DNA of 48,841 nucleotides from Serinicoccus chungangensis. GTDB lineage: Bacteria; Actinomycetota; Actinomycetes; Actinomycetales; Dermatophilaceae. The notes beneath the pieces were generated by a model, which saw only the letters and a program-made list of their open reading frames with translations, was not told the origin of the DNA and ran no database searches. How positions within the stretch are numbered: the stretch's first letter is position 1; the number at the start of each line of letters is the position of its first letter. This document shows positions 1 through 48,841 of the stretch, piece after piece. Location of the stretch: contig NZ_LQBL01000001.1 of assembly GCF_001483745.1 (NCBI RefSeq), forward strand, positions 1-48,841. The letters run 5' to 3'. A program made the translations under genes and the position numbers.

Positions 1-43
<43 letters not shown>

Positions 44-44
44 C

Positions 45-857
45 GATCGGGAGCGTTGGCGGGTGGTCAACGCCTGCTCCTCCCGCTTCGTGTCGTTGCG
101 GTTGTCCGGCGAGGGCAGCTCCGCGCGAGTGGTCGGCCGTGACGTCGGCCGCCTCCCCACGCCGGTGGCCCTGGAGGAAATCGTCCTGGCCCCGGGCAAC
201 CGGATGGACGTGCTCGTCGACCTGGCCGAGGGCAGGACCGAGCTGGTCGCCGTGCCCGTGGACCGCGGCCAGATGATGGGCGGGATGATGGGCGGCGCCG
301 TGGGCCCGGAGGACTCCGAACGGGTCCTGGCCAGCCTCGACGTACGCGGGGGCGGGGGGCCCTCGGTCGGTGAGGCCTGGGACGGCGACGGCGGCGCGGG
401 GGCGGCCCCCGGTGCCGACGGGCTGCTGGCGGACCTGCGGGACGCGCAGGTCGACCGGCGCCGGCAGCTGGCCATGGAGATGTCCATGGGCGGCGAGATG
501 ATGGGCGGGGGCGGCCGTGGACCGGGCGGGATGATGGATCTCACCATCGACGGACGGTCCTTCGACCCTGACCGCGTCGACCAGCGGGTGCGGCTGGGCA
601 CGGTCGAGGAGTGGACCATCGGCAACGTGGGCCCCATGGACCATCCCTTCCACCTGCACGTGTGGCCGATGCAGGTGCTCGACGTCGACGGGCAGGCTCC
701 CGAGGAGGTGCTGTGGCTGGACGTGGTCAACGTCCCGGCCGGCGGCAGTGTCACCGTCCGGGTCCGGTTCGCCGACTTCGGCGGACGGACGGTCTACCAC
801 TGCCACATCCTCGACCACGAGGACCTGGGCATGATGGGCACGATCGTGGCCGAGTGA
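45..857 (+). CDS. Multicopper oxidase, C-terminal part (5' truncated)
   Basis: This is the C-terminal half of an extracytoplasmic multicopper oxidase of the CueO/CopA-like class, which oxidises Cu(I) to the less membrane-permeant Cu(II). The reading frame is open back to the poly-G run, so the true start is missing. Reading from the edge, a strand typical of cupredoxin domain 2 (RWRVVNACSSRF) is followed by a Met-rich, Gly-rich linker with repeated MMGG stretches. The last cupredoxin domain then carries the copper motifs HPFHLH (about 640-660) and HCHILDHEDLGMM (about 799-840), which supply type 1, 2 and 3 ligands including the axial Met. The Met-rich insert resembles the copper-binding segment of CueO. 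A SHOCT gene and a DUF305 gene follow on the same strand. A second, complete multicopper oxidase lies at 32499-33995. Confidence 0.88.
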   Translation, partial: DRERWRVVNACSSRFVSLRLSGEGSSARVVGRDVGRLPTPVALEEIVLAPGNRMDVLVDLAEGRTELVAVPVDRGQMMGGMMGGAVGPEDSERVLASLDVRGGGGPSVGEAWDGDGGAGAAPGADGLLADLRDAQVDRRRQLAMEMSMGGEMMGGGGRGPGGMMDLTIDGRSFDPDRVDQRVRLGTVEEWTIGNVGPMDHPFHLHVWPMQVLDVDGQAPEEVLWLDVVNVPAGGSVTVRVRFADFGGRTVYHCHILDHEDLGMMGTIVAE

Positions 858-899
858 GCCGACGACGTTCGTACCGACCACGAAGGAGAGGAGAGAACG

Positions 900-1190
900 A
901 TGATGGGCAACGGCTGGGGAGCAGGTATGGGCTGGATGTGGATCTTCTGGCCCCTGGTCATCCTCGCCACCGTCGCCGTGGTGGCGCTGCTGGTCCGCTT
1001 CGGAGGGAGCGAGCGCACCCGCCCACCCGGGCCGGCGGACCACCCGCCGACCCGCGAGACCGACGAGCCGACCGCGGCCGCAGGGCAGTCCGCGGCGCGC
1101 CGGATCCTGGACGAGCGCTACGCCCGCGGGGAGATCGACGAGGAGGACTACCGGACCCGACGTCGACGCCTCGGCGAGCCGGACGCCTGA
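900..1190 (+). CDS. SHOCT-domain small membrane protein
   Basis: A 96-residue protein. One hydrophobic segment (about residues 10-31, rich in Trp and Met) is followed by a polar linker and a C-terminal SHOCT motif (short C-terminal domain; here RRILDERYARGEIDEEDY followed by a basic tail). SHOCT modules are small helical segments, usually at the ends of membrane proteins, with a suspected role in oligomerisation. Start ATG at 900 has an AAGGAGAGG ribosome site. It lies 42 bases after the oxidase gene and is probably cotranscribed with it. The same pairing, SHOCT next to multicopper oxidase, recurs at 32243-33995. Its role is unknown; the recurring context suggests an accessory of the oxidase. 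Confidence 0.8.
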   Translation: MMGNGWGAGMGWMWIFWPLVILATVAVVALLVRFGGSERTRPPGPADHPPTRETDEPTAAAGQSAARRILDERYARGEIDEEDYRTRRRRLGEPDA

Positions 1191-1210
1191 GGAGCACCTA
1201 GCATCACCGC

Positions 1211-1226
1211 ATACCCCCATCGGTAT
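1211..1226. promoter_or_regulatory. Candidate CsoR-type operator (weak)
   Basis: ATACC-CCCATC-GGTAT is an inverted repeat with 5-bp arms, 25 bases before the DUF305 start codon. It resembles the stronger ATACCCC-type palindromes elsewhere in the window but is shorter, so it may be a degenerate CsoR site or chance. Confidence 0.35.
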
Positions 1227-1250
1227 TTCTGCCACGAGGAAGGAACGCGC

Positions 1251-1829
1251 ATGTCCCAGCACGACCAGAGCCAGCAGACCGAGCAGGACCACCAGCAGCA
1301 CCAGAAGCACGAGCGGAAGATGTACCTGGTCTTCGCCGCGATGATCACCACCTCGACGGTCACCATGTTCCTGCTGACCTACACCAACGCCTTCACCTGG
1401 TCGCACATGACGTTCAGCGAGGAGCGGGTCTACATGGCCCTGCTCATGGGCTCCGCGATGGCCATCATCATGCTCGGCTTCATGTGGGGGATGATGTACA
1501 AGAACGTCAAGGTCAACCTCGCGATCATCGCCGGTGCCCTCGTCCTGGGCCTGACCGCCCTGTGGCTCTCCCGCTCCCAGACGCTGGTCGACGACCAGGC
1601 CTACATGAACGGGATGATCCCCCACCACTCCATCGCCATCCTCACCAGCGAGCGCGCCGACATCGACGACGTCCGGGTCCGCGAGCTCGCCGACGAGATC
1701 ATCAAGGCCCAGCGCAGGGAGATCGCCGAGATGAAGTGGCTCGTCGACGACATCGAGAGCAACGGCGAGGTCACCACCGAGCAGGAGGCCCAGCAGCGGC
1801 CCGTCCCCGAGTTCGAGGGCACGCCGTGA
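1251..1829 (+). CDS. Membrane-anchored DUF305 protein
   Basis: A 192-residue protein. The N terminus (1-22) is rich in His and Gln. Three hydrophobic segments follow at about 25-48, 60-83 and 87-105. The DUF305 core comes next, with the signature YMNGMIPHHSIAIL at about residues 118-131 and a helical tail. DUF305 is a ferritin-like four-helix domain with conserved His/Met residues, frequently found in copper-resistance clusters and suspected to bind metal outside the membrane. Start ATG 1251 has a GAGGAAGGAA ribosome site. A candidate CsoR operator lies just upstream, so it may have its own promoter. A second, lipoprotein-type DUF305 gene is at 19734-20375. Confidence 0.85.
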   Translation: MSQHDQSQQTEQDHQQHQKHERKMYLVFAAMITTSTVTMFLLTYTNAFTWSHMTFSEERVYMALLMGSAMAIIMLGFMWGMMYKNVKVNLAIIAGALVLGLTALWLSRSQTLVDDQAYMNGMIPHHSIAILTSERADIDDVRVRELADEIIKAQRREIAEMKWLVDDIESNGEVTTEQEAQQRPVPEFEGTP

Positions 1830-1839
1830 GAGGCACCTC

Positions 1840-2722
1840 GTGACGGTGGTCGTGACGACCCTCGCCGGGATCGTGGTGATCGGCGTCGGTCTGCACGACA
1901 TGTTCCACACCCTCCTGCACCCCACGGGTCAGGGACGTCTGAGCCGGGCGGTGCTGGCGGGGATGTGGAGGGTCTCGAAGGCGACCGGGCACCGCCTCGG
2001 TTCCACCGTCGGACCCCTGGCGATGGTCACGGTGATCCTGGTGTGGGTGCTGCTGCAGCTGCTCGGCTGGGCGCTGATCTACCTGCCGCACGTCCCCGAG
2101 GGGTTCATGTACTCCTCCGGGGTGGACCCGGCGGACTATCCCGACCTCGTCGAGGCGGTGTACCTGTCGGCCGTCACGCTGAGCACCCTGGGCTACGGGG
2201 ACATGGTGGCGACGGACCCGTGGATCCGGACCGCCTCCCCTCTGCAGGCCCTGACCGGGTTCGCCCTGCTCACCGCGGCGCTGACGTGGTTCACCCAGAT
2301 CTACCCGCCGCTGTCCCGCCGGCGCGCACTCGCCCTCGAGCTCAAGGGCCCTGGCCGACAGCGACCGGGCAGAGGGCATGGACGAGGACCCCGCAGTGCT
2401 GACGCGCGTGCTCGACACCCTCGCGGCCGAGGTGGTCACGGTGCGCATCGACTTCGCCCAGCACACCGAGGGTTTCTACTTCCAGGAGAGCGACCCGGAC
2501 CTCGCGCTGGCACGCCAGCTGTCCTACGCGCTCACGTTGCGCGACAAGGCCCTGGCCTCCTCCGAGCCTGTGGTGCGTCGCAGCGGGCGATAGCTGTCCC
2601 TGGCGATCGACCAGCTCAGCTCGGAGCTCGACGACAGCTTCCTGCACACCGGCGGTGATCCCGAGCGGGTGCTGGCCGCGTATGCCGCCGATCACGGTCA
2701 GGAACCGCGCGCCCGGGACTGA
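1840..2722 (+). pseudogene. Two-TM potassium channel family gene, frameshifted
   Basis: The first part (1840 to about 2340) encodes an ion channel of the two-TM/pore type. TM1 sits near residues 62-84, and the pore loop STLGYGD, with the K+ selectivity filter, is followed by TM2. After ALALE, near 2340, the frame shifts by one base. The C-terminal cytoplasmic part continues in the next frame (SRALADSDRAEGMDEDP...), is interrupted by an in-frame TAG at 2591-2593, and then runs on in the same frame to TGA at 2720-2722. Two lesions in one gene suggest a pseudogene, though indel sequencing error is possible for the first. GTG start at 1840, 10 bases after the DUF305 stop. The gene converges with nuoN. 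Confidence 0.75.
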
Positions 2723-2735
2723 GCAGCCCGGTGGG

Positions 2736-4151
2736 TCACAGGGAGACGGTGGCCCAGAGGGCTCCCGCTCCGACGCCGAGGAGGAGGCTCAGGGCTGCGG
2801 TCCCGATCGCCGACGTGCGCGACCAGCGCGCTGGTGTGCCGGCGTCCTCCTCGGGCTGGCCCGCTCCCTCCGCGCGGTTGTAGAGCGGTGCGATCCAGCG
2901 CAGGTAGTAGAAGAGGCTGGCGACAGTGTTGACGAACACGAGCACGGCCAGCCAGGCGTACCCGGCGTCCCAGGCGGCGGCGGTGGTGGTGAGCTTGCCG
3001 ACGAAGACCACGGTGGGTGGGGTGCCGACGAGGCCGAGGAGGGCCACGACCAGGGCTGCGCCCAGCCACGGATGGGTTCTGCCCATGCCCCGGTAGGAGC
3101 GCAGCTCGCGCCGCTGGGGGAAGGCGCTGGTGACGGCGAACGCCGAAAGGTTGGTGACGGTGTAGCCGGCCAGGTAGAGCAGCAGCGAGGGCAGGGCGAG
3201 GTCGCTGCGCCCGGCGACCGCGACCGGCACGAGCAGGTAGCCCACCTGACTGACGGTGGACCAGCCCAGCAGGCGCCGCGGGTCGCTCTGCCAGTAGGCG
3301 GCGAGGTTGCCCAGCGTCATGCTGGCCGCGGCCAGCAGCGCGACCAGCAACGGCCAGGCCAGGGTGTCGGGAAGGAGCGCGACGAGCCGGTATGCCGCGA
3401 CGACGGCCCCGATCTTGGGCACGGTGGTGAGGAACGCCGCCACGGCTCCGCCCGCGCCCTGCGCCGCGTCGGGGACCCAGAAGTGCCCTGGCGCCCCTCC
3501 GGCCTTGAACAGCAGCCCGCCCAGCACCGCCACCACGCCGGCGGCGACCACCCCTGCGGGTGCGTCGGCAAGGCGGTCGGTCAGCTCGGCGTAGGACGTG
3601 GTGGCCGACACGCCGTAGAGCAGGGTGACCCCGGTGAGCAGCAGGATGCCGAAGAGGGCGCCCAGCAGGTAGGTCTTCATCGCGGCCTCGGCGCCCAGGG
3701 GCGTGCGGACGATGCCGATCAGGCCGTAGAGGGGGATGCTGGCCAGCAGGAACCCGACGGTCACGACGAGCAGGTCGCCTGCACCCGCCAGGATCAGGGT
3801 GCCGGTGGTGGAGAACAGCAGCAGCGCGTAGGTCTCGCTCTCCCGCGGGGTGCCGGCGATCTCGTCGGAGGCCAGCGCCAGCACGATAAGGGTGCCGAGC
3901 GCGGCGACGATCCGGGCGATGCCGGTGGTGGTGTCGACGGTGAAGGTGCCTTCCATCGCCGATCGGGCCGGGCCGGGCAGGTCGAGGGCGGCGAGGGCGG
4001 CCGCCACGAGCAGGGCGGCGGCGGCGACGGCACGGGTGACCCACTGGCGGGTCCTCGCCAGGAAGGACCCGCCCAGCAGGGCCACGAGCCCACCGAGGAA
4101 CAGGACGATCTCCGGTGCGAGCAGGGCCGGCCGCATGGCCATGGACTCCAC
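2736..4151 (-). CDS. nuoN: NuoN-like antiporter-type subunit
   Basis: A 471-residue polytopic protein of the proton-antiporter family (complex I subunit N/ND2), last gene of the nuo-like operon. It has the conserved Lys region (FKAGGAPGHFWVPDAAQG) of the discontinuous helix. It lacks the TM5 Glu of canonical NuoN (usually LELLS): the aligned stretch is VGFLLASIPLY, which has no acidic residue. Whether this subunit still pumps protons is therefore uncertain. GTG start at 4151 is chosen because GGAGG lies 9 bases upstream; ATGs at 4142 and 4136 are alternatives. It starts 6 bases after the nuoM stop. The gene ends 13 bases from the converging potassium channel pseudogene. Confidence 0.88.
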   Translation of the reverse strand: MESMAMRPALLAPEIVLFLGGLVALLGGSFLARTRQWVTRAVAAAALLVAAALAALDLPGPARSAMEGTFTVDTTTGIARIVAALGTLIVLALASDEIAGTPRESETYALLLFSTTGTLILAGAGDLLVVTVGFLLASIPLYGLIGIVRTPLGAEAAMKTYLLGALFGILLLTGVTLLYGVSATTSYAELTDRLADAPAGVVAAGVVAVLGGLLFKAGGAPGHFWVPDAAQGAGGAVAAFLTTVPKIGAVVAAYRLVALLPDTLAWPLLVALLAAASMTLGNLAAYWQSDPRRLLGWSTVSQVGYLLVPVAVAGRSDLALPSLLLYLAGYTVTNLSAFAVTSAFPQRRELRSYRGMGRTHPWLGAALVVALLGLVGTPPTVVFVGKLTTTAAAWDAGYAWLAVLVFVNTVASLFYYLRWIAPLYNRAEGAGQPEEDAGTPARWSRTSAIGTAALSLLLGVGAGALWATVSL

Positions 4152-4157
4152 CGCGGT

Positions 4158-5654
4158 CTACCTCCCGACGAGCTGGACGAGGACCTGCGCCGCGGGCTCG
4201 ATCACCTCGAGCAGCGGGCGGGGGAGGACACCGATGAGCAGCGAGAGTGCCAGCAACGGCCCGACGGCCCACACCTCGGCGGGACGCAGGTCGCCGAAAC
4301 CGACGGAGGCGCCCTGGGTGGCGCCGGTGAAGATGCGCTGCAGCGCCCGGAGGAACAGTGCGGCGGTGATGAGGATGCCCAGCAGCGCGACCGCGGTGAC
4401 CGGTGCCGCGGCGATGCTGCCGGTGAAGATCTGGAACTCGGCGATGAAGCCGGACAGCCCCGGCAGGCCGAGCGAGGCGAACGCCCCGACGGCGAACAGC
4501 GCCGCGAGCCTGGGGGCAGGGTCGGCCAGACCACCGTAGGCGCCCATGTCGTAGGTGCCGGCCCGCTCCCACAGCACCCCCGCGATGAGGAACAGGGCGG
4601 CGGTGACCAGGCCGTGGCTGACCATCTGGGTGGCGGCACCGGTGACCGCCACGGACCGCGCCTGCGCGGTGTCGCCGGCGACGATCCCGGCGGCGCCGAC
4701 GGCGAGGACGATGTAGCCCATGTGGTTGACCGAGGTGTAGGCGACCATGCGCTTGAAGTCGGTCTGGGCCAGCGCGACCAGGGCGCCGTAGACGACGGAG
4801 ACGATGCCGACGACCACGATGACCCAGGCCCAGGCCCGCCAGGCCTCGGGCAGCATCGGCATCGCGATCCGGACGAACCCGTAGGTGCCCATCTTCAGCA
4901 GGACGCCGGCCAGGACGGCCGAGCCGATGGCGGGTGCGTCGGTGTGGGCCGGGGGCAGCCAGGTGTGGAACGGCACCGTGGGGGTCTTGACCGCCAGCCC
5001 GAGCAGGATCGCCGCCAGCACCAGCGCACCAGCGGTCGACGACCCCTCCAGCGGGGTCTGCTCGGCCAGCTCCACCATGTCGAAGGTGTGCGGGTCGGCG
5101 GCGACGTAGAGACCGATGAAGCCGGCCAGCAGGGCCAGGGAGCCCAGAAAGGTGTAGAGGAAGAACTTCATCGCCGACCGGCCGGCGTCCCCGTGGCCCC
5201 ACCCGGCGATCACGAAGTACATGCCCACGATGGACAGGTCGAAGAAGAGGAAGAACAGGATCAGGTCGGCGGCGACGAACAGGCCCAGGCTCACGCTCTG
5301 CAGGAACAGGAACAGCGCCGCCTGGGTCCGAGGCCGGTCCTCGCTGCGCAGCGCGAAGACCGCGCAGGCGAGGAAGACCACCGCCGTCATCGCCACCAGC
5401 GGCAAGGACAGCCCGTCCACCCCGACGTGGTAGCTGCTGTCCACCCCGGGGATCCACTGCGCGCGTTCCTCGAAGGCAAGCTGACCCTGGCCCGGCGGTT
5501 CGTAGGTGAGCCACACCGTGGCGACCAGCGCGAGGTCGGCGGCGGCGACGGCCACCCAGGTCCACCGTGCCGCCCCGTCGCCCAGCCGTGGCAGGGCCAG
5601 AAGGGCCAGCGCGGCGGCCAGGGGCAGGAAGACGATCAGACTGAGCACGTTCAC
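4158..5654 (-). CDS. nuoM: NuoM-like antiporter-type subunit
   Basis: A 498-residue polytopic membrane protein of the NuoM/ND4 family. It contains the channel Lys motif AVKTPTVPFHTWLPPAH and the following LLKMGTYG. The TM5 position that is normally WE is FD (FFLFFDLSIVGMYF), a conservative Glu to Asp change. The GTG start at 5654 overlaps the nuoL stop by four bases (GTGA), showing translational coupling. In complex I this subunit forms one of the proton channels of the membrane arm; here no dehydrogenase arm genes accompany it. A much longer open frame continues upstream on the same strand but is only an antisense-style shadow of nuoL. Confidence 0.93.
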   Translation of the reverse strand: MNVLSLIVFLPLAAALALLALPRLGDGAARWTWVAVAAADLALVATVWLTYEPPGQGQLAFEERAQWIPGVDSSYHVGVDGLSLPLVAMTAVVFLACAVFALRSEDRPRTQAALFLFLQSVSLGLFVAADLILFFLFFDLSIVGMYFVIAGWGHGDAGRSAMKFFLYTFLGSLALLAGFIGLYVAADPHTFDMVELAEQTPLEGSSTAGALVLAAILLGLAVKTPTVPFHTWLPPAHTDAPAIGSAVLAGVLLKMGTYGFVRIAMPMLPEAWRAWAWVIVVVGIVSVVYGALVALAQTDFKRMVAYTSVNHMGYIVLAVGAAGIVAGDTAQARSVAVTGAATQMVSHGLVTAALFLIAGVLWERAGTYDMGAYGGLADPAPRLAALFAVGAFASLGLPGLSGFIAEFQIFTGSIAAAPVTAVALLGILITAALFLRALQRIFTGATQGASVGFGDLRPAEVWAVGPLLALSLLIGVLPRPLLEVIEPAAQVLVQLVGR

Positions 5655-7588
5655 CTCACCGTGAGCAGGAGCAGGACGCCGACCGCGAGGACCGCGGCGG
5701 CCTGGACGTAGTAGTGGTGCAGCTGCCCGCTCTGCGGGCGTCGCGCCAGCCGGCCGAGCTGGCGCACCCGTGCCGCGAGCTGCTCGACGGCGCCGTCGAG
5801 CCACCGGTCGTCCGCACGCCCGGCACGCTGGGCCGCCTCCACGCTCGCCCGGGAGCCGGACTCCACGGCGCCGTCGAGCACCCGGTCGTCGAACCTCGCC
5901 GCCCGGCGCGCCAGACCGAGGGCGCCCGCCGCGGACCCGGTCACGGCCCGGTCCAGAGCGTGGTCGTCGAAGTGCGCCGCCGCCTGTGCCAGCGCCAGGG
6001 TCGGCCGGACGACGAGAGTCCGGGTCGCCGGCTCCAGACCCAGCCAGTCCTGCGCCCACCCGGGGCGGGGCGCTGGACGCCACCAGACGAGCGCCAGCAC
6101 GGCCAGCGCGATCCCGGCCGAGGCGAGCATCTCCACGAGGGTGGGGTGCAGCGGTTCCTCCCCGAGCGCGCGGGCGAGCGTGTCGCCCACCGGCGGCAGC
6201 GCGAGCAGACCGAGGACCAGCGCACCCGCGGCGAGCACGACCATCGGTGCGCGTTCGAGCACTCCGACGCGGCCCGTGCCGCGCTCCTCCTCGTCGAGGT
6301 GCCCCTCGACCACGGCGCGCTCCGCGGCAGGGACGGGCCGCCACAGGACGACCAGGATCTTGCCGGCGTAGGCGGCCGACAGGGCGGCGGCGGCCAGTCC
6401 CACGGCATACAACCAGGGTGAGCGCGCCAGGGCCGCGGCCAGGACGGCGTCCTTGGTGGCCCACAGGGCCAGGGGTGCGACCCCGGCCAGCGAGAGCACC
6501 CCGAGCGTGCTGGCCCACCCGACCAGCGGCCAGCGCCGGCCGACCCCGCGCAGGCCGGTCAGGTGCTTGGTGCCCAGCGCGGTGAGCCAGGCGCCGGCGG
6601 CCAGGAACAGCAGCGCCTTGGTGGAGGCGTGCGCCACCAGGTGTGCCGCACCGCCGCCGACCGAGCCCAGCCCGGCGCCCATCACCACGAACCCCAGCTG
6701 GGCCGAGGTGGAGGCCGCGAGCAGCTGCTTGAGGTCCTGCTGGGCCAGCGCGACCGCCCCGAGCAGCAACGCGGTCACCGCGCCGGTCCAGGCCGCGGCC
6801 GGGGCGGCCCAGCCCGTGGAGGCGAGCAACGGCTCGGTCCGCAGCAGCAGGTAGCCGCCCATGGCGACCATCGCGGCCGAGTGCAGCAGCGCACTGACCG
6901 GGCTCGGGCCCTCCATCGCCCGGGACAGCCAGAACGAGAACGGCAGCTGCGCCGACTTGCCCAGCGCCGCGACCAGGACACCGGCCGCCACCACCTGCCG
7001 CCACCCCTCGCTGCTCTCGGGCAGGTCGGCCAGGGCCAGCCCGGCTCCACCGGCCAGGGCAGCGCCGGCCGCGAGGTAGAGGCCCAGGTCGGCGGCGCGG
7101 GTGGTCACGAACGCGGTGATCCCGGCGGAGACCCGGTGCTGCTCGCGCCACCAGAACCCGATCAGGGCGAACGACGTCGCGCCCATGACCTCCCAGGCGA
7201 GCAGCAGCGCCGGCAGCGTCTGCGCGGTGCCGGTCAGGAGCGCGCTGGAGGCGAAGATGAGCATGAGGCCGTGGAACCGTGCCCGCGACCGCTGGATCTC
7301 ACCCGCCGCGAAGAGCAGCACCAGGAGGGTGACGATGGCGACGGTCGGTACGACCAGCGCCGACAGCGCGTCCACGCCGAGGGCCAGGTCGCTGCCGGCC
7401 ATGAAGGGCACCGACACCTGCGGTCGGGCACGAGCCACGAGCAGCGACAGGGCAGCGGTCAGGCCGGCCGTGGCCAGGGATGTCGGCACCGCGGCACGCT
7501 CGAGACGCGAGATGGCCAGTGCACCGCCGACGACCGCGGGCAGCAGCACGAGCAGCCAGAGGGCGGCCTGAGCCATCGACGGGCTCAT
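5651..7588 (-). CDS. nuoL: NuoL-like antiporter-type subunit with repeat-bearing C-terminus
   Basis: A 645-residue member of the NuoL/ND5 family. Key residues are present: WE in LLAWEVMG, Lys in GKSAQLPFSFWLSRAMEGP, the ALLHSAAMV helix and a Lys in WATKDAVLA. After the last conserved helices, the C-terminal region (roughly residues 510-620) holds three short repeats of the form FDDxxLDxAV (HFDDHALDRAV, RFDDRVLDGAV, RADDRWLDGAV). A final hydrophobic helix follows, in the position of the lateral-helix/TM16 part of NuoL. ATG start at 7588 overlaps the nuoK stop by four bases (ATGA). The SAQLPF/PSPVSALLH region separates it from nuoM and nuoN. Confidence 0.93.
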   Translation of the reverse strand: MSPSMAQAALWLLVLLPAVVGGALAISRLERAAVPTSLATAGLTAALSLLVARARPQVSVPFMAGSDLALGVDALSALVVPTVAIVTLLVLLFAAGEIQRSRARFHGLMLIFASSALLTGTAQTLPALLLAWEVMGATSFALIGFWWREQHRVSAGITAFVTTRAADLGLYLAAGAALAGGAGLALADLPESSEGWRQVVAAGVLVAALGKSAQLPFSFWLSRAMEGPSPVSALLHSAAMVAMGGYLLLRTEPLLASTGWAAPAAAWTGAVTALLLGAVALAQQDLKQLLAASTSAQLGFVVMGAGLGSVGGGAAHLVAHASTKALLFLAAGAWLTALGTKHLTGLRGVGRRWPLVGWASTLGVLSLAGVAPLALWATKDAVLAAALARSPWLYAVGLAAAALSAAYAGKILVVLWRPVPAAERAVVEGHLDEEERGTGRVGVLERAPMVVLAAGALVLGLLALPPVGDTLARALGEEPLHPTLVEMLASAGIALAVLALVWWRPAPRPGWAQDWLGLEPATRTLVVRPTLALAQAAAHFDDHALDRAVTGSAAGALGLARRAARFDDRVLDGAVESGSRASVEAAQRAGRADDRWLDGAVEQLAARVRQLGRLARRPQSGQLHHYYVQAAAVLAVGVLLLLTVR

Positions 7589-7887
7589 CGGGTCAGGTCC
7601 GTGGCCATGTCGGTCATGTCGGCCTGCCGTTCCCGGTGCAGGAGAGTGGCGACCGCGAAGCCCATGGCCATCTCCAGGGTCATCGCGGCGATGATCACCA
7701 GGAGTAGGACCTGGCCGGTCGGGGTGGGCGCCACGAACCACCAGAACCCGGCGGCGGCCAGGATGATCCCGTTGATCATCAGCTCCAGGCCCATCATCAC
7801 CATGACGACGACCTGCTGGGAGATCGCACCGTACAGGCCGACGCTGAAGATCGCGGCGGCGAGGAGCAGGGTGGCCTCCAGGGTCAT
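7585..7887 (-). CDS. nuoK: NuoK-like subunit
   Basis: A 100-residue, three-TM protein of the NuoK/ND4L (also MrpC-like) family. Both membrane Glu positions of NuoK are retained: MMGLELMINGI (TM2) and AMTLEMAMGFAVATLLHR (TM3). These are part of the central charged axis that relays protons in complex I. ATG start 7887 overlaps the nuoJ stop by four bases, and its own stop overlaps nuoL. Several Met residues are clustered in TM2 (VVVMVMMG), in keeping with the Met-rich character of the adjacent NuoJ. Confidence 0.92.
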   Translation of the reverse strand: MTLEATLLLAAAIFSVGLYGAISQQVVVMVMMGLELMINGIILAAAGFWWFVAPTPTGQVLLLVIIAAMTLEMAMGFAVATLLHRERQADMTDMATDLTR

Positions 7888-8447
7888 CGGCCCACACCTC
7901 CGGGCTGAGGGTCCTCGGGGGTGGGCTGCCTCAGGTCGTCGCCGAACCGGTCGTAGCGCGTGCGGTGCGCCGCGAGCACGACGCCAGCCACGATGGTGGC
8001 GACCATGACCGGGCTGATCACGGCCATCACCAGCATCTTCGGGCCCATGAGAGCCTCGCCGAGGGCCTCGGTGACCTCTGGTGGTGGGCTGCCGCGGCGG
8101 GTGGGCCAGTCCACCAGGAGGATCCCGGCCGCCAGCACTGCGAAGGTGAGGACCGCGGTCGCGACGGCGGTCCTGTTGCTGTGGACCATGCTCATCGGCA
8201 TCAGGGCGGGGTTCATGCCCATGAACATGACCATGTAGACGGCCATGACGGCCATCTCCATGACCATCATCAGGACGGTCACCACGCCGACGTAGTTCTG
8301 CTGCAGGAACAGCACCTGCAGGCCCACGGCGATAAAGGACAGTGCGAGCGCGTACGTGGCGCGGGCCATCGAGTCGACGTAGAAGACCGCGGCGCCGCTG
8401 ATCACGGCGACCAGACCGAGGCCCCAGAAGGCGATGTCTGCGACCAC
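7884..8447 (-). CDS. nuoJ: NuoJ-like subunit, methionine-rich
   Basis: A 187-residue NuoJ/ND6-like membrane protein with about five helices. The family feature LQQNYVGVVTVLMMVMEM matches the conserved YxGAVMVLF helix. It is strikingly rich in Met: 12 Met in about 31 residues from VLMMVMEM through LMPMSMV. GTG at 8447 is chosen as the start because GGAGG stands 8 bases upstream and it falls 2 bases after the nuoH stop. An upstream extension in the same frame would run into nuoH and has no homology. The last four bases overlap the nuoK start. The Met clusters might reflect copper exposure or binding, which is inference. Confidence 0.9.
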   Translation of the reverse strand: MVADIAFWGLGLVAVISGAAVFYVDSMARATYALALSFIAVGLQVLFLQQNYVGVVTVLMMVMEMAVMAVYMVMFMGMNPALMPMSMVHSNRTAVATAVLTFAVLAAGILLVDWPTRRGSPPPEVTEALGEALMGPKMLVMAVISPVMVATIVAGVVLAAHRTRYDRFGDDLRQPTPEDPQPGGVGR

Positions 8448-8449
8448 GC

Positions 8450-9430
8450 TCAGGCCCTCCAGACGGCGATGACGGCGACGAGCAGGTCCTGGACCAGCAC
8501 GGCCGGGAGCAGCACCATCCAGCCCACCTCCATGAACATGTCGGGCCGGAAGGCCGGCAACCGCCGCTGCAGCCAGACCAGCAAGGAGAGCACGGCCAGG
8601 GTCTTGACCAGTACCCACGCCCAGTCAGGCAGCAGCGGACCAGCACCTCCGCCGAGGAACATCGGGACCGAGAACGCCGCACCGGCCCCCAGCAGGGCGT
8701 AGCGACCCGTCTCGAACACCAGCCGGTCCACCCCGGACAGCTCGGCCCGCACGCCGCCGGCGATGTCGCTGCCCAGCGCCGGGGCGAACGGGCCCCATAC
8801 CGAGAAGGCCGCGACCCCGAGCAGGTAGACGAGGAAGGCCACCGGCATCCACACCGCGAACCACAGGCCGTCCTGGGCTGCGGCGACCGTGCCCACGTTG
8901 AGGCTCTGCGCCGCGATCGCCGGAGCGACTAGCGCAAACATCAGGGGCAGCTCGTAGCCCAGCCCGTGCGCCAGGAAGCGGTAGCCACCGACCAGCGAGT
9001 GCGCCGAGTTGGCGCCCCACCCGGTCAGCCACACCAGGGCCCAGACCAGGACGTCCATGGCGTTGAACCACATGACCCCCACGTCCAGGTCGAAGATCGT
9101 CCACCGCCCCAGCGGGACCACCGCCACCATCAGCGCAGCCGTGACGATCAGCCCTGCCCCGCCGACGCGCCACAGAAGGGTGTCGGCCTGCACGGTGGTG
9201 CGACGTCGTTGCCGCATCAGTCGCGCGGCCTCGCCAAAGGGGCGCGCCGCGCCGCTCGCGCCACCGCCCGGGCCGCCGCTGGAGCGTGCTGACAGGACGC
9301 CGTCGAGCATCCCTGCGACGAGGACCAGGGCACCGAGGATGGCCACCGCGGCCAGCGCCCAGCCGGGCGCCACGGTCACGACTGGGGAGTCCGGCACGCC
9401 TGGGCTCTGCACCAACGCCAGCTCACCCAT
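8450..9430 (-). CDS. nuoH: NuoH-like subunit, divergent
   Basis: A 326-residue polytopic protein of the NuoH/ND1 family, which normally links the quinone site to the membrane arm. Recognisable blocks include GWGANSAHSLVGGYRFLAHG and LGYELPLMFALVAPAI (canonical: SNSKYALLGALRAAAQxISYE). The matrix-side loop, normally [21 protein letters not shown], is degenerate: SDIAGGVRAELSGVDRLVFETGRYAL keeps AEL and an ETG but has lost the DLPEAE core. This fits a complex whose quinone chamber has been remodelled. The ATG at 9430 overlaps the end of the NuoB/D-like gene by 8 bases. Confidence 0.85.
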   Translation of the reverse strand: MGELALVQSPGVPDSPVVTVAPGWALAAVAILGALVLVAGMLDGVLSARSSGGPGGGASGAARPFGEAARLMRQRRRTTVQADTLLWRVGGAGLIVTAALMVAVVPLGRWTIFDLDVGVMWFNAMDVLVWALVWLTGWGANSAHSLVGGYRFLAHGLGYELPLMFALVAPAIAAQSLNVGTVAAAQDGLWFAVWMPVAFLVYLLGVAAFSVWGPFAPALGSDIAGGVRAELSGVDRLVFETGRYALLGAGAAFSVPMFLGGGAGPLLPDWAWVLVKTLAVLSLLVWLQRRLPAFRPDMFMEVGWMVLLPAVLVQDLLVAVIAVWRA

Positions 9431-10802
9431 GGGCCGCCTCGTGCTGGGCGTGGTGGGCCCGCAGCTCGTGGAGGTCGAGGCTGGCCAGGACCAGACGTGC
9501 AGCCGCGAGGTCGAGTCCGACGACCAGCTTCCCCAGGTGCTCGACACGGACAGCCGGGCGGTCGCCGAGTCGGGAGGCCGCTGCCGCACGGTCCACCATG
9601 CGGACCAGCCTGTCGTAGGTATCGCCCGCGGAGTCCGCGGGCAGCCCCTGGTGGCGGACCTCCTCCTCGGTCAGCGGACGTAACCCCCTCAACGACCAGC
9701 GCAGCAGCCGTGAACGACGCACCCGGCGCTGGAGCCGCTCAAGGCCCCTCAGGTCCACCGGGTCTTCCCCGGCCCCCAGTGCCGCGTCGCGGAGCGTCCG
9801 TGCCTGGGCCGCGGCATCCTCCCACCCCGCCAGCGCCAGGAAGGAGACGATGTTGTCGAGCGCGCGGGCCCGGGCGTCGGTCTCGTCGCCGGCCTCGTCC
9901 GCGGCGCCGAGGACCTCAGCGCGTGCCTCGGTCACGACGTCGCCCTGCAGCGAGCAGTGCAGCACCAGTCCTGCCGGCCAGTAAGGCAGCACCGGGCCGA
10001 GCCGGACCTTCAGGACGTCCATCTCCAGACCGTCCCTGTCCTCCCCGCCCCCCGCCAGAGGGATTCCGCCAGGGGACATGTCCATGCCGTCGTGGCCGCC
10101 GTGACCTCCGTGGTCGCCGTGGCCTTCGTGTCCACCGCCTCCGCCGTGGCCTTCGTGCCCACCGCCTCCACCGTGGCCTCCGTGCCCCTCTGCGTCCTCA
10201 TGGGCGTCGGGCTCCTCGGGACCTGCAGGGTGCCTGTGGTCTCCCTCGTGGCCGGCATGCTCCTCGTGGCCGGCATGCTCCTCGTGGCCGGCATGCTCCT
10301 CGTGGCCGGCATGCTCCTCGTGGCCGGCATGACCCTGGTGCTCGCTGTCACCATGACCTGAGTCATCCGCGTCACCCGGCTCAACGTGGTGGTCGTGGCC
10401 ACCGTGCGCGTGCTGGGCCTGGCTGTCGTGGGGCTGGCGTGCGAGCAGATCGTCTGTCCTGGGTCGGTCCGCCGCGTCGTGCCGGTGGCGGTCGGGGGAG
10501 AGAAGGAGTGCGTGTGCCTCGTCAAGGACGGCCGCGACGTCCTCGACGCGAAGGGCCTGGACGGTCACCCGCGGCCCTGGCATCTGGTGCCACAACTGGT
10601 CGACGGCCTCGCTGAGCCGTGGCCCGGGAGTGCCGCACACGACGAGAACGTCAGCGTCTGCCGGGGAACGGGCCACTTGCCATCCACGCGCGAGCACGGC
10701 GTGCTCGGCCACCATGCGCGTGCGTCCCCATCCGGGCACCTCGACCAGCAGGGCGTGCGCGTACCGCGCGGCGACGCGCGAGCTCGCCTCGCTCAGACCC
10801 AT
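9423..10802 (-). CDS. NuoB-like/NuoD-like fusion with His-rich linker
   Basis: A 459-residue protein with no exact counterpart that I recognise. Residues 10-95 resemble the NuoB fold (ARSPADADVLVVCGTPGPRL then MPGPRVTV, matching SPRxADLLIVAGT...MPEP). The four Cys ligands of cluster N2, including the tandem CC, are absent. Residues 104-240 form a linker with about 30 His between 125 and 237, including tandem AGHEEH and Gly-rich GGHEGHG blocks. Residues 258-440 resemble the N-terminal part of NuoD/group-4 hydrogenase large subunit (LKVRLGPVLPYWPAGL, RALDNIVSFLALAG, RRVRRSRLLRWSLRG). ATG at 10802 overlaps nuoA by 10 bases. It takes the place of nuoBCD in the operon and probably caps the membrane arm; the linker may bind metal. 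The NuoB/NuoD assignment is from motif reading only. Confidence 0.72.
   Translation of the reverse strand: MGLSEASSRVAARYAHALLVEVPGWGRTRMVAEHAVLARGWQVARSPADADVLVVCGTPGPRLSEAVDQLWHQMPGPRVTVQALRVEDVAAVLDEAHALLLSPDRHRHDAADRPRTDDLLARQPHDSQAQHAHGGHDHHVEPGDADDSGHGDSEHQGHAGHEEHAGHEEHAGHEEHAGHEEHAGHEGDHRHPAGPEEPDAHEDAEGHGGHGGGGGHEGHGGGGGHEGHGDHGGHGGHDGMDMSPGGIPLAGGGEDRDGLEMDVLKVRLGPVLPYWPAGLVLHCSLQGDVVTEARAEVLGAADEAGDETDARARALDNIVSFLALAGWEDAAAQARTLRDAALGAGEDPVDLRGLERLQRRVRRSRLLRWSLRGLRPLTEEEVRHQGLPADSAGDTYDRLVRMVDRAAAASRLGDRPAVRVEHLGKLVVGLDLAAARLVLASLDLHELRAHHAQHEAAHG
10245..10334. repeat. 18-bp tandem repeat, five units
   Basis: Five tandem copies of an 18-base unit (CTCGTGGCCGGCATGCTC on the plus strand; the last copy ends differently) lie inside the NuoB/NuoD-like gene and encode the (AGHEEH)n part of its His-rich linker. 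Near-identical units suggest recent expansion by slippage, so copy number may vary between strains. Confidence 0.9.
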
Positions 10803-11137
10803 CGCAGGGCACCTTCCCGCCACGCCCAGAGGACGGCGACGAACAACGCAGCGAGGAAGAGGAACATCTCGACGACCGCCGTGGTGCCGATCTCGGCGAC
10901 GACGACGGCCCAGGGGTACATGAACAACATCTCGACGTCGAAGGCGAGAAAGAGGAGGGTCGCCAGGTACCACCGCACGTGGTACCGGGACAGCGCGTGC
11001 TGCTCGGGAATCCAGCCCGACTCGAACGGGAGCACTTCGAGGGGATCCGGCGTGACCGCCGTCCGACGGTGCAGCCCGTACAGCACAAGCACGGGTACGA
11101 CGGCGGCGACGGCCATCACGACGACACCCAGGTACAT
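10793..11137 (-). CDS. nuoA: NuoA-like subunit lacking the loop Cys
   Basis: A 114-residue, three-TM protein of the NuoA/ND3 family, first gene of the operon. The acidic helix motif FLAFDVEMLFMYPWAVV is intact (canonical FVIFDVEVAFLYPWA). The TM1-TM2 loop reads PFESGW where complex I has YECG, so the conserved Cys that marks the quinone-site loop is replaced by Ser. This is consistent with loss of the normal quinone-reduction chemistry. ATG 11137 has GGGAGG upstream. The next gene overlaps it by 10 bases. Confidence 0.92.
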   Translation of the reverse strand: MYLGVVVMAVAAVVPVLVLYGLHRRTAVTPDPLEVLPFESGWIPEQHALSRYHVRWYLATLLFLAFDVEMLFMYPWAVVVAEIGTTAVVEMFLFLAALFVAVLWAWREGALRWV

Positions 11138-11167
11138 GGACCTCCCTTCGGCGCCCTAGATCCTGCC

Positions 11168-11189
11168 TGACGGTCGAGCATCTGTCGAC
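11168..11189 (-). promoter_or_regulatory. Possible degenerate CopR box before nuoA
   Basis: On the minus strand the sequence GTCGACAGATG / CTCGACCGTCA repeats TCGAC with an 11-base period and resembles the second half of the box at 21578-21599. It starts only 31 bases from nuoA and departs from the consensus, so this is a weak candidate. Confidence 0.3.
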
Positions 11190-11632
11190 CTGGGCGTTTA
11201 GCCAACGTCGCGTGCTGGCCCTGGCCGCGCCCGCACGATCGCAGGGGTCTACAGGGTTGGGCCGAGACCACTGTCAGGACCAGCGCCAGGCACCAACCAC
11301 CGAGAGTGCAACATCGGCGAGGGCGCCGGGGCTGAAGACCGTGCTGACCGGCCCCGCCGGAGTGGCCACACGGACCGGCGGGACCGCGCTGGCCGTTCCA
11401 GGGTGAGGCATCGCCTGGAAACGCCTGACCCGTGGGGTGTCGAGGCCCTTCCTGGAGTTCTACAGAAAGGGCATCCGGCCAGGAAAACCATCGCGCAGCT
11501 CACCGAAATGGTGCACAAGGATGAGCCCTTGGGCCACCTGGCCGCTGCTGCCGTCTACGCGGAGATCCTCATCGGCAGTGCCGTTCCCTTCGCTGAGCTG
11601 CGGCGGCGTAGGCCAGCCCGCTGTGCGAAGGT
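11190..11632. other. Non-coding stretch, no gene recognised
   Basis: Between nuoA (leftward) and the first HMA gene (rightward). An open frame at 11403-11732 (109 codons) has no recognisable domain and no convincing ribosome site, and it overlaps the CopR box at 11633. It could be a decayed gene remnant but I would not annotate it as coding. Confidence 0.5.
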
Positions 11633-11654
11633 CTTCATCAAAACTCCACCGTTC
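11633..11654 (+). promoter_or_regulatory. CopR-type direct-repeat box A
   Basis: CTTCATCAAAA / CTCCACCGTTC: two half-sites at 11-base spacing, ending 74 bases before the start of the HMA gene at 11729 and oriented towards it. It is one of eleven such boxes in the window. Binding by the island's OmpR-type regulator is inferred. Confidence 0.7.
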
Positions 11655-11728
11655 GGGAAGGCCTCACGCATGTCCGCCTGGTTCTCTGGGGCGGGACAGA
11701 TGCCTTGGGTGTTGTGGAGGTGTGGAGC

Positions 11729-12079
11729 ATGACCACGCAGACGTACCGGGTGCTCGGTCTGACCTGCGGTGAGTGCCTGGCCCGGATTCTGGACAGCGTG
11801 CGCAGCCTGAGCGGTGTGCAGGCGGTCGCCGTGAACCTTGTCGGAGGTGGTGGCCGCGCGCGCCTGAGGGTCGCAGCACGGCATGCTCTTGACACCGAGA
11901 CCGTCACACGGGCCGTCGAGGGGGCCGGCTTCGTCATGGATGTCGCATCGTCGCGCCGGGCAGCTCCGATGGTCCGAGGCGCGGGAGCAGGCTCATCACC
12001 ACCGCCGGGGGGTCCGGGGGACCGCCGTCACCCTCCGGGCGTTGATGCGCTGCCCGTCGCTGCGGGACGGCCCTTGTGA
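11729..12079 (+). CDS. HMA-domain metallochaperone-like protein 1
   Basis: A 116-residue protein. Residues 3-70 form a heavy-metal-associated domain with the ligand motif GLTCGECLARI (Cys13, Cys16) in the CopZ/Atx1 position, followed by a Gly/Pro-rich, probably disordered tail. The canonical MTCxxC is LTCGEC here. ATG at 11729 has GTGGAGG upstream. Its stop overlaps the lgt start (GTGA), so HMA, lgt and lnt form one translationally coupled operon behind CopR box A. A close paralogue at 21779 also starts next to an lgt-like gene. It probably binds Cu(I) in the cytosol; its target is unknown. Confidence 0.82.
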   Translation: MTTQTYRVLGLTCGECLARILDSVRSLSGVQAVAVNLVGGGGRARLRVAARHALDTETVTRAVEGAGFVMDVASSRRAAPMVRGAGAGSSPPPGGPGDRRHPPGVDALPVAAGRPL

Positions 12080-12996
12080 GACTGCTGACCGAGGTCCCCT
12101 ACCCGGACCTGCCATCGTCGTTCGACGTCGGTCCCCTCACGGTGTACTGGTACGGCGTCATGTACGCCGTCGGGTTCCTGCTTGCCTGGGTCCTGGGAAC
12201 TGTCCTGGCCAGACGAACCGGCTCAGGGTGGAGCGCTGACCAGGTCAGTGACCTGATCCTCTACAGCATCGTCGGTGTCGTCGTGGGCGGCCGCCTCGGG
12301 TACACCCTGTTCTACGGGCTCGAGAACGCGGTGGCCGACCCGGTCAGTGTCCTGCGCATCTATGAGGGAGGTATGTCCTTCCACGGGGGTCTGCTGGGCG
12401 TGCTGGTGGCGCTGGGGCTTTACGCACGTCGCGCCGGGCGCAGCTTCTTCGCTGTCAGCGACTTCGTGGCACCACTGGTTCCCCCGGGGCTGTTCTTCGG
12501 CCGGATCGGGAACTTCATCAACGCAGAGCTGTGGGGAAAGGAGACCGCCGTCCCGTGGGGCATGGTCTTTCCCGGCGCCGGGGACGAGCCCCGCCACCCC
12601 ACCATGCTGTACGAGGCCCTTCTCGAAGGTTTGCTCCTGTTCGGCGTCCTGTGGTGGTACACACGTCGCAGCCCCCCGGTTGGTGCTGTCTCGGGTCTGT
12701 TCCTCCTGCTCTACGGTGTGGTCCGCGTCCTCGTGGAGTTCCTCCGGGTGCCCGACGCCCACCTGGGTTACCTCGCCCTGGAGTGGGTCACCATGGGCCA
12801 GGTGCTCTCGGCGCCCATGGTCGTGGTGGGCGGCTACCTTCTGTGGAGCGCCCACCGGAAGCCGTCAACCATCGACCCACCAGGGGCGGCACGGGACCGT
12901 GGGCAGGCGCACCCTGACAAGTCAGTCAAGCGGGTGAGGCACGTTCGCGGGGGGCGCGATGCTGCTCACCGTACGGTCCACAGGAGCAGGGGATGA
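12076..12996 (+). CDS. lgt: Prolipoprotein diacylglyceryl transferase
   Basis: A 306-residue membrane enzyme that transfers diacylglyceryl from phosphatidylglycerol to the lipobox Cys, the first step of lipoprotein maturation. Recognisable features are seven hydrophobic segments, EGGMSFHGGLLG with the essential His at residue 103, and the Lgt signature GRIGNFINAELWGKET. A basic tail of about 45 residues follows the last TM. GTG start at 12076 overlaps the HMA stop and its own stop overlaps the lnt start (ATGA). A housekeeping lgt is expected elsewhere in the genome, so this copy is likely a copper-induced extra. The several lipoproteins encoded in the island (for example 18272-18871, 19033-19620, 19734-20375) are potential clients. 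Confidence 0.93.
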   Translation: MRLLTEVPYPDLPSSFDVGPLTVYWYGVMYAVGFLLAWVLGTVLARRTGSGWSADQVSDLILYSIVGVVVGGRLGYTLFYGLENAVADPVSVLRIYEGGMSFHGGLLGVLVALGLYARRAGRSFFAVSDFVAPLVPPGLFFGRIGNFINAELWGKETAVPWGMVFPGAGDEPRHPTMLYEALLEGLLLFGVLWWYTRRSPPVGAVSGLFLLLYGVVRVLVEFLRVPDAHLGYLALEWVTMGQVLSAPMVVVGGYLLWSAHRKPSTIDPPGAARDRGQAHPDKSVKRVRHVRGGRDAAHRTVHRSRG

Positions 12997-14693
12997 CGGC
13001 CGCAGGGCCACCGGTTCCCGGCGACGTCCTGCGAGCGAGAAGGGGCACCGCACCGGGCGGCCGGGCGCTCACCGACGAGGCAAGCAGCGGCGCAGCACGG
13101 GCACGGCGCCGGGCACGGCGGGTCGAGGCGCATGGCGTCTCCGCTGCGCCAGGCTGGGTCGCTCGGCTGCTGCTGGGCCTGCTGGGAGGTGTCGCGCTGT
13201 GGCTGGCGTTCCCCGGGTATGACGTCTGGTGGCTGGCACCTGTCGGCTGTGCTGCCCTGGCCCTGGCGACCGCCGGCGCGCGACCGTGGGTAGGTGCAGC
13301 CGCGGGACTGCTGCTGGGGCTGACCTGGTTCGCCCCGATGTTCACCTGGGCCGCCACCTACGCCGGGGCCCCGGCCTGGCTGGCGATGAGCCTGCTGTCC
13401 GCGCTCTACCCGGCAGCGCTGGGGGCGCTGCTGGCCGGGTTGCAACGTGGGGGTGCGGTCCGACCGGTCGTGGGCGCCGCCGCATGGGTGCTGATGGAGT
13501 GGGCCCGCTCGGTGACCCCCTTCGGCGGCTTCCCGTGGGCCAGGCTGGGGTTCAGCCAGGCTGACTCACCGATGCTGGGCGCCGCCAGCGTCGTGGCCGT
13601 CACGGGGCTCGGGTTTCTCATCGCCCTGGTCGGCGGCTTGCTGGCCCTGAGCGTGCAGGGGGCCCGAGCCCGCGAGGGCCGCGGCTGGCCGAGGATGGTG
13701 ACCCCGCTGGGAGCGGCGGTCGTGTTGGTGGTGGCGCCGGCGCTGGTGCCACGCCCGGTCTCGGGGGAGACGCTGACCGTGGCGGCGGTGCAGGGCGACA
13801 TCCCGGAGGGGTACGACCGGACCCTGTCTGCGGACCCGGGGACCATGCTGGCCCGCTACACCGGGCGCACGGAGGACCTGGCCGCTGGGGTCCGGTCAGG
13901 GGCGCTGCCCGCTCCCGACCTGGTGCTGTGGCCCGAGGGCGCCACCGACCTGGATCCCCTCGACCCCGGGGTCGGCCCGGTGGCGGAAGCGCGCATCAGG
14001 GTGGCCACGGACGCGGTGGACGCACCGGTGGTGCTCGGCGGCCTCTCCCGCAGGGCAGGGGCGGGCGCCGCGGCGAACATGGTCTTCAGCTACCTGCCCG
14101 ACCAGGGACTGGACCAGACCTACCGCAAGGTCTACCTGGCGCCGTTCGGCGAGGTGATGCCCCTGCGCCCGCTGGTGCGCCATCTGAGCCCCTGGGTCGA
14201 CCGCATCGAGGACCTCGTCCCGGGCGAGCGCCCCGGTGTCATGCCGGTTCCGGCGCGTGATGGCCGGCCGGTGGTTCTCGGCCTGGCGGTCTGCTTCGAG
14301 GTCGCGGTCGACCGGGCGCTGCGGGACGTGGTGATCGGCGGTGCCGAGCTGCTCGTCGTGCCCACGAGCAACGCCTGGTTCGGTCGGGGCGACCAGTCCG
14401 TGCAGCACCTGGCCATCTCGCGGGTGCGAGCCGTGGAGTACGGGCGGTCGGTCGCGCACGTCAGCAACGTCGGTGTCTCCGCCCTGATCGCCCCCGACGG
14501 CACCGTCACCGAACGCACGGCCGCCTTCACCGAGGCGACGCTGCTCGCCCGTCTCTCCTTGCGCACCGAAGCCACTCTGGCGGTGAGCACAGGACCGTGG
14601 GTCGTCCCCGGCGCCGCCGCCATCGTGGCGCTGGCCGCGGCCCAGCCCCGGAGGTCGCGCCGACAGGACCGAACGGGCACGCACTCGTCATGA
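12993..14693 (+). CDS. lnt: Apolipoprotein N-acyltransferase
   Basis: A 566-residue protein that adds the third acyl chain to the N-terminal Cys of lipoproteins. A basic N terminus (to about residue 50) is followed by about six TM helices, then an extracytoplasmic CN-hydrolase domain (about residues 265-525). The Glu-Lys-Cys triad is visible in LWPEGATD, TYRKVYLAPFGEVMP and LAVCFEVAVDR. Lnt was first found in E. coli as CutE, a copper-tolerance protein, so its presence in a copper island is meaningful. ATG 12993 overlaps the lgt stop. A GC-rich hairpin follows at 14759-14789. Confidence 0.93.
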   Translation: MTAAGPPVPGDVLRARRGTAPGGRALTDEASSGAARARRRARRVEAHGVSAAPGWVARLLLGLLGGVALWLAFPGYDVWWLAPVGCAALALATAGARPWVGAAAGLLLGLTWFAPMFTWAATYAGAPAWLAMSLLSALYPAALGALLAGLQRGGAVRPVVGAAAWVLMEWARSVTPFGGFPWARLGFSQADSPMLGAASVVAVTGLGFLIALVGGLLALSVQGARAREGRGWPRMVTPLGAAVVLVVAPALVPRPVSGETLTVAAVQGDIPEGYDRTLSADPGTMLARYTGRTEDLAAGVRSGALPAPDLVLWPEGATDLDPLDPGVGPVAEARIRVATDAVDAPVVLGGLSRRAGAGAAANMVFSYLPDQGLDQTYRKVYLAPFGEVMPLRPLVRHLSPWVDRIEDLVPGERPGVMPVPARDGRPVVLGLAVCFEVAVDRALRDVVIGGAELLVVPTSNAWFGRGDQSVQHLAISRVRAVEYGRSVAHVSNVGVSALIAPDGTVTERTAAFTEATLLARLSLRTEATLAVSTGPWVVPGAAAIVALAAAQPRRSRRQDRTGTHSS

Positions 14694-14758
14694 GCCCGCC
14701 GTGGCGAGGCGTTCGCGGCCCGCGCCTTGCGGTTGGGCTTCCCTTGCTCGCGGGCCAC

Positions 14759-14789
14759 GCACCCCTATCGCGGAAGGGCCGCGGGGTGC
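14759..14789. terminator. Hairpin between convergent lnt and ccsA
   Basis: GCACCCC pairs with GGGGTGC around an inner GCGG/CCGC stem. No T-tract follows, which is common for high-GC actinobacterial terminators. It lies in the gap between two converging operons and could serve both. Confidence 0.45.
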
Positions 14790-14879
14790 CCTGTGCCAAT
14801 CGTTAGGCGCCTCTCCTGTCCGGCGCCGTACCCAAGCACGAAGGAACCCCAGGCGAGGCGGTCCCCCCGGATGGCGCGC

Positions 14880-15890
14880 CTACGCCACGCCGGAGTAGGA
14901 GTGGAGGCCGGTGATGAGCAGGTTGACCACGGTGTAGTTGATGATGACGCAGAGCATGCCGGTGAGCGCGACGTAGGTGGCTTGCCGCTTGGTCCAGCTG
15001 CTGGTGGCGCGCGAGTGCAGGTAGGCGGCGTACACGACCCAGATGACGAAGGTCCAGACCTCCTTGGGGTCCCAGCCCCAGTAGCGGCCCCAGGCGACCT
15101 CGGCCCAGATGGCGCCGGTGATGAGGGTGAAGGTCCACAGCGGGAAGGCGAAGATGTGCATCCCGTAGGTCATCGCCTCCAGCTTTTCGGCCTGGGGCAG
15201 CGCGGCCAGCCAGCCGCGGACCCGGCTCTTGCGCTCGGCCGCGTCCCGGAGCAGGTAGGTGACCGCGAGCGCGGCGCCGATGACGAACAGCGCGACCGAC
15301 AGGGTGGCCAGGGTGACGTGGATGGTCAGCCACATGGTGTTGTCGAGGGCGGGCATCAGCTGGGAGGCCTCGGTGTACCAGATCTTGCCTGCGACGAGCA
15401 CCACCATGACGGGCAGCACCACGAAGGGGCCGAGCCAGAGCCGGTCCTGCTTCAGGCTCCAGGTGCAGAAGACGACGAGGGCGAAGGACGCGGCGACGAT
15501 CGCGAACTCGTACATGTTGCCCAGGGGCCAGCGCTGCACCGACAGCCCGCGCATCAGGGTGCCCGCGAGCACTGCGAAGGTGGCCAGCCAGGTCAGCTGC
15601 ATCCCCAGGACGCCCCAGCGGCGGGTGACGCCGGCCGGGTGGTCGACAGCCGGTGGCTCGAGCGCGGCGGAGGTCGGCGCGGCGTCGGGGAAGGTCGTCG
15701 ACCCCTCCGTGCCGGTGCCCGTGCGCACGAGCAGGGCGGTCGGCTGGGGGACCGTGTCGTCGGACCGGCCCTGGCGGGCGGCTCCGGTGACCGCCAGGTG
15801 CGCGGAGAAGGAGATGAGAGCCAGGGCCAGCACGGCCAGGCCGGCCCAGATGGCGATGTCGCTGGCCAGCGCCAGCTGCGGGTCGGTCAT
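14880..15890 (-). CDS. ccsA: Cytochrome c synthase subunit CcsA (ResC)
   Basis: A 336-residue polytopic protein that handles haem delivery and ligation to apocytochrome c in system II. The tryptophan-rich haem-binding WWD-type segment reads AWGRYWGWDPKEVWTFVIW. Conserved His positions lie in flanking helices (LTIHVTLAT, YLHSRATSSWT). ATG 15890 overlaps the resB stop by four bases. It is last in a tlpA-ccdA-resB-ccsA operon. A second set of cytochrome c maturation genes would be unusual; whether the chromosome has another cannot be judged from this window. Confidence 0.92.
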   Translation of the reverse strand: MTDPQLALASDIAIWAGLAVLALALISFSAHLAVTGAARQGRSDDTVPQPTALLVRTGTGTEGSTTFPDAAPTSAALEPPAVDHPAGVTRRWGVLGMQLTWLATFAVLAGTLMRGLSVQRWPLGNMYEFAIVAASFALVVFCTWSLKQDRLWLGPFVVLPVMVVLVAGKIWYTEASQLMPALDNTMWLTIHVTLATLSVALFVIGAALAVTYLLRDAAERKSRVRGWLAALPQAEKLEAMTYGMHIFAFPLWTFTLITGAIWAEVAWGRYWGWDPKEVWTFVIWVVYAAYLHSRATSSWTKRQATYVALTGMLCVIINYTVVNLLITGLHSYSGVA

Positions 15891-17527
15891 GGGGTGTCCT
15901 CGTCGTTTCCTCGGGTGGGCGGCTGGGGTGGCGGAGCGGTGATCCGCTCGAGGACGTCGTCGACGACGCCCTGCAGGGCAGGGTCGGTGCCTTTGGGCAG
16001 CCCGCCGACCGTCACCACGACCTGATCGCGGGCGGCCGGTCCGGGAGTGGCGGGGTCGATGCGGACGTAGATCCGGCGGTGGCGAACACCGAGCATCAGG
16101 GCCAGCCCGGCGGCGGCGGTCAGTGCGAGAGCGAGTGCCGGCATCCGACCCGGGTCGTGCCGGACCAGCAGCCCGGCCCATCGGATGACGCCCTCGAGCT
16201 CCACGGTGGTTCCGTCGGGCAGCTCGAAGTACTCCCCGGGGCGTAGGAGCATCGCGACCGGGGCACCGTCGGCGTCGGTGATCTGGCTCATCTGCTCGGT
16301 GTCGATGGTGAAGACCGACTGGGGCCGGCCGTCGGCGAACAGGTCGCCCTCGAACGCGGTCAGCGCCAGGCCCGGGTCGGCCAGCCCCGGGAAGGAGGAG
16401 GTCATGCCGAGCTCGGGGTCGAGCCGGAGGGTGGGCAGGAAGCCACCGACCAGCCCGAGCCCGGGGTCGCGACCGGTGACCTTGATGGCTCCTTCGCTGG
16501 CGTAGTTGTTGTCCTGGGGCAGGAACGTCACGGCCTCGGAGTACAGGACCTGCCCGTCCGGGTCGCGGACGGTCACCACGGGCGCGTAGCCGTTGCCGAG
16601 CAGGAAGATGGAGTCTCCTCCGACGGAGACGGGATGGTTGACCGCGAACTGCTGCTGCTCGGGGGTCCGTCCGGGGATGTCGACGGTAGCGAGGCCGTCG
16701 AAGCGGCGGGGCTGGCCGAACTGGGCACCCTCGGCCTGGGTCTCGAATGCCACGTCGAGCCGGTCGAGCTGCACGGTGAAGGTCGGGATGTCGTCGGTGC
16801 TGGCCAGGGGTCCGAGGTTGAGGGTGTCGAAGCTGGCCGGTCCGGCGGTCCACGACTGGCCTTCCTTGATGATGATCTCGCCCCGCCAGCCGAGCAGGTG
16901 CCCGGCGGCGAACGCGACGATCACCCCCAGCATGGCGAGGTGGAAGAGCAGGTTGCCGGTCTCCTTCAGGTATCCCTTCTCGCCGGTGACGGACCGGTCA
17001 CCGGCCCCGGCCGGGCTCAGCCGGTACCCCTTGGCGGTCAGGACGTCCCGGGCCGCTGCCAGAACGGTCTCCGGGGCGCCGGGAACGGTGGCCTCGGCCA
17101 CGGCGGGCAGCCGGCTCAGGCGCCGTGGTGCCCGTGGTGGCCGGGACCGCAGGGCCCGGGCGTGCTGCGCGGTCCGCGGGACGATGCAGCCGACGAGGCT
17201 GATCATCAGGAGCAGGTAGATCGAGGCGAACCACGGGGAGGAGAAGACGTCGAAGAGGAACAGCCGGTCCAGCCAGGGGGCCAGGCCCGGGTGGTCCTCG
17301 ACGAAGGCCCGTACCCGGACCGGGTCGACCGAACGCTGCGGGAACAGCGAGCCGGGGATGGCGGCGAGGGCGAGCAGCAGCAGCAGCAGGATCGCGGTGC
17401 GCATGCTGGTCAGCTGGCGCCAGCCCCAGCGGACCCACCCCAGCGGGCCCAGGCGTGGTCCGCCCATGGTGGTGCGGTCCTTGGGGTAGGCCGGCTCGAT
17501 CCGCTGCGGCGCCTGGGTGTCGGGCAC
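15887..17527 (-). CDS. resB: Cytochrome c biogenesis protein ResB
   Basis: A 546-residue ResB/Ccs1 family protein, partner of CcsA in the system II haem ligation complex. Two TM helices lie near the N terminus (after SMRTAILLLLLLALAAIPGS, and SIYLLLMISLVGCIVP). A third is near residue 195 (FHLAMLGVIVAFAAGHLLG), followed by a large extracytoplasmic domain and a last TM near residue 465. The motif SMRTAxxLLxxLAxxxIPGS(L)FPQ is characteristic. GTG start at 17527 lies one base after the ccdA stop. The C-terminal cytoplasmic tail is Pro-rich. Confidence 0.93.
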   Translation of the reverse strand: MPDTQAPQRIEPAYPKDRTTMGGPRLGPLGWVRWGWRQLTSMRTAILLLLLLALAAIPGSLFPQRSVDPVRVRAFVEDHPGLAPWLDRLFLFDVFSSPWFASIYLLLMISLVGCIVPRTAQHARALRSRPPRAPRRLSRLPAVAEATVPGAPETVLAAARDVLTAKGYRLSPAGAGDRSVTGEKGYLKETGNLLFHLAMLGVIVAFAAGHLLGWRGEIIIKEGQSWTAGPASFDTLNLGPLASTDDIPTFTVQLDRLDVAFETQAEGAQFGQPRRFDGLATVDIPGRTPEQQQFAVNHPVSVGGDSIFLLGNGYAPVVTVRDPDGQVLYSEAVTFLPQDNNYASEGAIKVTGRDPGLGLVGGFLPTLRLDPELGMTSSFPGLADPGLALTAFEGDLFADGRPQSVFTIDTEQMSQITDADGAPVAMLLRPGEYFELPDGTTVELEGVIRWAGLLVRHDPGRMPALALALTAAAGLALMLGVRHRRIYVRIDPATPGPAARDQVVVTVGGLPKGTDPALQGVVDDVLERITAPPPQPPTRGNDEDTP

Positions 17528-17528
17528 C

Positions 17529-18275
17529 TCAGATCACCGTGGTGAAGTTGCCGGTGAGCCGGGTCTGCACCCAGGCCATCGCCTCGGCCCAGACACCGAG
17601 GACCATGAGCACGCCCAGCAGGATCAGCAGGACCCCGCCGGCCCGCTGCACGAGCAGGTAGTGCCCGCGCAGCCAGCGCGAGCCACGACTGACCGACCCC
17701 ATGCCGGCCGCGACCAGGACGAACGGCAGCCCCAGCCCGACGCAGTACGCCACGGCGAGCAGGACCGCCCGGCCGAGCGCGCCGTCACCGGGCAGGATCG
17801 AGGTGCTCAGGGTCTGGATCGCGGCGAGCGCGGGCCCGGTGCAGGCGGAGAAGCCCAGCCCGAAGACGACGCCCAGCAGAGGAGCGCCGGCCAGCCCGGA
17901 CGCCGGGCGCCAGCGCACGGAGAAGCGGGGGGAGACCTGCAGCAGCATGACCAGACCCAGCCCGGCGACGATGAGGCCGCCCACGCGCAGCAGCAGGCCC
18001 TGGTTGGCGGCCAGGACCATCCCGAGGGAGGAGATCACCACGCTCATCGCGATGAACACGACGGAGAACCCGGCCACGAACAGTCCTGAGCCGACGACGG
18101 GGCGCCACCGGGGCGGGGCCGGGGTCCGGGGGGCGCCGCCGCTCATGCCGGAGAGGTAGCCGATGTAGCCGGGGACCAGCGGCAGCACGCACGGGCTGGC
18201 GAAGGACACGAGGCCGGCCAGGGCCGCGATCGCGGCGGCCAGCAGCAGGGGGCCGGTGAGCACGACCTCACTCAT
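17529..18275 (-). CDS. ccdA: CcdA-type thiol-disulfide electron carrier
   Basis: A 248-residue, six-TM protein that carries electrons from cytosolic thioredoxin across the membrane to reduce apocytochrome c or TlpA/ResA. The two redox Cys are in [17 protein letters not shown] (TM1) and [13 protein letters not shown] (TM4). It sits between the TlpA/ResA lipoprotein and ResB, the usual order of actinobacterial system II operons. ATG at 18275 overlaps the tlpA stop by four bases. A second CcdA-like protein with CC motifs is at 45264-46253. Confidence 0.93.
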
Positions 18276-18871
18276 CGCCGGCCTTCGCTGTCGAGCACGT
18301 CGTCGACCAGGCCGCGCAGGGTGGTGGCGTCGACCGCGCCGCTGACCCGCGCGGCGACCCGTCCCTGCCCGTCCAGGATGATCGTGGAGGGCGTGGCGAC
18401 CGCCAGCCCGCCCAGCTGGGCGCGGGTGCGCCCGCCGTCGTCCTGCAGGGAGGGGTAGGGGATGCCGTGCCTCTCCTGGAAGGCCAGGGCGCTGGGCACG
18501 GAGTCGCGGGAGTTGACGCCGACGAACTGCACCGGCTCACCGGCCTGCTCCAGGTCGGAGGCGACCCGGACCAGGTCCGGTGTCTCCTCGATGCACGGGG
18601 CGCACCAGGACCCCCACACGTTGATGACGACCACCTCGCCGTTGTGGTCCGCGGCGGACCACGGGTCCCCCTCGAGCGTGGTGCCCTCCAGCGCCAGCAC
18701 GCTCCGGCGCTGCTCTGGTGCCAGGGACTCGATGGTGCCGTCGCCGGCCACGTAGCCCTTCTGGTCGCCCTGGCGCATCTGCTCGGAGATGCTTGAGCCG
18801 GACTGGCCGCAGGCGGCGAGCAGCAGGGCAGCGGCCGCCACCAGGGCGGCCATCCGCGAGGTCCGTCCCAC
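18272..18871 (-). CDS. resA: TlpA/ResA-type thioredoxin lipoprotein
   Basis: A 199-residue lipoprotein: signal segment with lipobox LLLAAC (Cys21), then a thioredoxin fold with WCAPC (Cys90, Cys93) and the cis-Pro in ATPST. It reduces the haem-binding Cys of apocytochromes using electrons from CcdA. GTG at 18871 is chosen because GGAGG lies 7 bases upstream and it gives a normal signal peptide; the frame is open further upstream without homology. First gene of the tlpA-ccdA-resB-ccsA operon. Confidence 0.9.
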
Positions 18872-19032
18872 CGGTGCTCCTCCTTCCCGCGTGGGCAGCC
18901 CGGGCACTGCCGAAGGCGTCGCCTCGCCGGTCCCGGCACGCGTGGAGGTCGTTGTCCGGCGCGGGGTTGTGCTGCTCCCCGGGAGGAGCCTGAGGGAACC
19001 CGGGTGGCGGTGCTGCCTGCTCATGGTGCCGC

Positions 19033-19620
19033 CTACCGCAGCTTCAGGGTGGTCAGGCAGGTGGGGGCGTCCGCTCCGGTGGTGATCGGCGTGCTGGCCG
19101 TGCGGCCCTCGTGCTCGACCGTGAGGGTGGCCGCCAGGTCGGCCGGGAGCCAGAGCCCGGCGAACCCGTTGTCCTGGGTCCGCACGGTCTGGTCGACCAG
19201 GACGGTGCCGTCCGGCTCGCTGACCACCCGGAGGGTGACGTCCTGGTTCGCGAGCTCACCACGGCAGGTGGTGAGGCTGTGGAAGTGGCATTCGTGGGTC
19301 TGGTCCAGGTAGGGGGCCACCGAGAGATAGAACGTGTCCTCGGGCAGCGGCAGCCGGGCCTCGCGTCCTTCGCCGTCGGAGAGCAGCACCGCCTCGGGCT
19401 GCACCGAGGCGATCAGCCCTGACTGACGCCCGGACACCGGGGTCGCCTCCAGCCGGTCGATGACCTCCCGCGCGTCCAGGCCCGGCAAGCCGTGCGCGGT
19501 CAACAGATCCTGCTGGCCCTCGACCGTCGGCGTGGTGGTCGCGGGGGTGCACCCGCTGAGGACCAGCAGGGTCAGGAGTACACCGGCGAGCGGCGGGAGA
19601 AGGGATGCTCGAGAACGCAT
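19033..19620 (-). CDS. cueP: CueP-family copper-binding lipoprotein
   Basis: A 195-residue protein with signal peptide and lipobox (LLVLSGC). The CueP signature HECHFHSLTTCRGELAN at about residues 110-126 carries the Cys and His copper ligands; two more Cys flank the domain. CueP binds copper in the periplasm of Salmonella; in Gram-positive bacteria the homologues are membrane-anchored. ATG 19620 gives the signal peptide. The start is only about 17 bases from a perfect CsoR-type palindrome, so the transcript may be leaderless or nearly so, a common actinobacterial arrangement. Its own promoter lies in the gap after the DUF305 gene. Confidence 0.85.
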   Translation of the reverse strand: MRSRASLLPPLAGVLLTLLVLSGCTPATTTPTVEGQQDLLTAHGLPGLDAREVIDRLEATPVSGRQSGLIASVQPEAVLLSDGEGREARLPLPEDTFYLSVAPYLDQTHECHFHSLTTCRGELANQDVTLRVVSEPDGTVLVDQTVRTQDNGFAGLWLPADLAATLTVEHEGRTASTPITTGADAPTCLTTLKLR

Positions 19621-19636
19621 GCGGGCCACCGTAACA

Positions 19637-19655
19637 ACCCCTACCGGGTAGGGGT
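19637..19655. promoter_or_regulatory. CsoR-type operator before cueP
   Basis: ACCCCTACC-G-GGTAGGGGT is a perfect inverted repeat with 9-bp arms around one base. It fits the GC-rich pseudo-palindromes bound by CsoR and sits directly upstream of cueP. This is the most symmetrical of the five candidates in the window. Confidence 0.75.
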
Positions 19656-19733
19656 ATGAGGGGTCTGGCCCGGCCGGGGCGGGGCGAGAGGTGTGGTCGC
19701 GGTTCCGGTGGCTGTCGTTGCCTGAAACGGAGG

Positions 19734-20375
19734 TCACAGGTTCTGCAGCAGCTGCTCCATCGCGGCGATCTCGGCCTCCTGGTCGGCGATGATCTTCTCG
19801 GCGAGCTCCAGCGCCTGCGGGTTGCGCCCGTCCTCCAGTTCAGCCTGTGCCATCTCGACGGCACCTCGGTGGTGGGCGATCATGAGCTCCAGGAAGCGTC
19901 GGTCGAAGTCGGTCCCGGAGAGGGTCTGAAGCTCGGCCATGGCCTCCTGCTGGTTCATCCCGTCCATCTCCATGCTGCCCATGTCCATGTCGCCGTGGTC
20001 CATGCCACCGGTCCCGCCCGCGGGGGTGCTCTCCTCGCCCCAGGCGCTGAGCCACGACTTCATCTTCTCGATCTCCGGGCCCTGGGCCGCGGAGATGTCC
20101 TCGCCGAGGGCACGCACCTCCTCCGAGCCGGCCTGCTGCACCGCGAGGTCGGCCATCTCGATGGCGCCCTCGTGGTGCACGATCATCATCTGCGCGAAGG
20201 TGGTGTCGGCGTCGTTGTGCGCCTCGTCGGTGGCCGTCTGCGTGGTGGCGGGGGCGCCGCCCCCGCCGGCCGTGCCGGATGGCGTGCCGGAGTCCTCGGC
20301 GCTCTCACCGCACCCGGCGAGGACGAGGGCCAGGGTGGCGATGGCAGCAGGGAGCAGGGTCTTGGGGCGGTTCAT
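19734..20375 (-). CDS. DUF305 lipoprotein
   Basis: A 213-residue lipoprotein: signal peptide with lipobox LVLAGC (Cys22), a Gly/Thr/Ala linker, then a DUF305 domain. The domain has two copies of the metal-site-like motif, MMIVHHEGAIEMA (about residue 60) and LMIAHHRGAVEMA (about residue 165). Between them is a Met/His/Asp-rich loop (GGMDHGDMDMGSMEMDGMN) that looks like a soft-metal binding segment. It probably binds copper on the outer face of the membrane. ATG 20375 has CGGAGG upstream. CopR box B lies about 140 bases upstream but points the other way. Confidence 0.88.
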   Translation of the reverse strand: MNRPKTLLPAAIATLALVLAGCGESAEDSGTPSGTAGGGGAPATTQTATDEAHNDADTTFAQMMIVHHEGAIEMADLAVQQAGSEEVRALGEDISAAQGPEIEKMKSWLSAWGEESTPAGGTGGMDHGDMDMGSMEMDGMNQQEAMAELQTLSGTDFDRRFLELMIAHHRGAVEMAQAELEDGRNPQALELAEKIIADQEAEIAAMEQLLQNL

Positions 20376-20513
20376 CAGGAGCCTCCGTGTGTGGGCGGGT
20401 GACCGTCGCTCCCGACGCCGCCGTGGACGAGGGTTGGGCGGACGGTCCTTTCCCTCCGACGCTAACCGCCGGTGGAAGTGCGGCGAGACCGCAACGGGCC
20501 GGGCTCGGGACAT

Positions 20514-20535
20514 CTCCATCAAGTCTCCACAGTTC
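20514..20535 (+). promoter_or_regulatory. CopR-type direct-repeat box B (reverse orientation)
   Basis: CTCCATCAAGT / CTCCACAGTTC, a near-consensus 11-base-period repeat. It lies in the 319-base gap between the DUF305 gene (starting leftward at 20375) and the 3' end of the lgt-like gene. Unlike all other boxes, it points away from the only nearby start codon. I see no gene in this gap. It could act on DUF305 from the opposite strand or be a relic. Confidence 0.65.
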
Positions 20536-20694
20536 CTCGGTCTCGCGCACGGACAGGCCCGGGGACCTGCGTGCCGGGCAGCCTCGACGAGCCTGAGCAA
20601 CGGTCGCCGTGTGCGCGTGAGGGGTCGAGGTGTGTGACACGGAACGCCCGGTATGGTGCCCGGATCGTCACACAACCCCCGCCGTCCCTGAGGG

Positions 20695-21468
20695 TCACGC
20701 GGTCTGGGGAACCACGTGGTCCTGCGGCTGTCCGCCGGGGGGCTGCAGCCGCCCGGTGCCCAGGACCAGCGCCCCGCCGACGGCGACGCTGACCAGCGCC
20801 CAGAGCTGGGGCTGGGTCAGACCTGCGAGGACCGGGTCGTTGATGCGGACGAACTCCACCGACAGGCGCGCCAGGCCGGACAGGACCAGGTAGGCGCCGA
20901 ACACCTGGACGGGGGCCCACCGGCGCCCGAGGTAGGCGAGGACCGCGACGATGAGGACAGCGGCGGCGGCCTCGTAGAGGGGGGTCGGGTGCACCGGGAC
21001 GTCGGTGGGGACGACGCCGTTCGGGAACGCCATGCCCCAGGGCAGGTCCGTGGGGCGGCCGTAGGTCCCGTCCCCCGAAAGGAGGCATCCCAGGCGCCCG
21101 ATCGCGTAGGCGACGGTGAGAGGGACCGCGACGGCCCCGGCGACGATGCCGCCGGGCAGCTGGTGGCGTCGGATGACGACGAGGGCGGCCGCGGTGCCGC
21201 CGAGGAGCCCGCCGTACCACGTGAAGCCCATGCCGCCCAGGTCGTGGAGGCTGATCGAGGGGAGCTGCTCGAGGAGGTAGTAGATCTTCGCGCCGACGAA
21301 GCCCCAGACGGTGGACCACAGCACCAGGGCATGTGCGGAGTCCTTGCTCAGGCCCCGTCGCTCGAAGGCCCGGCCGAGCAACCACGCCGCGACCAGCGCA
21401 GCTGCCGCCTTGCTGAGGCCGTAGGTCTGCACGTCGAAGCCGAGGATGGTGAACAGCACCGGACGCAT
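20695..21468 (-). CDS. Lgt-like membrane protein lacking canonical catalytic motifs
   Basis: A 257-residue, seven-TM protein of the prolipoprotein diacylglyceryl transferase superfamily. The His-bearing loop of true Lgt (GGMSFHGGLLG) is GMGFTWYGGLLGG, so the essential His is missing. The signature GRxGNFxNxE is GRLGCLLSGDGTYGRPTD. These changes are shared by a family of Lgt-like proteins of unknown activity, so it may not acylate lipoproteins. ATG 21468 has GGGAGAAG upstream; CopR box C precedes it in the right orientation. It is divergent from the second HMA gene, and both share a 310-base regulatory region. Confidence 0.8.
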   Translation of the reverse strand: MRPVLFTILGFDVQTYGLSKAAAALVAAWLLGRAFERRGLSKDSAHALVLWSTVWGFVGAKIYYLLEQLPSISLHDLGGMGFTWYGGLLGGTAAALVVIRRHQLPGGIVAGAVAVPLTVAYAIGRLGCLLSGDGTYGRPTDLPWGMAFPNGVVPTDVPVHPTPLYEAAAAVLIVAVLAYLGRRWAPVQVFGAYLVLSGLARLSVEFVRINDPVLAGLTQPQLWALVSVAVGGALVLGTGRLQPPGGQPQDHVVPQTA

Positions 21469-21577
21469 CGTGTCTTCTCCCGTCGTGGTCAAACGAAGCT
21501 GTGAGCCGCGCGTCTTCACCGGTGGCCACCGCGCTTTCGACGCCATCATCACCGGGTTACACGGAGGTGGGCGGGGC

Positions 21578-21599
21578 TTTCGGTCGAGATTTGATGAAG
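21578..21599 (-). promoter_or_regulatory. CopR-type direct-repeat box C
   Basis: Minus-strand reading CTTCATCAAAT / CTCGACCGAAA, 109 bases upstream of the lgt-like gene and oriented towards it. With box D it forms a divergent pair about 80 bases apart. Confidence 0.65.
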
Positions 21600-21679
21600 A
21601 CGCACCGCAGGCAGGTGGCGCGAGAAGAAGGTCTGGTCCACCGCGACCGGCGGGCGGTACCGGGATGCCGTGATCGAGG

Positions 21680-21701
21680 CTCCATCGAATCTCCACCGTC
21701 G
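21680..21701 (+). promoter_or_regulatory. CopR-type direct-repeat box D
   Basis: CTCCATCGAAT / CTCCACCGTCG, ending 77 bases before the HMA gene at 21779. This distance is nearly identical to box A and its own HMA gene. Confidence 0.75.
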
Positions 21702-21746
21702 CGGTGCCGGACCCCGACCATCCTGTGGTTGGTGGCAGTCAACTGG

Positions 21747-21764
21747 TACCCCCCCACGGGGGTA
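21747..21764. promoter_or_regulatory. CsoR-type operator before HMA protein 2
   Basis: TACCCCC-CCAC-GGGGGTA has 7-bp arms and lies 14 bases before the start codon. It would allow CsoR repression at the same promoter that carries CopR box D. Confidence 0.65.
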
Positions 21765-21778
21765 GGCGGAGGTGGACG

Positions 21779-22114
21779 ATGGCGGTGACACGGACCTACC
21801 GGGTCTGGGGACTGACCTGCGGTGCCTGCCTGGCCGTGGTCCTGGACGCCGTGCGTTCCCTGCCGGGCGTGCGGTCGGCGGCGGTGGACCTTGTCCGCGA
21901 GGGCGGGTCCCGGCTCGTCATCACCGCGACGAGGGAACCGCAGGTCGAGACCATCCGTGCCGCGGTGGAGCTAGGAGGGTTCGTCCTGGGCCGGTCCAGA
22001 GCCGGACGGGCCGGCTCCGGCTCGTCACCGGGAACCGGCACGGTGAACGGCCAGCCGGCCCTGACCGCCAACGGTCCTGTCGCGACCATGGTCCCCGACG
22101 CGGCGTATGCCTGA
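21779..22114 (+). CDS. HMA-domain metallochaperone-like protein 2
   Basis: A 111-residue protein: HMA domain with GLTCGACLAVVL (Cys13, Cys16) and a low-complexity Gly/Ser/Thr tail. It is closely related to the HMA protein at 11729 (TYRVxGLTCGxCLA shared at the same positions), suggesting duplication. ATG 21779 has a weak GGAGGTGG site 5-12 bases upstream. The promoter carries both a CopR box and a CsoR-type palindrome. A broken type II GAPDH gene follows after 142 bases and may once have been in the same operon. Confidence 0.82.
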   Translation: MAVTRTYRVWGLTCGACLAVVLDAVRSLPGVRSAAVDLVREGGSRLVITATREPQVETIRAAVELGGFVLGRSRAGRAGSGSSPGTGTVNGQPALTANGPVATMVPDAAYA

Positions 22115-22256
22115 TGGTTCGCGAGCCTGAGGTGGCAGCCACCAGGGCGGTCGTGCCGACGCCTGGGCCGCAGGAGCCCTGCCGTTCGCGACGGGGCGGG
22201 GGCGTCACAGGTGCCGACCGAGTTCGAAGACCGAGAAGACAAGAACGGAGACACAG

Positions 22257-22590
22257 ATGAACGTCCAGGTTGCCGTCAACGGTTACGGCGTGATCGGGAA
22301 GCGGGTCGCAGACGCGGTGCGGGACATGCCGGACATGGACCTGGTCGGCGTCGCCGACATCGCCACCGACTGGCACGTGCGCACCGCCGCCGGCCTGGGA
22401 ATCCCGGTGTTCGCCGCGACCCAGGAGACACGCGCCGCGATGCGCAGTGCCGGGGTGGAGGTGGCCGGCACCCTGGATGAGCTGCTGGCCCAGGCCGATG
22501 TCGTGGTGGACACCACCCCCAAGAAGGTCGCCGCCACCAACCTGGAGGTCTACCGCTCTGCCGGGGTCAGGGCCGTGTTCCACGCAGGAG
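22257..22590 (+). pseudogene. Type II (archaeal-type) GAPDH, truncated
   Basis: The first 111 or so codons match type II glyceraldehyde-3-phosphate dehydrogenase, not the usual GapA: NGYGVIGKRVADAV (Rossmann loop), DTTPKKVAATNLEVY, then AVFHAGGE, the stretch just before the catalytic Cys. Homology stops at about 22590, where the sequence becomes the antisense of a UbiB-like gene; the frame runs on to 22952 without meaning. The catalytic Cys and the rest of the enzyme are missing, so it cannot be active. Copper is known to inhibit ordinary GapA-type enzymes, so an alternative GAPDH in a copper island makes sense as an ancestral feature (inference). Confidence 0.72.
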
Positions 22591-23546
22591 GGGAACGAGC
22601 AGGGCGATCAGGTGCTCGCGAAGGGCGTCGTCGAGCTCGCCCACCATGCCGAAGTCGATCACCGCCAGACTGCCGTCGGGTGCGACGAAGAAGTTGCCCG
22701 GGTGCGGGTCGGCATGGAAGAAGCCGTCCTCGAAGACCATCTGGCACAGCACCCCGGTGGCCCGCGCCGCAAGCTCCCGGCGGTCGATGCCGGCCACGTC
22801 GAGGGCCGCCACGTCGTCGATCTTCAGGCCGTGGACGCGTTGCAGGGTCAGGACCCGGGAGGTCGTCGTCTCCCAGAACACCGCCGGGAACTGCACGCGG
22901 GGGTCGTCGGCGAAGCTGGCGGCGAACCGCTCGGCGTTGTGGGCCTCCGTGAGGTAGTCCAGCTCGGCGAGCAGCGTCGTGGAGAAGTCGTGCGCGATGC
23001 CGACCACGTCGTAGCCGCGGGCCACCTCTGAGTGGCGGGCCGCGGTGACCGCGAGGTTCTGCAGGATCTCCAGGTCGGCTCGAACCGTCTCCACCGCCCC
23101 CGGCCGGCGGACCTTGACCACCACCTCCGTGCCGGCGAGGCTCGCGGCGTGCGCCTGCCCGATCGACGCGCTGGCCAGCGGCTCATGGTCGAAGCGGTCG
23201 AACACCCCCGGGTCGCCCACCTCCTCGGTGAGCGCCTCCAGGATCACGTTGGCCGGCACGGCCGCCGTGTCGTCCTGCAGCTTGGCCAGCTCCACGGTGT
23301 ACTCGGAGGGAGCAGGTCGGAGCGGGTCGACAGGAGCTGGCAGAGCTTGACGAACGTGGGACCGAGCTGCTCCAGAGCCAGCCGCAGGTGTTCCGGCTGG
23401 GTGTACGTGCGCCCCTGCTGGTGCCCGGGAAGGCCTCGGCGGAAAGGAAAACGCCCCTGCAGCCCCATGGCCCCGATGGTGAACCCGAACCCGTGGACCG
23501 ACAGGGTCTCCACGATCTCTCGGGACCGGTCCCGTCGCGAACCCAC
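22567..23546 (-). pseudogene. UbiB/AarF-type kinase-like gene, frameshifted and truncated
   Basis: This is the ABC1/UbiB family of atypical protein kinases. The N-terminal part (23546 to about 23310; LEQLGPTFVKLCQLLSTRSD) is in one frame. After LLP the homology shifts to the next frame (SEYTVELAKLQDD...), pointing to one lost base near 23310. The kinase-like core is recognisable (ASIGQAHAA, VVVKVRRPG, FFHADPHPGNFF, AVIDFGMVGELDD). Homology ends at about 22590 with LIALLVPLL, well short of family length, exactly where the opposing GAPDH fragment also ends. Two lesions make this a pseudogene. GTG start at 23546. Confidence 0.72.
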
Positions 23547-23631
23547 CGGTCACCTCCACGGACGTCCTTCTGGTCGCACCTCTGATCGAGGAGAGGCCCA
23601 GCCTACAGACGGGCGAGGAGCGGGGCCTGAT

Positions 23632-23653
23632 CTTCATCAGATCACCACAGAAG
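23632..23653 (+). promoter_or_regulatory. CopR-type direct-repeat box E
   Basis: CTTCATCAGAT / CACCACAGAAG, 109 bases upstream of the small His-rich membrane protein at 23763 and oriented towards it. Confidence 0.6.
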
Positions 23654-23762
23654 AGCCGCCTCGTCCCCGGGTTCGAGAGGGACCCTGAAGGTGTCAAGAG
23701 AATGCGCTGTAGCAGCGAGCACACCTGAGCGCGAACGCGCAGGGTTGCGGAAAGAAGGAACC

Positions 23763-24059
23763 ATGATGAACCACAGCGGTGCCGGTCACCTCAAGGGAAT
23801 GGCCCTGCTCGTCGCAGGAGTGTTCGTCGTCCTGCTGCTGCTCGGCAGGGCACCGGGGGAGGCCCTGCTCCTCGCCGCCGTGCTGTCCTGCCCACTGATG
23901 ATGGTGCTGATGATGGTCGGCGGCCACGGCGGCCACGGCGGCCACGGCGGTCACGCGGAGCACGGTCCGCAGGACCACGCCGACGACGCGTACCCGCTGG
24001 ACCAGACGACGCCAGCCGGCGCGCGTCCGGGCACCGAAACCGGACGGCGCACGCACTGA
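23763..24059 (+). CDS. Small membrane protein with His/Gly-rich tail
   Basis: A 98-residue protein. Two adjacent hydrophobic helices (about residues 12-29 and 32-51, the second ending MMVLMMVGG) are followed by a GGHGGHGGHGGHAEHG segment and a polar tail. It resembles the DUF2933-like small proteins found in copper clusters; its function is not established. The His repeats and Met-rich helix suggest metal binding. ATG 23763 has GAAAGAAGGAA upstream. Expression is probably under CopR box E. It precedes the csoR operon but is separated by that operon's promoter. Confidence 0.75.
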   Translation: MMNHSGAGHLKGMALLVAGVFVVLLLLGRAPGEALLLAAVLSCPLMMVLMMVGGHGGHGGHGGHAEHGPQDHADDAYPLDQTTPAGARPGTETGRRTH

Positions 24060-24204
24060 CACGCCTACCGCTGACAGGGGTGCGTGCACGGCGACCGGTG
24101 GGCGCGCAGCCTTGTCGACGAGCTGCCACCGCTCGCCCGCAGACTGGCGTCCTGCGTCACGGCCTGTGTCCTGTGCGGAAGCTCGCGGTTGTGTCCCGGA
24201 ATGA

Positions 24205-24217
24205 ACCCCCGGGGGGT
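24205..24217. promoter_or_regulatory. CsoR operator at csoR-copZ-copA promoter
   Basis: ACCCCC-G-GGGGGT is a perfect inverted repeat immediately followed by TATAGT, a likely -10 element (24217-24222). Repressor binding here would block the promoter, giving autoregulation of csoR. The start codon is 34 bases downstream of the palindrome. Confidence 0.78.
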
Positions 24218-24250
24218 ATAGTTGTCCCGTAGCGGAAGGAGGTGCCCACC

Positions 24251-24562
24251 ATGGCGTTCGAGGAGACGACCGCGGGCCCGGCAGGTCCCGGGTACGTGAA
24301 CAACAAGGACGCCCAGCTCAACCGGCTGCGCCGGATCGAGGGTCAGGTCCGCGGGCTGCAGCGGATGGTGGACGCCGACTCGTACTGCATCGACATCCTC
24401 ACCCAGGTCTCCGCGGCCACGAAAGCGCTCGAGGCGGTGGCCCTCGGCTTGCTCGAGGACCACCTGCGCCACTGCCTCGCGCACGCGAGCAACGACCCGG
24501 CACAGCTGGACCAGAAGGTGACCGAGGCCTCCGCGGCCGTCGCCCGGCTCATCCGCTCCTGA
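24251..24562 (+). CDS. csoR: Copper-sensing repressor CsoR (copy 1)
   Basis: A 103-residue all-helical repressor of the CsoR/RcnR family. Cu(I) ligands are all present: Cys46 (SYCIDIL), His71 and Cys75 (DHLRHCL), matching the C-H-C set of Mycobacterium tuberculosis CsoR. The DNA-contacting basic helix reads LNRLRRIEGQVRGLQRM. Cu(I) binding releases it from DNA. ATG 24251 is preferred to the GTG three codons upstream because GGAGG stands 8 bases before it. First gene of csoR-copZ-copA, behind its own operator. Confidence 0.95.
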   Translation: MAFEETTAGPAGPGYVNNKDAQLNRLRRIEGQVRGLQRMVDADSYCIDILTQVSAATKALEAVALGLLEDHLRHCLAHASNDPAQLDQKVTEASAAVARLIRS

Positions 24563-24598
24563 TCAGACCCAACCCGCAACGACCGAGAGAAGAACCAC

Positions 24599-24934
24599 AT
24601 GGACACCGCAAGCACCCCCAGTACCCAGCTGCCGATGGCTCAGGCCGGCGGGTGCGCCTGCTGCGCAGCACCCGAGACCAGCCAGGCCACCACCACCGTC
24701 CAGGAGGACACGATGAACACCCAGACCTTCGCCGTCACCGGTATGACCTGTGGTCACTGCGCCAGCGCCGTGACCAGCGAGCTGCAGGGCCTGCCCGGCG
24801 TCACCGACGTCACCGTCGACCTGGTCGCCGGCGGCACGTCCACGGTCACGGTCGCCAGCGACGCTCCGCTGGCTGAGTCCGACGTCGCAGCCGCCCTCGA
24901 CGAGGCCGGCGACTACCAGCTCGCCAGCAGTTGA
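24599..24934 (+). CDS. copZ: CopZ-type copper chaperone with Cys-rich N-terminus
   Basis: A 111-residue protein. Residues 42-108 form an HMA domain with [11 protein letters not shown] (Cys51, Cys54), the Cu(I) chaperone fold. The N-terminal extension carries a GGCACCAA motif (Cys19, Cys21, Cys22) that could bind extra copper. A second ATG at 24713 has a good GGAGG site and would give a standard 73-residue CopZ, so two forms may be made. It delivers Cu(I) to CopA and CsoR in the cytosol. It is 36 bases after csoR, and its stop touches the region of the copA start. Confidence 0.92.
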
Positions 24935-24969
24935 GCACCCCTGCGGCCAACGGGCAGGAAGGAACAGGA

Positions 24970-27255
24970 GTGGCCACCCAGGTAGGGACGTCGGCCGAGC
25001 AGACGCGCGATGTCGAGCTGCTGGTCGGGGGGATGACGTGCGCATCCTGCGCCAGCCGCATCGAGAAGAAGCTGAACAAGCTGCCCGGCGTCACGGCCAC
25101 CGTGAACTACGCCACCGAGAAGGCCAAGGTCAGCTTCGGTGGAGATGTCGAACCGGCCGACCTGCTCGCCACGGTGGAGGCGGCCGGGTACACCGCCTCC
25201 CTTCCGGCCCCGGCCCCTGCGAGGTCCGACGAGGATCAGGCGCCAGGGGCCGGGGACGGTGAGGCCGACGCCTGGCGCCAGCGGCTGCTGGTCTCGGGCG
25301 CGTTGACCGTGCCGGTGGTGCTGATGTCGATGGTCCCGGCGCTGCAGTTCGACAACTGGCAGTGGGTGTCCCTGACCCTGGCCTCCCCGGTCGTGGTGTG
25401 GGGCGCGCTGCCGTTCCACCGCGCGGCCTGGACCAACGCCCGCCACGGCGCCGCGACGATGGACACCCTGATCTCGGTGGGGGTGACCGCGGCCTACCTG
25501 TGGTCGCTGTGGGCGCTGCTGTTCACCCACGCCGGCACGACCGGGATGCGGATGCCGTTCGAGCTGCTGCCCAGCCGCTCTGGCGGCGAGGCGCACATCT
25601 ACCTGGAGGTCGCGGCCGCGGTCACCACCTTCATCGTCGCCGGCCGCTACCTCGAGGCCCGCGCGAAGCGGGCCTCCGGTGCGGCGCTGCGGGCCTTGCT
25701 GGACCTGGGCGCCAAGGAGGTGGCCGTGCTGCGGGACGGCCCGGGCGGGCCCGTGGAGTCGCGGGTGCCGGTCGCCTCCCTCGCGGTCGGCGACCGGTTC
25801 GTCGTCCGGCCGGGTGAGAAGATCGCGACGGACGGTGCCGTGGTCAGCGGCACCTCGGCGGTCGACGCCTCCATGCTCACGGGTGAGTCGGTCCCGGTCG
25901 AGGTCGGCCCGGACGACAGCGTCGCCGGAGCCACCGTCAACGTTGGCGGGCGGCTGGTCGTCCGGGCCACCCGCGTCGGCTCCGACACGCTGCTGGCGCA
26001 GATGGCGCGCCTGGTCGAGGATGCCCAGAACGGCAAGGCCGAGGTGCAGCGCCTGGCCGACCGCATCTCCGCGGTGTTCGTGCCGATCGTGATCGGGCTG
26101 TCCCTGGCCACCCTGGTCGCCTGGCTGGTGGCCGGTGCCTCCGCGGCCGCGGCGTTCACCGCCGCCGTGGCCGTGCTGATCATCGCCTGCCCGTGCGCCC
26201 TGGGGTTGGCGACGCCCACGGCGCTGCTCGTCGGCACCGGCCGCGGCGCCCAGCTGGCAATCCTCATCAAGGGCCCCCAGATCCTGGAGTCCACCCGCCG
26301 GGTCGACACCGTGGTGCTGGACAAGACCGGCACGGTCACCACCGGCCGGATGGGCGTCCTCGGCGTCCACCCCGCTGACGGCGAGTCCGTCGAGGAGGTT
26401 CTGGCGCTGGCAGGCGCCTTGGAGGACGCCTCGGAGCACCCCATCGGCCGGGCGGTCGCTGACCACGCCCGGGCCGCCGGGCAGCACCTGGCCCCGGTGC
26501 ACGACTTCGCCGCGCACGGCGGCAACGGCGTCTCCGGCGTCGTCGAGGGCCGGGGGGTCCTGGCAGGCCGCCGCTCCTGGTTGGCCACCGAGTGGGCGCT
26601 GAGCATGCCGGCGGACCTCCTCGAGGCCGCCGAACGGGCCGAGGCCGAGGGGCGCACCCCCGTCTGGGTCGCCTGGGACGGCCAGGTCCGCGCGGTGGTC
26701 GTCGTGGCCGACACGATCAAGGATACCTCGACGCAGGCGATCACCGAGCTGCGCCAGCTCGGGCTGCGACCGGTGCTGCTGACCGGCGACAACACCCGGG
26801 CGGCCCAGGCCGTGGCGCACGCGGTCGGCATCGCGCCCGGTGACGTGGTCGCCGAGGTGCTGCCGGCCGACAAGGTCGCCGCGGTCAGACGCCTGCAGGA
26901 CCAGGGCGCGACCGTGGCCATGGTCGGCGACGGGGTCAACGACGCCGCCGCCTTGGCCCAGGCCGACCTGGGACTGGCGATGGGCACGGGCACCGACGCC
27001 GCCATCGAGGCCTCCGACCTGACCCTGGTCACCGGTGACCTGCGCGCCGCCGCTGACGCCATCCGCCTGGCCCGGGCCACCCTGCGCACCATCAAGGGCA
27101 ACCTCTTCTGGGCGTTCGCGTACAACGTCGCAGCCCTGCCGCTCGCGGCGGCCGGCCTGCTCAACCCCCTCATCGCCGGCGCCGCGATGGCGTTCAGCTC
27201 GGTGTTTGTGGTCACCAACAGCCTGCGACTACGCCGTTTCGACCCCAGCCGCTGA
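24970..27255 (+). CDS. copA: Copper-exporting P1B-type ATPase CopA
   Basis: A 761-residue Cu(I) exporter. An N-terminal HMA domain with [12 protein letters not shown] (Cys24, Cys27) is followed by eight expected TM helices, the TGES actuator motif, and the transport motif CPC (Cys407-Pro-Cys409). The phosphorylation site DKTGT (Asp451), the SEHP nucleotide-domain motif and MVGDGVND hinge are intact. GTG 24970 has AGGAAGG upstream; an earlier TTG at 24931 overlapping the copZ stop is possible but lacks a site. Third gene of the CsoR-controlled operon. It lacks the cupredoxin and YHS modules of the other ATPase at 35335. Confidence 0.95.
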
Positions 27256-27516
27256 ACCGGGTCGCGACGCGGACACCGGAAGCCGCCCGGCGGACGTGAA
27301 CTGTGGCGAAGTGATCGCGTCTGCCTCCTCACCGCCATGTGGTTGTGGGTAGGTCATGTCCGTCAGGACGTCTGCCTTGAACCGCCCCGTACCGCCCGGT
27401 CTGTCACCCAGCCCTCGCCATCGCGAATGAGCGTGACGCCGGGCGCACACGGCTCTCGTCCTGCTCTCGGCGAGAAGTTCACGCATGTGTCCGTTCGCCG
27501 GCGCGTGGCGCCGCGC

Positions 27517-29165
27517 TCAGGGTCCTGACGTCGCGAGTGGACCGGCGGTGCGGTCCGGGTCGCCGCCGGACGCGAGGAGCGGGCGGGTCGTCACGCCGAG
27601 CGCGGGACCGCAGGTGCGCCCTTCCGGCGGATCGGGCTGTATCCGCCGGCCGTCGATCACGGTGATCTGATCGTATTGCGGTCGACCGGAGGCGAGGTTG
27701 CGGTAGCTGTACCGGGTGATGCTCATGATCGAGCAGTCCTCGGCGAATCTCAGGACGTCGAAGCTGTAGGGGTGACCCTGCAGCTCACCGGCCGTCTCGG
27801 GTTCTTCGTCGTCCGCCGTCCGTGCCTGCTCGGTGAGCGGGGGCAGCCGGAACTGGTTCACGAGACCACCTCCGGTGAACGAGCTGACCTGGATGTGGCC
27901 GCGCTCCAGGAGGGGGCTATGCATGTGGCCGCTGAGCCTCGCCGCCCCGGCCTCGACGCGGCGCGCGGAGTAGGGCTGGTGGGCGATGACCAGGTCCGTC
28001 GGCTGCAGGCCCTCGGTCACCCCGCGAAAGCGCGCCGCGAGCTGTTCCTGCGCCGCACCGAAGTCCGCGCTTCGCTCGTTGTAGTAACGAGCGTCGTTGA
28101 AGCCGCTGACGGAGACGCCGTTGGCCTCGACACGCACGAACTGTCCGGCTGTCGGCTCGACCGGCAGCACGTTCGGTACACGCGACACACGCCGCAGCAC
28201 CGACTCATCCCCCGGGGAGGCGGCATCGTGGTTGCCGCGCACGTAGATGTAAGGCACACCAAGGCTCTCGATCCCTTCGTAGATGCCGGTGAGTACACCC
28301 TCCCGCGGCTGCCCGAAATTGAGGAGGTCCCCCAGGTCGATGACCGCGTCGACGCGCTCCCTGGCCACCACCTGACGCATGAGCGGGTACTGGTTCATCC
28401 CGTGCACGTCGCTGACGAGCAGGAACGTGGCCGCGACCGTACCTTGGCCGCTGGTCGGCGTGAACTCCTGCCGCAGGGCGTCCGAGAGGGCCAGCAGGTT
28501 GCTCACGTAGATCGCGCGCCCTGGTCGGCCCGCCCCGCCAGGTCGGCCAGCACACCGGCGTTGGTCTGTACCAGCGACAGCAGCGACGTTGTCCGGAACG
28601 CCGTGACGTTGTCTGAGCGGTACGCCAGGTATGCCGCCGCGCCCGGCCCGACGAGGGCCACCATGGTGGCGGTCGCCGCGGCGGCGGCGACCGTGGCCAT
28701 GTGGTGGGGCCGCGCTACGGCGTAGGTGAGCAGGACGAGCAGGGAGCTCAGGAGCGCCCCCAGCGCGTAGGTCCACGCCACCTGGCGTACACCACCGTCG
28801 ATCGCTTCGCGCAGTTCCTCTCGCCCGGGCTGCAGGCGGGCGGTGTCGACTCGCCGCCCGGGCAGCAGCTCGGTGACCTCCTGGCGCACCGAGGGACGCG
28901 CCCTGAGGCCGGGTGCTGGCAGCGGGCCGTCAAAGGTCAGGACGACGTCGCCGACGACCATCGGCAGCCTCGCGGTGGAGTCCAGCGCGGGCGTCAGCGA
29001 GAGGTCAGCCGCGAAGTAGTCCGTCTGCGTGTGAACCGGCCATAGTTGCGTCGCCGTCACGCCGCCCAGGAACGCGACAGCCGCGAGCAATGACAAGGCC
29101 AGTGCGCGCCCCACGCTGGCGAGCACGCTGGTCGGCATGCGCGGCCGTCGCTCAGGGGTCGTCAT
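27517..29165 (-). pseudogene. Membrane-anchored metallophosphoesterase, frameshifted
   Basis: The 5' part (29165 to about 28515) encodes an N-terminal TM helix, an extracytoplasmic segment and two further helices. The 3' part, in another frame, encodes a calcineurin-type metallophosphoesterase domain with all metal motifs: SDVHG, DLGDLLNFG, RGNHD and SGHMHSP. The two parts join at ADQGA/RAIYVSN, near 28515, in a CGCGCG run, a place prone to indel errors. If the base call is right, the gene is broken at the junction (the first frame stops at 28503-28505); if not, it makes a protein of about 548 residues. Start ATG 29165; GTG 29183 is an alternative. The substrate is unknown. It is located downstream of NlpC/P60, separated by a strong terminator. 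Confidence 0.7.
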
Positions 29166-29248
29166 GGACGAGACACCCACCACCGGCGGTGGCGGGCCGG
29201 GAACTGGCGCCAGGGCGCGAACTGCCTGACGTCGGCTCGCGGAAGTCG

Positions 29249-29283
29249 TCCGGGGGCACGTGCAGCGAGCAGGTGCCCCCGGA
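29249..29283 (-). terminator. Terminator after NlpC/P60 gene
   Basis: TCCGGGGGCAC pairs perfectly with GTGCCCCCGGA over 11 bp around a 13-base loop, 12 bases after the NlpC/P60 stop. No T-tract. It separates that gene from the metallophosphoesterase downstream. Confidence 0.7.
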
Positions 29284-29294
29284 CCCCGTGAGGG

Positions 29295-30044
29295 TCAGCC
29301 GATGCGGCCATACCAGACGTTGTCGGACAGCAGAGGGCCGTAGCGGACGTCGGTGCTGGGGTTGAGGGCTTCGTAGGTCATGCCGTTGCCGGCGTAGATA
29401 CCGACGTGGTACCAGTCGTTGTAGAAGATGAGGTCGCCGGGCTGAGGGTCGGACACGGGGGTGACGGCGGCCTTCTGCCCGGCGACCGTGCGGGGGATGT
29501 CGATGCCGGCCTGCTTGAACACCCACCAGGTGTAGGCGGAGCAGTCGAATGCCTGGGGCGGGGTGCCGTAGAGCACATAGGGGTAGCCGACGTAGCTCGC
29601 CGCGATATCGAACAGCGAGCCACCCGCGGGGGTCGGCGCGGCCTGCTGGGTCGGTGCCGGCGCGGCGGGAGTTTCCAGCTGGGCACCGGCGGCCGGCTCC
29701 GGCTGCGGAGCGGGCGCGGCCTGCTGCGGCTGGGGGTCCTCCATGGGCTGCTCGGTAGGTGGCGCCGGCGCCACCGGAGCGGCCGGCGCAACGGGCGGGT
29801 GCTCGTGCTCGTCCACGATGGTAGTGCCGGTGAAGGAGGAGTGCCCGAGCATCGTCTCGACCGGTTCTGCGTGGTCGGGGGCGCTGCGGGCGATACTGCG
29901 GTCGGCGGCCGGCTGGGCCCGCAACTCTGCCAGGGACTGTCCGCCCAGCCGTTGCAGTGCCGGGTCGCGATCGCCGACCATCAGGGCGGCGGCGCCGGTA
30001 CGGGGGAGCGTGCTGGGCGCACGGTGCTTGCCGGTGGACTTCAT
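29295..30044 (-). CDS. NlpC/P60 peptidoglycan endopeptidase
   Basis: A 249-residue protein. The basic N terminus (MKSTGKHRAPSTLPRTG...) lacks a clear signal helix. A long Pro/Ala/Gln linker follows, then a C-terminal NlpC/P60 domain (about residues 140-249) with Cys168 (FDCSAYTWW), His213 (WYHVGIYAG) and a third polar position in YEALNPST. Such enzymes cleave D-iso-Glu to DAP bonds in wall peptides. ATG 30044 has GGAGG 4 bases upstream. CopR box F lies upstream in the right orientation, so wall remodelling may be part of the copper response. The missing signal peptide is odd; a start further upstream was not found. Confidence 0.85.
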   Translation of the reverse strand: MKSTGKHRAPSTLPRTGAAALMVGDRDPALQRLGGQSLAELRAQPAADRSIARSAPDHAEPVETMLGHSSFTGTTIVDEHEHPPVAPAAPVAPAPPTEQPMEDPQPQQAAPAPQPEPAAGAQLETPAAPAPTQQAAPTPAGGSLFDIAASYVGYPYVLYGTPPQAFDCSAYTWWVFKQAGIDIPRTVAGQKAAVTPVSDPQPGDLIFYNDWYHVGIYAGNGMTYEALNPSTDVRYGPLLSDNVWYGRIG

Positions 30045-30184
30045 GGAACCTCCGGGGTCGTGCAGGACGACCTGGTCAGGGACAGGGATCAGGGACAGGG
30101 GTGTCCCGCTGCTCGCCGTGGGACACGGGTGCGGCGCGAGCAGCGGGTTCTACGCTGAGCGCTCGACCTTGAGGTCCGGGACTG

Positions 30185-30206
30185 CTTGTGTTGAGATCTG
30201 ATGGAG
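30185..30206 (-). promoter_or_regulatory. CopR-type direct-repeat box F
   Basis: Minus-strand reading CTCCATCAGAT / CTCAACACAAG, 140 bases upstream of the NlpC/P60 gene. A TAGAAC stretch about 33 bases downstream could be a -10 element. The box lies just after the copS stop codon. Confidence 0.65.
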
Positions 30207-30215
30207 ATGCGGGGC

Positions 30216-31373
30216 TCAGGCGGTGGGGGAGAGGTCCTCGCCCCGGTGGGTCCGCGCGGCGGCCGGAAGGGTCACGCTGAAGGCGGCACCCTGCCCCGGC
30301 CCGTCGCTGGTCGCGGTGATGGATCCGCAGTGGGCGTCGACGAGGGCCTTGCTGATGGTCAGCCCGATGCCGGAGCCCGAGCGGTCACGGTCGCGTGCGC
30401 TGTCGCCCCGGTAGAACCGTTCGAAGACGTGGGGCAGCTGGGCGGCGGGGATCCCTTCACCGTCGTCACGGACGGTGAGCACCACCTCGGGACCGTCGCG
30501 GCGGGCAGCCAGGGACACGGTGCCGCCGGCGGGCGTGTGCCGCAGCGCGTTGCTGAGCAGGTTGGTGAGCACCTGGCCGACCCGGTTGGGGTCGACCTCG
30601 ACGACTGCCTCGAGTGCGCGGGAGGTCTCCAGCTGCAGGTTCACGCCCTTGGCCGCGTAGGGCTCGCGCAGGGCGTCGGCCGCGGCGGAGAACAGCTCGG
30701 CCACCCGGAGCGGGCGGCGGTCGAGGAGGAGGCGTCCTTCCTCGGCCTTGGACACCTCGTCGATGTCGTCGGCCAGCCGCGCCAGGCGGGCGGTCTGCTC
30801 GGCCAGCACGGCCCTGGCCTCCGGTCCCAGGTCGATGACCCCGTCGGCAAGGCCCTCGTGATAGGCCGCCAGGGTCGCGATCGGGGTGCGCAGCTCGTGC
30901 GCGAGGTCGGACAGCAGGCGCCGGCGGGTGTCCTCGACACCTTGCAGGCGGTCGGCCATCACGTTGAAGGCGGCGGCGAGCGTGTCCAGCTCGGTGCCGG
31001 AGCCGGCGATGGCCACCCTCACGGCGTAGTGGCCCCGAGCCAGTTCGCGGGCGGCGTGCGTCAGCTCGGCCAGCGGTCGGCGCAGGAGCCGGGCCAGGAC
31101 CCAGGTGACGGCACCGGCCGCCACGACGGAGATGAGCAGTCCCCAGCCCAGGGAGATCAGCGAGGCGTCCCGGTACGCCAGCTCGATGTGAACGAGCTCG
31201 GGGGAGTCGGCGGGGCGACCGGTCTGCAGCAGGTGGTCGTGGAAGATGCGCGGGCCGACCACCGCGGCGACCAGGCCGACCGTCAGGGCACCGGCGAGCA
31301 GCACGATCGTCTGGCCGATGAGCAGCCGGGTCGCCAGCCCTTGGTGCATCGCCGGTCGGCGGGGCCCGCTCAT
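30216..31373 (-). CDS. copS: Copper-responsive-type sensor histidine kinase
   Basis: A 385-residue membrane sensor kinase. TM1 (about 14-40) and TM2 (about 72-94) enclose a short extracytoplasmic loop with several His and acidic residues (FHDHLLQ, ELVHIELAY), a plausible Cu site. HAMP (about 95-147), HisKA with SDLAHELRTP (His159) and HATPase_c (NLLSNALRHT, DDGEGIP, SGSGIGLTISK) follow. It phosphorylates the response regulator encoded just upstream; ATG 31373 overlaps that gene by four bases. The copS name rests on the island context and on the CopR-like boxes; no ligand has been shown. Confidence 0.85.
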   Translation of the reverse strand: MSGPRRPAMHQGLATRLLIGQTIVLLAGALTVGLVAAVVGPRIFHDHLLQTGRPADSPELVHIELAYRDASLISLGWGLLISVVAAGAVTWVLARLLRRPLAELTHAARELARGHYAVRVAIAGSGTELDTLAAAFNVMADRLQGVEDTRRRLLSDLAHELRTPIATLAAYHEGLADGVIDLGPEARAVLAEQTARLARLADDIDEVSKAEEGRLLLDRRPLRVAELFSAAADALREPYAAKGVNLQLETSRALEAVVEVDPNRVGQVLTNLLSNALRHTPAGGTVSLAARRDGPEVVLTVRDDGEGIPAAQLPHVFERFYRGDSARDRDRSGSGIGLTISKALVDAHCGSITATSDGPGQGAAFSVTLPAAARTHRGEDLSPTA

Positions 31374-32092
31374 CCCTGACCCATGCGGTAGCCGACCCCA
31401 CGCACGGTGGTGATATACCGGGCCGTCTCCGGGTCGTCGCCGAGCTTGCGGCGCAGATGGGCGATGTGGCTGTCGACCAGGTGCTCGTCCCCGACCCAGC
31501 CGCCGCCCCACACCTCCTCGATCAGCTGGCGCCGGGAGAAGGCGCTGCGGGGCCGGGAGGCCAGGGTGATGAGCAGGTCCCGTTGGATCGGGGTCAGGTC
31601 GACCCGTTCACCGGCCAGGTGAACCTCGAGGCCGGCCGAGTCGATGTGCAGGTCGCCGAAGACCCAGACCGGCTCGTGGGCGTAGGCGCGGGCCGCGGAA
31701 CCGGTGCGGGGGCGGCGCAGCACGGCCTGCACGCGCGCGACGAGCTCGCGCACGCTGAACGGCTTGGTCACGTAGTCGTCGGCGCCCACGGACAGGCCGA
31801 TGAGCCGGTCGACCTCGTCGGTGCGGGCCGTGACGACCAGGATGTAGCAGTCGGAGAAGGTCCGGATCTGCCGGCACACCTCGATGCCGTCCAGCCCCGG
31901 CAGGCCGAGGTCGAGCACGACGACGTCGGGGCTGTGCTCGCGCACCGCGGCCAGCGCGTCCGGTCCGGTGTGGACCACGGTCGTCTCGTACCCGGCCTTG
32001 AACAGATAGGCCGCGACCATGCCGGCCAGGGCGCGCTCGTCCTCGACGACCAGGACCCGGGCGGCCGGGTCGGGGTTGCTTGCAGGTGCCAT
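31370..32092 (-). CDS. copR: OmpR-family response regulator, likely CopR
   Basis: A 240-residue regulator: receiver domain (about 11-125) with phospho-acceptor Asp61 (VVVLDLGLPG) and Lys in TKPFSVREL, then a winged-helix DNA-binding domain ending with HIAHLRRKLGDDP and VRGVGYRMG. OmpR/PhoB proteins bind direct repeats with about 11-bp period, the spacing of the boxes scattered through this island. ATG 32092 has GGAGG 8 bases upstream. The promoter region is shared with the divergent SHOCT-oxidase operon, which carries box G. It is cotranscribed with copS. Confidence 0.88.
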   Translation of the reverse strand: MAPASNPDPAARVLVVEDERALAGMVAAYLFKAGYETTVVHTGPDALAAVREHSPDVVVLDLGLPGLDGIEVCRQIRTFSDCYILVVTARTDEVDRLIGLSVGADDYVTKPFSVRELVARVQAVLRRPRTGSAARAYAHEPVWVFGDLHIDSAGLEVHLAGERVDLTPIQRDLLITLASRPRSAFSRRQLIEEVWGGGWVGDEHLVDSHIAHLRRKLGDDPETARYITTVRGVGYRMGQG

Positions 32093-32153
32093 GCCCGCAT
32101 CCTCCCGCACCGGCCACCGGCACCCGACGCCCCGGGGCCCTGAGGGGCGAGAA

Positions 32154-32175
32154 CTCCACCAAACCTCCATTAACT
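32154..32175 (+). promoter_or_regulatory. CopR-type direct-repeat box G
   Basis: CTCCACCAAAC / CTCCATTAACT, 67 bases upstream of the SHOCT gene at 32243 and oriented towards it, in the divergent region with copR. It could also autoregulate copR. Confidence 0.65.
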
Positions 32176-32242
32176 GCGCGCCGCGCGCCAACCACCGCGG
32201 TCAAGACTGTCGGCTAGTGACAACCGGAGGCGGGAGGTCGAC

Positions 32243-32470
32243 ATGCTGACGCACAGCATGGGCTGGGGCATGTGGCTCCTGATGGGTGTGAGCACGGTCG
32301 CGTTCTGGGCCCTCGTGCTCCTCGTCGTACGGGCGCTGCTGAACGTGCCGCCGGCCGCCTCCCCGGACCCTGCCGGACCCGTCCTGCTGCTGCAGGAGCG
32401 CCTGTCCAGGGGAGAGCTCACCCCGGAGCAGTACGAGCAGCACCGTCGCCTCCTGGTCGACGGCCGCTGA
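32243..32470 (+). CDS. SHOCT-domain small membrane protein 2
   Basis: A 75-residue protein: one TM helix (about 8-32, starting MGWGMWLLMG), a short linker and a C-terminal SHOCT motif (LLLQERLSRGELTPEQYEQH). It resembles the SHOCT protein at 900-1190, including its position next to a multicopper oxidase. ATG 32243 has GGGAGG upstream. It leads an operon with the oxidase, an Asp-box lipoprotein and a small membrane protein. Function unknown. Confidence 0.82.
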   Translation: MLTHSMGWGMWLLMGVSTVAFWALVLLVVRALLNVPPAASPDPAGPVLLLQERLSRGELTPEQYEQHRRLLVDGR

Positions 32471-32498
32471 GACGTCCCGACCCTTCCTGGAAGGAACC

Positions 32499-33995
32499 AT
32501 GACCCGCCCCTCACGACGCCAGCTCATCATTGCCGGCCTTGGCCTGGGCGCCTCGGCGACCCTGGCCGCCTGCTCCGGGGACGCCTCGGCCACCTCGCGC
32601 CCGGCTGCCTCCTTCCCACGTCCCGAGCCCGTGGCCCCCTCGCCGGGACAGTCCGTGGCGAGCGCCCGCCTGACCGCTGCTCCGGTCACCCTGAACCTGG
32701 GCGGCAGGACGGTGCAGACGTGGGCCTACGGGGACACCGCCCCGGGCGCGACGTTGCGGGCGACCGCCGGGGACCTGCTGCGGGTCACCCTGGACAACCA
32801 GCTGCCCGCCGACACCACCGTCCACTGGCACGGTGTCCGGCTGCGGCCGCAGGCCGACGGCGTGCCCGGCCTGACGCAGGACCCGGTCGGGACGGGGAAG
32901 AGCTTCCTGTACGAGTTCACCGCGCCCGACCCGGGCACCTACTTCTTCCACCCCCACGTCGGCACCCAGCTCGACCGCGGCCTGTACGCGCCCCTGATCA
33001 TCGACGACCCGGCCGAGCCCGGCGACTACGACCTGGAATGGGTCGTGGTCCTGGACGACTGGATCGACGGCACCGGCACCACCCCCGACGAGGTGCTGGA
33101 GCAGCTGGTCGCCGACGGCGCTTCCGGCACCGCCGGCATGGACCACGGGGCGATGACCGGCATGGACCACGGCTCGATGTCAGCAGGACAGGACGGGGCC
33201 CCCTGGGGCACCGACACCGGTGACGTGAGCTACCCCCACTACCTCATCAACGACAGACTGCCCACCGACCCGACGGTCCTGCAGGGCAGGGCCGGGCAGC
33301 GGGTGCGGCTGCGCGTCATCAGCGCCGCCTCGGACACCATCTTCGCCGTGGCCCTGGGCGGGCACCGCATGACCCTGACCCACACCGACGGCTGGCCGGT
33401 CAGGCCGCAGCAGACCGACGCCTTCTACATCGGCATGGGGGAGCGCTACGACGCGGTCGTCACCCTGGAGCCGGGTGTCTTCCCGCTCGTGGCTCGCCCG
33501 GTCGGCCGGAGCACCGGCGGGCAGGGGCTGGCGGTGGTGCGCACCGCCACCGGCGCCGTGCCCGCGGCCGACGTGAGCCCGGGCGAGCTGGACGGGAACG
33601 TCCTGACCGCCTCGCAGCTGGAGCCGGACGACGCCGCCCGGCTCCCCGCCAAGGGCCCCGACCTCACCGCGGCGCTGACGCTCGGAGGGTCGATGGCGCC
33701 CTACCTCTGGACGATCAACGGCGCCCCGTACGGGCAGAACGAGCCGCTGCGGGTGGCGCCCGGGCAGCGCCTGCGGCTGAACGCGTCGAACATGACGATG
33801 ATGCCGCACCCGCTGCACCTGCACGGGCACACCTTCGCCCTGCCCAACGGGCTGCGCAAGGACACCCTGCTCATGGCTCCCATGGAGTCCGTGGCGCTCG
33901 ACCTCGACGCCGACAACCCCGGCGACTGGCTGATCCACTGCCACAACACCTACCACGCCGAGGCCGGGATGATGATCGACCTGAGGTACACATGA
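32499..33995 (+). CDS. copO: Multicopper oxidase, copper-tolerance type
   Basis: A 498-residue extracytoplasmic laccase-like oxidase. The N terminus has a Tat-like twin Arg (SRRQLIIAGLG) and a lipobox-like LAAC at residue 25, so it may be a Tat-exported lipoprotein. Copper motifs: HWHG (about 107-110), HPHVG (usually HSH), HPLHLHGH and HCHNTYHAEAGMM near the C terminus, with an axial Met. A Met/His insert (MDHGAMTGMDHGSM) may feed copper to the type 1 site. It probably oxidises Cu(I). I use copO by analogy with the CopR-regulated oxidase of Corynebacterium. ATG 32499 has GGAAGGAA; its stop overlaps the next start. Confidence 0.92.
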   Translation: MTRPSRRQLIIAGLGLGASATLAACSGDASATSRPAASFPRPEPVAPSPGQSVASARLTAAPVTLNLGGRTVQTWAYGDTAPGATLRATAGDLLRVTLDNQLPADTTVHWHGVRLRPQADGVPGLTQDPVGTGKSFLYEFTAPDPGTYFFHPHVGTQLDRGLYAPLIIDDPAEPGDYDLEWVVVLDDWIDGTGTTPDEVLEQLVADGASGTAGMDHGAMTGMDHGSMSAGQDGAPWGTDTGDVSYPHYLINDRLPTDPTVLQGRAGQRVRLRVISAASDTIFAVALGGHRMTLTHTDGWPVRPQQTDAFYIGMGERYDAVVTLEPGVFPLVARPVGRSTGGQGLAVVRTATGAVPAADVSPGELDGNVLTASQLEPDDAARLPAKGPDLTAALTLGGSMAPYLWTINGAPYGQNEPLRVAPGQRLRLNASNMTMMPHPLHLHGHTFALPNGLRKDTLLMAPMESVALDLDADNPGDWLIHCHNTYHAEAGMMIDLRYT

Positions 33996-34849
33996 GCACC
34001 CGCGCGCGGCGCCCGCACCGGGGTCTGGCGGCGGTGGCGGCCGCGGCCCTCGGCCTCGCTCTCGCGGGGTGCGCCCCGACCGCCGACCAAGACTCTTCGG
34101 AGACAGGCGCGGGCATCGCGATCACCCACATCCACGCCGCCGTCCGCGACCCGGGCAGCGGCGACCTGTTGCTCGCGACGCACCAGGGCCTCTTCCGTCA
34201 GGACGGCGCCGACCTGGTGGCCGTCGGCCCGGTCATGGACCTGATGAGTTTCACCGTCGACGCCGACGGCACCTACTACGCCTCTGGCCACCCCGGCCTG
34301 CAGGCGGACCTGCCCGAGCCGCTCGGGCTGATCACCTCCGCAGACCAGGGCACGACCTGGACCGTGGCCTCCCGCGGAGGCGAGTCGGACTTCCATGCCC
34401 TGACCGCCTCCGGCAGCACGGTGGCAGGCTACGACGGGACGTTGCGCACCTCCTCCGACCGGCGCACCTGGCGGCAACGCCCGATCGCCGCGCCGCCACG
34501 CGCGCTGGCCGCCTCCCCGGACGGGACGCTGCTGGCCACCACGTCGGCAGGGCTGCTGCGCAGCACCGACGACGGTGCCACCTGGAGCACCCTGACACCG
34601 CCGGAACCGGCGGTCCTGGTGGCCTGGGCCGACACGAGCACCGTGGTGGCCCTGACCACCGGCGGCAGGATCGCCACGAGCACCGACGCGGGAAAGAGCT
34701 GGACCCTGGGAGCGACCGTGCTCGGCGAGGCCGGGGCGCTGTCCGCCGGGCGCACCAGCGAGGGGTCCCTGGAGGTGATCGCCGTGGTCGGCGACACCGT
34801 GATCCGCACCCTGGACGAGGGCGCCACCACCGAGGTCCTCGTGGGGTAA
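33992..34849 (+). CDS. Asp-box (BNR) beta-propeller lipoprotein
   Basis: A 285-residue lipoprotein (lipobox LALAGC, residue 27). The body contains Asp-box repeats SADQGTTW, STDDGATW and STDAGKSW, and looks like a sialidase-type propeller of the F510_1955 kind, often annotated as exo-sialidase. Catalytic sialidase residues are not evident, so a structural or binding role is more likely. It starts at ATG 33992, overlapping the oxidase stop by four bases, so it is tightly coupled to the oxidase. An early conserved ITHIHAAVRDP motif with two His could bind metal. Confidence 0.82.
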   Translation: MSTRARRPHRGLAAVAAAALGLALAGCAPTADQDSSETGAGIAITHIHAAVRDPGSGDLLLATHQGLFRQDGADLVAVGPVMDLMSFTVDADGTYYASGHPGLQADLPEPLGLITSADQGTTWTVASRGGESDFHALTASGSTVAGYDGTLRTSSDRRTWRQRPIAAPPRALAASPDGTLLATTSAGLLRSTDDGATWSTLTPPEPAVLVAWADTSTVVALTTGGRIATSTDAGKSWTLGATVLGEAGALSAGRTSEGSLEVIAVVGDTVIRTLDEGATTEVLVG

Positions 34850-34877
34850 CCACGCAACATGACGAAGGAGCAGCACC

Positions 34878-35168
34878 ATGAGACACCACGACCACCCCGG
34901 CACCGCATACCCGGCCCCACCCGGCCCAGACCCCCAGGACCAGCCGCCGCCACCACTGCCGCTGCCCCCGACGGACCGTCCCCGCCAGCGGCACCAGCAC
35001 GGCTGGCTGATGTGGCTCATGTGCCTGCCGATGCTCGCCCTGGTCGGGGTCCTGCTCCTCACCGGCGCGGTGGGCGCCGGAGGCGTCCTCTACGCCCTGG
35101 CCTGCGTGGGGATGATGGCGGCCATGATGCTGTGGATGAACCACGGAGGCGGGCCGAGGGACCGTTGA
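34878..35168 (+). CDS. Small membrane protein, Pro/His-rich N-terminus
   Basis: A 96-residue protein: a Pro-rich, His-containing N terminus (to about residue 42), then two hydrophobic helices (WLMWLMCLPMLALVGVLLLT and LYALACVGMMAAMMLWM). Met- and Cys-containing helices recall other small copper-cluster membrane proteins; no family can be named with confidence. ATG 34878 has GAAGGAGC upstream. Last gene of the SHOCT-oxidase operon, 28 bases after the Asp-box lipoprotein. Confidence 0.7.
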   Translation: MRHHDHPGTAYPAPPGPDPQDQPPPPLPLPPTDRPRQRHQHGWLMWLMCLPMLALVGVLLLTGAVGAGGVLYALACVGMMAAMMLWMNHGGGPRDR

Positions 35169-35211
35169 GCGGCTGCACGGCAGGCGCCACATTGCCTGTC
35201 CGATCGTGCAC

Positions 35212-35233
35212 CGCCATCGAATCTCCACCGTCC
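35212..35233 (+). promoter_or_regulatory. CopR-type direct-repeat box H
   Basis: CGCCATCGAAT / CTCCACCGTCC, 101 bases before the ATPase fusion gene. A CsoR-type palindrome lies between them, so this promoter seems to have dual control, like that at 21680-21764. Confidence 0.7.
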
Positions 35234-35271
35234 GACCACCGGACGGACAGACGGACCGCTGTATCGTCGAG

Positions 35272-35288
35272 ATACCCCCCGAGGGTAT
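35272..35288. promoter_or_regulatory. CsoR-type operator before ATPase fusion
   Basis: ATACCC-CCCGA-GGGTAT: 6-bp arms with a 5-base spacer, 46 bases before the start codon at 35335. A TATCGT-like -10 lies just upstream. Confidence 0.65.
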
Positions 35289-35334
35289 GGATGCCGGCGG
35301 GGGGCTGTAGGAGCCCGAGAGAGGAAGCACGATC

Positions 35335-38094
35335 ATGGATGTCCTGCTGACAGTGGCCACGGCGGCGGTGCTGACGGTCTTGACCGGCTGGTACTTCTTC
35401 GGCCCCAAGAAGTCCCGGCGCGCCGAGCTGGAGGGGGGACGCCAGGTCGTCACGGTGACCGTGAAGGGCGGCTACAGTCCCGACCTGGTCGAGGTCGTCC
35501 AGGGCGTGCCCGTCCGCCTGGTCTTCGACCGGCAGGAGAGCGGCGACTGCTCCTCCCGGGTGGTCCTTCCCGACTTCCGGGTCAACGAGATGCTCCCGGC
35601 GTACGCCAGCACCACCGTGGACTTCACCCCCCAGCAGACCGGAGACTTCGGGTTCGCCTGCGGGATGAACATGCTCCACGGCACGGTGAGGGTGGTGGCC
35701 GGTGACGCAGCCGAGCCGGGGGGTGAGGCGGCCGCGCCCCCTCGCATTGAGGGGGTACCAGAGCCGGCCGCCACCGCGGCTGGGCCGGCGACCGGGTCAG
35801 GCGCCGGGCAGGGCGACGACGCGGAAGCGGCCGAGCGGGCCGCGGAGATCGCCGACCTGCGCCGGCGGGTGATCATCGGCACGGTCCTGAGCCTGCCCCT
35901 GGTCTTCGCGGTGATGGCGCACGAGGTCTTCGGCGCCACCTGGGTGCCGGACCTGCTGATGAACCGCTGGTTCCAGCTGGCCCTGGTCACGCCCATCTTC
36001 TTCTACACGGGTTGGCCGATCCATCGCACCGGCTGGCTGGCCCTGTCCCACCGCACCGCCGAGATGAACTCGCTGATCACGCTGGGCACCATCGCCGCGT
36101 ACGGGTACAGCCTCGTGGTCACCTTCGTCCCGTGGGTGCTGCCCGACATCGCCCAGGAGGTCTACTACGAGGCCGTCGCCGTCATCATCACGCTCATCCT
36201 GCTGGGCCGGCTGATCGAGACCAAGGCCAAGGCCGGCACCGGCGAGGCGATCCGGGCGCTGATGGGCCTGCAGCCGCGGACCGCGCGGGTGGTCCGCGCA
36301 GGACAGGAGGTGGAGGTCGGAATCGAGGAGGTCGTCGGCGGCGACGTCGTGGTGGTCCGCCCCGGGGAGAAGCTGCCGGTGGACGGGCAGGTGCTTCAGG
36401 GCTCCTCCGCGGTGGATGAGTCGATGGTCACCGGTGAGCCGATCCCGGTCACCAAGACGGTCGGCGACACGGTCATCGGCGCCACGATCAACCAGACGGG
36501 TGCGTTCCGGTACACGGCCACCAAGGTCGGCGCCGAGACGATGCTCGCCCAGATCATCCAGCTCGTGCGCCAGGCGCAGGGGTCCAAGGCGCCGATCCAG
36601 CGGGTGGTCGACAAGGTCTCCAGCTACTTCGTGCCGGCCGTGATCATGATCGCGATCTGGACCTTCGCCGTCTGGTCGCTCGTCGGCCCGCCGCCGGCCC
36701 TGATCTTCGCCCTGGTCGCGACGGTGTCGGTGCTGATCATCGCCTGCCCGTGCGCGCTGGGCCTGGCCACGCCCATGTCGATCACCGTCGGCACCGGCAA
36801 GGGCGCCACGAACGGCATCCTGATCCGCTCGGCCGAGGCGCTGGAGAGCGCGCACAAGCTCGACACCGTGGTGCTCGACAAGACGGGCACCATCACCAAG
36901 GGCGCCCCCTCGTTGACCGACGTGCTGCCGGCTCAGGGATTCTCACCCCAGGACCTCCTCACCCTGGTCGCCGCCGTCGAGGCATCCTCCGAGCACCCGC
37001 TGGCCACCGCCATCGTGACCGGGGCCAAGGAGCGCGGGCTGAGCCTGCCCGAGGCGACCGCCTTCGACTCCATCACCGGCCAGGGCGTGCGCGCGCTGGT
37101 AGGCGGCCGGGAGGTGCTGGTCGGCAACGACCGGCTCCTGTCCGCCGCGAGCATCGACGCGGCCGCGCTGCAGACCGACCTGCGACGGCTGGCCCAGGAG
37201 GGCAAGACCCCGATGCTGGTCGCGGTCGACGGTCAGGCCGCGGGCGTCATCGGCGTGGCCGACACCGTCAAGGACGGCTCCGTCGAGGCCATCGCGGCCC
37301 TGCAGGAGCGCGGCCTCGAGGTCGTCATGATGACCGGTGACAACCGCGACACCGCGGCCGCCATCGCCCGTGCCGTCGGCATCACGCGGGTGCTGGCCGA
37401 GGTCATGCCCGAGCACAAGGCCGCCGAGGTCAAGCGTCTGCAGGCGGAGGGCAACGTCGTGGGGATGGTCGGCGACGGCATCAACGACGCCCCGGCGCTG
37501 GCCCAGGCGGACGTCGGCTCGGCCATCGGCACCGGGACCGACGTGGCCATCGAGTCCAGCGACATCACCCTCATCTCGGGCAGCCTCGCCGGGCTGGTCA
37601 CCGCCATCGACCTGTCGAAGGCCACCATGCGGAACATCCGGCAGAACCTGGTCTTCGCCTTCGGCTACAACGCCGTCGGCATCCCGATCGCCGCCGGCGT
37701 GCTCTACCCCACCCTCGGGCTGCTGCTCAGCCCGATCATCGCCGCCGCGGCCATGGCCCTCTCCTCGCTGTCCGTGGTCGCCAACGCCAACCGGCTGCGG
37801 AGCTTCACGCCCAGAGAGCTCCCCGCCGTCACGCACGTCCCGGCCACCGACCCGGTGGTCGAGCTCGGACACGACCCCACCCAGGAGGACACCATGACCC
37901 ATCACGAGCAGCACCACGGGCACCAGCGCGAGACCACCGTCACCGACCCGGTGTGCGGCATGAGCATCGACCCGGCCACGGCCGCGGCCACCCGCGAGCA
38001 CGGCGGCACCACGTTCCACTTCTGCTCCGGGCACTGCGCCACGACCTTCGACGCCGACCCTCACCGGTACGGGCACCCCAGCCCGACACCCTGA
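35335..38094 (+). CDS. copB: Cupredoxin - P1B ATPase - YHS fusion, copper exporter
   Basis: A 919-residue protein with three modules. After an N-terminal TM anchor, residues 38-125 form a cupredoxin-like domain ([23 protein letters not shown], with Cys, Met and His as candidate copper ligands). Residues about 170-835 form a P1B-type ATPase with CPC (Cys471-Pro-Cys473), DKTGT (Asp515), TGEP instead of TGES, and a [10 protein letters not shown] hinge. Residues about 865-910 form a YHS domain ([17 protein letters not shown]), preceded by an HHEQHHGHQ stretch. No HMA domain is present. ATG 35335 has GAGAGGAAG upstream. The ATPase acts as a copper pump; the extra modules probably receive or deliver copper on each side of the membrane. 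Confidence 0.9.
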
Positions 38095-38129
38095 CCCAAG
38101 CCTGGGCCAGGACCGACAGGAGCGGCACA

Positions 38130-38411
38130 ATGACCACCGGCGCCCGCAGCAGCCCCGTCGCGCTCCAGGTGCGCCTGCACCGGATCGAGGGACAGGTCCG
38201 CGGCATCAGCGGCATGGTTGCTGACGAAAAGGACTGCATCGACATCCTCACCCAGGTCGCCGCGACGACCCGGGCCCTGCAGGCCGTCGCCCTGCTCCTG
38301 CTCGACGAGCACCTGCACCAGTGCCTGCGGCAGTCCGACCCCACCGGGCGGCCCCAGGAGGACCGGGTGGAGCAGGCCTCACGGGCGATCGCCAGGCTCG
38401 TGCGCAGCTGA
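38130..38411 (+). CDS. Copper-sensing repressor CsoR (copy 2)
   Basis: A 93-residue CsoR-family repressor with Cys36 (KDCIDIL), His61 and Cys65 (EHLHQCL), the same numbers as in M. tuberculosis CsoR. The basic DNA-binding helix reads VRLHRIEGQVRGISGM. It is 35 bases after the ATPase fusion and likely in its operon, so it may repress that promoter while CsoR-1 handles the copZ-copA operon; cross-binding is possible. ATG 38130 has AGGAGCG upstream. Confidence 0.93.
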   Translation: MTTGARSSPVALQVRLHRIEGQVRGISGMVADEKDCIDILTQVAATTRALQAVALLLLDEHLHQCLRQSDPTGRPQEDRVEQASRAIARLVRS

Positions 38412-38526
38412 GCAGGCCCGCACCGCCCGGGCTGCGCCTCCGTCCACCGGTGGAGCAGCCCGGGACGTGCCGCACCGGCGGCGCAGGCCCGCGGCCGAAG
38501 CGCGATCAGCAGAGGAGAACCCCAGC

Positions 38527-40449
38527 ATGCACGACGCCCACCTGGACACCGCGGACCACCGCCGGGAACGCAGCGCCGGTGCCCTCCGGCGGTTCGTCGT
38601 GACAGAGAACTCCGGCGCGGTCGTCCTGCTGCTCGCCACGGTCGCCGCCCTGGTCTGGGCGAACTCACCGTGGCGGGCCGGGTACGAGGCGCTGTGGGCA
38701 GCCGAGGCGGGCCTGCACGTCGGACCGGTGAACCTGGTCCACACCCTGCGGGACTGGGTCAACGAGGGCCTGATGGCCATCTTCTTCTTCGTCGCCGGGC
38801 TGGAGATCCGGCGCGAGTTCGACGTCGGTGACCTGCGTGAGCGCCGGCGACTGGCGGCGCCGGTGATCGCTGCCCTCGGCGGGATGATCGTGCCCGCGCT
38901 GATCTTCGTGGCCCTGAACGCCGGCACCGACTCGGTGCGCGGCTGGGGCATCGTCGTGGGCACCGACACGGCGTTCGCGCTCGGCGTGCTCTCACTGTCA
39001 CGCGGTGTCTCCGCCCGGGCACGCACGTTCCTGCTGACCCTCGTGGTGATCGACGACGTGATCGCCCTGAGCGTCATCGCCGTCGTGTACACCGAGAGGC
39101 TGTCGCTGGCGTGGCTGGCCGGGGCGGTCGCGGCCTTCGCGGCGATCCTGCTCCTGCGCGCCGCCGACGTCCGGGCGCTGCCCTGGTACGCCGGCCTCGC
39201 CGTCCTCATGTGGGTGGCGGTGTCCGCGTCGGGGCTGCACGCCACCGTCGCAGGCGTTGCGGCCGGTCTGCTGGCGACGGCGACGTCGCCAGGACGGGAG
39301 GAGCTGCGACGGGCCGGGCTCTGGTGGCGACGCTTCCGCATGACGCCCACGCCGCAGATGGCGCACCGCGCCAGCCGCTCCATGGCCCAGGCCGTCTCTC
39401 CGAACGACCGGCTGCAACGGATGTTCCATCCCTGGTCCAGCTACGTCATCGTCCCCCTGTTCGCCCTGGCCAACGCCGGCCTGAGCGTGGACACCGCCAC
39501 GCTCTCGCGCGCGGCGACCTCACCGATCACCCTGGGGATCCTCCTGGGTCTGGTGGTCGGCAAGGCGGCGGGCGTGCTCGGGTCCACCTGGTTGGCAGCC
39601 CGCCCGGCCTTCGGCGGCCTGCCGCTGACCGTGCCCTGGTCCTCCCTGGCCGGTATCGGCATGGTCGCCGGCATCGGCTTCACCGTCTCCCTGCTCATCG
39701 CCGACATCAGCTTCGACGGGTCCGAGCTGGAGGAGGCCAAGATCGGCATCCTGACCGGGTCCACCCTCGCCGCACTCCTGGGCTGGCTGATCTTCCGGCT
39801 CCTGCCCCGGATGCCGGCGCGGGTCCGCACCGCCGGGGCCGGACGGGTGGCAGCTCCCCTTCTCGACCTGGCGGTGCCGCCCGACCCGGCCACCGACCAC
39901 CGCACCGGCCCCCAGGACGCCGGTGCCGTCATCCTCTGGTACGGCGACTACCAGTGCGCCCACAGCGCGCACGCCCAGGCCGTGGTCGAGCAAGTCCGCC
40001 GCGAGCTCCCCGACAGCGTCGACGTCGTCTTCCGGCACCTGCCGCTGGCCGACATCCACCCGCACGCCCAGGTGGCCGCAGAGGCCGCAGAGGCCGCGGC
40101 AGTGCAGGGCCGGTTCTGGGCCATGCACGCCGAGCTGTACCGGCAGCACACCGACCTGACCCGCAGCCGCATCCACCAGATCGCCGCCAGCCTGGACCTT
40201 GACCTGGAGGCCTTCACCACCGCGCTGGACGCCGGCCTGCACGCATCGCGCGTCGCCCGGGACGTGGCCTCCGCCGACGCCTCCGACGCCGTGGGAACGC
40301 CCACGGTCTTCGTCAACGGCAGGCGCTACCGCGGACCCATGGAGCCCGGACCGCTAGCGCAGACGGTCACCGAAGCACTGCTGCTGGTCGCGCCGGCGCG
40401 CGGCACGAGCCGCAGCCCGTCGGCGGGCGACCGGACGGCTGAAGCATGA
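38527..40449 (+). CDS. nhaA: NhaA Na+/H+ antiporter fused to DsbA-like domain
   Basis: A 640-residue fusion. Residues about 20-430 form an NhaA-type antiporter, with the paired acidic motif VIDDVIALSVIA of the ion site, FFFVAGLEIRREF and ALANAGL. Residues about 455-625 form a DsbA/thioredoxin-fold domain (WYGDYQCAHSAHAQAV, cis-Pro in VGTPTVFVNG). NhaA-DsbA fusions occur in actinobacteria. The redox motif is Cys477-Ala-His-Ser480, not CxxC, so normal dithiol chemistry is not possible with this pair alone. ATG 38527 has GAGGAGA. Located 115 bases after csoR copy 2. Confidence 0.9.
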   Translation: MHDAHLDTADHRRERSAGALRRFVVTENSGAVVLLLATVAALVWANSPWRAGYEALWAAEAGLHVGPVNLVHTLRDWVNEGLMAIFFFVAGLEIRREFDVGDLRERRRLAAPVIAALGGMIVPALIFVALNAGTDSVRGWGIVVGTDTAFALGVLSLSRGVSARARTFLLTLVVIDDVIALSVIAVVYTERLSLAWLAGAVAAFAAILLLRAADVRALPWYAGLAVLMWVAVSASGLHATVAGVAAGLLATATSPGREELRRAGLWWRRFRMTPTPQMAHRASRSMAQAVSPNDRLQRMFHPWSSYVIVPLFALANAGLSVDTATLSRAATSPITLGILLGLVVGKAAGVLGSTWLAARPAFGGLPLTVPWSSLAGIGMVAGIGFTVSLLIADISFDGSELEEAKIGILTGSTLAALLGWLIFRLLPRMPARVRTAGAGRVAAPLLDLAVPPDPATDHRTGPQDAGAVILWYGDYQCAHSAHAQAVVEQVRRELPDSVDVVFRHLPLADIHPHAQVAAEAAEAAAVQGRFWAMHAELYRQHTDLTRSRIHQIAASLDLDLEAFTTALDAGLHASRVARDVASADASDAVGTPTVFVNGRRYRGPMEPGPLAQTVTEALLLVAPARGTSRSPSAGDRTAEA

Positions 40450-40480
40450 CCGAGCACCACCACCATCACGGAGGAGCGAC

Positions 40481-41398
40481 ATGAACCAGACCGGCCACGG
40501 CACCCACATCCCTGGCGGAGGTGACCGACAAGCACTGGTGATCTCCGGTTGGCTCACCGGCATCTACTTCGTCATCGAGCTGGCCGTCGGGCTGTGGTCC
40601 GGCTCGGTGGCCGTGATCTCCGATGCGTTCCACACCTTCTCGGCCGTCGGCGGGGTGCTCATCGCCCTCGTCGCGCAGCGGCTGAGCCGACGTCCCGCGA
40701 CCGCGCAGGAGACCTTCGGCTGGGGCCGGGCAGAGATCCTCGGCGCCCTCTTCAACGGCGTGTTCCTGGCCCTGATGGCGGCATACGTGTTCTGGATGGG
40801 CGCGATGCGCCTGGCAGACCCGATCGAGCTGCCCACCACCGTGATGCTGTGGGTCGCCGCAGGCGGGCTCCTCACCGAGGTGATCGCCTTCCGGCTCCTC
40901 TACCAGCGGCAGAAGACTAACCTCAACATCAAGGGCGCCTTCTGGCACATCCTGCAGACCTTCGTCGGCAGCCTCATCATCATCGTCTCGGCCCTGGTCA
41001 TCCGCCTCACCGGCTTCCTGGCCATCGACCCGCTTCTCGGCATGGCCTTCGGCGTGGTGCTGCTCTGGGCGTCCTGGACCATCCTGCGCTCAGCGCTGCG
41101 CATCCTGCTGCAAGGCACCCCGGACAGCCTGGACCTCGACGCGGTGATCACCGCCCTGAGCCAGGTGCCAGGCGTTCGCGACGTCCACCACGTGCACGCC
41201 TGGACCATCACCTCCGGGCGCACCGTCTTCTCGGCGCACCTGCACGTCCCTGAGGCCGAACGCGATGGTGACGCGGTGCTCGAGCAGTCCGCGCGTGTCC
41301 TGCGGGACCGGTTCGACGTGTACTTCTCCACCCTGCAGGTCGAGCGGTCCTGCGCCGCCGAGGACGCAGCCGATCTCGACATCACACCTCCGTCCTGA
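40481..41398 (+). CDS. CDF-family cation transporter with altered metal site
   Basis: A 305-residue cation diffusion facilitator with six TM helices and a C-terminal cytoplasmic domain containing HHVHAWTITSG. In normal Zn/Cd/Co CDFs, the transport site is HxxxD (or DxxxD) in TM2 and HxxxD in TM5. Here TM2 has DAFHTFSA (second acidic position replaced by Ala) and TM5 has WHILQTFVGS (Asp replaced by Thr), leaving only the His residues. Substrate specificity may differ; a soft or monovalent metal is a speculative option. ATG 40481 follows GGAGGAGCGAC, 31 bases after nhaA. Confidence 0.85.
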   Translation: MNQTGHGTHIPGGGDRQALVISGWLTGIYFVIELAVGLWSGSVAVISDAFHTFSAVGGVLIALVAQRLSRRPATAQETFGWGRAEILGALFNGVFLALMAAYVFWMGAMRLADPIELPTTVMLWVAAGGLLTEVIAFRLLYQRQKTNLNIKGAFWHILQTFVGSLIIIVSALVIRLTGFLAIDPLLGMAFGVVLLWASWTILRSALRILLQGTPDSLDLDAVITALSQVPGVRDVHHVHAWTITSGRTVFSAHLHVPEAERDGDAVLEQSARVLRDRFDVYFSTLQVERSCAAEDAADLDITPPS

Positions 41399-41412
41399 CC
41401 AGATTTGCGGGG

Positions 41413-41434
41413 CGACATCAGATCGGCACCGAAC
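41413..41434 (+). promoter_or_regulatory. CopR-type direct-repeat box I (degenerate)
   Basis: CGACATCAGAT / CGGCACCGAAC, 123 bases upstream of the AMP-ligase-like gene. The first half matches the consensus well, the second poorly. Confidence 0.45.
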
Positions 41435-41557
41435 CGTCACCTGGGTGATGTGGACGAGGGTTCACGCTGGGGTGATGGCGGTGGCGACCGACCGTCCGTG
41501 TGGCTTCTCGGCGGTAGGCCCCGCGCGACCATCCGCCGCGCTGGCGAGGAGGTGCAG

Positions 41558-42945
41558 ATGGACACCAGGTTGCTGCTGAAGGTGCTGGGTCGGCGGCGCG
41601 AGCTCGCAGCGCGCGACGGGTGGAGCCCATCTCAGGTGCGCACGTACCAGGCCCGGCGACTGGCGGCGTTGCGTGATCACAGTCAGCTGAGATCTCGGTT
41701 CTACCGCGAGTTCCACCGCGGCCTGACGCGGGCGCCGCTGGCTGAGCTGCCGATCCTGACCAAGGCGGTCCTCATGGACCGGTTCGACGACCTCATCACC
41801 CGGGGCGACCTGCGGCTGGCTGATGCACGGGCGCACCTGGCCGCCGAGGCCGGCGCGCAGCGGCTCATGGGTCGGTACTACGTCGCAGCCACGGCCGGCA
41901 CCACGGGCGAGCCGGGCATCTTCGTCTGGGACGTCGAGGAGTGGGCGGAGGTCCTGGCCTCCTACAGTCGCGCCTACGGCTGGGCCGGGGCGTCGGTGCG
42001 GCTGACCGGACGCACCAGGATGGCGGTGGTCAGCTCGACGGTGCCCTCGCACCAGTCCGCGCTGGTCGGGGCGAGCGTCGACAGCCGGTTCGTCCCGACA
42101 CTGCGGATCGACTCCGGGGATCCGCTCGAGGACGTCGTCCGGCGGCTCAACCACTTCCGGCCCGACGTTCTGGTGGGTTACGCCAGCATGCTGGGGCTGC
42201 TGGCGGGGGAGGGCGCCTGCACGTGCAGCCGGGGGCCGTGCTCAGCGCGTCGGAGGTGCTGACCGCCGAGGCACGCCGTGACGTGGAGCACGCCTGGAAC
42301 CGTCGTCCGTTCAACGTGTACGCGGCCACCGAGACCGCAGGCATCGCCGCCGAGTGCGGCCAGCACGCCGGCCTGCACCTCTTCGAGGACCTGGTCATCA
42401 CCGAGGTCGTCGACGACGAGGGCCGACCGTTCACCCCCGGGGAGTACGGGAGCAGGCTGCTGGTCACCGTCCTGGGCTCGCGCACCCTGCCCCTCATCAG
42501 GTACGGGCTCAGCGACTCGGTGCGGATGCTCCCCGCCCCACCGTGCCCGTGCGGCCGGCCCTTCCTGCGCATCGGCGGCGTCCAGGGCAGGGCCGAGGAG
42601 GCGCTGCGCCTCCCCGCGGCCCGCGGCGGTGACATCCTCGTCCAGCCCAACGTCGTCCACCGGGCGATGGAGCTGCTGCCCCTCACCGGCTGGCAGGTCG
42701 TCCTGGACGACTCCGGGATCACCGTCTACGTCGCAGGTTTGGCCGAGCTTGCCGACACGGGCCAGGTCGCCCGGCGCCTGGCTGACGCGCTCGCCCTGGC
42801 GGGCGCTGTCGCACCTCCGGTCCGGGCGGTGCGGGTGCCGGCCGTCTCTCGGACCGCCCTCGGCAAGGCACCGTTGATCCGGTCCGTGCGCGGGGGCGGC
42901 GAGCACCCTGGGCGGGGACGGGACAAGGCTGCGGACACCGACTAA
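41558..42945 (+). pseudogene. AMP-ligase (PaaK-like) gene with a frameshift
   Basis: This gene encodes an adenylate-forming enzyme of the phenylacetate-CoA ligase/CapK type. The first part (to about 42210) has the P-loop-like TAGTTGEPGIFVW and RPDVLVGYASML; the second, in the next frame, has VLSASEVLT, NVYAATETAG and a C-terminal lid (SRTALGKAPLIRS). The frames join in a GGGGGAGGG run near 42210; the first frame terminates at 42262. An indel in a G run may be sequencing error; otherwise the gene is broken. Intact, it would be about 462 residues. ATG 41558 has GGAGG upstream. The substrate is unknown. CopR box I precedes it. Confidence 0.7.
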
Positions 42946-42950
42946 CGGAA

Positions 42951-42972
42951 TTCCATCCAATCACCACCGGAA
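42951..42972 (+). promoter_or_regulatory. CopR-type direct-repeat box J
   Basis: TTCCATCCAAT / CACCACCGGAA, 84 bases upstream of the beta-propeller gene at 43057 and oriented towards it. Confidence 0.6.
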
Positions 42973-43056
42973 CGCCCGGTCGTCACCGCCCGGAGGACTC
43001 ACAGTTGTGGCGGTACGGGCCCCCACCAGGTTGGCCCACGCAACAGGAGGTTCCTC

Positions 43057-44337
43057 ATGGCGCAAGAGCGACCCGGCAGGACCGGTTCACCTCGAGACGG
43101 AGAGGACGGTCGTCCGCGGCGGCGGGCGACCGGCTGGGTGGTAGCCGGTGGACTGGCCATCGCCGTCGGAGGCACGGCGGCGGCGGTCGCGCTCGGAGGG
43201 GACGGTGGGGCCGCGGGCACCGTGCCAGCGGTCCCCGCGGCCGCCCCGGAGTCCGCCGCCGCAACCGTGGCTCCGTCAGCCGAAGCACCATCCACCGCGG
43301 CACCGCCCACCACGGCGCCGTCGACCGCGGCGGGGCATGAGGGGATGGTGACCGGTGCGGTGTGGGTGGCCAACGAGGAGGACGCCAGCCTGAGCGTCAT
43401 CGACGCGGCAACGAACACGGTCGTCACCACGGTCCGCGGGGTGGAGGGGCCGCACAACGTGCAGGTCTCACCCGACAGCGCCAGCGTGTGGGCGGTGAGC
43501 GGTCACGACTCGCTCGCCGTCGCGCTCGACGCGCGGTCGCTGGACCTGACACGCACGGTGACCACCGGCGGGGCACCCGCCCACGTCGTGGTCAGCCCGG
43601 ACGAGCGCACGGCATACACCAGCGACGGCGCCGACGGCACCGTGACCGTGATCGACACTGCGTCCGGCGAGGTGCAGGCCACGATCCCGGTGGGTGCCGG
43701 GCCGCACGGGCTGCGCCCCAGCCCCGACGGCCGCTGGCTGGTCGTGGCCAACGTGGCGGGCAGCACGCTGAGCGTGGTCGACACCAGCACCCGCACCACG
43801 GTGGCAGACATCGAGGTCGGCACGGCCCCGGCACAGGTCGCCTTCTCCCCTGACGGGCGGTTCGTGTACGCCTCGGTCAGCGCCCAGGACGAGGTGGTCA
43901 AGGTCGACATGGCCAGCCGCGAGGTCGTCGGCCGGGTCACGGTCGGGGACGGGCCGATCCAGACCTACGTCAGCCCCGACGACCGCTACCTGCTGGCCGC
44001 CAACCAGGGCACCGAGGCGGCACCTGGAACGAGCCTGTCGGTCATCGACACCCGGACGTTCACGGTGACGGGGACCGTGGAGACCGGTCGGGGTGCCCAC
44101 GGGGTCGTGGTCGACCCCTCCGGCCGCCACGCCTACGTCACCAACCTCTACGCCGACGACGTCGCCGTCGTCGACCTGGACGAGCTGGAGGTCGTCGCGC
44201 GCGTCCCGGTCGGGGACACGTCCAACGGCATCAGCTTCTCCAGCACGCCCGTACCGGCCCAGGCGCCGGTGACCCTGGACGTGCCGAAGGGCGCTGCCGG
44301 AGACAGCGGGGCAACGGACGGCCACGGCGGCCACTAG
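43057..44337 (+). CDS. YncE-type YVTN beta-propeller, secreted or anchored
   Basis: A 426-residue protein. After a polar N terminus (1-26), one TM/signal segment (about residues 27-47) leads to a Pro/Ala/Thr-rich linker and a seven-bladed YVTN-type propeller (about residues 95-400). Repeats contain VSPDERTAYTSDGADGTVTV, PDGRFVYASVS and YVTNLYADDVAVVDLD. The last residues end in DGHGGH. Such propellers bind ligands or cofactors outside the cell; copper-tolerance clusters often contain one, but its activity is unknown. ATG 43057 has AGGAGG upstream. A strong hairpin terminator follows. Confidence 0.85.
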   Translation: MAQERPGRTGSPRDGEDGRPRRRATGWVVAGGLAIAVGGTAAAVALGGDGGAAGTVPAVPAAAPESAAATVAPSAEAPSTAAPPTTAPSTAAGHEGMVTGAVWVANEEDASLSVIDAATNTVVTTVRGVEGPHNVQVSPDSASVWAVSGHDSLAVALDARSLDLTRTVTTGGAPAHVVVSPDERTAYTSDGADGTVTVIDTASGEVQATIPVGAGPHGLRPSPDGRWLVVANVAGSTLSVVDTSTRTTVADIEVGTAPAQVAFSPDGRFVYASVSAQDEVVKVDMASREVVGRVTVGDGPIQTYVSPDDRYLLAANQGTEAAPGTSLSVIDTRTFTVTGTVETGRGAHGVVVDPSGRHAYVTNLYADDVAVVDLDELEVVARVPVGDTSNGISFSSTPVPAQAPVTLDVPKGAAGDSGATDGHGGH

Positions 44338-44354
44338 GCCCGGGTCCGGCCGGA

Positions 44355-44380
44355 GCCCGGCCGGCCCAGGCCGGCCGGGC
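44355..44380. terminator. Bidirectional 12-bp hairpin terminator
   Basis: GCCCGGCCGGCC-CA-GGCCGGCCGGGC is a perfect 12-bp stem with a two-base loop, between convergent genes ending at 44337 (+) and 44429 (-). No T-tract on either side. Confidence 0.75.
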
Positions 44381-44428
44381 TGAACCGACCGGCTCATCAC
44401 AAGAGTGGTGGAGGGACCGGGCGGGGGG

Positions 44429-44830
44429 TCAGTGATGCCCGTCGTGCTCGGCGGGAGTCGTGACCGAGGGCGACGGGGTGGTAGGCGTCGGGGCGGGGGC
44501 GTCGGCCGCGCCGATGCGTGGACCGATCACGAACGCGGACAGGGCGAACAGGGCGGTGAAGGCGACGACTCCCAAGGCCGGTGCCCACCCGGTGCCGAAC
44601 CGCGAGCGGAGTCGGCGCAGCAGGGGGATGCTCAGCAGGAGGCCCACGACGTAGAGGACGCCGTTGCCCAGCGCACCGGTCAGCAGCGCGGTCCCGGCGA
44701 TCAGGCCGACGTGGTGCAGGACGTGGGGCACCAGCCCCAGGGCCGCCCCGAAGCCGGCGCGGACCGTCGCCCACCAGGTACGGGGCCCTCGACGCGGCGG
44801 GGCGGACAGCTCGAGCGCAGATGTGGCCAT
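44429..44830 (-). CDS. Small polytopic membrane protein, His-ended
   Basis: A 133-residue protein with about three hydrophobic segments (about 28-50, with HVLHHVG; 52-70; 83-106), then a Pro/Thr-rich tail ending in EHDGHH. No family recognised with confidence. ATG 44830 is preferred; a GTG two codons upstream is possible. CopR box K lies 41 bases upstream in the right orientation, so it appears to be copper-controlled. The C-terminal His cluster and the position suggest metal handling. Confidence 0.65.
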   Translation of the reverse strand: MATSALELSAPPRRGPRTWWATVRAGFGAALGLVPHVLHHVGLIAGTALLTGALGNGVLYVVGLLLSIPLLRRLRSRFGTGWAPALGVVAFTALFALSAFVIGPRIGAADAPAPTPTTPSPSVTTPAEHDGHH

Positions 44831-44870
44831 AGCCACCACTGTGCAGGCCCCGCCCGGTCTCCCGACGGCA

Positions 44871-44892
44871 GTTCTGTGGAGATCCGATGGCG
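44871..44892 (-). promoter_or_regulatory. CopR-type direct-repeat box K
   Basis: Minus-strand reading CGCCATCGGAT / CTCCACAGAAC, 40 bases upstream of the small membrane gene. It lies in a divergent region and could also affect the thiol-redox operon starting at 44996. Confidence 0.65.
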
Positions 44893-44995
44893 AGGCCCGC
44901 AGCGGTGACAGCAAACCTCCCGGAAACCGCCAGGCCAGTCGCAGGGCGCGCCTGTGAGGGTGGTCCCGTCATCCCGGTGCAGGAGAGGAACCCCC

Positions 44996-45262
44996 GTGAC
45001 CACAGTGCCGCGACCAGTGCAGGTCGCCGTCGTCGAGAACCCCGGCTGCCACTTCTGCGACGACGCGCAGGCCGTGCTCGCCGGGCTCGTCTCAGAGGGC
45101 CACACGATCGAGGTCACCTCGCTCGACGCACGTGCCGCCGACGGGCAGGCGCTGATGCGCGAGCACCGGGCCGCGATGACTCCGCTGGTGCTGGTCGACG
45201 GGTCCTTCTTCAGCCAGGGCCGGCTGCCGCGCCGCAAGCTCCTGCGCCTGCTCGGGGCCTGA
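44996..45262 (+). CDS. Glutaredoxin/thioredoxin-fold small protein
   Basis: An 88-residue cytosolic protein with a glutaredoxin-like CxxC: PGCHFCDDAQ (Cys18, Cys21), and a cis-Pro region MTPLVLVDG. It probably handles thiol-disulfide exchange, and might supply electrons to the CcdA-like protein next door. GTG start at 44996 has AGGAGAGG upstream. The next gene starts 2 bases after its stop, so they form an operon. Confidence 0.8.
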   Translation: MTTVPRPVQVAVVENPGCHFCDDAQAVLAGLVSEGHTIEVTSLDARAADGQALMREHRAAMTPLVLVDGSFFSQGRLPRRKLLRLLGA

Positions 45263-45263
45263 G

Positions 45264-46253
45264 ATGGGCGAGCTGCTCACCACCGGTTCCGTCCTGGCGG
45301 CCTTCCTCGCCGGCGGGGTGGCGCTCTTCGCCCCCTGCTGCATCGTCTTCCTCGCCCCCAGCTACCTCGCCGCCGCCGTGAAGAACCGGCGGTGGCGGCT
45401 GCTGCCGCTGACCTTCCTCTTCGCGGCCGGGCTCGCGCTCGTGCTGGTGCCCATCACGCTGGGCATCAGCCTGGTGGCCTCCGCGGTGGCGAACTACCAC
45501 ACGCCCCTGTACTACGCCGGCGGCGCGCTGATGCTGGCCCTGGCCGCGCTCAGCGTCTCCGGCCGCATGCTCACCCTGCCCGCCTCCCTGCGCGCGCCCG
45601 ACACCAGGGGCGGTGACGGTCTGAGCTTCTTCAGCCTCGGCGTGTTCTCCGGCATCGCCAGCGCCTGCTGCGCGCCCGTGCTGGCCGGCGTCATGACCCT
45701 GTCCGCGCTCTCCGGGTCCGCGGTCGGCGGCCTCACCCTGGGTCTGGCGTACACGTTCGGCATGGTCTTCCCCCTGTTCCTCATCGCCCTGGGCTGGGAC
45801 CGCTTCCGGCTCGGCGAGCGCAAGCTGTTGCAGGCACGGGCGGTCCGGCTGCGGCTGGGTACCCGCGTCGTGCACACCAACTCGATCAACCTGGTGGTGG
45901 CCGCCGGGTTCGCGGCGATGGGCGTCTTCGTGATCTACCTCGCCGGCACCGGCACCATGACCAGCGGCCCGGGCATCCAGGTCGCCGCGGGCCGTGGCCT
46001 CGCCGGCGTCTTCACCCGGGTCGAGCAGTGGGTCTCCCCGGTGCCCGAGCCGGTGCTCGGCCTCGCCGTGCTCGCCCTGGCCGCCGTTTTCGTCGTCGCC
46101 ACCCTCCGCGACCGCCGCCGACCGGGAGCTGACGCCCTCACGGGCGTGGGCACGGACGCCGCGGACCTGGCCGCGCCGGGCCCTGCCGGCGAGGCCTGCC
46201 ACGGCGCCGCATCGCATACCCCACGCGTCCCCGCAGACGACGCACGCACCTGA
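45264..46253 (+). CDS. CcdA-like membrane electron carrier
   Basis: A 329-residue, six-to-seven-TM protein of the CcdA/DsbD-beta type. Its Cys motifs are unusual: FAPCCIVFLAPSYL and SACCAPVLAGV each carry a CC pair instead of the single Cys of canonical CcdA (17529). A Pro/Ala-rich cytoplasmic tail (about residues 280-329) includes one Cys and several His. It probably moves reducing equivalents across the membrane to the peroxiredoxin-like protein encoded next. ATG 45264. Confidence 0.85.
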   Translation: MGELLTTGSVLAAFLAGGVALFAPCCIVFLAPSYLAAAVKNRRWRLLPLTFLFAAGLALVLVPITLGISLVASAVANYHTPLYYAGGALMLALAALSVSGRMLTLPASLRAPDTRGGDGLSFFSLGVFSGIASACCAPVLAGVMTLSALSGSAVGGLTLGLAYTFGMVFPLFLIALGWDRFRLGERKLLQARAVRLRLGTRVVHTNSINLVVAAGFAAMGVFVIYLAGTGTMTSGPGIQVAAGRGLAGVFTRVEQWVSPVPEPVLGLAVLALAAVFVVATLRDRRRPGADALTGVGTDAADLAAPGPAGEACHGAASHTPRVPADDART

Positions 46254-46263
46254 AGGAGCCGAC

Positions 46264-46881
46264 GTGTCCACCAGATCAGCCCGTGAGTCCCGACTGGCCC
46301 GCATCGCCGCTGAGACGCGGTCCGAGGAGCGCCGTCGCCGAGCCCGTCGGTACGGCCTCGTCGGCACCGCGCTGGCGCTCGTCGCCGCGGTCGTCACCGC
46401 CATGCTGCTGACCTCGCGCCCGGCGTCCACCGAACTCGCCGACGCCGCGCCGGACTTCACCCTCAGCGACACCGCAGGCGGCACCGTCAGCCTGGACCAG
46501 TTCCGCGGCCGCAACGTGGTCCTGTACTTCAACGAGGGAGCCGGCTGCCAGTCCTGCCTCGTGCAGATGGCCGAGATCGAGAAGAACGCGGCCCTGTTCG
46601 AGGGCCTCGACATCACGTTCCTGCCCATCGTGATGAACACCCGCGAGCAGATCACCACCGACATGCAGCTCAACGGGGTCCGCACCCCGTTCCTCCTGGA
46701 CGACGGACGCGTCTCCCAGGCCTACGGCACCCTGGGCAAGGGCATGCACGCCGGGCTGCCCGGCCACAGCTTCGTCCTCATCGACCGCGAAGGGCAGCGG
46801 CGCTGGTACGGGGAGTACCCCTCCATGTGGCTGCCACCGGCCGACCTGCTCGCCCAGCTTCAGAAGTCCCTGTCGGCCTGA
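46264..46881 (+). CDS. Membrane-anchored redoxin (AhpC/TSA-type)
   Basis: A 205-residue protein: a basic N terminus, one TM helix (about 31-50), then a thioredoxin-fold redoxin domain with FNEGAGCQSCLVQM (Cys95, Cys98). It likely reduces disulfides or peroxides on the outer face of the membrane, with the CcdA-like protein and glutaredoxin as an electron chain. GTG 46264 has AAGGAG upstream and lies 10 bases after the CcdA-like stop. The CxxC position matches TlpA-like redoxins. Confidence 0.85.
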   Translation: MSTRSARESRLARIAAETRSEERRRRARRYGLVGTALALVAAVVTAMLLTSRPASTELADAAPDFTLSDTAGGTVSLDQFRGRNVVLYFNEGAGCQSCLVQMAEIEKNAALFEGLDITFLPIVMNTREQITTDMQLNGVRTPFLLDDGRVSQAYGTLGKGMHAGLPGHSFVLIDREGQRRWYGEYPSMWLPPADLLAQLQKSLSA

Positions 46882-47196
46882 AGGTACGGGCGAGCACACT
46901 CGGGGAACGGTCAGTTCCGGTCATCTCTGAGGCGCCTCGCGTAGCTCGGGCCGGGCACGTCGAGGTGAGGAACCGAGTCGTCTGGACCCGCCGACGCGCC
47001 ACCGAACGTGGAACTGGTCCGCGCCTATGCCGATGTTCGGTTCTCTGGAACCGCTCCTGTAATACACCTGGGCTGGTACGACCGGCATATCCCAGGGACA
47101 GGGCGCCGGTCTGACCGCGCGGGGACCTACGACCGCCACGACACCGCGCAGGTCGCGCACGACCGCTCGCGTTACGCTCCCACCGAGGGAGGACAC
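46882..47196. other. Non-coding gap, nothing recognised
   Basis: A 315-base gap between the redoxin gene and the methyltransferase. A weak GGAAC-GTTCC hairpin stands near 46903-46919 and may end the redox operon. No CopR box or CsoR palindrome was seen. Confidence 0.5.
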
Positions 47197-47814
47197 ATGC
47201 CGCGCATGTCCGCGATCGAAGCAGCCTTCTGCCGAGCGGCACCCTGGACGGTGATCTCGCAGCGGGTCCTCTTGCCGTGGGCGCTGGACGGTCACGTGAT
47301 CTACGGCGAAGTCTTGGAGGTCGGCGCGGGGAGCGGGGCGATGGCCGAGGCCGCTGCCCGCAGATTTCCCGAGACCAGCATCACAGTGACGGACGTCGAC
47401 GCGGCCATGGTCGCCGTTGCGCGCGCCCGGCTTGTCCCAGTACCGAACCTGCGCGTACAGGCCGCAGACATGACCTCGCTGCCGTTCGCCACCGACCGAT
47501 TCGACGCAGTCATGTCGAACCTGATGCTCCACCATGTCATCTGCTGGCGCGACGGTGCAGCCGAAGCCCTGCGGGTCCTCAAGCCCGGCGGGGTGCTCCT
47601 GGGGTACGACCTGACCAACACGCTCCTCGCACGGTTCGTGCACCATGCTGACCGATCGCCCCACCGTATGGTCTCCGTCGAGGAGCTGGTCGAGGGGCTG
47701 GCCGCTGCCGGCTTCACCGGCGTGAACGTCCGGGAGGCCGCTCGAGATCACCTGATGCGGTTCCGCGCCTACAAGCCTACAAGCCGGTCCGGACACGTAC
47801 GGGGGTCGATGTGA
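47197..47814 (+). CDS. Class I SAM-dependent methyltransferase, 3' end altered by IS
   Basis: A 205-residue protein with the SAM-binding motif I EVGAGSGAMAE, motif II TVTDVDAAM, and LKPGGVLLGYDL (motif IV/post region). It is of the Methyltransf_11 type; substrate unknown. ATG 47197 has GAGGGAGG. Its last codons, after FRAYKP, lead to a TGA at 47812-47814 that belongs to the start of the IS3-family element, so the natural C-terminus may have been trimmed by a few residues. No copper link is evident. Confidence 0.8.
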   Translation: MPRMSAIEAAFCRAAPWTVISQRVLLPWALDGHVIYGEVLEVGAGSGAMAEAAARRFPETSITVTDVDAAMVAVARARLVPVPNLRVQAADMTSLPFATDRFDAVMSNLMLHHVICWRDGAAEALRVLKPGGVLLGYDLTNTLLARFVHHADRSPHRMVSVEELVEGLAAAGFTGVNVREAARDHLMRFRAYKPTSRSGHVRGSM

Positions 47815-47864
47815 AGCGCCCCAGGTTTGATGCCGCTCCTGTTTGAGTCCAGGAGGATGAGCAC

Positions 47865-48176
47865 ATGCCGAAGAAGATCGATCCCGAGCTGCGGGCTCGG
47901 GCCGTCAGGTTGGTGCTGGAGCACCAGCAGGAGTACCCCTCGACGACCGAGGCGATGATCGCTGTGTCCAAGCAGCTGGGTGTCTCGCGTGAGTCGGTGC
48001 GCCGCTGGGTCGCTCAGGCCGACATCGACGCCGGGCGTCGCGAGGGGATGAGCACCCAGGAGCACGAGGAGATCAAGCGGCTCAAGACCGAGAACCGTCG
48101 GTTGCGCGAGGACGTGGCCGTGCTCAAGGCCGCGACAACTTTCTTCGTGGGGGAACTCGACCCCCGCAACCGTTGA
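47865..48176 (+). CDS. IS3-family transposase OrfA
   Basis: A 103-residue protein: helix-turn-helix (about residues 7-55, SKQLGVSRESVRRWV) followed by a leucine-zipper-like coiled coil (EIKRLKTENRRLREDVAVLK). It recognises the IS ends and is the first half of the OrfAB transposase. Start ATG 47865 follows CCAGGAGGATGAGC. The orfB start is three bases after its stop, in the -1 frame. Confidence 0.9.
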   Translation: MPKKIDPELRARAVRLVLEHQQEYPSTTEAMIAVSKQLGVSRESVRRWVAQADIDAGRREGMSTQEHEEIKRLKTENRRLREDVAVLKAATTFFVGELDPRNR

Positions 48177-48178
48177 TC

Positions 48179-48841
48179 ATGGGCTTCATCGACACCATGA
48201 GAGCCGAGGGCCACGCGGTCGAGTCGGTCTGCCGGGTGCTGCGCGAGCAGGGCTGCCAGATCGCCGCGCGGACCTACCGGTCGTGGAAGCACAGCGGCCG
48301 GGTCGTGGCCGCACGGACCATCAGCGACGCCCTGGTCGTGGACGCGGTGCGCGATATCGCCTGGGTCACCGACCATCACGGCCGGCGCAAGTTGACCCCG
48401 GAGGGGTTGTACGGGCGCCGGAAGATGACTGCCTACGTGCGCCGCACCGTGCTGCCCGATGCCTCGGGCGGGGCCGTGGACCGGGCGATGTCCACCTTGG
48501 GACTATCCGGGGTGCGTCGCGACAAGGGGGTGCGGACCACGATCCCGGCCAAGGACGGCATCCGAGCCGGTGACCTGCTGAACAGGGACTTCACCGCCTC
48601 GGCGCCCAACCTCGTCTGGGTGACCGACTTCACCTACGCCCGGACCTGGGCCGGGTTCGTCTACGTCGCGTTCATCGTGGACGTGTTCTCCCAGCGGATC
48701 GTGGCCTGGCACGCCTCGGGCAGCAAGGCCACCGACCTGGTCATGGTTCCGCTGCGGATGGCCCTATGGCAGCGCGACCGCGACGGTCACCCGACCGTGC
48801 CCGGCGAGCTGATCCATCACTCTGATGCCGGGTCGCAGGGC
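48179..48841 (+). CDS. IS3-family transposase OrfB (3' partial)
   Basis: The first 221 residues of the DDE integrase-type subunit: an N-terminal HTH_21 region (about 40-100), then the rve catalytic core with the first Asp in WVTDFTYARTW and the second in HHSDAGSQG at the window edge. The third catalytic residue (Glu) lies outside. The gene is in the -1 frame relative to orfA, so expression may use programmed -1 frameshifting or reinitiation at the TGATCATG junction. No internal stops are seen. Confidence 0.9.
   Translation, partial: MGFIDTMRAEGHAVESVCRVLREQGCQIAARTYRSWKHSGRVVAARTISDALVVDAVRDIAWVTDHHGRRKLTPEGLYGRRKMTAYVRRTVLPDASGGAVDRAMSTLGLSGVRRDKGVRTTIPAKDGIRAGDLLNRDFTASAPNLVWVTDFTYARTWAGFVYVAFIVDVFSQRIVAWHASGSKATDLVMVPLRMALWQRDRDGHPTVPGELIHHSDAGSQG

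Follow-up and report, generated by a model that had tools for sequence, protein, structure and literature searches.

The window, a 48,841-nucleotide stretch of the Serinicoccus chungangensis genome, carries a cassette of eight genes on one strand, whose neighbours overlap or almost overlap, in the order nuoA, fusion gene, nuoHJKLMN (Table 1). The Pfam matches of A, H, J, K and L/M/N all exceed curated cut-offs. Neither the cassette nor its immediate surroundings hold nuoC, nuoE, nuoF, nuoG or nuoI, which agrees with a sequence-only reading that had described the eight coupled genes and placed them in a copper island. That island is likewise borne out, with two P-type ATPases, multicopper oxidase, a CsoR-family repressor, an HMA protein and a DUF305/CopM-like protein. 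The open reading frame near the contig end is presumably a multicopper oxidase, judged from its C-terminal His/Cys pattern.

Table 1. Features of the cassette and of its copper-related surroundings, in window coordinates.
Feature	Position	Strand	Remarks
nuoA-like	10793-11137	-	114 aa; Pfam Oxidored_q4, E 1.4e-26
Fusion gene	9423-10802	-	occupies nuoBCD position; Pfam only sub-threshold Oxidored_q6, E 0.23
Fusion residues 1-122, NuoB-like domain lacking N2 cysteine ligands	10437..10802	-	hmmsearch, hhalign
Fusion residues 123-255, His-rich disordered linker (predicted)	10038..10436	-	pLDDT about 44-55 per block
Fusion residues 256-459 and stop, predicted NuoD-fold domain, about half-length	9423..10037	-	
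nuoH-like	8450-9430	-	Pfam NADHdh
nuoJ-like	7884-8447	-	Pfam Oxidored_q3
NuoJ TM3 and following loop, Met-rich, residues 61-90	8181..8270	-	MMVMEMAVMAVYMVMFMGMNPALMPMSMVH
nuoK-like	7585-7887	-	Pfam Oxidored_q2
nuoL-like, antiporter subunit	5651-7588	-	Pfam Proton_antipo_M
nuoM-like, antiporter subunit	4158-5654	-	Pfam Proton_antipo_M; NCBIfam NDH_I_M 488 bits, cut-off 264
nuoN-like, antiporter subunit	2736-4151	-	Pfam Proton_antipo_M
Multicopper oxidase (presumed), C-terminal part, near contig end	63..857	+	sequence pattern; homologues adjoin other loci
DUF305 membrane protein, CopM-metallochaperone-like	1251..1829	+	PF03713 E 1.2e-9; NF049983 CopM E 1.1e-10, short of its cut-off
HMA-domain protein, divergent from nuoA	11705..12079	+	PF00403 E 1.3e-7
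CsoR-family repressor, HMA-like protein, P-type ATPase	24242..27255	+	PF02583, PF00122, PF00403 for repressor and ATPase
Small HMA-like protein	24713-24934	+	assigned solely from its gene call and CxxC motif
Multicopper oxidase, BNR-repeat protein, second P-type ATPase, which carries cupredoxin and YHS domains	32499..38094	+	

The same gene order recurs at 26 loci besides the window, in 25 other genomes (G387 has two), and each of the eight genes shows a dN/dS of 0.08-0.45 against five relatives; the cassette is therefore more than a chance arrangement. A decaying or broken operon is ruled out by these values, obtained for all eight genes, together with residues that are invariant across the family. 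The NuoE, F, G module is absent from the cassette and from the 26 related loci, two of which are truncated (L044 stops at a contig end after nuoK, L060 inside nuoN). A search with the fusion matched 31 genomes, of which the host and 25 others carry the cassette; G235 holds a fusion fragment only (L053), and the matches in G306, G226, G198 and G367 are weak, three lie in the His-rich part, and none is accompanied by nuo genes. A profile search matched 36 of 394 genomes, 27 strongly (the 26 cassette genomes and G235), with nine weak matches touching the NuoB part only. The family is not rare, as 534 genome stretches encode a relative of the cassette NuoH; the best 80 of these were examined as named loci, 74 with both nuoA and nuoH called and six without a called nuoA. 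The genome-wide search for a complete nuo operon that the earlier reading had proposed finds nuoA-N on contig C11 of the host (A to M in L033, N in L278); a further cluster, nuo2, which encodes NuoB and NuoI, lies about 33 kb beyond it.

The N-terminal domain of the fusion has NuoB as its top PDB match (hmmsearch with a profile from the fusion alignment, E 5.4e-6) and a profile-profile probability of 95% against NuoB (hhalign), with a predicted-model pLDDT of 75-96 per block of ten residues. The fusion alignment contains no conserved Cys set and hence no cluster N2 ligands in this domain, as had been claimed; the protein of the window has 44 His and 2 Cys. The predicted C-terminal domain adopts the NuoD fold in a structural comparison (VIA-align rows) that covers residues 251-451 only, in line with the NuoD-like remnant proposed earlier. 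The NuoD match by sequence alone is weak (hhalign probability 18%, P 0.0013), and the Pfam 49 kDa family is matched by 5/25 fusions, at best with E 0.013. Chance likeness to NuoB and NuoD is ruled out by the profile, profile-profile and structure comparisons. The HPxxHG loop of NuoD, which forms part of the quinone site, is not found in the 25 aligned fusions, and GPVLPxWPAG occurs where E. coli NuoD has GPNHPSAHG.

The His-rich linker joining these domains is present, as first noted, but was set aside as a key feature, given that the members counted carry between 5 and 71 His per fusion, and it is among the least conserved parts of the protein. Fusion His counts are higher with copper context (medians 29 versus 9, p 0.0009, a value that treats related loci as independent). 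The L046 fusion, which contains an N run, was excluded from the fusion alignment, profiles and His counts; that of L045 is present and lies outside fusion alignment A2, and a larger alignment, A3, joins the fusion of the window to 66 of the 68 that were extracted. In six of the 74 named loci where both nuoA and nuoH were called (L079, L098, L100, L101, L116 and L123), the fusion escaped the motif used to find it; in L100 it was found on reading the locus.

Residues associated with electron chemistry are altered throughout the family. The loss of the NuoH DLPEAE loop, claimed for the window, holds for E218, which is lost, and E216, which is replaced, among 27 aligned NuoH; D213 is still retained in 5/27, and E220 is Asp in 26/27. 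In addition, E241 is Arg in 27/27. The NuoA loop Cys is absent, as stated, and is worthless as a marker because E. coli NuoA, whose only Cys are at 27 and 28, also lacks one there. Since there is no conserved Cys set and no NuoD HPxxHG, E216 and E218 of NuoH are lost and E241 is Arg, the complex is almost certainly redox-dead on the evidence of its residues; the suggestion that it performs neither NADH nor quinone chemistry fits a sequence with no sign of either.

Set against the topology and E-channel of complex I, all seven of its membrane subunits (A, H, J, K, L, M and N) are present with their E-channel and antiporter residues, the exceptions being the NuoN TM5 Glu, the NuoH loop acids and NuoJ Tyr59/Gly61. 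NuoA D67/E69 (E. coli D79/E81) and NuoK E34 (E. coli E36) are retained in 27/27, and NuoK E71 (E. coli E72) and NuoH E159 (E. coli E157) in 26/27, NuoK residues being counted from the codon at 7884. NuoL E144, K229, K342 and K399 (E. coli numbers) and NuoM K234, K265 and E407 are retained in 26/26, with NuoM E144 replaced by Asp in 26/26, and the window's NuoN retains K217, K247 and K395. The TM5 Glu of NuoN (E133), which matters for pumping in complex I, is Leu in 25/26 and Phe in 1/26, so that its noted loss extends across the family. Because most of the NuoL, M, K and A residues and NuoH E157 are conserved, the complex very probably translocates ions, and the pump, antiporter or channel first suggested remains a candidate function.

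The feature that most narrows function is one the earlier reading had missed, the Met-rich NuoJ/K/A hub. This hub, placed between the antiporter subunits and the region of the quinone site, has gained about 20 near-invariant Met in NuoJ TM3 and TM5, NuoK, NuoA and NuoH; the majority either belong to NuoJ or sit no more than four residues from E-channel acids. Met makes up 9.8% of residues in the NuoJ family. A Met stripe spans most of TM3 (residues 62-77, counted from the codon at 8450) and is followed by a loop with LMPMxMxH. The NuoJ motif is present in 27/27 sampled sequences and in 81/81 sequences from the window and the named loci (best 80 of 534 relatives). A 24-residue stretch of TM3 contains 8-10 Met, against 0-3 in 14 canonical NuoJ, a set consisting of E. 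coli and the 13 of 30 fetched NuoH loci in which the NuoJ frame fitted the search pattern. Among NuoJ consensus residues, 14/17 Met are fully invariant, compared with 6/22 Leu, 1/31 Val and 1/27 Ala. Across distinct sequences the hub positions are Met in 92/92 NuoA, 104/104 NuoH, 96/96 NuoK and 97-99/99 NuoJ, where M84 is Met in 97/99 and M135, M139 and M142 are Met in 97/99 with a gap in two. New invariant Met comprise M70 and M73 in NuoA, M163 and M194 in NuoH, and Met 28, 30, 68 and 72 in NuoK; Met 272 of NuoM occurs in 25/26. The new Met are concentrated in A, J and K (20/24, p 2e-12). Of those in A, K, H and L, 7/9 are no more than four residues away from an acid of the E-channel or TM5, matched by 0/100000 random placements, in a test whose acids and distance were picked after the pattern was seen and which leaves NuoM Met 272 and NuoJ outside. 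The predicted NuoJ model is of low confidence (pLDDT 61, pTM 0.41), too weak to locate the Met in space. Met residues in membrane helices act as metal ligands in copper transporters; those of the hub are possible candidates for such ligands, and may instead bind another soft metal or be structural.

Genomic context points towards copper. A CsoR/RicR-type site is usually the sign of a gene that excess copper induces, and an exact TACCCN5GGGTA, which we take to be such a motif, lies at 35273-35287 before the second P-type ATPase of the window. The window's own nuoA is without it, the best candidates having 4 mismatches within 300 bp and 3 across the whole intergenic region. Across loci the motif lies upstream of nuoA or its directon in 16/93 cases versus 1/350 (p 7e-11, related loci treated as independent). 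For the named mycobacterial loci the count is 10/24 for nuoA against 14/318 for other genes there (p 4e-7), and for the remaining loci 6/69 against 1/350 (p 1e-4), kinship being ignored in both. Mycobacteria contribute 10/16 motif-bearing loci and 8/10 exact ones, six exact motifs fall at the same spot, and of 43 non-mycobacterial named loci with enough upstream sequence only 2 have the motif directly before nuoA; independent cases are therefore few. The motif also precedes CopZ (7/11), CsoR (5/13), CopA (4/20) and MCO (4/25), versus 35/1508 other genes, nuoA matches included. The same eight-gene order beside copper genes, which the earlier reading had proposed to look for, was found in part: the order recurs at all 26 loci, and copper genes adjoin 13/26 against 1/20 (p 0.001, related loci treated as independent), the stretches read at the other 13 being free of copper genes. 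This count was merged by hand, covers both flanks for 20/26 loci, and uses reference proteins chosen partly from cassette neighbourhoods, which favours cassette loci; a neighbour Pfam tally free of such choice (138/140 neighbours, two very long ones excluded) is headed by DUF305 and Cu-oxidase. Copper genes and motifs thus support the suspected metal connection, and the cassette is probably copper-linked, at a confidence tempered by the concentration of the motif in mycobacteria.

The gene set itself has been published, although the earlier reading knew of no such description. A partial NDH-1 operon, nuoAHJKLMN, is known from marine actinomycetes (Penn and Jensen, 2012, PMC3314556, 'Partial 2'; Ian, 2014, PMC4018334; Sun, 2018, PMC6002675; Almeida, 2019, PMC6676996). 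In the excerpts available from these papers, the order is nuoA - hypothetical - nuoHJKLMN (PMC6676996), identical to the cassette down to the hypothetical gene that follows nuoA, and the operon is tied to sea-water growth, not to copper (PMC3314556, PMC4018334, PMC6676996). Kocuria marina SO9-6 and K. polaris CD08-4, described there as strains with nuo (PMC6002675, PMC6676996), have the cassette (L113, L117), as does a Salinispora (L135). The same excerpts treat the middle protein as hypothetical, propose a pump for sea-water or osmotic adaptation, and neither analyse residues nor mention a copper-related role or a Met hub, all of which the present analysis adds. A search of one open-access library, which does not prove absence, found no paper that connects the operon with copper or reports a NuoJ rich in Met.

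Like respiratory complex I of E. coli and mycobacteria, the cassette has the seven membrane subunits in their customary order, retains most antiporter residues and E-channel acids, and includes the predicted NuoD fold. The cassette differs in lacking the N-module, NuoC/I and N2 ligands, in its replaced NuoD quinone loop and NuoD of about half length, and in its Met-rich hub. The nearest branch in the NuoH tree is the NuoEFG-less nuo2 of actinobacteria, the host's own copy included, in a tree with a long branch; nuo2 retains the NuoB CC ligands and NuoI, whereas the cassette has neither a NuoI gene nor the NuoB cysteine set, and so lacks the FeS-bearing NuoB and NuoI of the 11-subunit type of complex I. 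Hydrogenase-related Ehr, Ech and Mbh complexes have no NuoA-type subunit and an FeS-bearing small subunit, whereas the cassette has NuoA and no Cys set. Mrp antiporters consist of MrpA-G without NuoA or NuoH, unlike the cassette with its NuoA, NuoH and NuoB/D cap. To our knowledge no sequence relation connects the cassette to CusA or CTR-type copper transporters, the likeness being one of chemistry only, namely Met ligands in membrane helices. In the available excerpts, Mrp is described as a relative of complex I that exchanges Na+ (or K+) for H+ without redox chemistry (PMC7419157) and CusA as a proton-driven copper antiporter (PMC7558416).

Taken together, the cassette is best read as the membrane arm of complex I, with its electron input lost, rebuilt around copper, to which we assign a probability of roughly 0.5. 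The NuoB/NuoD cap is retained as a fold without redox residues. Cu(I) would enter the hub from the cytosol via the cap linker and the NuoJ LMPMxMxH loop and bind along the Met-lined E-channel, where it would substitute for the charge step driven by quinone. Its movement would be coupled to a flow of protons in NuoL, M and N, the most likely net reaction being Cu(I) export against proton influx. That Cu(I) itself crosses the membrane through the complex has a chance slightly short of even, judged from Met pattern, motifs and context. More tentatively still, the family may constitute a new class of pmf-driven Cu(I) transporter, in which the quinone/E-channel coupling site has become a Met-lined copper path and a redox-dead cap collects cytosolic metal.

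The Met, motif and copper-context evidence would apply equally if Cu(I) at the Met hub opened or blocked a flow of protons (or Na+/K+) through L, M and N without being carried. Such gating could tune pH or the proton motive force while FeS respiration is poisoned by copper, the variable His-rich cap fits a tunable sensor better than a transport path, and a potassium-channel-like gene lies near 12/80 named loci (best 80 of 534); a Met stripe over most of TM3, however, exceeds the need of one regulatory site, and we regard this alternative as rather unlikely. The published proposal of a proton or sodium pump or antiporter for salt or osmotic adaptation is improbable. It leaves the Met hub, motifs and copper neighbours unexplained, many carriers, Mycobacterium and Micromonospora among them, are not marine by name, no sodium-transporter family is among the 25 commonest neighbour Pfam families, and generation of an ion motive force would have no energy source because no redox drive is seen; this is despite an ion path retained in antiporter subunits L and M and an operon found, according to the excerpts of PMC3314556 and PMC6676996, in marine strains and missing from some terrestrial relatives. 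Import of Cu(I), driven by proton flow and feeding multicopper oxidase and other cuproenzymes, would suit the frequent multicopper oxidase and DUF305/CopM-like neighbours, but the CsoR/RicR-type sites found before nuoA in part of the family also precede CopA, CopZ and CsoR, which makes a loader quite improbable. Least probable is a redox enzyme with another donor, or an arm docking subunits of the complete complex I encoded elsewhere, for although the complete nuo operon and nuo2 occur in the same genome, a cap that is both fused and shortened stands in for the docking subunits, and in the aligned set (25 fusions, 27 NuoH) the HPxxHG loop of NuoD and the acids of NuoH are altered throughout.

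If the Cu(I)-transporter reading is true, the cassette would be a complex I running on a metal ion in place of electrons. Copper that moves through or gates it would make it a new kind of actinobacterial copper-handling complex, and would also correct the labels 'NADH-quinone oxidoreductase' and 'marine adaptation gene', as they appear in the excerpts of the cited papers. How the quinone site of complex I is coupled through the E-channel to distant antiporter subunits is a long-debated question, and this family constitutes a natural experiment in which most of the coupling machinery is kept, the electron chemistry is erased and the NuoJ hinge has become an invariant Met/Glu stripe. Should copper move through or gate the complex, the membrane arm could be driven by an added ion, and coupling would become testable without redox.

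The first 11 kb of the window carry on the minus strand, according to gene calls, nuoA, a fusion of 459 residues (NuoB-like domain, His-rich linker and NuoD-like domain) and nuoH, J, K, L, M and N, all of which except the fusion are assigned by Pfam, above cut-off, to complex I membrane subunits. Neither gene calls nor Pfam place nuoC, E, F, G or I within this cassette, which bears out the eight-gene set described in the sequence-only reading, and the remainder of the window is indeed a copper island, where a CsoR-family repressor, a multicopper oxidase and two P-type ATPases occur alongside other genes. Gene callers are prone to misread the fusion, perhaps on account of an open frame lying opposite its His-rich repeat.

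Features of the window, with the codons from which residues are numbered
Feature	Position	Strand	Remark
Run of G	1-43		start of contig
Multicopper-oxidase-like frame	63-857		apparently cut by contig end; probably an assembly edge
NuoK	7884		numbering starts
NuoJ	8450		numbering starts
NuoH	9427		numbering starts
Open frame opposite His-rich repeat	10092-10361	+	called as gene here and at other loci
NhaA fusion	38527-40449		Na+/H+ antiporter NhaA fused to DsbA-like thioredoxin domain

Residues of the ion path were compared with E. coli and the genome's own canonical copies, window included (n=27 for NuoA, H, J and K; n=26 for NuoL, M and N). NuoL E144, K229, K342 and K399 are kept in 26/26, as are NuoM K234, K265 and E407, with NuoM E144 replaced by Asp in all 26. 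NuoN retains K247 and K395 throughout and K217 in 24/26, while its TM5 Glu, E133, has given way to Leu (25 sequences) or Phe (one). Conservation extends to NuoK E36 (27/27) and E72 (26/27), NuoA D79 and E81 (27/27) and NuoH E157 (26/27). NuoH E216 and E218 are lost and E241 is Arg in 27/27, so that the losses proposed earlier, of the NuoN Glu and of the NuoH acidic loop, are both confirmed. On a plain reading, these residues would indicate a complex retained for ion movement, not for quinone chemistry.

TM3 of complex I NuoJ has a conserved Tyr and Gly at a helix bend. In the cassette this NuoJ helix approximates MMxMEMxxMxxYMxMFMxMNPxxLMPMxMxH, a motif present in 27/27 sampled loci and 81/81 sequences (further loci plus window), with 8-10 Met in a 24-residue stretch against 0-3 in 14 canonical NuoJ; Met 62, 66, 69, 73 and 77 lie along one face of the helix. 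Methionine ordinarily exchanges readily with Leu or Val, yet the new positions are invariant in 92/92 distinct NuoA, 104/104 NuoH, 96/96 NuoK and 97 to 99 of 99 NuoJ, and among NuoJ consensus residues 14/17 Met are fully invariant versus 6/22 Leu and 1/31 Val. Outside this hub Met invariance is not special (3/10 in NuoM and 1/3 in NuoN, for example). Relative to the references 24 Met are new, 20 of them in NuoA, J and K (p 2e-12), and the low Met content of NuoL, M and N (1.5-2.0%) shows that this is no composition effect. Of the nine new Met in NuoA, H, K and L, seven are no more than four residues away from an acid of the E-channel or of TM5, matched by 0/100000 random placements, the acids and the distance having been chosen after the pattern was seen.

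Copper genes occur near 13/26 loci versus 1/20 control windows, related loci being treated as independent in this and in the His and motif statistics; the other 13 show no copper gene in the stretches read. At one locus (L050) the copper genes lie 10-12 kb from the cassette. DUF305 (6), multicopper oxidase (5) and CsoR (3) are among the commonest Pfam families in 138 scanned neighbours, independently of reference choice. Fusions in copper context are richer in His (median count 29, 12 loci) than those elsewhere (9, 13 loci).

The pattern TACCCN5GGGTA, which we take to be a RicR/CsoR-type site, was tried alongside four others, with a single mismatch tolerated and the search confined to 300 bp upstream of nuoA or its directon. 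It was found at 16/93 distinct loci (10 exact) versus 1/350 control genes (0 exact; Fisher p 7e-11). Mycobacteria contribute 10/16 of these loci and 8/10 exact ones, six at -76 to -81, and within 24 mycobacterial loci it precedes 10/24 nuoA versus 14/318 other genes (p 4e-7). Elsewhere (Gordonia, Janibacter, Humibacillus and three further genomes) the figures are 6/69 versus 1/350 (p 1e-4). At the same loci the motif precedes CopZ (7/11), CsoR (5/13), CopA (4/20) and MCO (4/25) versus 35/1508 other genes. Two motif-bearing loci, L057 and L060, both from the three further genomes, show no copper genes within the stretches read. In the window, an exact motif precedes the second P-type ATPase, and none was found at its own nuoA, the canonical nuoA or nuo2, the second nuo cluster of the genome.

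An even sample of the class holds the cassette in 26/394 genomes, own included (27 loci), and in the own genome only among eight of its family. Strong profile matches in the same 394 genomes were those 26 and G235, and the NuoJ profile (18/296 positive) stayed within this set. G235 bears a lone fragment of the fusion without other cassette genes (L053), perhaps a relic. All eight genes have dN/dS of 0.08-0.45 (window versus five relatives). The NuoH tree unites the family in a single clade (support 79), whose very long stem adjoins the genome's own nuo2 (support 100), a position that may reflect long-branch error. The cassette also occurs in two gammaproteobacteria, both Lysobacter (L100, L101), which suggests that it moved horizontally out of actinobacteria; its presence in Lysobacter on a contig of considerable length likewise speaks for transfer, and the L100 copy has cation-efflux-like and P-type-ATPase-like genes nearby. 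A 6 kb contig in an Acidobacteria MAG record (L069), its NuoH 90% identical to that of the window, is likely a wrongly binned actinobacterial contig.

The gene order, of which the sequence-only reading knew no description, and the concept of an NDH-1 made up of the membrane part alone have been in the literature since 2012, with sea-water or osmotic adaptation as the role proposed in the available text (PMC3314556, PMC4018334, PMC6002675, PMC6676996). One carrier came from copper-rich mine fluids (Almeida et al., PMC6676996) and another has the source 'copper miner' (Sun et al., PMC6002675), no copper link being drawn in the available portions of either. The literature search found no paper that identifies the hypothetical protein encoded between nuoA and nuoH, or that describes the Met hub or a role in copper handling.

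The original observation as a whole stands, stronger than could be known from sequence alone. The cassette is outside complex I by function-defining features, yet the ion machinery is retained. We put at roughly one in two the probability that it translocates ions in a Cu(I)-linked manner and without redox chemistry, Cu(I)/H+ antiport being the likeliest mode; the main rival is copper-gated ion flow through the complex. Elsewhere the genome holds nuo2, with FeS-type NuoB and NuoI. No NuoD was found beside it (G000:C11, L034, L066), a NuoD-like frame lying on another contig (G000:C31:62146); in the available text, Streptomyces ambofaciens nuoD2 is likewise apart from its nuo2 cluster (PMC8388888). 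On contig C11 a genome-wide search also recovered nuoA-N as a complete operon and, with both clusters present, normal respiration of the host need not depend on the cassette.
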